Of a stretch of 40,539 nucleotides of DNA, positions 1 through 40,539 are shown piece after piece (position 1 is the first letter of the stretch; each line of letters starts with the position of its first letter). The notes under the pieces were generated by a model, which did no database searches, was not told the origin of the DNA, and worked only from the letters and a program-made list of their open reading frames with translations. Made by a program: the position numbers and the translations under genes. Source of the stretch: Candidatus Kaiserbacteria bacterium (lineage in GTDB: Bacteria > Patescibacteriota > Minisyncoccia > Phycocordibacterales > Phycocordibacteraceae); assembly GCA_016194455.1 (NCBI GenBank), contig JACQBN010000023.1, positions 1 through 40,539 of the forward strand, read 5' to 3'.

Positions 1-9
1 AATATACAT

Positions 10-504
10 ATGTACCACAATCGTTCACGCGGCTTCACGCTCATAGAATTACTCGTCGTTATCGCCATCATCGGCATCCTCTCGGCGGTGGTGCTTGCTT
101 CGCTTAATACCGCACGCTCCAAGGGCAATGACGCGGCGGTGCAGTCCGACCTCTCGACCATCCAGACAGAGGCCGAAATATCCTACGCCAACCTCGGCAA
201 TTCTTACAATTCAACGGGCACGACGATTAACAGCACCACGTGCGTCGCGTCGCTGCCAGCCGCCGGCACCAATTCTATTCTCGGGGACGCGGTAATTCAG
301 AACGCCATTAAAGGTGCAAAGAACGCACAGAATGCCGACGGTTCTTGCGTGGTGAGCGCCACCGGTTACATGGTCGCGATGCCGCTGTCGAGCGGCGCGT
401 GGTGCGTCGACTCCACCGGCGTCGCGCGCAAGACGACTTCGGGCGGCACGGCCTATGCGAACGTCGCTGCGGCTTACACGAGTGCACAGGCTTCTTGCAA
501 CTAG
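10..504 (+). CDS. Type IV pilin (major-type prepilin), copy 1
   Basis: Prepilin of 164 aa. A short basic leader (MYHNRSRG) precedes the cleavage/methylation site G^FTLIE with Glu at +5, then a hydrophobic N-terminal helix of about 20 residues. The globular domain contains four Cys and the motif WCVDSTG, which I associate with CPR pilins. It should be cleaved by the prepilin peptidase encoded just downstream and polymerised into a pilus. The next gene is a paralogue 3 nt away with a nearly identical helix (SAVVLASLNTAR), so the pair arose by tandem duplication. The promoter lies outside the window. Pilin identity is certain; the role as major subunit is inferred from the simple small fold and gene position. 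Confidence 0.93.
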   Translation: MYHNRSRGFTLIELLVVIAIIGILSAVVLASLNTARSKGNDAAVQSDLSTIQTEAEISYANLGNSYNSTGTTINSTTCVASLPAAGTNSILGDAVIQNAIKGAKNAQNADGSCVVSATGYMVAMPLSSGAWCVDSTGVARKTTSGGTAYANVAAAYTSAQASCN

Positions 505-507
505 TTC

Positions 508-1029
508 ATGAAGGCTCGTAAGGGGTTCACCCTCATAGAACTCCTCGTCGTCATTGCAATTATCGGCATTCTCTCCGCGGTGGTGCTCGCCTCGCTTAAT
601 ACCGCGCGGACGAAAGGCAGTGACGCGGGCGTGAAGGCGAATCTGGATACGGTCGCGACCCAGGCCGCTCTTTTCCTCACGAACAACAACAACTCCTACG
701 GCGTCTTCAACGACGGCAGTGGTGCTCCGACAACGTGCCCAGCGCCCAACGCCGCGGGCGCTGCCGTCTTCCACGATACGACTATTGAGAACGCGATAGC
801 AGCCGCTGCGCTTGACGCCGCTGCGACCATCTCCACCTACTGCGTCTCGACCGCCACCGCCTATGCGGCGGCGACCAAGCGCCCGGTGCCAGCCTCCGGC
901 GCGCCCACGACGTCCACCTTCTGGTGCGTGGACTCGACGGGCGTTAAATGCGGCAACGACGGCAGCGGTGGCGACAACGCCACACCTATCGTAAGTAACG
1001 CCTGCGTCGCCTGCACAACGACGAATTGA
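508..1029 (+). CDS. Type IV pilin (major-type prepilin), copy 2
   Basis: Prepilin of 173 aa with leader MKARKG, cleavage site G^FTLIE and an N-terminal helix almost identical to the preceding gene. The C-terminal domains have diverged, but both keep WCVDSTG. This copy has a longer Cys-rich tail (CGNDGSGG..., ending CVACTTTN). It starts 3 nt after the stop of copy 1, so the two are probably co-transcribed. A perfect 15-bp hairpin follows, suggesting that the pilin pair forms its own transcript. The copies could be alternative or co-assembled subunits; the sequence does not decide. Confidence 0.93.
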   Translation: MKARKGFTLIELLVVIAIIGILSAVVLASLNTARTKGSDAGVKANLDTVATQAALFLTNNNNSYGVFNDGSGAPTTCPAPNAAGAAVFHDTTIENAIAAAALDAAATISTYCVSTATAYAAATKRPVPASGAPTTSTFWCVDSTGVKCGNDGSGGDNATPIVSNACVACTTTN

Positions 1030-1040
1030 TGTAGCGATTG

Positions 1041-1073
1041 AAACACGCGCGCCCCCTCGGGGCGCGCGTGTTT
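1041..1073 (+). terminator. Strong hairpin terminator after the pilin pair
   Basis: Perfect 15-bp inverted repeat (AAACACGCGCGCCCC / its complement) around a CTC loop, ending in TTT. It lies 11 nt after the pilin stop and 7 nt before the prepilin peptidase ATG. It would separate high pilin expression from low peptidase expression. The 3' U-tract is short, so it may act partly as an mRNA-stabilising 3' hairpin. Confidence 0.8.
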
Positions 1074-1079
1074 GCTATC

Positions 1080-1847
1080 ATGGCTTCCATGCATGCGCTC
1101 GCACTCGTCGTTTTTTTTGGGTTGGGCGCGATTCTCGCGAGCTTCGTCGGCGTGGTGGCTGCGCGTCTCAACACCGGAATGCCTATCCTTTCCGGTCGTT
1201 CGCGCTGTGATGCTTGCGACAAAGTGCTCGAACCTCGCGCGCTGATGCCGATTTTTTCCTATTTCCTCTCGGGTGGCCGCGCCTTCTGCTGCGGGGCGCG
1301 CCTCTCGCCCCTTGCCCCGTTCTCGGAGCTACTGCTCGGCGCCCTCTTCGCACTCTCGTACAACAATCTTGGCCTCAAGTGGCCGCTACTTTTTTTCCTA
1401 ATCGCGCTCGCTCTCCTCGTGGCGCTCGTCCTGTACGATCTTGCGCACCAGATACTCCCGACCTCGCTGCTCTCTGCCTTCGTGCTTACTACGATCGCAT
1501 TCGCCCTCGTCAACACCTCAACTTCTGCACCTCTTAGCGCCTCACTCATGTTGGCAGGCTCGCTTGCGCTCCTGCTCGCTCTTATCCATCTGTTCTCCCG
1601 CGGCCGCTTTATGGGACTCGCGGACGCCCCCTTCGTCTTCGGCCTCGCGCTTCTTGCCGGGCCGCTCGCGTTCTCTGGTTTCCTCTATTCTTTCTGGATT
1701 GGCGCGATTATCGGCCTCGTCATCTTGGCGAAGAGGCCCGCCGGACATAGAATGGGAGTTGAGGTGCCGTTCGCTCCGTACTTGGCGGCCGGCTTCCTCC
1801 TCGCTATCTTCACCGGATGGAATCTTTTCACTCTCATCGGGCCCTGA
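1080..1847 (+). CDS. pilD: Prepilin peptidase (PilD/GspO, A24 aspartic protease)
   Basis: Integral membrane aspartyl protease of about 255 aa that cleaves prepilin leaders and N-methylates the new N-terminus. The N-terminal zinc-type domain shows CDAC followed by CCGA (two CxxC-like pairs) around RSRCDACDKVL. The catalytic aspartates are visible in VLYDLAHQILP and in MGLADAPF, a divergent form of the usual GxGDxK motif. Several hydrophobic helices fill the rest. The ORF-track start at 1038 lies inside the terminator hairpin, so I choose ATG 1080; ATG 1089 is also possible. The next minor-pilin gene begins inside its 3' end, so it heads the minor-pilin operon. Confidence 0.92.
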   Translation: MASMHALALVVFFGLGAILASFVGVVAARLNTGMPILSGRSRCDACDKVLEPRALMPIFSYFLSGGRAFCCGARLSPLAPFSELLLGALFALSYNNLGLKWPLLFFLIALALLVALVLYDLAHQILPTSLLSAFVLTTIAFALVNTSTSAPLSASLMLAGSLALLLALIHLFSRGRFMGLADAPFVFGLALLAGPLAFSGFLYSFWIGAIIGLVILAKRPAGHRMGVEVPFAPYLAAGFLLAIFTGWNLFTLIGP

Positions 1848-2491
1848 CTGCGCAGGCAGGCTTTACCCTGATCGAACTTTTGGTCGTCCTTGCGATCATT
1901 GCGGTCGTGACCGGGATCGTACTCACGAGCCAGAGCAGCTTCAATCGCACGCTCGTTGTAGCGAACACCGCCTACGATGTTGCGCTTACCCTGCGGAGCG
2001 CCGAGACTTACGGGCTGGGGAGTCGCGGCGTAGGCGCGCTCACCAACGCCGGCTACGGTATCGACTTCGAGAAGGCGACACCGAGCTCCTTCACTCTTTT
2101 TCTAGACAAATATCCGAGTGCGGGAGCCGCTTTCAGTTGCCACCCCGCTGCCGACCCGAGCGCACCCTCCGCCGAGCCGGGCGATTGCGTCTATGAGGCA
2201 GCCCAGGGCGAGAAAGTAAGTCTCTATACGCTCGGCAACGGCATCACCCTTTCCAACTTCTGCGCCTACGCAGGCGGTGCGTGGTCCTGTGCGGCCGACA
2301 CCCTCACTTCACTTGCGATCGTCTTCGCGCGGCCAAACCCGGTTGCCTTCATCAGTGCGAACGGCTCCTACTCGCTCACGACGCCCGCCTCCGCGGCCTG
2401 TCTCACGCTCTCCTCACCCGCGGGCGGCTCGCGCTACGTCTCCGTCAACTCCGTGGGTCGCATCACCGCGGGCGCCACCTCCTGCCCATGA
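1817..2491 (+). CDS. Minor pilin, GspH/FimT-like (block 1)
   Basis: Pseudopilin of 224 aa. A 15-residue leader ends in QAG^FTLIELLVVLAIIAVV with Glu+5. The following region (TAYDVALTLRSAETYGL) resembles the GspH/FimT helix that scans for RSAE-like residues, and the C-terminal domain is beta-rich with several Cys. It overlaps the peptidase gene by 31 nt and the next gene by ATGA, so translation is coupled. It is probably the first member of an H-J-I-K-type tip complex encoded by this and the next three genes. Confidence 0.85.
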   Translation: MESFHSHRALTAQAGFTLIELLVVLAIIAVVTGIVLTSQSSFNRTLVVANTAYDVALTLRSAETYGLGSRGVGALTNAGYGIDFEKATPSSFTLFLDKYPSAGAAFSCHPAADPSAPSAEPGDCVYEAAQGEKVSLYTLGNGITLSNFCAYAGGAWSCAADTLTSLAIVFARPNPVAFISANGSYSLTTPASAACLTLSSPAGGSRYVSVNSVGRITAGATSCP

Positions 2492-3030
2492 AAAACAAAA
2501 ACGGCTATACGCTCGTGGAACTCATCGTCGCGGTTGGGATGTTCGCGCTCATTATGACACTCGCCGCGGGCGCCTACCTCATCATGATCGGGGCGAGCCG
2601 CTCTGCACAGGCGACCGCGACCGGCATCAACTCGCTCTCCTTCGCGCTCGAGGACATGGTGCGTTCGGTGCGCACCGGGATCGGCTACAACTGTAACGCC
2701 CCTGGCGGCGGCGATTGTGCAAATGGCGGCAGCGCACTCTACTTCACCAATTCAAGCGGACAATCCACGACCTACGCCTTCCTAGGCGGAGCGCTCACCA
2801 AGAACGGCGTCGCCCTCACCGATTCAAGCGTCACCGTCAATGCTTCCAAGTCGCGCTTCTATGTGAGCGGCACCTTACCCTCCTGCGCGACGCATCCGCC
2901 GCCCCAGTCCTGCGACAACAACCAGCCCAACATCACCTTCCTCATCTCGGGCACCGTCTCGCCCGGACCGGGGAAGACGACCTCCTTCTCGATAGAGACG
3001 GGCGCCACGATGCGCGGCGACGATTTATAA
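2488..3030 (+). CDS. Minor pilin, PilW/GspJ-like (block 1)
   Basis: Pseudopilin of 180 aa with leader MKNKNG, site G^YTLVE (Glu+5 present) and a hydrophobic helix VGMFALIMTLAAGAYL. The start at 2488 is set by a perfect ATGA overlap with the upstream minor pilin; the longer ORF-track version is an artefact. The ectodomain is beta-rich with Cys pairs (CNAPGGGDC; CATHPPPQSC). The J/W-type assignment rests on operon order and on the residues after the helix (SLSFALEDMVRSVR), so it is tentative. Confidence 0.8.
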   Translation: MKNKNGYTLVELIVAVGMFALIMTLAAGAYLIMIGASRSAQATATGINSLSFALEDMVRSVRTGIGYNCNAPGGGDCANGGSALYFTNSSGQSTTYAFLGGALTKNGVALTDSSVTVNASKSRFYVSGTLPSCATHPPPQSCDNNQPNITFLISGTVSPGPGKTTSFSIETGATMRGDDL

Positions 3031-3032
3031 AT

Positions 3033-3590
3033 ATGAGAGGCTTCACCCTTCTTGAAACTCTGGTCGCGGTCACCATCCTCACGCTCGCGGTGGCGGGTCC
3101 CTTGACCTCCGCGAGCCGCGCGGTCATCGCGGCGCAGACCGCAAGTCAGCAGCTCACCGCCTCCTATCTCGCACAGGAGGGGATTGAATACGTGCGACTG
3201 ATGCGCGATGATGAGTCGCTCGCATTCTACTCCGGCGGCGGCCCCGCGTCCGCGTGGACCGACTTCATCACCGGTTCGTCTGCCTCTTCCATTACGGGCT
3301 GCCGCTCCTCCGCTTGCACGCTTGACCCCCTGAGCTCGATGGGCACGGGAAGCGGGCACTCACTCTCTCCCTGTTCGGGCAATTCCTGCGGGTCGCTCTA
3401 TCTGCGCCCCGACGGCATCTACACCGAGCAGTCGGGAGCCGCGGGCGCGGTCAAAACTCCCTACACGCGGACCCTCCAAGCGGTTGATATCTCCGCCTCG
3501 GACGAGCGCATCACTTCTAAAGTGCAATGGGTCTCGCGTGGCACGACCTACACCGTGTCCGTCACCGACCACCTCACGCCATGGGAATAA
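3033..3590 (+). CDS. Minor pilin, PilV/GspI-like (block 1)
   Basis: Pseudopilin of 185 aa beginning MRG^FTLLETLVAVTILTLAV, with an unusually short leader and Glu+5. The TASYLAQEGIEYVRLMRD region after the helix is the typical PilV/GspI signature (AxxLAQEGIE). ATG 3033 comes 2 nt after the previous stop. The ectodomain holds Cys-rich loops (CRSSACTL; CSGNSCGS). It is the third member of the block 1 minor-pilin operon and overlaps the next gene by 10 nt. Confidence 0.85.
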   Translation: MRGFTLLETLVAVTILTLAVAGPLTSASRAVIAAQTASQQLTASYLAQEGIEYVRLMRDDESLAFYSGGGPASAWTDFITGSSASSITGCRSSACTLDPLSSMGTGSGHSLSPCSGNSCGSLYLRPDGIYTEQSGAAGAVKTPYTRTLQAVDISASDERITSKVQWVSRGTTYTVSVTDHLTPWE

Positions 3591-4069
3591 AAACTTCACG
3601 CAGGGGATTCACTTTATTGATCGCCGTCATCTTCATGTCGGTGATGCTCTCGCTTGGGCTTGCACTCTCTTCGCTCGGCTACAAGCAGGAGGTGCTCGCC
3701 TCCTCCGCGATAGAGTCGCAGTACGCTTTCTACGCCGCCGACGCCGCGCTTGAGTGTGCGCTCTACGCCGACCAGCAGCAGAATCTCTTCGCCTACGATG
3801 AAAATCTTTCTGCCGCAACCCCGACGATGACCTGCGACGGCTCCATACCAATTTCTGCGACAACCCTCTCCCACACTCTAAGCCAGTGGGTAACGACCTC
3901 TCGCCTCTCCTTAGACTCGGGCAAGCGCTGCGCGGACGTAACGATCTATAAGCCAAACGGAGCGGGAACGAACTACCTCTTCTCGCAGGGCTACGACGTC
4001 GCCTGCAGCGTGGTCGCCTCTCCGGGCGCCGCGCGCTATGTCGCCCGCGGCCTTGAAGCGCAGTACTAG
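3581..4069 (+). CDS. Minor pilin, PilX/GspK-like without Glu5 (block 1)
   Basis: Pseudopilin of 162 aa. Leader MGIKTSRRG precedes FTLLIAVIFMSVML; position +5 is Ile, not Glu. Lack of Glu5 is a known hallmark of GspK-type tip subunits. After the helix it reads ESQYAFYAADAALECALYAD, the usual PilX-like AxxAaEcAly pattern. ATG 3581 overlaps the preceding gene. It is the last gene of block 1 and probably caps the tip complex with the three preceding pseudopilins. Confidence 0.83.
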   Translation: MGIKTSRRGFTLLIAVIFMSVMLSLGLALSSLGYKQEVLASSAIESQYAFYAADAALECALYADQQQNLFAYDENLSAATPTMTCDGSIPISATTLSHTLSQWVTTSRLSLDSGKRCADVTIYKPNGAGTNYLFSQGYDVACSVVASPGAARYVARGLEAQY

Positions 4070-6088
<2,019 letters not shown>

Positions 6089-6091
6089 AAA

Positions 6092-6126
6092 GAAACCGCC
6101 CGACCTACACGGCCGTAGCGGTTCTT
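6092..6126. terminator. Bidirectional hairpin between convergent genes
   Basis: GAAACCGC pairs with GCGGTTC around an inner CTAC/GTAG stem, flanked by A-rich sequence on the left and TTT on the right. It lies directly after the ligA stop and before the stop of the minus-strand gene at 6146-6475, so it can serve both. Confidence 0.6.
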
Positions 6127-6145
6127 TGATAGTTCTGGCGATAGA

Positions 6146-6475
6146 TTACGTTGCCTCAGCAGCTCGGCGTTTCCTGATGACACGGCGCCACTCGGTGCTG
6201 AGAGCGCGGGCTTCTGCAATGTCCCCTGTTTCCCCCGTAAAGCTGTTTTCGCACCAGAAGCCACAAGTTTTGTCGCCAATCCCGACCGTGAGGTTGAGCT
6301 TATAACAGCCGCTGATGTGGTCGTCGTAAATTTGTCCCAGCACAGAAGAAGGACTATTGGTCATTTTCAGCCCGCTGAGAGAAATCGAAAAAGTTGCGTT
6401 CTTTCTCCACCAACTCGGCTTTTTCTTGTCGAGCAGTTTTACGCCCCTCGCGACGCGTTTTTGAATCGAAGCCAT
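6146..6475 (-). CDS. Conserved protein of unknown function ('LLDKKKPSWW' family)
   Basis: Soluble protein of 109 aa. I choose the ATG at 6475 because a perfect AAGGAGG lies 5 nt upstream; the longer ORF-track version reads through it. The pattern GVKLLDKKKPSWW...SSVLGQIYDDHISG...AEARALSTEWRRVIRKRR matches a widespread short family known to me from actinobacteria and phages (GAxLLDxxxPGW ... CVLGQLYGxY ... LTxAWRxxI). Its function is unknown. Unlike most genes here it has a canonical -35/-10 promoter and a true 5' leader, which may point to a different origin. Confidence 0.8.
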   Translation of the reverse strand: MASIQKRVARGVKLLDKKKPSWWRKNATFSISLSGLKMTNSPSSVLGQIYDDHISGCYKLNLTVGIGDKTCGFWCENSFTGETGDIAEARALSTEWRRVIRKRRAAEAT

Positions 6476-6480
6476 CGCTT

Positions 6481-6487
6481 CCTCCTT
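6481..6487 (-). promoter_or_regulatory. Strong Shine-Dalgarno AAGGAGG deciding the start at 6475
   Basis: The perfect anti-16S complement AAGGAGG is followed by AAGCG and ATG. It is one of only two perfect SD sites I noticed in the window; most other genes have none. Confidence 0.8.
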
Positions 6488-6523
6488 GGTTAGGTTGAAA
6501 TGGGCGGACTTACATCCGTGCCC

Positions 6524-6551
6524 AGTATATACATACATTACTTTTTGTCAA
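6524..6551 (-). promoter_or_regulatory. Canonical sigma70-type promoter TTGACA-16-TATACT
   Basis: On the minus strand, TTGACA (6551-6546) and TATACT (6529-6524) are separated by 16 nt. The predicted leader to ATG 6475 is about 40 nt and contains the SD. It lies back to back with the gatC -10 element. Confidence 0.75.
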
Positions 6552-6567
6552 GCATTCGGGTACGTGA

Positions 6568-6573
6568 TATATT
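6568..6573 (+). promoter_or_regulatory. -10-like TATATT for gatC (leaderless type)
   Basis: TATATT ends 6 nt before the gatC ATG at 6580. No SD is present. Confidence 0.5.
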
Positions 6574-6579
6574 TTATTT

Positions 6580-6873
6580 ATGGCGACGAGGGAGGAGGTG
6601 AAGAAGTTGGCGGCGCTGGCGCGGATCAGCGTGCCGGAAGGGCAGCTCGAGAAGTTTACGAAGGAATTCGACGCGATACTCGCGTACGTAAGCCAGCTTG
6701 AGGAGTTGAAGCTACCGAAGGGGCTCAAGGAAGAAAAGCCGATGCTACGAAATGTCTTTCGGGCAGATGAGAACCCCACGGCGCCAGGCGCGTGGACGAA
6801 AAAGCTGGTCGACGCGTTTCCTGAAAAGGAGAACGACTATTTGGTCGTGAAGCAGATCATCACGCATGAGTAA
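6580..6873 (+). CDS. gatC: Asp-tRNA(Asn)/Glu-tRNA(Gln) amidotransferase subunit C
   Basis: Small subunit (97 aa) of the GatCAB amidotransferase, which converts misacylated Glu-tRNA(Gln) and Asp-tRNA(Asn) to the correct amides. The N-terminus VKKLAALARISVPEGQLEKF and the central DAILAYVSQLEEL are the typical GatC helices. The length is normal. gatA follows after an 80-nt gap filled by a long hairpin. gatB is not in the window. Confidence 0.93.
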   Translation: MATREEVKKLAALARISVPEGQLEKFTKEFDAILAYVSQLEELKLPKGLKEEKPMLRNVFRADENPTAPGAWTKKLVDAFPEKENDYLVVKQIITHE

Positions 6874-6877
6874 TCAC

Positions 6878-6947
6878 GCCGCCGTGCACAAAAAAGTGAG
6901 CGCTCCGGCCGCTAGGCCAATTCTACTCACTTTTTTTGCACGGCGGC
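6878..6947 (+). promoter_or_regulatory. Long hairpin between gatC and gatA (attenuator or processing site)
   Basis: Arms 6878-6900 and 6926-6947 pair over 22 bp with one bulged C, including GCCGCCGTGCA and AAAAAAGTGAG. The 25-nt loop contains a further GGCC/GGCC stem. The right arm ends 7 nt before the gatA ATG, with no T-run after it. The element should lower or uncouple gatA expression, or be an RNase III-like processing site. Its mechanism is inferred. Confidence 0.7.
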
Positions 6948-6953
6948 TTTGAT

Positions 6954-8387
6954 ATGAAAAAGCCGAACGAAATGACGATTGTAGAAGCGGCGAAAAAGCT
7001 CCGCGCCAAAGAGTTTTCTGTTCGCGAGCTCTGGGACGCGTGCGCCGCGGCGGCGCACGCGCAGAATCCGGAGTTAAACGCATTCCTTGAGATTTTTGAC
7101 GCGGAGCAAGCGGACATTGAGGCCGCGCAGCGACGTATCGACCGTGAGGGAGATACGGCCCCGCCACTCTGCGGTATCCCGCTCGCGATTAAAGACAACA
7201 TTTTGATAGAAGGGAAGGTGGCAAGCGCCGCGTCGAAGATTTTAGAAAACTATCGTGCGCCCTACAGCGCGACCGTGATCGAGAAGCTGAAAGCGCAGAA
7301 TGCGCTCTTCGTCGGCCGGACCAACATGGACGAGTTCGGGATGGGCGCTTCGACCGAGAACTCCGCATTCGGCCCCACCAAGAACCCCCGCGATACCTCG
7401 CGCGTCCCGGGCGGCTCCTCCGGCGGCTCCGCCGCCTCCGTCGCCGCGCATCTCGCGCTTGGCGGCTACGGCACCGATACGGGCGGCTCCTGCCGACAGC
7501 CATCCGCCTACTGCGGCGTCGTCGGCTTCAAGCCCACCTACGGCGCCGTCTCGCGCTACGGCATTATCGCGCTCGGCTCGTCGCTCGATCAGGTGGGCGA
7601 GCTCGCCAACTCTGTCGCGGACGCCCGCATTCTTTTCGACGCGATACAAGGTCATGACCCACTTGATGCGACGACGCTTCCCGACAAGCTCTACGAGGTA
7701 TCGCAGACTCCAAAGCGTTTTCGCGTGGGAGTCCCGCAACATTTGCTCGAAGGGGTAGAACCCGACGTGCGCGCCGCTTTTGATACCACTCTCAATCGGC
7801 TGAGGGACGCTGGCCACGAGGTCGTAGACATAACACTTCCGACCAGCAAATATGCACTGCCGGTGTATTACATCGTTCTCCCCGCCGAAGCATCCACCAA
7901 TCTCGCCCGCTACGACGGCATGCGCTACGGCCTCGCGAAGCGCCTGCCCGCGCAGGCAGGAGGCAAGACTCTACTCGATGATTACGTGGAGACAAGAGCC
8001 GCGGGATTCGGCGATGAGCCAAAGCGCCGCATCTTGATCGGCACCTTCGTGCTCTCCGCGGGATACGTTGACGCGTACTACCGGAAGGCCGAGGCGGCCC
8101 GCGTTCTCTTGCGCAGAGAATATGATGAGGCGTTCAAGAAAGCGGACGTTATCGCGTTCCCTACGACGCCCTCTCCCGCATTCAAGTTTGGCGCGAAGTC
8201 CGACCCGGTCGCGATGTATCTCGAAGACGTCTTCACCGTGACCGCGAACCTCACCGGCATGCCCGCCATCTCGGTGCCCATGGGCGAGGTGGAGAGAGAA
8301 GGGAAGAAGCTGCCGGTTGGAATTCACTTCACCGCGCCGCATCAGGCAGAGGAGCGGCTCTTCAGGATTGCGAGTGCCGTATACTAG
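6954..8387 (+). CDS. gatA: Glutamyl-tRNA(Gln)/Asp-tRNA(Asn) amidotransferase subunit A
   Basis: Amidase subunit (477 aa) that hydrolyses glutamine and passes ammonia to GatB. The amidase-signature Ser-cisSer-Lys triad is visible: Lys in PLAIKDN (about 79), cis-Ser in GGSSGGSAA (about 154) and nucleophile Ser in GTDTGGSCRQP (about 179). Length and C-terminus (VGIHFTAPHQAEERLF) are normal. ATG 6954 is chosen because the ORF-track TTG lies inside the hairpin and the family starts near here. The presence of gatCA suggests indirect Gln and/or Asn charging. Confidence 0.95.
   Translation: MKKPNEMTIVEAAKKLRAKEFSVRELWDACAAAAHAQNPELNAFLEIFDAEQADIEAAQRRIDREGDTAPPLCGIPLAIKDNILIEGKVASAASKILENYRAPYSATVIEKLKAQNALFVGRTNMDEFGMGASTENSAFGPTKNPRDTSRVPGGSSGGSAASVAAHLALGGYGTDTGGSCRQPSAYCGVVGFKPTYGAVSRYGIIALGSSLDQVGELANSVADARILFDAIQGHDPLDATTLPDKLYEVSQTPKRFRVGVPQHLLEGVEPDVRAAFDTTLNRLRDAGHEVVDITLPTSKYALPVYYIVLPAEASTNLARYDGMRYGLAKRLPAQAGGKTLLDDYVETRAAGFGDEPKRRILIGTFVLSAGYVDAYYRKAEAARVLLRREYDEAFKKADVIAFPTTPSPAFKFGAKSDPVAMYLEDVFTVTANLTGMPAISVPMGEVEREGKKLPVGIHFTAPHQAEERLFRIASAVY
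8380..8385 (+). promoter_or_regulatory. -10 element TATACT inside the end of gatA
   Basis: TATACT overlaps the gatA stop codon and ends 6 nt before ATG 8392, giving a probable leaderless transcript for the next gene in addition to read-through. Confidence 0.55.
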
Positions 8388-8391
8388 GGGA

Positions 8392-9060
8392 ATGGATAAG
8401 GAGAAGGAGACTGCACCGGTGCACTGGCTCGCGCTTGCGGGCGTCGCCGTTGTCGTCGGGTTCGTCTTTGTCGTCGCATCCGGCGCCGGCGGCTCGCAGA
8501 TCAATCTCGAATATTTCTACCGCCTCCTCTATGATTGCATCTTCGGCTCCTGCTACGGCTCCATCGGGTTCGCAGGCTTCAGCGCCTGGCTCGCGCATCT
8601 CTGGGTTTCTATAACCATCATCGGCTATATCCTCGCGGCACTCGCGCTCGTCGTGATCGTCTATGCGACAGTCCGCCTTTTTGATTTGCGAGAGAAGGAG
8701 GAAAAGGAATACGGCACGCTCATCCTCGCGCCCGCAGAGGCCGAGGAGAACAAACGCTGGCTCCATATCGAATCGCTGATGGGGAGCACGAGCGCCTCCG
8801 ACTGGCGCCAGGCGATTATCGAGGCCGACATCATGCTGGACGATATGCTGGGGCGGCAGGGTTACACGGGCGCGGGTGTGGGCGAGAAGCTCCAGCAGGC
8901 GAACGCCGCGGACTTCGATACGCTCCAGGACGCCTGGGAGGCGCACAAGGTGAGGAACCAGATCGCGCACGAGGGATCCGCCTTTGCCCTCTCCGAAACG
9001 CTCGCACGCCGCACAATCGCGCGCTTCGAGGCCGTCTTCCGCGAGTTTGACGTGCTTTAG
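8392..9060 (+). CDS. Membrane protein with HEPN-like C-terminal domain, function unknown
   Basis: Protein of 222 aa. Two hydrophobic segments (about residues 12-30 and 68-92) flank an external loop with two Cys, then a charged linker (RLFDLREKEEKEYG) leads to a helical cytoplasmic domain. That domain reads DWRQAIIEADIMLDDML...AWEAHKVRNQIAHEG. RNQIAH fits the RX4-6H motif of HEPN ribonucleases, and the preceding helices fit a HEPN-like four-helix bundle. I recall similar proteins across CPR genomes, usually hypothetical. RNase activity is only an inference, since some HEPN-like domains are non-catalytic. It lies 4 nt after gatA and just before tRNA-fMet. Confidence 0.65.
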   Translation: MDKEKETAPVHWLALAGVAVVVGFVFVVASGAGGSQINLEYFYRLLYDCIFGSCYGSIGFAGFSAWLAHLWVSITIIGYILAALALVVIVYATVRLFDLREKEEKEYGTLILAPAEAEENKRWLHIESLMGSTSASDWRQAIIEADIMLDDMLGRQGYTGAGVGEKLQQANAADFDTLQDAWEAHKVRNQIAHEGSAFALSETLARRTIARFEAVFREFDVL

Positions 9061-9075
9061 GTTGCCGCCTATACT
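9047..9075 (+). promoter_or_regulatory. Promoter of tRNA-fMet, TTGACG-17-TATACT
   Basis: TTGACG (9047-9052) and TATACT (9070-9075) are separated by 17 nt and lie 8 nt before the mature tRNA 5' end. The -35 is embedded in the end of the upstream gene. This stable-RNA gene has a full promoter, in contrast to the -10-only mRNA starts. Confidence 0.7.
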
Positions 9076-9083
9076 AGGTCGAT

Positions 9084-9154
9084 AGCGGGGTAGAGTAACA
9101 GTAATTCGCGAGGCTCATAACCTCGAGATGCGGGTGCAATTCCCGCCCCCGCAA
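9084..9154 (+). tRNA. tRNA-fMet (CAT), initiator
   Basis: A cloverleaf can be drawn: acceptor GCGGGG/CCCCGC with an unpaired A1-A72, the initiator hallmark (usually C1-A72); D-stem GAGT/ATTC; anticodon arm CGAGG-CTCATAA-CCTCG; T-arm GCGGG-TGCAATT-CCCGC; discriminator A; no encoded CCA. Oddities: only two of the three initiator GC pairs remain in the anticodon stem (A29-U41), the D-loop is AACAGTA with A at position 18, and the T-loop has G55 instead of U/pseudouridine 55. Confidence 0.85.
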
Positions 9155-9182
9155 CACGGTTGTGACGCCAGGAACTAGTACC
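9151..9182 (+). repeat. Direct repeat A, copy 1 (overlaps the tRNA-fMet 3' end)
   Basis: A 32-nt element beginning GCAACACGGTTGTGA, matching 10082-10113 at 27 of 32 positions. Its first four bases are the last four of the tRNA. With copy 2 it brackets an AT-richer ORF. Confidence 0.75.
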
Positions 9183-9196
9183 GTCCCCCATTGGGA

Positions 9197-9211
9197 TCAG
9201 TACAGTACCGC
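9197..9211 (+). repeat. Direct repeat B, copy 1
   Basis: TCAGTACAGTACCGC, identical to 9922-9936. Its 12-nt core GTACAGTACCGC recurs at 10065-10076. Confidence 0.75.
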
Positions 9212-9225
9212 TCGGCATCACGTAA

Positions 9226-9255
9226 GCAAAAGCCGCCCGAAAGAACAGCTTTTGC
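9226..9255 (+). terminator. Hairpin downstream of tRNA-fMet
   Basis: GCAAAAGC pairs with GCTTTTGC across a 14-nt loop. It probably ends the tRNA transcript, though there is no downstream T-run. Confidence 0.45.
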
Positions 9256-9273
9256 GCTATTTGAATCGAGGCA

Positions 9274-9279
9274 TATACT
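9274..9279 (+). promoter_or_regulatory. -10 element TATACT for the 9286 ORF (leaderless type)
   Basis: TATACT ends 6 nt before ATG 9286, with no SD. It supports the ORF being expressed. Confidence 0.55.
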
Positions 9280-9285
9280 TCTTTT

Positions 9286-9915
9286 ATGTGGAATTGCAGA
9301 CGACTTAGAAAGTTTATTTTCAATGCGGTCATTTTCATTGCGGCTGTAGCAACCATCATCGGAGTCTATATTGGGGTGCAACAATTGAGATTGGCAGTCA
9401 TTCAGCTCAACGAATTGAATGCCAAAGCGCAGATTAGCATCACATGGGATTCTTTAACCCCCACTCTCACATTAAATCCCACGATTTCAAATCCTCTATC
9501 TTTTGCAATGATACCGCGCAATATTGGCGCGAATGACACGAACCATTGGGAGGTCGTTACCATTTTCTGTAATGGAGTAAATGTTTTGAAGCATGATTCT
9601 ACATGGACTTCGTCTCCACCAGGTTCAGGATACTTGTATTTTGTTTCTAGCACCCCGCTTCTGCACGACCAAGCAATATTCGACAACAAGGCAGATTCAA
9701 TTGGTCAGTTTCAGATTACGTTCTCAGTTAAGCCCTCCGCTCTGCCGATTTCAATTCCTCTGGCTGCAATTCAGACATCTGGACAACAAACTCTGCCAAC
9801 TGGCGAACTGGTTTCTTTTGCGATTGATAGTACAGCGTCATCTTCGTTCGAGTATTCGAACTTTTCAGATATCTTTAAGACTGGGTGTGTTGAAAACTCA
9901 ACGTCTCGCCAATAG
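9286..9915 (+). CDS. Unknown membrane-anchored extracytoplasmic protein in an AT-richer insert
   Basis: Not recognised. The 209-aa protein has a basic N-terminus (WNCRRLRKF), one transmembrane helix (VIFIAAVATIIGVYIGV) and a Ser/Thr/Asn/Pro-rich predicted beta domain with two Cys. Base composition and codon use are clearly more AT-rich than in neighbouring genes. The ORF is bracketed by nested direct repeats starting at the tRNA 3' end, which suggests a small acquired cassette. No integrase or transposase is seen. A good -10 just before the ATG favours a real gene. Confidence 0.6.
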   Translation: MWNCRRLRKFIFNAVIFIAAVATIIGVYIGVQQLRLAVIQLNELNAKAQISITWDSLTPTLTLNPTISNPLSFAMIPRNIGANDTNHWEVVTIFCNGVNVLKHDSTWTSSPPGSGYLYFVSSTPLLHDQAIFDNKADSIGQFQITFSVKPSALPISIPLAAIQTSGQQTLPTGELVSFAIDSTASSSFEYSNFSDIFKTGCVENSTSRQ

Positions 9916-9921
9916 TCACGG

Positions 9922-9936
9922 TCAGTACAGTACCGC
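9922..9936 (+). repeat. Direct repeat B, copy 2
   Basis: Identical 15-mer to 9197-9211, located 6 nt after the stop of the AT-richer ORF. Confidence 0.75.
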
Positions 9937-10064
9937 CCCGCCTGTTCGCCCGTCAAAACTCACTGAAAACTCTCTAACTATCTCAAGGTCGACCCATACC
10001 GGCCCCCATCGACTGAGAGGGAAGAAAGGTGGCGAAAGAATCTTTGGATTGCTTGCAGTGGCGG

Positions 10065-10076
10065 GTACAGTACCGC
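10065..10076 (+). repeat. Direct repeat B, copy 3 (core only)
   Basis: 12-nt core GTACAGTACCGC, just upstream of repeat A copy 2. The rest of 9937-10159 shows no coding signal. Confidence 0.6.
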
Positions 10077-10081
10077 TTCTG

Positions 10082-10113
10082 GCAACACGGTTGTGAGACA
10101 AGGAACCAGCACC
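10082..10113 (+). repeat. Direct repeat A, copy 2
   Basis: Second copy of the 32-nt element at the tRNA-fMet 3' end (27/32 identical). Together the copies delimit a 963-nt span. Confidence 0.75.
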
Positions 10114-10156
10114 AGCCGCGGTTCTAGGGCAGCTGGGGATACAGCTCTTGACGTTG

Positions 10157-10165
10157 TGGTATAAT
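10157..10165 (+). promoter_or_regulatory. Extended -10 promoter TGGTATAAT for the S53 peptidase
   Basis: A TGn-TATAAT extended -10. The ATG of the longer ORF-track version (10164) lies inside this hexamer, so it cannot be in the mRNA. The predicted transcript start is near 10172, leaving a leader of about 20 nt to ATG 10194. Confidence 0.65.
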
Positions 10166-10193
10166 GTCCCTCGTTATCAGCCATACCCCTCTT

Positions 10194-11480
10194 ATGATTA
10201 CTCGCACCCCATTCTTCGCGGCAGCGCTTGCTTTCGTCTTTCTTCTCGGTGGTTCCCTCGCGTATGCCGAGCAGGGTCCCCCCGAAGACGGCGTCTCCGC
10301 GGCCGACCGCGCGAACTACCAGGCGCTCAATATCGAAGGACGGTTCGGCGTGCATTTCAAGGCGCATAAGAGCGTCTGCGCGGAAGCTGGCGCGGGCACC
10401 GCTCGCTGCGCGGCGCGTGTCATTACCGATGCTGCCGGCCGCCCCGCGGCGACCCTGAAGGCCGTGAGCGGCTTCAGTCCTAGCCAGATTCTCGGCGCGT
10501 ACGGTCTTAGCGGCACGGTCTCCGGGCTACCGATCATCGGCATCGTGGACGCCTATGACGACCCGACGATCGTAAGCGATCTCGCGACATACAATGCGAG
10601 CTCCAGCATTCCCGCCCTCCCGACCTGCACCACGAGCACAATCGCCTCTTCGCCCACCGCCTGCTTCCTCAAGGTGAATCAGCTTGGTGCTACGACCTCG
10701 CCTCCGACGGTCGACGCCGGCTGGGCGCTCGAGACCTCGCTTGATGTGGAAATTGCGCACGGGCTCTGCCAGAACTGCAAAGTCCTCTTGGTTGAGGCCA
10801 GCTCCGCAAGCTACAGCGATCTCCTCACTGCGGTCGATAAGGCGGTCGCGCTTGGCGCGAAGATCGTTTCCAATTCTTGGGCTAGCGGGGAGTTCCGCGG
10901 CGAGACGACGTACGACACCCACTTCAGTCATCCAGGCATCGCCTTCCTCTTCGCTTCAGGCGACAGCGGTTATGGCACCGCGTACCCGGCGGCTTCACGC
11001 TACGTGACTTCGGTGGGCGGCACGAGCCTCTTCCTAAATGGGAATGGCTCCTACAACCAAGAGCTCGCCTGGAGCGGGACAGGGAGCGGCTGCAGTTCTT
11101 TTGAAGGGAAACCCTCCTGGCAACACGATGCGAAATGCGCGCGCCGCACGCTCAATGACGTTGCCGCGGTCGCGGACCCCAACACCGGCGCGGCTATCTA
11201 CGACTCAACACCCTTTGGCAGCGCCTCCGGCTGGTTCGAGATCGGCGGTACCTCGCTCGCGACTCCGGTGCTCGCGGCGGTCTACGCGCTTGCGAGCCCT
11301 CTGCCCACCGGCACCCAAGAGAATTCTCTGCCCTACTTCGCGAATCTCTCCACGACGCTCCATGACATCATGAGCGGCGCGAACGGCAGGTGCGGCAGCG
11401 CCTCATATCTCTGCACCGCAGTTACGGGCTACGACGGCCCCACCGGCCTCGGAACGCCGAAAGGCACCGGCGCTTTCTAG
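10194..11480 (+). CDS. Secreted sedolisin-type (S53) serine-carboxyl peptidase
   Basis: Exported protease of about 428 aa. The N-terminus MITRTPFFAAALAFVFLLGG...AYA is a signal peptide. A short prodomain-like region is followed by the catalytic domain: Glu and Asp in WALETSLDVE (about 179 and 183), oxyanion Asp in FASGDSGYG (about 256) and nucleophile Ser in GGTSLATP (about 353). The C-terminal GYDGPTGLGTPKG fits the sedolisin calcium-site loop. The E-x3-D pair rather than a D/H dyad favours S53 over S8. There are several Cys pairs. It lies directly before a secreted wall-binding protein and the pilB operon. A role in host or biopolymer degradation is inferred. Confidence 0.88.
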   Translation: MITRTPFFAAALAFVFLLGGSLAYAEQGPPEDGVSAADRANYQALNIEGRFGVHFKAHKSVCAEAGAGTARCAARVITDAAGRPAATLKAVSGFSPSQILGAYGLSGTVSGLPIIGIVDAYDDPTIVSDLATYNASSSIPALPTCTTSTIASSPTACFLKVNQLGATTSPPTVDAGWALETSLDVEIAHGLCQNCKVLLVEASSASYSDLLTAVDKAVALGAKIVSNSWASGEFRGETTYDTHFSHPGIAFLFASGDSGYGTAYPAASRYVTSVGGTSLFLNGNGSYNQELAWSGTGSGCSSFEGKPSWQHDAKCARRTLNDVAAVADPNTGAAIYDSTPFGSASGWFEIGGTSLATPVLAAVYALASPLPTGTQENSLPYFANLSTTLHDIMSGANGRCGSASYLCTAVTGYDGPTGLGTPKGTGAF

Positions 11481-11507
11481 GAATTACTTGGCTCGTCATT
11501 CTCTACT

Positions 11508-12869
11508 ATGCGCACCGCTCGCCGTGTCTTCCCAGGAATGCTCTTCGTGTGCGCGGCGCTGCTCGTTCCTCTGGTGGCGTTGGCTAGCAGCAATGCGCTG
11601 CGGATCACCGGATACTCGAACATCATGTCCGACGGCACGGGCGACACAGTCGTGCTCTTCCCCACGCCGAAGGCAACTGACAAGTTCGACGCTCCCGTGC
11701 CCGTCTTCTGCGACCACAGCTCCGGCGACACTTACCCTCTCGGCCGAACGGCCGTAATCTGCACCGCGACCGACACATTCGGCAATTCCTCCACCATCCA
11801 CTTCGTCATCAACGTGCGCAATGTGAATAATCCAACCATTACCGTCACCTTCACCGATACGGGCGGCCATGATGTTTTTGCGACCACGACGGTGAACGGC
11901 GCGGACACGGGGCCGGTCCTCTACACGGTCGTCGCACAGGACGGCGCACAAGGGAGAATCTTCAATCAGAACCAGATTTCGTGCATACCGCCTTCAGGCG
12001 CGATCTTCCATCGCGATACGGACGGTACCACCATCACGCCCCTAATTTGCAGCGTCTCCGTATCCGGCCACGCGGTCTTCCAGGAAACCCCCGCCGTCAT
12101 CAGCGTTGAAAATACCAGCGTGCACGGCCTCTCTTCCTGCACGCTCGACGGCCTCACCCTCGATGACGGGCAGTCGACCACGTTCTACTCCTCGAAAATC
12201 GTTACTTCAGTCACCTGCAGTGCCGTTGCGCAGGGCCGCACCTGCACGGACGGGGTGCTCTCTGGCAGTGATTCATATCGCTATTCGTCATGCTCGGGCC
12301 CCGGCTCCCTCATCTCTTCTGGTTCTGGCGGCGGCGGGGGCTGGTTCTTCAATCCCTTCGGCCCGTACCCACATCCGAACGCCGGCAACGGCCTGGGGAA
12401 CGGGAATACTTCGCCCTTCACTAATCTGCTTGGTCTCGGCTCGGGCAATGGGAACACAAGTTGCCTCTCTTATGAGGTGAAGCAGCTGCAGATATTCCTC
12501 AACGCGCACGGCTTCTTAATTGCAAAAACAGGCCCGGGCTCTCCAGGGCAGGAGACCGGCGTCTTCGGCCCGGCGACCGTGGCCGCACTGATCAAATTCC
12601 AGGAGGCGAACGCTAAGTACATCCTTAAACCACTCCACCTCAAAAAGGGCACCGGTAAGCTCGGCCCCGGGACCATAAAGTTCATCAACAAGCTGCTCGG
12701 TATCACTACCGCCGGGACTCCGCTCCCCGCAAGCTGCGCCCCGGGCAACTCTCCCGGTTCTTCCGGTACGCACAAAAATGTGGCGACCACGACGCCTCAG
12801 CCCCCGGCTGCCACACCTCCTGCCCCGAAGAAGAACGGCTGCCCCAAGTGGCTTTGTTTCTGGCGATAG
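11508..12869 (+). CDS. Secreted HYR-domain / peptidoglycan-binding protein
   Basis: Exported protein of 453 aa with signal peptide MRTARRVFPGMLFVCAALLVPLVALA. Residues about 50-105 resemble a HYR (hyalin repeat) domain: a proline-containing strand, YPLGRTAVICTATDTFGN. A beta-rich middle region with paired Cys leads to a Gly/Ser/Asn linker. Residues about 323-398 form a peptidoglycan-binding domain (VKQLQIFLNAHGF, TGVFGPATVAALIKFQ). The tail is Pro/Thr-rich and ends CPKWLCFWR. It could anchor to its own or a host cell wall. It lies 27 nt after the S53 protease gene and is probably co-transcribed with it. Confidence 0.82.
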   Translation: MRTARRVFPGMLFVCAALLVPLVALASSNALRITGYSNIMSDGTGDTVVLFPTPKATDKFDAPVPVFCDHSSGDTYPLGRTAVICTATDTFGNSSTIHFVINVRNVNNPTITVTFTDTGGHDVFATTTVNGADTGPVLYTVVAQDGAQGRIFNQNQISCIPPSGAIFHRDTDGTTITPLICSVSVSGHAVFQETPAVISVENTSVHGLSSCTLDGLTLDDGQSTTFYSSKIVTSVTCSAVAQGRTCTDGVLSGSDSYRYSSCSGPGSLISSGSGGGGGWFFNPFGPYPHPNAGNGLGNGNTSPFTNLLGLGSGNGNTSCLSYEVKQLQIFLNAHGFLIAKTGPGSPGQETGVFGPATVAALIKFQEANAKYILKPLHLKKGTGKLGPGTIKFINKLLGITTAGTPLPASCAPGNSPGSSGTHKNVATTTPQPPAATPPAPKKNGCPKWLCFWR

Positions 12870-12901
12870 AGATCAAGTGAGCAGAAAAATCCGAGACACT
12901 A

Positions 12902-12907
12902 TATACT
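12902..12907 (+). promoter_or_regulatory. -10 element TATACT for the pilB operon
   Basis: TATACT ends 9 nt before ATG 12917, giving a nearly leaderless start for the second T4P operon. Confidence 0.55.
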
Positions 12908-12916
12908 AGCGGACAT

Positions 12917-14131
12917 ATGCCTGGCGACGCTGTTGAGCGCGAGCTTGTGCGTGGCCGCGGATTGTCCGTCATCACACTCGTCGACCATCTGATAGAGGCG
13001 GCACAGGAGAAGCGCGCATCCGACATCCATCTTGACCCGCTCTTCGAGGGCGTGCGGGTTCGTTTCCGTATCGACGGCGTGCTCCAAGATGTGTACCGCC
13101 TGCCGAGGGAGGTGCGCTCGGAGATCGTCTCGCGCATCAAGGTACTCGCGAGTCTGCGCACGGACGAGCACCAGACGGCGCAGGACGGGCGCTTCCGGCA
13201 TTCCTTCGGTGGCAATGCATTCGTGGACATCCGCGTTTCCATCGCGCCCACCTATCACGGCGAGAACGTCGTCTTACGCCTTCTCTCTGATGTCGCGCAG
13301 GAATTTACACTTCAAGCGCTCGGCTTCGGCGAGAGCGATCGACGGAAGATTATCGAAGCGATCAGGAGGCCGAGCGGCATGATCCTCGTCACGGGTCCGA
13401 CCGGGAGCGGGAAGACGACCACCCTCTACACTCTCATCAAGATGCTGAACGCCCCGGATATTTCGGTTATCACGATTGAAGACCCGATTGAGTACGGCGT
13501 CGCGGGTGTTGAGCAGATGCAGGTCAACACGCGCGCCGGCCTCACGTTCGCCACCGGGCTGCGCACCATCCTTCGGCAGGACCCGAACATCATTATGGTC
13601 GGCGAGATCCGCGACGCCGAGACGGCCTCCATCGCCGTCAATACCGCGCTCACCGGGCACCTCCTCCTCTCCACGCTCCACACCAACGACGCGGCAACAA
13701 CGCTCCCGCGCCTCCTCGACCTCAGGGTGGAGTCCTTCCTGGTCGCCTCCACCATCAGCCTCGCGATAGGGCAGCGGCTAGTCAGGAAGCTCTGCCCCGC
13801 CTGCAAGCAGGAGTTCAAGGCGAGCAGGGAGCTCGCGAAGAGCCTCGCCGCAGTGTCGCTCAACAAACCAATCGCCGCCGGAGAGAGGCTCCAGCGCCCG
13901 AAGGGGTGTAAGAAATGTGGCGGCACTGGCTATCACGGCCGTATCTCCATTAATGAAGTGCTCATCGCCGATGCCAAGATCCGCGAGGCGATCCTCGCGC
14001 GCGCGCCTTCCAGCGAACTGAAAAGAATTGCCATCAAAGGCGGCATGACCACCATGCTTGAGGACGGCCTCACCAAAGTGCGCGCAGGAGTCACCAGCGT
14101 GGAGGAGGTGCTCCGCGTCATTCATGAATAA
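12917..14131 (+). CDS. pilB: Type IV pilus assembly ATPase PilB/GspE, short form
   Basis: Cytoplasmic hexameric ATPase (404 aa) that powers pilus assembly. ASDIHLDP and RTDEHQTAQDGRF belong to the N2 domain. The Walker A motif is GPTGSGKTTTL (about 159), the Asp box ITIEDPIEY, the Walker B region RQDPNIIMVGEIRDAET, and the His box STLHTND. A CPAC...CKKCGG zinc site near residues 293-335 is typical of PilB/GspE rather than PilT. It lacks the whole N1 (MshEN-like) domain, so it is about 150 residues shorter than usual PilB. It overlaps pilC by 8 nt. Confidence 0.93.
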   Translation: MPGDAVERELVRGRGLSVITLVDHLIEAAQEKRASDIHLDPLFEGVRVRFRIDGVLQDVYRLPREVRSEIVSRIKVLASLRTDEHQTAQDGRFRHSFGGNAFVDIRVSIAPTYHGENVVLRLLSDVAQEFTLQALGFGESDRRKIIEAIRRPSGMILVTGPTGSGKTTTLYTLIKMLNAPDISVITIEDPIEYGVAGVEQMQVNTRAGLTFATGLRTILRQDPNIIMVGEIRDAETASIAVNTALTGHLLLSTLHTNDAATTLPRLLDLRVESFLVASTISLAIGQRLVRKLCPACKQEFKASRELAKSLAAVSLNKPIAAGERLQRPKGCKKCGGTGYHGRISINEVLIADAKIREAILARAPSSELKRIAIKGGMTTMLEDGLTKVRAGVTSVEEVLRVIHE

Positions 14132-15299
14132 ACCAGATTGGCAGAAGCTGCGGGCGGAAGTCGGGAAACACGCGAAGCGCGCTCTCAAAGAGGCGCGTCG
14201 ATGGAAGAAGCACGCGCACACGCTCTCCGGGCATCTGAAGCAACTCTCCTCCCGGCGCCTTTCCATTAAGGATCAAGCTTTTTTCGCCAAGAGGCTCGCC
14301 TTCCTCATCACGGCAGGCGTACCGATCATGGAGAGCCTCATCATGATCCACGAGCAGGCGCGCTCGCGCGCTTTCTCGCGCGTGATCGATGTCGTCATTG
14401 ATGACGTCGCGAACGGTCAATACCTCTCGAAGAGCCTCGAGCGCTTTCCCGAAATGTTCGGCCAGTTTGCGGTCAATCTCATCAAGGTGGGAGAGACGAG
14501 CGGGACATTGAGCCAGAACCTGGACTATCTCGCCGACGAACTCAAGAAGAAACAGATGCTGCGGCGCAAGATCATCGGCGCCCTCATCTACCCGGCGGTG
14601 ATTACGTTCGCGACGTTAGGCATCACCGCATTCCTGATGGTTTACCTCTTCCCCAAGATCATACCGGTCTTCTTGAGTTTGCGGACGAAGCTGCCGCTCT
14701 CCACCCGCATCGTGATCGCGATCAGCAGCTTCTTGCGGCACTGGGGGCTCCTGCTCATCTTCTTGATCGTCGCCGGGGTCGCGGCGTTTATGGTCGCGCG
14801 CAAGCGAAGCGGACGCCTGCGCACGCTCGTCGACCGTTTCATTCTTAAAGTGCCGGTCTTGGGCACGATGACCCGCTACTACAATCTTGCGAATATCACC
14901 CGTACGCTCGGCCTCCTTCTCAAGACCGGCACCACGCTCTCCGCCGCGCTCGCAATCACCGCCGATACGAGCATGAACATTATCTATCAGCAGCATCTCG
15001 CAGCGCTCGGGCAGTCGGTGATCCGCGGCAAGACGCTTTCGGTCTATCTGGACCAGCAGCGCGAGATCTTCGGCGATATCCTCTGCCAGATGGTCGCGGT
15101 GGGGGAGCGGAGCGGCACGCTCTCGAGTACGCTTATCTATCTCTCGGAGTTCTACGAGCACGAGCTCGATGATTACGCCCGGGGGCTCTCGAGCCTGATT
15201 GAGCCCGCGCTCATGATCTGCATGGGGCTCCTGATCGGCTTCGTCGCCATTTCCATCATCACGCCCATCTATGCCATTACGCAAAACCTCCATCCCTAA
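14124..15299 (+). CDS. pilC: Type IV pilus inner-membrane platform protein PilC/GspF
   Basis: Platform protein of 391 aa that couples PilB to pilin insertion. Two GspF repeats are visible: FFAKRLAFLITAGVPIMESL with VGETSGTLSQNL, and ITRTLGLLLKTGTTLSAAL with VGERSGTLSSTL. Three hydrophobic segments follow the usual order. ATG 14124 overlaps the pilB stop. The length is normal. Its 3' end overlaps the next minor-pilin gene by 29 nt, giving a tight operon. Confidence 0.95.
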   Translation: MNKPDWQKLRAEVGKHAKRALKEARRWKKHAHTLSGHLKQLSSRRLSIKDQAFFAKRLAFLITAGVPIMESLIMIHEQARSRAFSRVIDVVIDDVANGQYLSKSLERFPEMFGQFAVNLIKVGETSGTLSQNLDYLADELKKKQMLRRKIIGALIYPAVITFATLGITAFLMVYLFPKIIPVFLSLRTKLPLSTRIVIAISSFLRHWGLLLIFLIVAGVAAFMVARKRSGRLRTLVDRFILKVPVLGTMTRYYNLANITRTLGLLLKTGTTLSAALAITADTSMNIIYQQHLAALGQSVIRGKTLSVYLDQQREIFGDILCQMVAVGERSGTLSSTLIYLSEFYEHELDDYARGLSSLIEPALMICMGLLIGFVAISIITPIYAITQNLHP

Positions 15300-15735
15300 G
15301 GACGGGTTCACGCTCGTTGAGATCTTGGTCGTCGTCGGTATGCTCGCGATTGTGGCGGGGACCGTCGCCTTCTTCGACCTCGCGAGCTATGAGGGCGAGG
15401 CGTTTCGGGGCGAGCGGACCACACTTGTGACCCTGCTCGAGACCGCGCGCGCCGACGCGCTCAATAATGTCGATGAGTCACAGCACGGAGTCCACGTCGC
15501 GACCGGGCAGTACACGCTTTTTGAAGGCGAGAGCTACAGCGACCCTTCACGCGACACCTCGCGCGACGTGGTGATCGCTGCCTCGTACGTTGTTACGATA
15601 AGCCCCTCTGGCAGCGACATCGTCTTCGCGCAGCTCTCCGCCGAGACCTCGGATGCTACCATCACGCTCACCGACCCGGCGCGCAAGGTAGCAGCAACGA
15701 TTACTATCAACCGCGAGGGCGGCATCAGCTGGTGA
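15271..15735 (+). CDS. Minor pilin, GspH-like (block 2)
   Basis: Pseudopilin of 154 aa, leader MPLRKTSIPKDG then FTLVEILVVVGMLAIVAG with Glu+5. The following region (RTTLVTLLETARADALNN) is the GspH/FimT-type helix. The small beta domain (YTLFEGESYSDPSRD) lacks the Cys-rich loops of the major pilins. It overlaps pilC and is the first of four pseudopilins that mirror the H, J, I, K-like set of block 1. Confidence 0.85.
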   Translation: MPLRKTSIPKDGFTLVEILVVVGMLAIVAGTVAFFDLASYEGEAFRGERTTLVTLLETARADALNNVDESQHGVHVATGQYTLFEGESYSDPSRDTSRDVVIAASYVVTISPSGSDIVFAQLSAETSDATITLTDPARKVAATITINREGGISW

Positions 15736-15736
15736 T

Positions 15737-17254
15737 ATGCGGCGCGGCTTTTCGACGCTTGAAATAATGCTCGCACTCGCGATTTTTTCCATCGTGCTTG
15801 CGGGCGCTATCATCGCGCACTTCAGCGCGCAGTACTGGACCATCGTCTCGCAGACTTCCGGCGAGGCATTTTCGCTCGCGCACCAGCAGATCGAGGATGT
15901 ACGGGCAGAGGCGCGGCACGACTTCGTCTCGGCCGTTTCGACCACCTCCACGTCCTGCTTGGGCGCGCTCTGCTATTCGGTCTCGACCAGCGTGAGCGAT
16001 ATCTCGCCGTGCGCCAAGAACGTTACCTCGAGCGTCTCCTGGCAGGTCGCGCATTATCCGAGCGCGAGCATCTCACTCCCAACGATCTTTACCAGCACCT
16101 CGAGCGCGATTGCACTCGGCGGCGACTGCTCTCTTTCGTATCCGGGCGACTGGACCACCCCCTCTACTCCTGTTGCAACGACCACGGTGAACACGCCCAC
16201 CGGAATAGATGCACTGAACGGCACGATATATAGCAGCGAAAGTAGTTCTCCGTATCTCGAAGCGATCACGCCGTCGGGCGTCCACTATGCATATACGGCT
16301 CCCGACAACACGAAACTGCTGGAACCGGCGTACGCGATTGATGTTGCGCGCGACCTCACTACGGGAAAGGTTTACGCTTACCTCGCGACGGGACCAACCA
16401 ACATCTCCATCGTCGACGTGACAAATCCATCCGCCATGGCTTTTGTGGCTTCAACGACATTTAGCAGCACAAGCGGCACAAATACGTCCGGCAGAAGCAT
16501 CGCTTATTTTAAAGGTAACGTGTATGTCACAACGGACGCTCGTAATAATCGAATAGGCCGCGATCCTGTTTTGTATGTGTTTGACGTAACGAATCCCGCG
16601 TCACCCCAGGAAGTTGGCTCAATCAGTGGCGCGAATCTGAATACGAGCATTTATGGCCTTGCTATACAAAAGAAGTTCGTTGGCGGTGCGCCGACGACTC
16701 TCGCGTTCCTCGCGACGACGCTCGGGACTGGTCAACTGCAAGTATTCGACGTGACAAGTCCACAGAGCATCGGAACGCCACTTGCTAGATGCTCGGTTTC
16801 CGGCGGACTTCCTTCCACGTCGCTCTCATTGCTCGGCAACGACGTCTTTATTGGACTGCAGACGCAAACCACCGATAGCTCGCCAGCGATAGCAGTCTTT
16901 GATGTAAACAATGTGTTGCCGCCGATTTCTTCGTGCGCGCCAATTGCAGCAGCAAGTGCCAAGGCCGTAAGTTGTGACAAGAGCAATTCGCAAAAAACGC
17001 GGTATCCGTACGCGCTGTTCGCCACAGGATCATATCTTTTTGCCCTTACCGACAACACGACCCCGAATCTGGGAGAGTTGCAGGTCTGGCGGACGGATGT
17101 GTCCAATGCCGATGCGAGCAAACGGCTTTCATTCCAGAAAGAATATCCCGATAGCTGTGCAGGACCAGCGATGAGCGCAATCGACTTCGACAGTGACGCC
17201 AATTCGCTGTACATTATGGCGCCGACAGGCGCACAAATATTCACCGGCAACTAA
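15737..17254 (+). CDS. PilV/GspI-like minor pilin fused to a LVIVD-type beta-propeller
   Basis: Unusual pseudopilin of 505 aa. MRRG^FSTLEIMLALAIF is a class III leader with Glu+5; SLAHQQIEDVRAEARHD is PilV/GspI-like. After about residue 150 come repeats of the LVIVD type: VYAYLATGPTNISIVDVTNPS, LYVFDVTNPASPQEVG and LQVFDVTSPQSIG, each about 50-60 residues apart, predicted to form a beta-propeller. Codon use in the propeller part is visibly more AT-rich than in the pilin part, suggesting domain capture. By analogy to the PilY1 propeller, it may display an adhesive or sensory module at the pilus tip (inference). Confidence 0.85.
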   Translation: MRRGFSTLEIMLALAIFSIVLAGAIIAHFSAQYWTIVSQTSGEAFSLAHQQIEDVRAEARHDFVSAVSTTSTSCLGALCYSVSTSVSDISPCAKNVTSSVSWQVAHYPSASISLPTIFTSTSSAIALGGDCSLSYPGDWTTPSTPVATTTVNTPTGIDALNGTIYSSESSSPYLEAITPSGVHYAYTAPDNTKLLEPAYAIDVARDLTTGKVYAYLATGPTNISIVDVTNPSAMAFVASTTFSSTSGTNTSGRSIAYFKGNVYVTTDARNNRIGRDPVLYVFDVTNPASPQEVGSISGANLNTSIYGLAIQKKFVGGAPTTLAFLATTLGTGQLQVFDVTSPQSIGTPLARCSVSGGLPSTSLSLLGNDVFIGLQTQTTDSSPAIAVFDVNNVLPPISSCAPIAAASAKAVSCDKSNSQKTRYPYALFATGSYLFALTDNTTPNLGELQVWRTDVSNADASKRLSFQKEYPDSCAGPAMSAIDFDSDANSLYIMAPTGAQIFTGN

Positions 17255-17255
17255 T

Positions 17256-17729
17256 ATGCGCGGGTTCACCCTCATCGAGACCATCGTCTACATCGGCCTG
17301 CTCGCCGTGCTGATGAGCGCGGCCATCGTCGCGACCTTCCAGTTGATTGATAGCGGCGCGCACAACGAGACCGCGGTCGCCATTCAGGAGGAGGGAACGT
17401 TTCTCGAGCGCAAGATCGGCTGGGCGCTCACCGGTGCGACCAGTGTGAGTGCTCTAAGCAATACGCTCACGATCACCCGGTTGGCGAGCAGCAGCTTCCC
17501 CGATACCGACAATCCGCTCACCATCTCCGTAAACGGCACATCCCTGATCCTTCAGCGCTCGGTCTATACGCCAGTCGCGCTCAATAGCGCGGCCTTTGCC
17601 GTAACGTCCTTTACTGCCACGGTCGACACGTCCCAGATGCCCGCTAAGGTTGATGTCAGCTTTAGCGTCCAGACCATAGGCACGCCCACACAAAGCGCCG
17701 CGTTTACATACCGCAGCTATCTGCGATAA
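17256..17729 (+). CDS. Minor pilin, PilW/GspJ-like (block 2)
   Basis: Pseudopilin of 157 aa starting MRG^FTLIETIVYIGLLAVLM, with Glu+5 and a very short leader. The region after the helix (EEGTFLERKIGWALTGATS) is GspJ/PilW-like. ATG 17256 comes 1 nt after the previous stop; the longer ORF-track version overlaps the upstream gene without need. The beta domain has no cysteines. Confidence 0.83.
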   Translation: MRGFTLIETIVYIGLLAVLMSAAIVATFQLIDSGAHNETAVAIQEEGTFLERKIGWALTGATSVSALSNTLTITRLASSSFPDTDNPLTISVNGTSLILQRSVYTPVALNSAAFAVTSFTATVDTSQMPAKVDVSFSVQTIGTPTQSAAFTYRSYLR

Positions 17730-17736
17730 TAAGGAG
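17725..17736 (+). promoter_or_regulatory. GATAAT followed by AAGGAG directly before ATG 17737
   Basis: GATAAT ends 6 nt before the ATG, and AAGGAG abuts the ATG with no spacer. The SD-like motif is too close to act normally, while the hexamer has the leaderless -10 spacing seen elsewhere, so an internal promoter is possible. Confidence 0.35.
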
Positions 17737-19473
17737 ATGGGCAACGTGCGGCGCAAACGCGAAGGCGGATATATCGCGCTGATGGCGACGATCGTCATCG
17801 GTCTTGTGCTGCTGGTGATGACTGCCGAGGAGGGCTTCGCCGGCATGCACGCCCGCTTCAATGTGCTCGGCACCGAGCGCAAGGAGCAGGCGACGACGCT
17901 CGCCGAGGGGTGCCTGAATCAGGGCATGGCGAAGCTCTTGGTCGATCCCTCTGCCGCGAGCCGTATCGACGCAGTCAATGGCTACGACTCGGGTGATCAA
18001 TCCCGCACCTATTCTTATCAGATCGGGGCCTTGAACAACGCTCTCAACGATGCATCCACTGCATTCAGCACCAGCACCGTGCTCTTCTATCCGACAGGAA
18101 CCGTGCGCGACGAGACGGGCGCCTCCACCAACGCGAATCTGCAAGCCATCGTAGATTTTTCTGGCGTCAACCTGAACTTCTCTAGTGACAAGGGCGTTTT
18201 GGTTGTGCAAGCTGTCGTGGGCGGCAACAATGACGCGAAGGATCAGCCAGAAGACTTCCAGATCCAAGTCGCGGGGCAAGGTCCCGTACCGCTCGTACAA
18301 GGCATCGGAGTCGCCAGCTCGACTGACGACACGGGGGTCGCGACCTCTACCTTCCGCGGCTCGGCCTACGGCGTCGCGGTCTATCTTCCCCCCAACACCG
18401 ATTACCATGTGTACGGGGTGCCGAAGAACGGCTATTTGCCGCACTTTGTGTACGCCAATGGCCAGGACAACTGCACCACCGCGCGCTTCACCGGCGCCGA
18501 CATCGGCAATTACACGATAGGCCATGGCATCAAGGTATGCACGATTCGTTTTGAAGGCCCCCACCAAACGACGCTGACGCTCGCGGCAAACGTCATAAAT
18601 CAATACAAAGGCAAAGCCGCGCCGGCTGATTTTACCTACCTTATTGATGGCGCTGCGGCCGGTCTTGCGCGGACCGTGAAGGTCGCTGACGGCCCGCACA
18701 CCATCTCAATCGGGCTCGCGAACGCGCCAAACGGCAAGTATTCACGGCCGATAGTGCAAAAAACGGGCTTGCCGGCCGTATGGCGCTGCTTTTCAGGCGG
18801 GACCACGACACTCGTGACGATGGTGGGCGCGGGTGACGTCTACAACACTCAAGCGACCGTCAACGCACAAAGCGGAACGGACACCGTCTGCACCCTCACG
18901 CTTGCCGACCCGCAGGTCAGTGCGGCGTGCGCCGACACGGCGGTCATGCTTGCGCAGAATGTCAGCAATGGCGGCGGCAACAACGATATCCCCAACCAAA
19001 AAACAGCCGCAAATCAATTACTGGGACTCTTTAACGACAACGGAAAGAAGAGCGGCATTTTCCCGCGCGTTGCGATCGGCAGTTACGGCGACCCGACGGG
19101 CATCACGACCGCCGGACAGGCGACGAGCACCTACGGCACGCAAGCAACGGAGACGTTTACTTTTGGAACTCCAACGCCCGGTACTCCCGTCTCGGTGACG
19201 GTTTTCGCTATAGCGGAAGGAAACGGGGCAGGACTTCAATTGGTGGAAGAGGACGGAAGCGCAATGCAAGTGGGCAATGCGCAGACGCTTACAGACACAT
19301 ACGCCGCGTATTCATACGAATTCAAAACAAAACCCGATAGTTCGACGTGGAGCGCGAGCGACCTCACCGGTGGGCTCTTTGGGAATTGGCAACGCTACAA
19401 ATTCGGCGTCCGTTCAACGAGCTCGGGCGCTCCGCGGGTGACGCAAGTCTACGTGCAGGTGAACTACCAATAG
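17737..19473 (+). CDS. PilX/GspK-like minor pilin with a large ectodomain
   Basis: Pseudopilin of 578 aa, far above the usual 150-300. The leader MGNVRRKREGG precedes YIALMATIVIGLVLLVM; position +5 is Met, not Glu, matching GspK-type tip subunits and the block 1 equivalent. After TLAEGCLNQGMAKLL the protein carries a roughly 500-residue extracellular part. This includes PEGA-like stretches (PPNTDYHVYGVPKNGY; GLARTVKVADGPHTISIG) and several Cys. It sits 1 nt before the giant adhesin gene, so it probably forms the seat for that adhesin at the tip. Confidence 0.8.
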   Translation: MGNVRRKREGGYIALMATIVIGLVLLVMTAEEGFAGMHARFNVLGTERKEQATTLAEGCLNQGMAKLLVDPSAASRIDAVNGYDSGDQSRTYSYQIGALNNALNDASTAFSTSTVLFYPTGTVRDETGASTNANLQAIVDFSGVNLNFSSDKGVLVVQAVVGGNNDAKDQPEDFQIQVAGQGPVPLVQGIGVASSTDDTGVATSTFRGSAYGVAVYLPPNTDYHVYGVPKNGYLPHFVYANGQDNCTTARFTGADIGNYTIGHGIKVCTIRFEGPHQTTLTLAANVINQYKGKAAPADFTYLIDGAAAGLARTVKVADGPHTISIGLANAPNGKYSRPIVQKTGLPAVWRCFSGGTTTLVTMVGAGDVYNTQATVNAQSGTDTVCTLTLADPQVSAACADTAVMLAQNVSNGGGNNDIPNQKTAANQLLGLFNDNGKKSGIFPRVAIGSYGDPTGITTAGQATSTYGTQATETFTFGTPTPGTPVSVTVFAIAEGNGAGLQLVEEDGSAMQVGNAQTLTDTYAAYSYEFKTKPDSSTWSASDLTGGLFGNWQRYKFGVRSTSSGAPRVTQVYVQVNYQ

Positions 19474-19474
19474 T

Positions 19475-22400
19475 ATGAAATTCCCTCGCACCATCATTGT
19501 TTACTCCGCCATCGCATTTGCACTAGCCTTCTTTGCAGGAGCGCCAAGCGCGTTTGCTAAATCCACTCAAGCCATCCTCACCGTTACCGGCTTGCCCCCC
19601 AGCGCTGTATACCAACAGTTAGGAATTACCGCCGGTACCTCAGGCGGCAGTGGCACCGGTGCAGTCTCTTACAACGCCGGTAACTCGACCGCTTGCTCAA
19701 TTAACTCTTCAACCGGCGCGGTGACCATCACCAGTGGTACCGGTACGTGTTCTATCACTGCAACCAAAGCAGCTGATACGAATTACAATTCTGCGACGAG
19801 CGCTGCGGTTTCAATTACAATCGGCAAAGCAAATCAAGCCACCCTCACCGTTAGCGGCCTACCATCCAGCGCCGTGTACCAGCAGTCGGGGGTCATCGCC
19901 GGCACTTCAGGCGGCAGCGGCACTGGCTCGGTCACCTACAGCGCTAACAGTTCAACCGCCTGTTCGGTGGGATCTTCGAGCGGTACGGTCACCATCACGA
20001 GCGGTAGTGGCACCTGTTCTATCACGGCGACCAAGGCGTCCGACACCAACTACAATTCTGCGACGAGCGTTGCGGTTTCAATTACGGTCAGCTATATAGA
20101 TCTCACAGCCGGAACCATCACCACTTCACCAACGTCCGTAGCCGTCGGTTCCTCGGTTACTCTCACCGCACCTGTCACGAATTCCGGAACGGCATCGACA
20201 GGAGGAAGCTTCACTGACCTCTTTGAGATAAACCAGAACCAAAATCCCGCCGATTTTGCAAGCATCTACGCAACACAGCCATATACTTCGGCAACGCTCG
20301 CTGCGAACGGCGACACCAACACCGCGAGCGCGTCGTACACCTTTGCTTCCAATGGCACCTGGTATGTACGAGCATGCGCTGATATGGGAACGAGCGGCAC
20401 CGGGAGTATCAATGAATGGAACTCAGGCGGCACAGGCGAGCTGAACAACTGCGGCGGATGGACTACATTCACCGTCAACAACCCCGTCCCAACTACGACT
20501 TCAATTTCACCCACCTCAAAAACGGCGGGCAGTTCCGGGTTCACGCTCACGGTCAATGGAACCAATTTTAACTCGTCTTCCGTCGTCAACTTTGCAGGAT
20601 CTCCGAGAGCAACGACGTACGTGAGCGCGACCCAACTCACCGCGAGCATCTCGTCATCCGACATCGCTACAGCTGATACGTTCAATGTTACGGTTACCAA
20701 TCCGAGTCCGGGAGGGGGAACGTCCGGTTCACAGACGTTCACCGTTAACAACCCGGCCCCGACCACGAGCTCAATTTCGCCAACTTCGAAGGTGGCGGGC
20801 AGTTCCGGGTTCACACTCACGGTCAATGGCACCAACTTCAACTCATCTTCCGTCGTCAACTTTACAGGTTCTGCCAGAACAACAACGTACGTGAGCGCGA
20901 CGCAGCTCACTGCCGCCATTTCAAGCTCTGATGCAACGACAGCAGGTACCTTTGCCATCACCGTCACCAACCCGACTCCCGGGGGAGGAACGTCCCTGTC
21001 GCAGACATTCACCGTGACAGCACCCGACCTCATCATCACCGGCACCATTACCCCCACGGGCGCGACGGCCGGAACGAGCGTCACGTTGACCGCGACAATC
21101 ACCAATCAAGGCAATGTCTCGACCGGTGCAAGCTTCAATACGTTGTTCCAGCAGGCGACCGATGCAAACGGCGCCGGAGCGACCAAACTCGGCACTAGCA
21201 CAGGCTCGACTCTTTCATCGACGGCGGGATCAAATACTGAATCAACAACGCTCCCATACACCTTCACGACCGCCGGCACCACCTACGTCCGCGCTTGTGC
21301 CAACACCACAGACAATGTGACCTTCGGTGTCGCTGAGTCCAACTACGGCAACAACTGCGGTGCGTGGACGCCTATAACGGTGAATCCCGGGGCGCTCGAT
21401 CATTTCGGTATCGGCGCCATTAGCGTCCAAGTCGCGGGTACGCCATTCAGTATCACGATCACTGCGCAGGACGCGAACAATAATACCGTTACGAGCTCCG
21501 CGAGCACGGTTGCTCTCACGTCGAATGCCGGCACAGTTTCTCCGGCGACCACGGGTACATTCACTTCCGGAAAATGGACCGGAACGGTAAGTCTGACGCA
21601 AGCGAACAATGCCGCGATCATCACTGCTACCAACGGCAAAATTGGTACATCGAATGCGTTTATAATAAGCGCAAGTCCCGTTTCCACCGTTACCATCTCG
21701 CCCGCGACGCTTTCTGTCGCACTTGGCTCATCTGCACAATTCACCGCGACAGCGAAAGACCAATACGGCAATACGCGTACGGGGGACTCCTTCTCTTGGT
21801 CTGTGAGTTCCGGTGGCGGCTCTGTGAGTTCCTCAGGGCTCTACGCACCCGACGGCCAGGTCGGTACGTTCACCGTGACGGCGACTGACGGAGCGATTTC
21901 CGGCACAGCAACCGTCACCGTCACCGCGCCGGATCTGACTGCGAGCGGGGTAACTCCTACTACCGTCGCCGCTGGCACGGCGCAATTGTATTCAACGACC
22001 GTGTCGAACATCGGCAATGCCTCGACTGGTGCGAACTTCAACACGCTCTTTCAAACAGCTGCAAATGCAAACGGCACTGGTTCCGCAGACATCGGCAGTG
22101 TCTCTTCGACCGCACTTGCCGGAGGCGCGACGAAGACAGTATCATTTTCGTACACGACTACGAAAGCTGGCACATTCTATATTCGCGCCTGCGCCGATAA
22201 AAGTTCAGCGAGCGACACCGGCCTCATCACCGAGAGCAATGAGAACAACAATTGCGGTGTGTGGACCACGATAACGGTGAGTGCCGGAGCCCTCGACCAT
22301 TTCGGGATCGGAGCAATTGGGACTCAATATGTGAATATACCGTTTCCGATTTCGGTTACTGCACAAGATGCATACAACAACACGATTTTGAATTATGCGG

Positions 22401-23530
22401 GCACGCTCAACTATACGACAAGCGTATGCAACAAGTGTATCTCGCCGACCTCATCGGGATCGTTTACCAACGGTGTGCGTACCGAGACCGTCACCATTTC
22501 TCAAGCAAGTGCCGGCGCCACCATCACTGCGACCGAAAGCGGCGGCGGCAACAACCATCCGGCCAGCACATCAAATAACTTTCCGGTCTTGGCTGTGCTT
22601 TTCCCAACGGGGACAGGCAACTATCAGCAGTGGGTGACGAATACCGACGGTGCGGTGAATGCCGTCGCGGGCAATGATGGCGACACTACCTATGTGTATC
22701 CTCAAAGTCTGTACTCGGTCATCGATCAGTTGAGCCTATCGGGAACAAACGGCAAGGATGTGAGTGGTGCGATTGCCGCCTCGCAGACAGAATTCCAGCG
22801 GATATGGCAAGTTGATAAGTCCATTCTGGCCGGCGCATCGCCGAAACAGCGCACTCTCGTGCTCGTCACGCCGCGCGGTAACCTCTCCGGTAATTCGAAC
22901 TCGCAGGCAATTGTTGACGCGGCGACCTGCGTGAAAACGCTCGACCCCGGCGCATGCTCGCGCGCTGGCATAACGCTCGACTCATCAAATGCGACGACTA
23001 CTATATACGTCATGTCTTGGGGTGCTACCGGCGGACAGAGTTTCAACGATTCGCTTTCGAGCGGACCAGGATATTCTTTTTACGCTCCGAATTCCGACGA
23101 TGTCATTTCGGTATTCAATCAAATCGGACAGGCAATATGCCCCGCGACCGTGGCTTCGGATTCGGGGGCGGCGGGAGGGCCGACCGGCGCCTCACTCCAA
23201 GTTTTCACCCACGTCGTCAACAACGATGGCGGGAAATTGAGCGCGTCCAATTTCCCCTTTACCGTGAATAGCGGAGCACCCACTCCGGGAGCGGAGCCGC
23301 CCACCGGAGTGACTCTCGCCTGGAGCGATCTAACAGCGCCGTATGCGGTTGCGCAATCGCAGGTTGCCGGATACGGCGCGCCGGACATCGGCCCGGGCTG
23401 CACTTCAAGCGACGCGGGTATGCTTATCCTGGGCGAGACGCGCATGTGCGTTCTCACCAACGACGATACCGCCGTGGCGCCAACTATCACGGTAGGCAAC
23501 GGTACTTGGCAGGAAGTCCCCACGTATTAA
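19475..23530 (+). CDS. Giant multidomain surface adhesin linked to the pilus operon
   Basis: Secreted protein of 1351 aa with signal peptide MKFPRTIIVYSAIAFALAFFAGAPSAFA. In order: two MBG-like repeats (about 30-205), CARDB-like domain (NSGTASTGGSF), two nearly identical 90-aa IPT/TIG repeats (about 337-515), CARDB-like, two Big-like domains (HFGIGAISVQVAGTPFSI; TVTISPATLSVALGSSAQFTA), CARDB-like, another Big-like domain, then a region resembling the back half of a vWA domain (about 1090-1223). The tail ends MLILGETRMCVLTNDD. There is no LPXTG or C-terminal transmembrane helix, so retention may depend on the minor pilins encoded immediately upstream. A host-attachment role is inferred. Confidence 0.85.
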   Translation: MKFPRTIIVYSAIAFALAFFAGAPSAFAKSTQAILTVTGLPPSAVYQQLGITAGTSGGSGTGAVSYNAGNSTACSINSSTGAVTITSGTGTCSITATKAADTNYNSATSAAVSITIGKANQATLTVSGLPSSAVYQQSGVIAGTSGGSGTGSVTYSANSSTACSVGSSSGTVTITSGSGTCSITATKASDTNYNSATSVAVSITVSYIDLTAGTITTSPTSVAVGSSVTLTAPVTNSGTASTGGSFTDLFEINQNQNPADFASIYATQPYTSATLAANGDTNTASASYTFASNGTWYVRACADMGTSGTGSINEWNSGGTGELNNCGGWTTFTVNNPVPTTTSISPTSKTAGSSGFTLTVNGTNFNSSSVVNFAGSPRATTYVSATQLTASISSSDIATADTFNVTVTNPSPGGGTSGSQTFTVNNPAPTTSSISPTSKVAGSSGFTLTVNGTNFNSSSVVNFTGSARTTTYVSATQLTAAISSSDATTAGTFAITVTNPTPGGGTSLSQTFTVTAPDLIITGTITPTGATAGTSVTLTATITNQGNVSTGASFNTLFQQATDANGAGATKLGTSTGSTLSSTAGSNTESTTLPYTFTTAGTTYVRACANTTDNVTFGVAESNYGNNCGAWTPITVNPGALDHFGIGAISVQVAGTPFSITITAQDANNNTVTSSASTVALTSNAGTVSPATTGTFTSGKWTGTVSLTQANNAAIITATNGKIGTSNAFIISASPVSTVTISPATLSVALGSSAQFTATAKDQYGNTRTGDSFSWSVSSGGGSVSSSGLYAPDGQVGTFTVTATDGAISGTATVTVTAPDLTASGVTPTTVAAGTAQLYSTTVSNIGNASTGANFNTLFQTAANANGTGSADIGSVSSTALAGGATKTVSFSYTTTKAGTFYIRACADKSSASDTGLITESNENNNCGVWTTITVSAGALDHFGIGAIGTQYVNIPFPISVTAQDAYNNTILNYAGTLNYTTSVCNKCISPTSSGSFTNGVRTETVTISQASAGATITATESGGGNNHPASTSNNFPVLAVLFPTGTGNYQQWVTNTDGAVNAVAGNDGDTTYVYPQSLYSVIDQLSLSGTNGKDVSGAIAASQTEFQRIWQVDKSILAGASPKQRTLVLVTPRGNLSGNSNSQAIVDAATCVKTLDPGACSRAGITLDSSNATTTIYVMSWGATGGQSFNDSLSSGPGYSFYAPNSDDVISVFNQIGQAICPATVASDSGAAGGPTGASLQVFTHVVNNDGGKLSASNFPFTVNSGAPTPGAEPPTGVTLAWSDLTAPYAVAQSQVAGYGAPDIGPGCTSSDAGMLILGETRMCVLTNDDTAVAPTITVGNGTWQEVPTY
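19560..20094 (+). repeat. Two MBG-like tandem repeats within the adhesin
   Basis: Two copies of a unit of about 88 aa (GLPPSAVYQQ / GLPSSAVYQQ ... GTCSITATKA.DTNYNSATS). Each has one Cys pair position (ACS...GTCS). The copies are close enough to permit recombination. Confidence 0.75.
20482..21017 (+). repeat. Two IPT/TIG tandem repeats within the adhesin
   Basis: Two 90-aa units sharing SGFTLTVNGTNFNSSSVVNF and TYVSATQLTA, about 270 nt each. These immunoglobulin-like domains are typical of surface adhesins. Confidence 0.8.
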
Positions 23531-23548
23531 CCCCGGGCGTGGAGGAAA

Positions 23549-23583
23549 GCACAAGCGCCCCGCCGAGGGCGGGGCGCTTGTGC
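23549..23583. terminator. Perfect 16-bp hairpin between convergent genes
   Basis: GCACAAGCGCCCCGCC and its exact complement around a GAG loop. It follows the adhesin stop on the plus strand. On the minus strand it follows the small peptide gene and is then followed by TTTCC. It probably serves both. Confidence 0.75.
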
Positions 23584-23602
23584 TGCGAAAACGAATGTCG
23601 CT

Positions 23603-23788
23603 TTAGCAGTGAATCCAAGCATACCAAACGGCTGAGTTGCCGTTGGAGCTCAGACCGTTCCCGTATGCGGCGCTCTGCTGATTTATTCCGTCGCAACCGC
23701 TTCCCTGGTGCGACGCAAACGCCGCCGCCGGCGCCATGAGGATCGCGACCGTTGCGGCTGCAACCGCGTAGGTAACCAATTTATGCAT
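23603..23788 (-). CDS. Small secreted peptide with two cysteines, function unknown
   Basis: Protein of 61 aa: signal peptide MHKLVTYAVAAATVAILMAPAAAFA, then a mature peptide of about 36 residues starting SHQGSGCDG and ending AWIHC. The two Cys could form one disulfide. It is not a shadow: no gene lies on the other strand here, and a strong hairpin follows its stop. It lies convergent to the adhesin and divergent from the next surface protein. I do not recognise the family. A secreted bioactive or structural peptide is possible, but the function is unknown. Confidence 0.6.
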   Translation of the reverse strand: MHKLVTYAVAAATVAILMAPAAAFASHQGSGCDGINQQSAAYGNGLSSNGNSAVWYAWIHC

Positions 23789-23867
23789 GCTTCATGAGTT
23801 ACTCGTAAGCGCCCAAATACAAGAATAGCCCGATAGTGTGACCGGCCTGTCAGGGGCGTGTCTATCC

Positions 23868-23876
23868 TGTGGATAA
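23868..23876 (-). promoter_or_regulatory. Isolated perfect DnaA-box-like 9-mer
   Basis: TGTGGATAA, the complement of the consensus TTATCCACA, lies in the divergent intergenic region upstream of the 23914 gene. I see only this one copy, with no clustering and no dnaA or dnaN gene, so an origin is not supported. It could be a regulatory DnaA site or chance. Confidence 0.3.
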
Positions 23877-23901
23877 CTTTTGTTGTGTACTGATGAAGCG
23901 G

Positions 23902-23907
23902 TAAAAT
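23902..23907 (+). promoter_or_regulatory. -10 element TAAAAT for the 23914 gene (leaderless type)
   Basis: TAAAAT ends 6 nt before ATG 23914, with no SD. Confidence 0.55.
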
Positions 23908-23913
23908 GAGCAT

Positions 23914-25395
23914 ATGAAAAAATACATTGTAGGTATCGGTATCGCTGTTGCAGCACTCGGCCTCGGGGCTACCGTGGCCTTCGCTACGGTTAATCCTGTT
24001 ACCGCAGCGACCGGGGGCGAGGCCATATCTATCGATACGACATCCGCGTCTGGCGGCAGTAATACCTTTACCACCCCCATTACCGGCCCAGTTATTACGG
24101 AAGCTTCCGTGGGCGATATTGGGGCCGGTACTTATGTGTTGACTCTTCCCGCCGGCTGGGTGTTTGATACCGGCGCGACGGTAACAATCGGCCTGAATGG
24201 GGGAACCGATATCGATGCCAGCTCTACTGCGACTGTTGGCAGCAATACGCTCACCTTCGGGGTGCTGACACCCTCTAGTGGGGCCTCGGCCGTGCTTACC
24301 TTCAACGGTATTGCGGTGAAGCCGACGGGGACCGCCACCAGCACCGGTAATATGCTCATCTCTTCCGATGATGGCGGTAGCATCGTGGGAGTAGATGGCA
24401 GCACCAACTTCGGCACGTTCGGCACCGTGCCGGGCGCGCTTACAAGCATCACCGTCTCTCCCGACGGAAACACCATTACTGCAGACCAAACGCAGCTATT
24501 CGCCGCCGAAGGCTTTGACCAGTTCGCGAACAGCAGAGGCGACGTGACCGGGGGCACCACCTTTACCGTGAGCTCCGGCAGCATGTTCGGGTCCTTCACC
24601 GGCGCAACCTTCCAGCCGGCTTCGACGAGCCCATCAATCACGGTGCACGGAGCGCATGCCGACACGGCCGGCGATGACGCGGCAATCACGGTAACGCCCG
24701 GCGTGGCGACAACGGTTGCCATTACCACGCAGCCGGCAAACACGAACGGCACGGTAGACAATCCGCTCCAGCAACAGCCGATAATTCATGTGACCGACCA
24801 ATTCAACAATGACGTTGCCGATGGCACCGCGGTTACCGCCTCGGTGGTGAGCGGCACGGGCCCCGCGCTCCGCAATACCGCAACGACGACCTTGGGCGCG
24901 GGCGTCGCGACCTTTACCACTCTCGGCACGACCTTGGGCGCGGGCGTCGCGACCTTTACCACTCTCGGCTACAACAAAGCCGCGGAACCCTTTACGCTCA
25001 AGTTTTCCTCAAACAGCAATGATAGCGACACCTCAGATACGGTGTCAGCCCTTATTTACGGAGTGCCGCACCATCTGGCATACGACGTCCAGCCGTCAAA
25101 CGTGAGGGTGAACACAGCCATCACACCCGCGGTCAAGGTGAGCATCCGCGACCAGTACGACAATACGCGGACAGGGCAGAACGGCACCGGAGTCTCCGTC
25201 TACGCCGTTACGCCGCAAGGGAAAAAGATCTCAGTTTCAGGCGGCGGAAGCACTACAATCTCCGGCGTCGCCACCTTCTCGTCGATCATGCTTAATCAGC
25301 CCGGCGGCTACGTGCTTGGCGCACACACGTTTGGACTCTCTGACATTCTGTCCGTACCGTTCAACGTTGCTCCCGCAACGAAGGGTAAGAAATAA
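23914..25395 (+). CDS. Secreted surface protein with Big/invasin-like domains
   Basis: Exported protein of 493 aa. The signal peptide is MKKYIVGIGIAVAALGLGATVAFA. An N-terminal beta domain (TYVLTLPAGWVFDTGATVTIG) resembles the stalk-like domains of S-layer or cohesin-bearing proteins. Big_1/Big_2-like modules follow: SITVSPDGNTITADQTQLFAAEGFDQFAN, VAITTQPANTNG...IIHVTDQFNND and HLAYDVQPSNVRV...VSIRDQYDNT. It ends in a basic tail ATKGKK without an anchor. It contains an exact 42-nt tandem duplication. It could be an S-layer-like or adhesive protein. Confidence 0.75.
   Translation: MKKYIVGIGIAVAALGLGATVAFATVNPVTAATGGEAISIDTTSASGGSNTFTTPITGPVITEASVGDIGAGTYVLTLPAGWVFDTGATVTIGLNGGTDIDASSTATVGSNTLTFGVLTPSSGASAVLTFNGIAVKPTGTATSTGNMLISSDDGGSIVGVDGSTNFGTFGTVPGALTSITVSPDGNTITADQTQLFAAEGFDQFANSRGDVTGGTTFTVSSGSMFGSFTGATFQPASTSPSITVHGAHADTAGDDAAITVTPGVATTVAITTQPANTNGTVDNPLQQQPIIHVTDQFNNDVADGTAVTASVVSGTGPALRNTATTTLGAGVATFTTLGTTLGAGVATFTTLGYNKAAEPFTLKFSSNSNDSDTSDTVSALIYGVPHHLAYDVQPSNVRVNTAITPAVKVSIRDQYDNTRTGQNGTGVSVYAVTPQGKKISVSGGGSTTISGVATFSSIMLNQPGGYVLGAHTFGLSDILSVPFNVAPATKGKK
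24886..24969 (+). repeat. Exact 42-bp tandem duplication inside the surface protein gene
   Basis: Two identical 42-nt units (24886-24927 and 24928-24969), in frame, each encoding TTLGAGVATFTTLG. Perfect identity including silent positions implies a very recent duplication or an assembly artefact. Confidence 0.9.
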
Positions 25396-25405
25396 AGATA
25401 TACAC

Positions 25406-25412
25406 AAGGAGG
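25406..25412 (+). promoter_or_regulatory. Perfect Shine-Dalgarno AAGGAGG before TTG 25423
   Basis: AAGGAGG lies 10 nt before TTG 25423, 10 nt after the upstream stop. It supports the long pilin reading frame with a TTG start. The alternative is ATG 25462, preceded by TACGAT ending 10 nt upstream and by a GCCTC/GAGGC hairpin. Confidence 0.5.
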
Positions 25413-25422
25413 CACTTACCTC

Positions 25423-26016
25423 TTGCACAATATCCTGTTTGCCTCTACGATAGAGGCCATTATGACTCTCTGGCCTCCTGGGGGTGTATTATCCAGCCTT
25501 CGGCGCTCTATACGCGGCCGCGCCTGCCAGGAAGCAGGCTTCACGCTGATTGAAATCCTCATCGTGATCGGCATTATCGCGGTCTTGGCGGGTATCGTCA
25601 TCGTCGCGATCAACCCCGCGAAGCAGTTCGCCCAGGCACGCAACACCCAGCGTCAGGCGAACGTCAACACGATATTGAACGCCATCGGCCAGCGTCTCTC
25701 GGACAATAAGGGGACGTTCGAAGGAACATTTGCCGTGGGGAGTCCTTCAGTATCCTATACATGTGGGCCAATACCTTCCGCGACGACAACCATCACTACG
25801 ACGATGGCCGCAGATACAACCTCGCCGACAGGTAGTATGGGATGCCTGGTCCCGACATATATAGCCACGATGCCGTTTGACCCTGCCGCAAGTTCAACGA
25901 GTAACACAGCCTATTCCGTTTTAGCAGATTCCACCGGCAGAATAACCGTTTGTTCGGGAATGGCCGCGACCGAAACATCGATCCCGGGGGCCGCAGCAAT
26001 TTGCGTCAAGCGCTAA
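25423..26016 (+). CDS. Type IV pilin with a long leader
   Basis: Pilin with the site QEAG^FTLIEILIVIGIIAVLAG (Glu+5) followed by AINPAKQFAQARNTQRQANVNTILNAI, the typical pilin helix. The beta domain has four Cys and ends AAAICVKR. From TTG 25423 the leader is about 38 residues, unusually long. From ATG 25462 it is 25 residues and the protein is 184 aa. The start is unresolved: a perfect SD supports the TTG, while ATG is the commoner codon. It follows the surface protein gene closely, and a different N-terminal helix shows it is not a copy of the block 1 pilins. Confidence 0.85.
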   Translation: MHNILFASTIEAIMTLWPPGGVLSSLRRSIRGRACQEAGFTLIEILIVIGIIAVLAGIVIVAINPAKQFAQARNTQRQANVNTILNAIGQRLSDNKGTFEGTFAVGSPSVSYTCGPIPSATTTITTTMAADTTSPTGSMGCLVPTYIATMPFDPAASSTSNTAYSVLADSTGRITVCSGMAATETSIPGAAAICVKR

Positions 26017-26105
26017 GCTACTACCCGCCGCTTGATTTCTTCTATAATCCGACTACAAAATTCTCAAGTAGCGCACGTTTCATTCCCTAAAAACGGAGTT
26101 TATGC

Positions 26106-26111
26106 TATAGT
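26106..26111 (+). promoter_or_regulatory. -10 element TATAGT for the PaaK-like gene
   Basis: TATAGT lies 14 nt before ATG 26126, giving a short leader of about 7 nt. The intergenic region 26017-26125 also has a TATAAT at 26043-26048 and a weak GCTACT/AGTAGC inverted repeat. Confidence 0.5.
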
Positions 26112-26125
26112 GCAGCGACGTTTTC

Positions 26126-27586
26126 ATGACCCCAGAACCCAGCCTAAAGCCTTTGCAAGTTCTTGAAGGCAGGAGCCCCCTTGTGCTCTTCAAGCGCATG
26201 GCAAAAGAGGTCCCCGCCTACCGTCGCTTCCTTCGCGCCCACGGCGTGAAGCCGGAGAAGATAACGACCACTGAACACCTCGCAGCAGTACCGATAATGA
26301 GCAAGGCAAACTATTTGAACAAGAGCGCCTTCAGCGATCTCTTTTGGGACGGGTCGTTGAAAGCGCCGCACGCACTTACCTCCACCTCCGGCTCCACCGG
26401 CAAGCCAACTTATTTTGCGCGCTCACACGCGGTGGATCAGCAGTCCTCGACCATACACGAGCTTATCTTCAGAGCGAGCTCGCTTGAGCCCACCGAGTCC
26501 ACTCTGGTTATCATCTGTTTTGGCATGGGCGTGTGGATTGGCGGCCTCATCACCTATCAGGCCTTCGAGCTTATGGGTCGTCGTGGCTACCCGATCTCAA
26601 TTCTGACGCCCGGCATCAACAAAGCGGAGATCCTCAAGGCGCTCCGGGATCTGGCGCCGCAGTATCGTCAACTCATACTCGCGGGTTACCCCCCGTTTCT
26701 CAAAGACGTTATCGACGAGGCGGTCGCCGCCGGTATCACCTTCAAGAAACACCGCGTTACATTATTGTTCGCCGCAGAGGCGTTCACCGAAACCTTCCGC
26801 GATCACGTCGCCAAGAAGGTCGGACTCAAGAATCCTCTGACCGACACCGTCAATATCTATGGCAGCGCGGATCTCGGCACCATGGCATTCGAAACCCCGC
26901 TCTCCATTCTTGCTCGTCGTCTTGCGGTCAAGAACAGAAAACTCTTCGCCGACTTGTTCCGGGGCGCCGCGAAGACCCCAACGCTGGCTCAGTACCTTCC
27001 GCAGTTCGTCTCGTTTGAGGCTCCGGACGGAGAGATTCTCATTTCAGGCGACAGCGCCGTGCCGCTGCTGCGCTACGCAATCGGAGACCACGGCGGCGTC
27101 TATACGTTTCACGGACTCCTGGAGCGCTTCAGAGCCAACAAAATCGATCTTTTAAAAGAGGCGCGCAAAGCGGGCATCGGAAAAAACGTGCTCGAGCTAC
27201 CGTTCGTCTATGTCTATGAACGCGTCGATCTCTCGACCACGCTCTACGGGCTCCAGGTCTATCCGGAAACCATTAAAGAAGTACTGCTTGATCGGCGATT
27301 CCAAAAATTCTTGACGGGGAAGCTCACTCTCGTTACCAAGTTCGACCACGAACAAAACCAGTATCTAGAGATCAATCTCGAACAAAAACCAAAGAGGGAA
27401 GCCAGCAAAGTCGTACGCGCCGAGCTCCTGGCGGAAATTATGAAGAATTTGCGGGAGAAAAACTCTGAGTTTCGCGAACTCTCGGACTTCCTCGGTTCGC
27501 GCTCCGAACCAAAGCTCGTTTTCTGGCCCTACGAGGACCCACTGTATTTTAAACCCGGCATGAAGCAGCCCTGGGTCGTGCGATAG
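26126..27586 (+). CDS. PaaK-like adenylate-forming enzyme (phenylacetate-CoA ligase family)
   Basis: ANL-superfamily enzyme of 486 aa that should activate a carboxylate with ATP. The N-terminal part resembles PaaK (VPAYRRFLRAHGVKPEKI...LAAVPIMSKANYL). The ATP P-loop-like motif is STSGSTGKPTYF (about 91), the A5-type motif is NIYGSADLGTMAFE, and GDHGGVYTFHG stands at the A7 position (usually RTGD). The C-terminal domain (KLTLVTKFDHEQNQYLEINL) is PaaK-like. The substrate is unknown. There is no CoA- or phenylacetate-pathway context; instead it neighbours nitroreductase-like and E1-like genes, so it may activate an acid for a modification pathway (inference). Confidence 0.8.
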   Translation: MTPEPSLKPLQVLEGRSPLVLFKRMAKEVPAYRRFLRAHGVKPEKITTTEHLAAVPIMSKANYLNKSAFSDLFWDGSLKAPHALTSTSGSTGKPTYFARSHAVDQQSSTIHELIFRASSLEPTESTLVIICFGMGVWIGGLITYQAFELMGRRGYPISILTPGINKAEILKALRDLAPQYRQLILAGYPPFLKDVIDEAVAAGITFKKHRVTLLFAAEAFTETFRDHVAKKVGLKNPLTDTVNIYGSADLGTMAFETPLSILARRLAVKNRKLFADLFRGAAKTPTLAQYLPQFVSFEAPDGEILISGDSAVPLLRYAIGDHGGVYTFHGLLERFRANKIDLLKEARKAGIGKNVLELPFVYVYERVDLSTTLYGLQVYPETIKEVLLDRRFQKFLTGKLTLVTKFDHEQNQYLEINLEQKPKREASKVVRAELLAEIMKNLREKNSEFRELSDFLGSRSEPKLVFWPYEDPLYFKPGMKQPWVVR

Positions 27587-27603
27587 ACGTCAACGGCGCG
27601 TGC

Positions 27604-27609
27604 TAAACT
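27604..27609 (+). promoter_or_regulatory. -10-like TAAACT for the nitroreductase-like gene
   Basis: TAAACT ends 6 nt before ATG 27616, the same spacing as at other leaderless-type starts. Confidence 0.45.
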
Positions 27610-27615
27610 CCTAGC

Positions 27616-28659
27616 ATGGCGGCTAGGTCTCTAGCGGTATTTGAGAAACAATTTCCCTTTGACGCAGACTCCCGTCAGCGTATACTGGCGTTGCTTGAAG
27701 CCGCCACCCGGGCGCCCTCCACCCACAACAGCCAGCCGTGGATGTTCCGTGTTGTAGGCGATGCAGTTGAAATCTTTCGGGACACGAACGTCAAACTCCC
27801 GCAGTCCGATGCCCATACTCGCTATGCGCACATCAGCATCGGATTCTTGCTCCACCACATCCTCGTGCTCGGGCGCTTTGTGGGGATGCACCCAGAAGTA
27901 AGCATTCTAGTTTCGGGCGTTTCGATCGCGAGGGTCCGCTTCTCTCCGGCGGGAACACGAGAGGAGGACATACTCCCCCTCGCACAAGCGATTTTCGCTC
28001 GGCGCAATCAGCGCGGCACTTTCCAGAGCGGCAAAAAAATTCCAGAGATGCTTCTGGAACAACTCGCGCAGCGTGCGCCAGAAATGCCTGCAGAATTTCC
28101 GCGTGTCGAGCTCTCCATCGTTACTAGTCCCGCGTCGGCTGCGCGGATAGGGAAGCTCACCAAGGAGACGATGATTCGTTTGTACAGTCGCCCAGAATTC
28201 CGGCGCGAGATGTCCAGTTGGATTACGCCGACAGGTTCGGGGCGTAGGGACGGCATTCCCGGCTTCTCGCTCAACCAACCGCTCCTTCTTTCCTGGATTC
28301 TCCCGTCGCTTATTCGGAGATTCAACATCGGGAAGATACCTGGGAAGTTGAGCGCCGCCGCACTTGCCTCTGCGCCCGCGATATTCGGCTTCGGATCGGA
28401 TCAGGACCCCGCTTCGTGGCTCTCGATCGGCTTCCAAGCATCGCACGATATACTCACTCTCGTCGCAAACGGATTTGATGCATCGATCTATGTCGCTTCT
28501 GTCGAGCTTCCCGAGATTCAACGTGAGGCGACGGGGCTGTGCGGGCTCAAGAAATCGCTTCAATTTTTGTTTGCAGCAGGGAAGCTTGAGAGTTCGGCGT
28601 CGTGGTACACGCCGCGAGTTCCGCTCGCGACAAGATTGTCTCCTCAGCTGCCTCCATGA
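27616..28659 (+). CDS. Nitroreductase-fold protein, Acg/Rv1355c C-terminal-like
   Basis: Protein of 347 aa in the FMN-dependent nitroreductase superfamily. The N-terminal RAPSTHNSQPWMFRV is the flavin-contact motif of the Acg-like subgroup, and AIFARRNQRGTF is the RRxxR-type motif that follows. The later GFGSDQDPASWLSIGFQASHDILTLVANGF is the usual second-domain helix near the flavin. The length (about 350) and split organisation fit Acg-type proteins, some of which hold flavin but lack classical nitroreductase activity. It overlaps the E1-like gene by ATGA, so the two are translationally coupled. In mycobacterial Rv1355c both domains are one polypeptide. Confidence 0.82.
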   Translation: MAARSLAVFEKQFPFDADSRQRILALLEAATRAPSTHNSQPWMFRVVGDAVEIFRDTNVKLPQSDAHTRYAHISIGFLLHHILVLGRFVGMHPEVSILVSGVSIARVRFSPAGTREEDILPLAQAIFARRNQRGTFQSGKKIPEMLLEQLAQRAPEMPAEFPRVELSIVTSPASAARIGKLTKETMIRLYSRPEFRREMSSWITPTGSGRRDGIPGFSLNQPLLLSWILPSLIRRFNIGKIPGKLSAAALASAPAIFGFGSDQDPASWLSIGFQASHDILTLVANGFDASIYVASVELPEIQREATGLCGLKKSLQFLFAAGKLESSASWYTPRVPLATRLSPQLPP

Positions 28660-29699
28660 TCGAAATTCTTGATCCGACACAGTCCGCAGACGTCAAACGC
28701 CTGACTGCGCTCCGGGCGGAAGGGATCCCAGTCGTAGATACGTATGCCGAACAATGCGCTGAGCTCGCTCAGATCCGCGATCCGCAGTCGCTTGGCGGGA
28801 CCCCAACGCTGCTCGCGGAGAGTCCGGGCGAGCGTTTTGTCTACTACCCCTGGCGCCGAGCGCTTGTGCGCATCGTAGGCGCGCGCGCCTATGCCGAGCT
28901 CCGGACCAATCGTAATCGCGAACTGCTCACACCAGATGAGCAGGAGCGCTTTGCGAAAGCGCGCATCGGGTTCGCGGGGCTTAACGTCGGTAATCCGGGT
29001 GCCGTCTGCATTGCGCTTGAGGGCGGCGCGCGCGCCATGAAGCTTGCGGACTTTGATCCGCTCTCGCTCACGAATCTGAACCGCTTCCGCTCCGGTATCC
29101 CCGACCTGGGGGTCAACAAAGCGACGCTCACGGCCCGCCAAATTCTTGAAATAGATCCTTATTATGACCTTGAACTGTACGACAAAGGTCTCGCGCCAAG
29201 CAATGTCGAGCAGTTCATGACGAGCCCACAACTCAGTCTGTTAGTAGAAGAAACAGATGCGCTTCCTCTGAAGATTAGTGTCCGTGAGTCGGCGAAGCGC
29301 GCGCGGATCCCGGTCATCATGGTTACCGGTAACGGGGAGGGGGTGATCTTGGATGTTGAGCGATACGACCTTGAGCCCGAACTACCCATCCTGAACGGTC
29401 TTCTTTCTGAACGAGTCGCTCGTGCAGCCGTCTCGCCTGCGACCAAGGCGCTCCCGCCGCGCGAGAAGGCACATCTCGCACGCGACTTCATGGGCTCGCG
29501 CTATCTCGATCAGCGACTGCTGAATTCCTTTAACGCCTTCGGCACCACCCTGGTCGGTATCCCGCAACTCGCCGAATCCTCTTTTATGCGCGGGGCTGCG
29601 CTCTGCTACGCCGCAAAAGCGATTATCCTTGGCCGGCTCCTGTCATCGGGCCGCTATTCGTTTTCGTTTTCTGAGCAATTGAAAACAGCCAACGCTTGA
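28656..29699 (+). CDS. ThiF/E1-like adenylyltransferase, Rv1355c (MoeY)-like
   Basis: Protein of 347 aa. Residues about 100-260 are an E1/ThiF Rossmann domain: GFAGLNVGNPGA in place of GxGGLG, then LADFDPLSLTNLNRF (ATP-binding Asp and Arg), GVNKA, and LLVEETDALPLKISVRE with the later Asp. The order and wording closely match what I recall of Rv1355c (GLSVG, LADFD, LSNLNR, GVNKA, DVERFDLEP). No CxxC zinc pairs or obvious catalytic Cys are seen, so it may adenylate without forming a thioester. ATG 28656 is fixed by the ATGA overlap. A 7-nt gap leads to the histidine kinase gene. The target substrate is unknown. Confidence 0.82.
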   Translation: MIEILDPTQSADVKRLTALRAEGIPVVDTYAEQCAELAQIRDPQSLGGTPTLLAESPGERFVYYPWRRALVRIVGARAYAELRTNRNRELLTPDEQERFAKARIGFAGLNVGNPGAVCIALEGGARAMKLADFDPLSLTNLNRFRSGIPDLGVNKATLTARQILEIDPYYDLELYDKGLAPSNVEQFMTSPQLSLLVEETDALPLKISVRESAKRARIPVIMVTGNGEGVILDVERYDLEPELPILNGLLSERVARAAVSPATKALPPREKAHLARDFMGSRYLDQRLLNSFNAFGTTLVGIPQLAESSFMRGAALCYAAKAIILGRLLSSGRYSFSFSEQLKTANA

Positions 29700-29706
29700 T
29701 ATCTCT

Positions 29707-31281
29707 ATGGTTTCAATTTTCAATCTTGATTTGCTCTGGGTGGGTCTCGCAGTGGCGGGCGCCGGCACACTCGGATTTTCGATCTATTTCTCCGATCCAA
29801 AGAACCCAACGTCTCGCGCGTTTCTTTTTTTCGCGTTTCTGAGTATTTTCTGGAGCATCGCGAATTTTGCAAGCGCTCGCGCGACTGACCCAACCACCGT
29901 TCTCTGGTTTATCCGCGCCGTCTTATTCTTTGCGACGTGGCATGCATTCTCTTTTTTTGTACTTGCGCACCAGTTCCTCGAGCGGCAACCAGTATTTACC
30001 ACGCGCGTCTTTGCCGGCTTCTTATCGTGGACAGCCGCGGTCTCCATCGTGGTGTTGACTCCGGTTGTGTATGAGGCGGTGACCGCAGTCTCTCCTTCGG
30101 TGGAGACGAGAACCGGCCCCGGCATCACGTTGTTTGCCCTCACAGTGTTTGGATTCGTGGGAATAGCCATCTGGACACTCACGCGGAAGTTCTTACGCTC
30201 TTCCGGGGCCGAACGGCGCCAGATGGAGTTCGTGCTCGCCGGCGTGCTGACGACATTCTTTTTCCTAGTCGTATTTGATTTCATATTTCCAGCCTTCTTC
30301 AACAACCCAACACTTGTTCCCTATGGCGGCCTCTTTCTCTTACCCCTCATTTTCGGTACGGCCTACGCGATACTCGCGCATCGGCTCTTCGACGTGCGTG
30401 TCGCCATCTTCGGGCTCCTTACCTTCCTGCTCGCAACTGCAACATTCTTCGATATTCTTCTCTCAGATTCGGTCGGCCTCGTGCTCTATCGTACCGGTGA
30501 ACTCGCGTTGGTACTCGTCGCGGGCATCTGGCTCATCAAGAGCATGGTGCGTGAGTTTGAGCTCGAACAAGAACTCTCGGAGACCAACACGCGCCAAGAA
30601 GGCCTGCTGCGCTTCATCAGTCATGAGGTCAAAGGATTCTTGACCAAGGACGCGGCAGCATTCGCGGCCCTCGCCGAGGGCGATTTCGGCGCCCTGCCGC
30701 AGCAGCCACAGGAATTTATCGTAAACGCGCTCGCGCAAACGCGCGGCGGCGTCTCCTCGGTCATGGACATCCTCAAGGCCTCGAATCAGAAGAAGGGCAC
30801 GACCGAATATAAAAAAGAGCCTTTTGATCTTGCAGTCCTCGCGAAGGAGGCGGTGGAGAACGCGCAGCCTGCAGCTAAAAGCAAGGGCCTCGCGCTCACG
30901 TTCACTGCGGATCCGGCGGACGCACAGTATACCGTTATCGGCGACAAAGCGGAGATCGGGGAGCACGTGCTGCGCAACCTCGTCGAGAACGCGCTTACCT
31001 ACACGCCGACAGGCCGGATTGATGTTTCGCTCACAAAGGGAGGAAATGGCCGCTTCATTTTCACCGTCGCGGATACCGGTATCGGGATTAGCAACGAGGA
31101 CAAGTCGCGGCTCTTCACCGAAGGCGGGCACGGCAAAGATTCACAGAAGGTGAACGTCCACTCCACCGGCTACGGTCTCTTCATCGCGAAGAACATCGTG
31201 AAGGCGCATGGCGGCATCATCCGCGCGGAATCCGCAGGGCCCAGCAAGGGTTCGCGCTTCGTCGTTGAGTTGCCGGCTTAA
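29707..31281 (+). CDS. Multi-transmembrane sensor histidine kinase
   Basis: Protein of 524 aa. The first 285 residues hold about eight hydrophobic segments, like the N-terminal 7TM sensor region of some kinases. The H-box is FISHEVKGFLTK (His about 306), unusual in having HEVKG rather than HELRTPL. The N-box is LRNLVENALTYTP; G1 is VADTGIGIS; G2 is STGYGLFIAKNIVKAHGG. All elements for ATP binding and autophosphorylation are present. No response regulator is adjacent, so the partner is elsewhere. The 7-nt spacing from the E1-like gene implies co-transcription. It overlaps the convergent hisS by 4 nt. Confidence 0.88.
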   Translation: MVSIFNLDLLWVGLAVAGAGTLGFSIYFSDPKNPTSRAFLFFAFLSIFWSIANFASARATDPTTVLWFIRAVLFFATWHAFSFFVLAHQFLERQPVFTTRVFAGFLSWTAAVSIVVLTPVVYEAVTAVSPSVETRTGPGITLFALTVFGFVGIAIWTLTRKFLRSSGAERRQMEFVLAGVLTTFFFLVVFDFIFPAFFNNPTLVPYGGLFLLPLIFGTAYAILAHRLFDVRVAIFGLLTFLLATATFFDILLSDSVGLVLYRTGELALVLVAGIWLIKSMVREFELEQELSETNTRQEGLLRFISHEVKGFLTKDAAAFAALAEGDFGALPQQPQEFIVNALAQTRGGVSSVMDILKASNQKKGTTEYKKEPFDLAVLAKEAVENAQPAAKSKGLALTFTADPADAQYTVIGDKAEIGEHVLRNLVENALTYTPTGRIDVSLTKGGNGRFIFTVADTGIGISNEDKSRLFTEGGHGKDSQKVNVHSTGYGLFIAKNIVKAHGGIIRAESAGPSKGSRFVVELPA

Positions 31282-32624
31282 CCGAGCAATTTTTGAATAG
31301 TTTGGAGAAGATCGGGCGCAGCGATCTCTATTTTTTGACCGGTGGCAAAAGTGTGGATTGTGAAGCTGGAAACGTCTTTTGGAGAGATTGTCAGCATGAA
31401 ACCCCGCTTCTCGGCGTATTGGAGCTGATTGCCGAGCGGCTTGCTGCCAAGATAGACCTCGCAGGCGATGGCCGCCCCGCGGAGCGCCGCGGCCGCTCGC
31501 AGGGCTTCTGTCCGGTTTTCGGCCGTACTCGCGATAAGTACGCGCGCGACCGTCGTTGTTGCGGCGGGGAAGAGCCCGGCCTTCAGGAGCCGCAGCAGCA
31601 GGCGCGTCACCCCGATTGAGATGCCGACCCCGGGGAGCTTCCGGCTCGTGAACGCGCTCGCGAGATCCTCATAACGGCCGCCGGAAGCGATGCTACCCAG
31701 ATCTCCGTGCGCATCGAGGCGGGTCTCATAGACGGTACCGGTGTAATAGTCGAGCCCGCGCGCGATCGACAGATCGACCGTGAAGCGCTCCTCGGGAACG
31801 CCAAGCGCGCGCACTCCCGCGACAACCTCGGCAAGCTCCCGCACTCCTTCCTCAAACAATTCGTCAATCTTCTGCGCGCCAAGGAAAGCAAGCGCATCAC
31901 TCGTGGAACGCTGCAGCAGAAGAACCTCCACGAGTTCCCGCGCCTTCGTTTCCGCCATGCCGTTCTCGCCGAGCGCGGCGACGACCGAGTCGCGCCCGAT
32001 CTTCTCCATCCGATCGATGATCTTGAGCGCGTCCGCCACTAGTGCATCGTTCGTGAGCCCTGCCCAGCGCAGCAATCCCTGGAGAACCTTGCGGTTCCCG
32101 ATCCGCACCGTGAATGCACCGATTGCAAGCTCGTTGAAGATGCCGGCGATCACGCTCACCATCTCCGCATCGTGAAGCGTTGTAAGCGAGCCGTCTCCGA
32201 TGGCGTCTATATCCGCTTGTATAAATTGCCGATAGCGTCCCTCCTGCGGGCGCTCTCCGCGGACGACCGGGCCGATCACCGAGCGGCGGAAGGGGAACAA
32301 AAGTTCCGCGTAGTGTGCAGCGACGAAACGCGCGAGCGGGACCGTGTGGTCAAAGCGCAGCGCAAGATCCTTCTCGTCGCTCGTAGCGCCCTTCGCGGGG
32401 TGGAGGAGCCGAAGGCCGTAGATCTGCGCGGCAATCTCTCCGCCAGCCTTTGCCGCGAGCACCTCGGTGCGCTCCACAAGGGGCGTTTCTATTGGCGAAT
32501 AGCCGGAGAGCTCGAAGTGCTTGCGGATAACGTCAATCATCCGCGCGAGCGCAATCGCCTCTGCGGGCCCCAGATCGGGGAACCCGCTCGGATTCGTCAG
32601 CAGCTGTTTGGGAAAGGCGGTCAT
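31278..32624 (-). CDS. hisS: Histidyl-tRNA synthetase
   Basis: Class II synthetase (448 aa) that charges tRNA-His. Motif 2 is FRRSVIGPVVRGERPQEGRYRQF; the His-specific motif is ARGLDYYTGTVYE; motif 3 is GISIGVTRL. A C-terminal anticodon-binding domain is present. The start is ATG 32624 (MTAFPKQLLTNPSGFPDL), as the upstream extension in the ORF track overlaps the promoter region. TATAGT lies 13 nt upstream. The stop overlaps the histidine kinase stop by 4 nt, a convergent arrangement with no room for a terminator. Confidence 0.96.
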   Translation of the reverse strand: MTAFPKQLLTNPSGFPDLGPAEAIALARMIDVIRKHFELSGYSPIETPLVERTEVLAAKAGGEIAAQIYGLRLLHPAKGATSDEKDLALRFDHTVPLARFVAAHYAELLFPFRRSVIGPVVRGERPQEGRYRQFIQADIDAIGDGSLTTLHDAEMVSVIAGIFNELAIGAFTVRIGNRKVLQGLLRWAGLTNDALVADALKIIDRMEKIGRDSVVAALGENGMAETKARELVEVLLLQRSTSDALAFLGAQKIDELFEEGVRELAEVVAGVRALGVPEERFTVDLSIARGLDYYTGTVYETRLDAHGDLGSIASGGRYEDLASAFTSRKLPGVGISIGVTRLLLRLLKAGLFPAATTTVARVLIASTAENRTEALRAAAALRGAAIACEVYLGSKPLGNQLQYAEKRGFMLTISPKDVSSFTIHTFATGQKIEIAAPDLLQTIQKLLG

Positions 32625-32637
32625 TGCAATACTCCCT

Positions 32638-32643
32638 ACTATA
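32638..32643 (-). promoter_or_regulatory. -10 element TATAGT for hisS
   Basis: On the minus strand TATAGT lies 13 nt before the hisS ATG, giving a predicted leader of roughly 6-7 nt with no SD. Confidence 0.5.
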
Positions 32644-32678
32644 CAATAGAAAGAGTAGCGGGCTTGGTACACGCGCCA

Positions 32679-32752
32679 GCCGGGGTAGCTCAGGTAGTTA
32701 GAGCATGGGATTCATAAACCCAAGGTCAGAGGTGCAAGTCCTCTCCCCGGCA
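32679..32752 (+). tRNA. tRNA-Met (CAT), elongator (or tRNA-Ile2)
   Basis: Acceptor GCCGGGG/CCCCGGC is fully paired, D-stem GCTC/GAGC, anticodon arm TGGGA-TTCATAA-ACCCA (A31-A39 mismatch), T-arm AGAGG-TGCAAGT-CCTCT, discriminator A, no CCA. The paired 1-72 excludes an initiator. CAT could also be lysidine-modified Ile2. As in tRNA-fMet, the D-loop has A18 (AGGTAGTTA) and the T-loop has G55, unlike the other three tRNAs here. Confidence 0.9.
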
Positions 32753-32791
32753 CACGACATTTCAAAGCATTTTTGGTAGGATGGGAAAACT

Positions 32792-32870
32792 GCGGGAGTA
32801 AGTAGGCTTGCTCCCGCTGCGCTCGGAGAAAATGCAAGCGAGCTTGCATTTTTCTCCTCGCTTGCGGGAG
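32792..32870 (+). promoter_or_regulatory. Alternative hairpins between tRNA-Met and tRNA-Asp
   Basis: GCGGGAG (32792-32798) can pair with CTCCCGC (32811-32817). CTCCCGC can instead pair with GCGGGAG (32864-32870), the 5' acceptor strand of tRNA-Asp, as the outer part of a long imperfect palindrome. The two pairings are mutually exclusive. The arrangement may end the first tRNA transcript and influence folding or processing of the second. Confidence 0.5.
32825..32857 (+). terminator. Hairpin with a T-run before tRNA-Asp
   Basis: GGAGAAAATGCAAGC pairs with GCTTGCATTTTTCTCC with one bulge and a 2-nt loop. It probably terminates the tRNA-Met transcript. It forms the inner part of the larger palindrome. 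Confidence 0.55.
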
Positions 32871-32937
32871 TAGCTCAATTGGTTAGAGCGCGTCCCTGTC
32901 ACGGACGAGGTTGCGGGTTCAAGTCCCGTCTCTCGCG
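32864..32937 (+). tRNA. tRNA-Asp (GTC)
   Basis: GCGGGAG/CTCTCGC acceptor (one GU pair), D-loop AATTGGTTA with canonical G18G19, anticodon arm CGTCC-CTGTCAC-GGACG, T-arm GCGGG-TTCAAGT-CCCGT, discriminator G73 as expected for Asp, no encoded CCA. It ends 2 nt before the convergent glmS stop. Confidence 0.95.
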
Positions 32938-32939
32938 CA

Positions 32940-34766
<1,827 letters not shown>

Positions 34767-34816
34767 ATTTATTGGATAGAACAACGCTACCACGCCAATA
34801 GTTTCAAGTTATACTT

Positions 34817-34822
34817 TATACT
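34817..34822 (+). promoter_or_regulatory. -10 element TATACT for the SemiSWEET gene
   Basis: TATACT ends 7 nt before ATG 34830. A second TATACT lies at 34810-34815. Confidence 0.55.
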
Positions 34823-34829
34823 CGTCCTT

Positions 34830-35162
34830 ATGAGCCTTGGACAACAGCATCTCCACGCGCGCTGGCGCCTCTTCTCTCGACTCGAGCCCTTCCCGGCGCT
34901 CGGCGCCTTCAAGCGTTTCCTTGATTACCTCATGTATGGCGTCGGGATCGTGGCGCCTATCGCGCTTGTCCCGCAGATCTGGCAAATTTATTCTACAAGA
35001 AGTGCGGCGGGCGTCTCGCTCTTCACCTGGTCTCTGCTCACCGTCCTCAACGTTCTCTGGGCGATCTATGCCGCCGTGCATAAGGACAAGCAACTCTTCT
35101 TCGCGAACGCCTTCATCGTCCTCTTCGATCTCGCGATCGTGATCGGGATCCTGCGGTATTGA
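34830..35162 (+). CDS. SemiSWEET family transporter (PQ-loop, three TM)
   Basis: Protein of 110 aa with three hydrophobic helices. VPQIWQIYSTRSAAGVSLFTWSL carries the Pro-Gln (PQ-loop) motif and the typical SxGVSxxTW continuation. Bacterial SemiSWEETs dimerise to move sugars by facilitated diffusion. The start at 34830 is set by the promoter and family length. Divergent from glmS, it could supply sugars in an organism expected to depend on uptake (inference). Confidence 0.85.
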   Translation: MSLGQQHLHARWRLFSRLEPFPALGAFKRFLDYLMYGVGIVAPIALVPQIWQIYSTRSAAGVSLFTWSLLTVLNVLWAIYAAVHKDKQLFFANAFIVLFDLAIVIGILRY

Positions 35163-35213
35163 AAGCTGGGGCGAAATGCCGTAGGCTCGAGAATGCTGGA
35201 CGGTCGCCTTTGT

Positions 35214-35241
35214 AAGCGTGGCTCGCAGACTCGCCACGCTT
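35214..35241 (+). terminator. Hairpin 1 downstream of SemiSWEET (GCAGAC loop)
   Basis: AAGCGTGGC pairs with GCCACGCTT around TCGCAGACTC. It probably terminates the SemiSWEET transcript. Confidence 0.55.
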
Positions 35242-35259
35242 TCGTCGGCTCGTTCGGCG

Positions 35260-35287
35260 CTTGGAAACATGCAGACACGTTTCCAAG
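35260..35287 (+). ncRNA. Hairpin 2 upstream of tRNA-Thr (GCAGAC loop)
   Basis: CTTGGAAAC pairs with GTTTCCAAG around ATGCAGACAC. Stem and loop sizes (9 bp, 10 nt) and loop core GCAGAC are the same as in hairpin 1. It could be a second terminator, or part of a small structured RNA. Confidence 0.3.
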
Positions 35288-35297
35288 GCCCCACTTC

Positions 35298-35370
35298 GCC
35301 GACGTAGCTCAGTTGGTAGAGCAACTCCATGGTAAGGAGTAGGTCCCCAGTTCAACTCTGGGCGTCGGCT
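35298..35370 (+). tRNA. tRNA-Thr (GGT)
   Basis: GCCGACG/CGTCGGC acceptor, D-loop AGTTGGTA, anticodon arm ACTCC-ATGGTAA-GGAGT, T-arm CCCAG-TTCAACT-CTGGG, discriminator T, no CCA. Canonical G18G19 and U55. Confidence 0.95.
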
Positions 35371-35401
35371 CAAAAGCGTTTTTGTGTTATAAAAAGGCGA
35401 A

Positions 35402-35474
35402 GCCGCCTTAGTTCAGCTGGTAGAGCAACGGTATCGTAAACCGTAGGTCCCCAGTTCGATCCTGGGAGGCGGCT
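35402..35474 (+). tRNA. tRNA-Thr (CGT)
   Basis: GCCGCCT/AGGCGGC acceptor, D-loop AGCTGGTA, anticodon arm ACGGT-ATCGTAA-ACCGT, T-arm CCCAG-TTCGATC-CTGGG, discriminator T, no CCA. The T-stem and variable loop match the neighbouring tRNA-Thr, so the pair probably arose by duplication. GTTATAAAAA just upstream may act as a -10. Confidence 0.95.
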
Positions 35475-35576
35475 CAAGTATCAAACTCAAATCCGATTTT
35501 TCGGAGTTCGCCCGCGCCGCATGCAATTCCTGCCAAGGATTTTCTGTGCCGCCCTTCCCCTCGCAGTCTCAGCTTG

Positions 35577-37424
35577 TTAGCCGAGAGCTCGGGGTCGGCT
35601 CTTGTTTGGGGGTAGTGGTGGTGGTATATCCTCATCTTCTTCATTGGTTTGTTTTTCGGGTGCAGGCATATTCTGGTATCTTTCCTCTATTATGCTCCGT
35701 GCTAAAGTTTCAAAACGCGCCGCTCGTTCTTTGATCGAACTCACTTCTGCTTCCGCCGTTGTTGCCTTGCGCTCTTCAAATCCAACACTCGTATCTCCCG
35801 ACTGTTTATTAAGTCCGTTAGCGCGTCTCCATTCATACATCGCTTTTGTAGGGTCGCCACCAGAATAAAAAACTACCTTTGATGGTTTCTTGTCCGGGTG
35901 AGTAGCAAAATATGAATTCCAATATTCTTCGGAGGAAATAGTATTTTTTGCCTCTGCAAAACGAGTGCCAGATTCCTCTAATATCCCATCTATGGCACGA
36001 CCAAGGTCGCCTTCCCGTTCCCTTTCGTCACGACGCGAACTCGCACCTTCGAGTCCCCGAGCAGTGCTGTATCTAAACAACTGTTGCAATATACGGTCAT
36101 CATTAACACCAGTTACTTCTTTGATTTTGTCACGTATCGGTATGAGCGCCTTCAAAACATCCGGGTTTGCATATTTTTCTTGCGGCCACTGTTTTTCAAG
36201 TTCACTCTCCCATGCAGAGGGCGGTGGCAATCTATCTGAACTCGGAAGACTGCCCAGCTGATGTTGAATTTCTTCCGTGTATTTTGATAATTCCGGAGAA
36301 GCCGTGAGTTGTTTTAGGCTCTCGAATACAGCCATGTTTTTAATCGGCTTATTATCTGGACCAATTTCATAACGAGAACCATTTTTCGGATCAACCTGTG
36401 CGTCCTGTGGAATAAAAACGAGTCCGGCATCCAGTTTTATTCCGTGATCTTCTTGAGAAAGAACCCAAGCATCGTTATGTTGGTCACCAATTTTTTCAGG
36501 GGCAATATCTCCGTGGCTAAAGTGATATTGCGAGCCAATGAATGCAGATGGGTATGCAATAAAAATCTCATTCCCTTTTTCTGAGCCATAGAAACGATCC
36601 GCAACTTCTTCGGCTGCAAAGTGAATTGCTGCCCGATCCGCATAACTTCCTTGCCCGCCACTCATAAATGACTCCAATCTTGCGAGTGCTTCTTCACGAG
36701 TTGCTGGCAGTTCTCCTTTTCGGGAGTTTAAAAGTCCAAGAATCGCTTCCTCCTTTCCACTTTCCGCTATTTTTATGGCAAGAGGAGATTTTAGGGAACC
36801 ATCATCAAGCATTTTCTCAAAACCATTATGAAATGCTCCAGTGCCCGCTGTATGCTCCCACATTCCAGTGTGGTCGCGAATACCTTGTCGCGTAACGTGC
36901 GTAACCATTTCGGAAGGGAAACGCTTCATGAGGAGTGCGTAATCCTCAACCGATAGCGAAGCTAGATGCTCCTCGGTAAACATCTGTGCGATATCTTCTT
37001 TGCCATACTCCGCATTTGCCCAACGTTCTTTTTCTTTTTCATAGAGCGCACTGACAGCTTCTTGCCCAGAGCGATTTGGGTTACGCGCAGCAACCGTTGT
37101 GTCGATTTCGGCCTTACGCTCCTGTACCATACCAAGTGATGCCCGTACTTTTTTAACTTCAAAGTAGCTCCGTACTTTGGTCAAAAATGAACTGCTATTG
37201 TAGTCGTCCAACTTTGTTTCAAGCTCATTGATTTCTTTTTCGAGTTCGCTTTGTTCTCGACGTTCTTGGGAATGCTCGCCTCTCTCTGCTCGAATCTTTT
37301 CTGCAAGGGCATTGCGTTCGTCAATGTTACTTTCGCGAGAAAAATCCTTTACAAACTCCGGAGTATCAGTTTCCGGGCCTTTTTCTTGTTTTGGTTTTGA
37401 TGCGCTTGGCGTTCCTTCACTCAT
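35577..37424 (-). CDS. Large unknown soluble protein with coiled coil
   Basis: Not recognised. The 615-aa protein has no signal peptide or transmembrane helix. Residues about 30-120 are highly charged and heptad-like (ERREQSELEKEINELETKLDD). The central part has conserved-looking segments HTGMWEHTAGTGAFHNGFEKML, FIAYPSAFIGSQYHFSHGDI and QHNDAWVLSQEDHG, with several His, Asp and Glu that could bind metal. The C-terminus is Pro/Glu-rich (DEDIPPPLPPNKSRPRALG). Base composition is more AT-rich than in flanking genes, suggesting a different history. TATACT lies 9 nt before the ATG. I recall similar proteins only vaguely from CPR genomes. Confidence 0.7.
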   Translation of the reverse strand: MSEGTPSASKPKQEKGPETDTPEFVKDFSRESNIDERNALAEKIRAERGEHSQERREQSELEKEINELETKLDDYNSSSFLTKVRSYFEVKKVRASLGMVQERKAEIDTTVAARNPNRSGQEAVSALYEKEKERWANAEYGKEDIAQMFTEEHLASLSVEDYALLMKRFPSEMVTHVTRQGIRDHTGMWEHTAGTGAFHNGFEKMLDDGSLKSPLAIKIAESGKEEAILGLLNSRKGELPATREEALARLESFMSGGQGSYADRAAIHFAAEEVADRFYGSEKGNEIFIAYPSAFIGSQYHFSHGDIAPEKIGDQHNDAWVLSQEDHGIKLDAGLVFIPQDAQVDPKNGSRYEIGPDNKPIKNMAVFESLKQLTASPELSKYTEEIQHQLGSLPSSDRLPPPSAWESELEKQWPQEKYANPDVLKALIPIRDKIKEVTGVNDDRILQQLFRYSTARGLEGASSRRDEREREGDLGRAIDGILEESGTRFAEAKNTISSEEYWNSYFATHPDKKPSKVVFYSGGDPTKAMYEWRRANGLNKQSGDTSVGFEERKATTAEAEVSSIKERAARFETLARSIIEERYQNMPAPEKQTNEEDEDIPPPLPPNKSRPRALG

Positions 37425-37433
37425 TACTGATTC

Positions 37434-37439
37434 AGTATA
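37434..37439 (-). promoter_or_regulatory. -10 element TATACT for the 615-aa protein
   Basis: On the minus strand TATACT ends 9 nt before ATG 37424; no SD. The 200-nt divergent region 37425-37626 otherwise holds only a GC-rich CGCGCG/CGCGCG hairpin near 37560-37577. Confidence 0.5.
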
Positions 37440-37612
37440 CCTCGATCATTCTTCGTCAAGCCGGACTCACAAAACCCTCCCCCTGCCGACTATTCCTTTT
37501 CAAAAATCCTCCCCCGCGAAAAAAGAAAGGATGAAAGAGGCGGCGGGGCGAGGGTCGAGCGCGCGTCCTTGCGCGCGACTATCGGTGCTCGCTAAAATAG
37601 GTTCTAGCGGAG

Positions 37613-37618
37613 TACAAT
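37613..37618 (+). promoter_or_regulatory. -10 element TACAAT for prfB
   Basis: TACAAT ends 8 nt before ATG 37627. TAAAAT at 37593-37598 is a second candidate. Confidence 0.5.
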
Positions 37619-37626
37619 AGGGACTC

Positions 37627-38538
37627 ATGGAGAAAGAGAAACGGCTCGAAGAACTGGAGGCGCTGATGGCGGCGCCGGAGTTTTGGAACAATAAGGAAGC
37701 GGCGCAGGCGCTGGTGCGCGAGTACCAGATGCTGAAAGAGGGCGGCGGGGGAAAAGGGCACGACAGTGGCGACGCCACCCTCGCCATCCTCGCCGGGGCG
37801 GGCGGGGACGATGCCGAAGACTTCGCGGCAATGCTACTCGCAATGTATCGCAGCTACGCGGCCAAGCGCGGCTGGGGCGCAAAGGTGCTCGACGAGACCA
37901 AGAACGATCACGGCGGCTACCGCAGCGTGCTCATGGAAGTCTCGACCCCCTCGACTAAGCTCAGGGCAAACGGCCCTTACGGCCGTTTAAAGCACGAGGC
38001 GGGCGTGCACCGCCTCGTGCGGCTCTCGCCCTTCAACGCGCAATCAAAGCGCCAGACCAGCTTCGCGCTCGTCGAGGTGCTCCCGAAGCTCACCGCGGGC
38101 GAGAAGGTCGCGCTCAAGCCCGAGGAGATAGAAATCCAGTTCGCGCGCTCGGGAGGAGCGGGCGGACAGAACGTGAATAAGCGCGAGACCGCAGTGCGTA
38201 TTTTGCATAAGCCCACCAACCTTTCAGTACATATTTCAAGTGAGCGATCGCAGGCGGCCAATAAGGAGAAGGCGCTCGAGCTCCTTGCCGCCAAACTTTT
38301 TGCAAAACAAGAAGCAGAGACGAAGGCAGAAGCGGAAGGGCGTAGCATCGCGAAGACCACCGCGAACGAATGGGGTTCGCAGATTCGCTCCTACGTCCTC
38401 CACCCCTACAAGCTGGTGAAGGACCACCGCACGAATTTTGAGTCCTCCAACCCTGACAAAGTTCTCTCCGGCGACCTTGATGGTTTCATCGACGCCGCAG
38501 AAAGGTATACTGGGAGCGATGGAAACACGAATCGTTAA
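37627..38538 (+). CDS. prfB: Peptide chain release factor 2, shortened domain 1
   Basis: Releases nascent chains at UGA and UAA. The codon-recognition SPF tripeptide is in [20 protein letters not shown], and the catalytic GGQ is in [40 protein letters not shown] is the conserved domain 2 entry. At 303 aa it is about 60 residues shorter than usual RF2. After [27 protein letters not shown] the remaining domain 1 helices are missing. There is no in-frame UGA and no programmed frameshift. The 3' end overlaps the next gene and contains its promoter. Confidence 0.93.
38506..38511 (+). promoter_or_regulatory. -10 element TATACT inside the prfB 3' end
   Basis: TATACT ends 7 nt before ATG 38519 and is part of prfB codons, so the sequence carries both functions. 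Confidence 0.55.
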
Positions 38539-38866
38539 AGAAGGAATACGCCGTAATGAATTGCGCACGCTCGCACACGAGCAGTACGGCGATATCATCA
38601 AGGCAGTCGTCGACATCGAACGGGGCATCATGGGGGTGGGCGGGGAACTCCATGTAGACATCCAATCGTTTCTCATTGAGAAGGAGCACTCTCGCGGGGA
38701 CATGACCTGGGGCATCAACTTGTATTTGGAAAAAACGGGCGATGAGTTCATCGAATTCGATTCCATGATCAACCTTAAGCCTGCGGCCGGTAACCGGACC
38801 CGCGGCGTGGAGAGCGAGAAGATACAGGCGAAGATACGAGAAGTCGTGAGCGCGCTCGTTCAGTAA
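38519..38866 (+). CDS. DUF5674-like protein
   Basis: Soluble protein of 115 aa, [47 protein letters not shown]..., with WGINLYLE and [22 protein letters not shown]. This order matches DUF5674 as I know it (VKaVVDi..., GGELHaD, WGiNLyp, SlINIRPsxgNrsr). Function is unknown. It overlaps prfB by 20 nt and is followed after 1 nt by the next small gene. Confidence 0.8.
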
Positions 38867-38867
38867 T

Positions 38868-39194
38868 ATGGCGGTCTCAAGGGAACGATGGTTCGTACTC
38901 TCGCTTCCCGAACAGCTCGGCAACATCGGGAGCGAGGTCGGGCGAGCCGCAAAGTGGCAGGGCAAAGATAGCGCGTCCTTCTGGGGCGCGACCGCCCGAG
39001 CACTCGAACTCTTCAATCTCACGCAGGAAGATCCGCGCTGGAGGCGGCAACGCCCTGAGCTCGATCGGGCTCGCGAGAGCTTCGCCGATGCAGTCTTGGG
39101 CGGCAAAGAATATCAAAGCACCCTGCCTGATCTCGAGCGATATTTTATGCGCTTCGCCCTCCTTGCGCGCGGAGCGTCGATGTTAAAATCTTAG
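38868..39194 (+). CDS. Conserved small protein ('LPEQLGNIGSEV' family), function unknown
   Basis: Protein of 108 aa, predicted all-helical. The N-terminal RWFVLSLPEQLGNIGSEVGRAAKWQ, the middle ATARALELFNLTQEDPRWRRQRPELDRARE and the end YFMRFALLARG match a short family I recall in CPR genomes and scattered elsewhere. Its role is unknown; the compact helical shape could suit a nucleotidyltransferase-partner or HEPN-like helper, but I see no RX4-6H motif. It starts 1 nt after the previous stop. Confidence 0.7.
   Translation: MAVSRERWFVLSLPEQLGNIGSEVGRAAKWQGKDSASFWGATARALELFNLTQEDPRWRRQRPELDRARESFADAVLGGKEYQSTLPDLERYFMRFALLARGASMLKS
39184..39189 (+). promoter_or_regulatory. -10 element TAAAAT for the 39197 gene
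   Basis: TAAAAT overlaps the end of the previous gene and ends 7 nt before ATG 39197. Confidence 0.5.
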
Positions 39195-39196
39195 CT

Positions 39197-39736
39197 ATGA
39201 AAGAAGGGGAGCCGTCCAAGTCCGAAGCGCCAATTCAACTTCCGGAAGTCTCAGCGGAGATCGACGCGATGGCCGCTGCCGATCAGGAGATGCGGCAGAA
39301 GGCGATCAAAGAAAATTCTTGGGACGCGACTATTGACGCGAGGAATACCGCGCGCATGAAAGAAATCATTGGCAAAATCGGGTGGCCGACGGCTGCAAAA
39401 GTTGGTAGAGACTCGTCCTCAAATGCATGGCTACTTGTCCAGCACGCGGATCGCGATGTCCAATTTCAAGAGCAGTGCTTAGTGCTTATGAAACAAGAAC
39501 CCATGAGCGAGGTCGACCCTCGCAACATCGCGATGCTCGAAGATCGCGTGCGCGTAAACAGCAACCAGTCGCAGCTCTATGGGACACAATATCGCGCAGT
39601 GAATGGCGAACACAAACCACTGCCGATTGAAGACGAAACAAATGTAGACAAACGTCGCAAACAAATGGGCCTCGATACCTTGGAGGAAAATATCGCCGCA
39701 ATGTATAAAGCCTACGGCCCTCCCAAGCAGAGCTAG
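39197..39736 (+). CDS. DUF6624-like protein
   Basis: Protein of 179 aa with DARNTARMKEIIGKIGWPTAAKVG, AWLLVQHADRDVQFQEQCLVLM, NIAMLEDRVRV and SQLYGTQYRAVNG...PLPIEDETNVDKRRKQMGL. This order fits DUF6624 (D.rN...lk.ii...GWP, QHad.d..fQ, lLeDRv, QlYGTQ, pI.d...vd.rR..vGL). There is no signal peptide. Function is unknown. Confidence 0.75.
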   Translation: MKEGEPSKSEAPIQLPEVSAEIDAMAAADQEMRQKAIKENSWDATIDARNTARMKEIIGKIGWPTAAKVGRDSSSNAWLLVQHADRDVQFQEQCLVLMKQEPMSEVDPRNIAMLEDRVRVNSNQSQLYGTQYRAVNGEHKPLPIEDETNVDKRRKQMGLDTLEENIAAMYKAYGPPKQS

Positions 39737-39757
39737 TATATCTTCGGTAAATAAAAA

Positions 39758-39777
39758 CGCGGCGGTACTCCGCCGCG
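39758..39777. terminator. Bidirectional terminator hairpin
   Basis: CGCGGCGG-TACT-CCGCCGCG, preceded on the plus strand by ATAAAAA, which becomes a T-run after the hairpin on the minus strand. It clearly terminates the minus-strand gene at 39794-40330 and may also serve the plus-strand gene. Confidence 0.75.
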
Positions 39778-39793
39778 CTTACAGTCTCGCGTT

Positions 39794-40330
39794 TTATTCA
39801 TCGAATTGGAACAAACGCATGCCTTGGTATCGGCCCGAGCCGAGCGGCGTCCTGTATTCACCACTCGCAAATCGGCCCTGGTCATCGTGTCGTAGATGCG
39901 TGACAGTTTCTTCGCCGCGGAAGTTATCGAAGAGCGTGAGGTCTTCGCGCTTCTGACCAATGTCGTTAATGTTCTGGTAGAGCATCGTCCCGTCCGCGAC
40001 CCGTTGCTCGAAGCGTCCAGGTCCGCGGCCGCCGCGGAAAATTCGTTGCTGGTAGTTTTTGAGGAGCGCTTTGCTCAAGATCGGCAAAGCCTGGTCCTCC
40101 CAATAACCCTGACAATGCATCTGCCAGAACGGTCGGCCATTGCGGAACATTGCTACGAAGGCGGCACTGTGGCCGTAGGTGCCAAAGACGAGGTTTTTGA
40201 CCACCCGCCAGACGTCGTCCTTGCTCCCCCAATGCCGATCGTCAGTCAGCATCGCCTCGAAGAAAATCTGCTCGGCCTCTTCGATCACCTCGCGGGGCGA
40301 GGGGCCGGCCTTATTCAACAAGTTTCCCAT
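39794..40330 (-). CDS. Unknown protein, possibly DUF5680-like
   Basis: Soluble protein of 178 aa. Segments NLVFGTYGHSAAFVAMFRNGRPFWQMHCQGYWED, ILSKALLKNYQQRIFRGGRGP, ADGTMLYQNIND and FDNFRGEETV follow the order I associate with DUF5680 (xxGxxVWxMnYyG, FLkxAL, RGP, GxxxYxn, FxGxExI), but the match is loose. It has a canonical TTGACA-16-TATAGT promoter, a leader of about 40 nt with a small hairpin, an AGGGAG SD and a clean terminator, so it is an independent unit. Confidence 0.6.
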   Translation of the reverse strand: MGNLLNKAGPSPREVIEEAEQIFFEAMLTDDRHWGSKDDVWRVVKNLVFGTYGHSAAFVAMFRNGRPFWQMHCQGYWEDQALPILSKALLKNYQQRIFRGGRGPGRFEQRVADGTMLYQNINDIGQKREDLTLFDNFRGEETVTHLRHDDQGRFASGEYRTPLGSGRYQGMRLFQFDE

Positions 40331-40345
40331 TTTTTCTCCCTTACA

Positions 40346-40363
40346 AAGCGCGGGATTGCGCTT
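40346..40363 (-). promoter_or_regulatory. Leader hairpin of the 39794-40330 gene
   Basis: AAGCGC/GCGCTT around a 6-nt loop lies between the promoter and the SD. A regulatory role is possible but unproven. Confidence 0.3.
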
Positions 40364-40375
40364 GCATCTAGTGCG

Positions 40376-40403
40376 ACTATACGCGATTCTTTATCCTTGT
40401 CAA
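40376..40403 (-). promoter_or_regulatory. Canonical promoter TTGACA-16-TATAGT
   Basis: On the minus strand, TTGACA (40403-40398) and TATAGT (40381-40376) with 16-nt spacing drive the 178-aa gene. It is the same architecture as the promoter at 6524-6551. Confidence 0.75.
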
Positions 40404-40433
40404 CTTTCGTAGACGGCGCTGGCGAGCATGGGG

Positions 40434-40439
40434 TACAAT
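40434..40439 (+). promoter_or_regulatory. -10 element TACAAT for the ftsE-like gene
   Basis: TACAAT ends 12 nt before ATG 40452, giving a short leader of about 5 nt. Confidence 0.45.
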
Positions 40440-40451
40440 GGGCTTCGACGC

Positions 40452-40539
40452 ATGATTTATTTTGACAAGGTGACGAAGCGCTACGGCGAGACAGCAGCTC
40501 TTGAAGACGTGACGCTCTCGGTGGCGCCCAAGGAGTTCG
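40452..40539 (+). CDS. ftsE: FtsE-like ABC transporter ATP-binding protein (5' partial)
   Basis: Only 29 codons are inside the window: MIYFDKVTKRYGETAALEDV and a short continuation ending SVAPKEF. This is the N-terminal strand region of an ABC ATPase, with the A-loop Tyr in KRYG; the Walker A would lie just past the edge. The MI.F..V.K.Y start and EF before Walker A suggest FtsE, the cell-division ATPase that works with FtsX, but another ABC ATPase cannot be excluded. Confidence 0.6.
   Translation, partial: MIYFDKVTKRYGETAALEDVTLSVAPKEF

Follow-up and report, generated by a model that had tools for sequence, protein, structure and literature searches.

Gene organization of the operon

The window (the whole 40,539-nt stretch of DNA that was analyzed, from an ultrasmall, Parcubacteria-type bacterium of Candidatus Kaiserbacteria) carries an operon on the plus strand at 12917-23530. 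The operon consists of pilB, pilC, four genes encoding H-, I-, J-, and K-like prepilins, and a gene encoding a 1351-aa secreted protein. The initial annotation had described these genes as an unbroken block, and every one of them was found where it had been placed, with gaps of -29 to +7 nt (-8, -29, 1, 1, 7, and 1 nt from pilB to the adhesin gene). The pilB gene (12917-14131) encodes a PilB/GspE-type assembly ATPase in a short form of 404 aa (Pfam T2SSE, 3.2e-119), and its orthologs adjoin pilC in loci L045, L047, and L048 of related genomes and in many others. It is followed by a gene (14124-15299) for a PilC/GspF platform protein (Pfam T2SSF, 5.9e-48), the third PilC of the genome. The pairing of an assembly ATPase with a platform protein is as expected of a type IV filament system. 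Class III prepilin signals and the matching peptidase are also present: the genome contains 12 N_methyl matches, and a peptidase A24 is encoded at 1038-1847.

The H-like minor prepilin (15271-15735) carries an N_methyl signal and reaches 21.2 bits against the Pfam GspH model, whose cut-off is 21. The I-like prepilin (15737-17254) combines a prepilin motif with a propeller. The J-like prepilin (17256-17729) was assigned from an N_methyl match over the cut-off and from its position, and the K-like pilin (17737-19473), which has no family match, from its prepilin helix and its position. The H, I, J, and K names denote position and N-terminus only, because no NCBIfam Gsp equivalog cut-off was reached (GspE 491 versus 630, GspF 301 versus 424, and GspH 27 versus 80 bits).

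The adhesin gene (19475-23530; CARDB 7e-21, CoaZ repeats 1e-59) has a coupled start, as the K stop codon and the adhesin start codon are joined in the junction TAGTATG. Readthrough of the K stop was rejected because the frame is off by one. Direct reading of the sequence places a signal peptide at 19475-19558. The shaft that follows (19559-22563) contains two 267-nt and two 270-nt tandem repeats, three CARDB domains, and invasin/Big-like domains. A perfect 17-bp hairpin lies directly 3' of the adhesin gene (23548-23584) and possibly marks the end of the operon; it has no T run on the plus strand, and a weak terminator-like match was found on the minus strand only. Further downstream, the gene at 25423-26016 on the plus strand (N_methyl 1.5e-6, prepilin motif near 25531) is the counterpart of the pilin that follows K in L045, L047, and L048. 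On this basis, it probably encodes the major pilin of the operon's system. The gene lies outside the span reported in the initial annotation, which had also missed a second pilin cluster at 10-4069.

Several neighboring features were also recorded. The region directly 5' of pilB (10164-12869) encodes a secreted subtilase-like protein and an HYR and peptidoglycan-binding protein. A perfect 42-bp tandem duplication (24886-24969) is present inside the gene at 23914-25395, which encodes a 493-aa secreted protein. Consecutive genes at 26126-29699 encode an adenylate-enzyme-like protein (no Pfam match), a nitroreductase, and a ThiF/E1-like protein, and could form a small modification pathway.

Filament systems in the genome

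The genome encodes three PilC proteins and several PilB-type ATPases, and a PilT-type ATPase is located on another contig. These gene counts indicate that the operon is a third, accessory filament system. Among 58 members of the genus, most genomes have one or two PilC, and clear orthologs of the operon PilC occur in few. The second pilin cluster of the window, at 10-4069, is ordinary. It encodes two major-type pilins, a prepilin peptidase, and four H/J/I/K-type pilins that are small and lack large modules. The ATPase and platform protein of this cluster probably lie on another contig.

The I pilin carries a seven-bladed propeller

An AlphaFold model of the I pilin, made with 50 aligned sequences, has a pLDDT of 87.3 and a pTM of 0.86. 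The pilin module (15737-16114), which carries a GFSTLE prepilin motif, folds in this model as a helix (residues 5-61) with a small four-strand sheet. The propeller follows at residues 138-505 (16148-17251; Pfam LVIVD 5.5e-7). Residues 143-504 superimpose on the seven-bladed propeller of E. coli YncE with a Z of 31 and an rmsd of 2.1-2.2 Å over ~284 residues. Thus, the propeller claimed in the initial annotation is borne out, and we are confident from the model that I is a pilin module fused to a YncE-like seven-bladed propeller. In other words, the model gives I the make-up of a modular minor pilin, that is, a prepilin module joined to a domain that is not specific to T4P. A seven-bladed propeller on a minor pilin is a trait of PilX2 as well. 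RCC1 repeats were absent from I in the Pfam search, which found LVIVD instead.

A profile of four I proteins found matches in 113 of the 397 genomes of the order. In 40 inspected loci, the matches were mostly arranged as PilB, PilC, H, I (~430-665 aa), J, and K, and then a GFTLIE major pilin. Full-length matches to I also occur in other classes of the phylum. A wider search returned 228 of 379 genomes, a count that gives no prevalence because many of the matches are isolated pilin N-termini or other propeller proteins.

Conservation of the operon in relatives

A PilC-alignment scan of named genomes provided 80 loci, which were selected by PilC similarity and hence give no prevalence. They represent Kaiser-, Nomura-, Zambryski-, Vogel-, Yanofsky-, Doudna-, Wolfe-, Giovannoni-, and other -bacteria, and 64 of the 80 contain the propeller pilin. 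Among these 64, PilB was found in 57, an adjacent H in 55, and an adjacent J in 51. The gene order H, I (propeller), J, K, and major pilin is recurrent across Paceibacteria-type genomes. Because the same order is found in dozens of genomes, the operon is not a chance assembly. These surveys also indicate that the conserved part of the system is the propeller on I, not the adhesin.

Two observations concern the surroundings of these loci. In three members of the genus, L045 (5165-6929), L047 (9112-10864), and L048 (8806-10555), a response regulator and a histidine kinase follow the operon's major pilin; they are not found at that place in the window. In L220, a gene near the operon (15916-21104) encodes a large surface protein that combines a peptidoglycan-binding domain with bacterial Ig-like domains.

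The K pilin and its giant counterparts

The K pilin has a prepilin helix without Glu5 (it reads GGYIALM) and is last in the H-I-J-K order, as expected of a GspK/PilX-type pilin. Glu5 is likewise absent in every recognized K of the relatives. The prepilin helix and stalk modules (17737-18906) match K of L152, L160, and L203 by BLASTP. The ectodomain of K is large, as had been claimed, with its size now corrected from roughly 500 to ~450 residues. The original reading of the locus as a pilus-tip operon with two oversized minor pilins is supported.

A search with whole K found matches that were N-terminal only, in 78 relatives, and conservation was then traced via PilC and the I pilin. The recognized K of relatives have a median length of 139 aa, and large K with a VWA domain are in the minority. 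In nine relatives, the K position is occupied by a VWA-bearing pilin of up to 1497 aa or by its cut-off start. For example, K measures 1497 aa in L152 (Ca. Kaiserbacteria nzgw460), 1342 aa in L160 (Nomurabacteria fen_1328), 897 aa in L157 (Parcubacteria C7867-001), 826 aa in L222, and 419 aa in L169. A giant K consists of a pilin, stalk modules, a VWA domain into which sandwiches are inserted, and a C-terminal module whose end lies near W-x-E-V-P. The stalk modules are prealbumin-like (SpaA_2) in L152 and L160, and the stalk of the window K matches the prealbumin-like modules of relatives. In L153, L161, L163, and L203, the assembly breaks off within the gene for the giant K. Because several assemblies break in this way, large VWA pilins may be under-counted in MAGs.

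A VWA domain divided between K and the adhesin

A VWA profile was built from eight VWA-bearing K of relatives, and the two window proteins were compared with it by hhalign. K residues 398-453 (18928-19095) align with profile columns 1-61 at a score of 53.9 (hmmsearch 3.7e-9). After this segment, the window K skips to a later sandwich part and then stops. The C-terminal beta-sandwich (19123-19470) matches the repeated sandwiches of giant K in L152, L160, and L203, and lacks the first strand. Where is the rest of the domain? The C-terminus of the adhesin appears to hold it, in three consecutive pieces. Adhesin residues 1042-1076 (22598-22702) correspond to the first strand of the K sandwich (BLASTP identity of 63.6% over 33 aa to L160 and 41% to L089/L125). 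Residues 1079-1195 (22709-23059) align with VWA columns 89-212 at a score of 34.5, compared with 23.4 for the best of 300 shuffles and 14.5 for the best other adhesin window. Residues 1200-1350 (23072-23524) match the C-terminal module of giant K (hmmsearch 1.2e-23; 36% over 201 aa to L144, E 9e-22) and end in WQEVPT. In genome G394, this module lies at a contig start with the major pilin directly after it, the position that the end of K should occupy.

The VWA part of the adhesin was found by profile alignment (hhalign) only; HMMs built from three and from 8 sequences did not detect it. BLASTP of the adhesin against one fused K returned weak pieces only, and MAFFT alignments of K or the adhesin with fragments misplaced the VWA rows. 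An AlphaFold model of this part has too low a confidence (mean pLDDT 50.4) to count either way, although its helices and strands follow the expected helix-helix-strand-helix-strand order. The VWA parts of K (columns 1-61) and of the adhesin (columns 89-212) are complementary and non-overlapping, and neither chain holds a complete VWA fold.

These alignments identify the adhesin C-terminus as the missing half of the relatives' giant K pilin. In other words, by sequence comparison the adhesin is not an independent partner of the pilins; the K and adhesin halves are homologous to one ancestral tip pilin. Relative to giant K, the secreted half has gained a signal peptide and an Ig-like/CARDB shaft. 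In the PilC tree, the window belongs to a supported set of seven (98/86) together with the VWA-K loci L157, L152, and L161, and this set is nested in a set of 20 holding six VWA-K loci. This grouping is what a split of an originally fused K would give, although the large K may have been lost or gained in parallel. The split form was seen in a single genome, a MAG of 83% completeness.

Model for the filament tip

We propose, with a probability of about 0.6, that the operon serves to make the tip of a third, dedicated type IV filament, and that the secreted adhesin is a severed part of this tip docked on K. The homology of the two halves is supported by the profile alignments, and from it we infer the docking. 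H-I-J-K would prime the filament and sit at its tip, in keeping with the H-I-J-K rule of known pili (PMC10191384). The adhesin would be made coupled to K and exported by Sec. It would then dock on K, with its VWA half completing the incomplete VWA domain of K. Likewise, adhesin residues 1042-1076, a sandwich-type strand missing from K, would complete the sandwich of K. The propeller and the adhesin shaft would then bind a surface, most likely that of a host cell. A host attachment role of the operon is plausible by analogy because PilX2 of TM7x, a propeller-bearing minor pilin, is needed for normal host binding (PMC12206443).

A specific form of this docking, to which we give a little less than even odds, is split-domain complementation. 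The VWA domain and the beta-sandwich, each divided between K and a separately exported protein, would reassemble outside the cell and mount an exchangeable adhesive shaft. If true, this would fasten an adhesin without a covalent bond or a classical binding domain. The VWA domain itself is probably a structural joint, not a metal-dependent adhesion site, because both MIDAS halves are degenerate in sequence. The DxSxS/DxTxS motif of MIDAS, present as DRT/DRS in the eight fused K, is lost in the window K, which has LAQNVS and no MIDAS aspartate. The beta4 motif matching MIDAS is also lost in the adhesin.

Alternative explanations

The initial annotation had suggested that the adhesin is held by the tip as PilY1 is. 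A separate tip adhesin of this kind would be a partner in its own right and attach to the H-I-J-K complex through a dedicated binding domain. It would agree with the signal peptide, the coupled gene, and the lack of a wall anchor (neither an LPxTG motif nor a C-terminal hydrophobic stretch was found, as had been claimed), and PilY1 caps the HIJK complex in known pili (PMC10191384). However, the genome has no match to PilY1 (PF05567), the adhesin lacks both PF05567 and a propeller, and its C-terminus is homologous to K itself. Furthermore, among 37 relative loci with I, J, and a following pilin, none has a large secreted protein encoded separately between J and that pilin, and the interval holds at most one ORF in 34 of the 37. 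Retention of the pilins without the adhesin had been named beforehand as evidence against the tip-held adhesin, and this is the state of all 37 loci. The idea nevertheless survives because the adhesin C-terminus is the missing half of the relatives' giant K. The adhesin is probably held by the tip, and a separate PilY1-like partner is unlikely.

The severed-tip model must also be weighed against decay of the locus. A rearrangement may have broken a giant K whose halves no longer cooperate, leaving the secreted C-half to drift or to serve elsewhere on the surface. The loss of MIDAS on both sides is compatible with decay too, as are the strong divergence of the adhesin VWA part and the occurrence of the split in one genome only. 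However, neither of the two long reading frames is interrupted, the C-terminal module is well preserved, and the downstream half has gained its own signal peptide as well as a start codon coupled to the K stop at a distance of 1 nt. Decay is improbable in light of these features.

We likewise doubt that the operon encodes a pseudopilus for DNA uptake or secretion (Com or T2SS-like), in which the propeller and the K ectodomain would hold cargo and not a host. In favor of it, the best-scoring models for PilB and PilC are GspE and GspF, though below cut-off, and the ATPase is short. Against this stand the operon's own major pilin, the adhesion-type VWA, CARDB, and Ig-like domains, and the precedent of a propeller pilin in host binding (PMC12206443). 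An assembly artefact, in which pieces of an intact giant K and another surface protein were misjoined in the contig, is very unlikely: giant K does break other assemblies (the four that end inside K, and G394, where the C-half is on another contig), but the two junctions share no long repeat, GC3 is even across K and the adhesin and in the adhesin resembles that of the neighboring genes, the adhesin start is coupled to the K stop, and the tandem repeats of the adhesin are only 75-76% identical.

Comparison with known systems

Modular pilins are a known and widespread kind (PMC8179133). One close likeness is to T4P-2/PilX2 of Nanosynbacter lyticus TM7x, another patescibacterium, which also has a second dedicated filament with a seven-bladed propeller on a minor pilin (PMC12206443). 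However, RCC1 repeats make up the propeller of PilX2, for which no PilD signal is predicted, and no K-adhesin split has been described for T4P-2 (PMC12206443). Pilin I, unlike PilX2, is LVIVD-type and YncE-like, has a clear prepilin motif, and occupies the I position in an operon with PilB, PilC, H, J, and K. The operon may bear on how ultrasmall episymbionts recognize and hold their hosts; among propeller-bearing pilins, the single one we found that had been tested belongs to Saccharibacteria. The arrangement of H, I-propeller, J, K, and major pilin provides a sequence signature by which a candidate attachment filament can be recognized in many Parcubacteria-type lineages and farther afield in the phylum, which makes it testable in cultivable members.

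As in the modular pilins PilB and PilC of S. sanguinis, an adhesion module is grafted on a minor pilin, and the VWA-bearing minor pilin PilB likewise has its VWA domain on a tip pilin (PMC8179133). The S. sanguinis VWA domain is in one polypeptide with an intact, working MIDAS (PMC8179133), whereas here the domain is divided between two proteins and MIDAS is lost. Type IVa PilC/PilY1 resembles the adhesin in being secreted, in not being a pilin, and in its presumed place at the tip, on the H-I-J-K complex (PMC10191384). PilY1 proteins can contain VWA as well as propeller modules (PMC8179133). Modules that can be joined in one secreted PilY1 adhesin are here spread over minor pilins, with the propeller on I and the VWA domain on K and the adhesin, in a genome without PF05567. 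The T2SS GspH-GspI-GspJ-GspK tip complex has four minor pilins in the same order and a K without Glu5, but the operon differs from it in its own major pilin, its large adhesive ectodomains, and its scores below the Gsp equivalog cut-offs.

In type IVb CofB-CofJ of ETEC, a large tip minor pilin is the adapter on which a secreted protein docks (PMC8179133). CofJ is not described as a piece of CofB (PMC8179133), whereas the secreted protein here appears to derive from the pilin itself. In the literature searched, we found no paper on LVIVD and a pilin together, no LVIVD-type propeller pilin operon of Paceibacteria-type lineages, and no division of a tip pilin into a pilin and a secreted adhesin. 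Modular pilins and minor pilins bearing a propeller or a VWA domain are already known; what is new is the operon type and the K/adhesin split. If the split VWA domain rejoins, it would be a new way of mounting an adhesin on a pilus.
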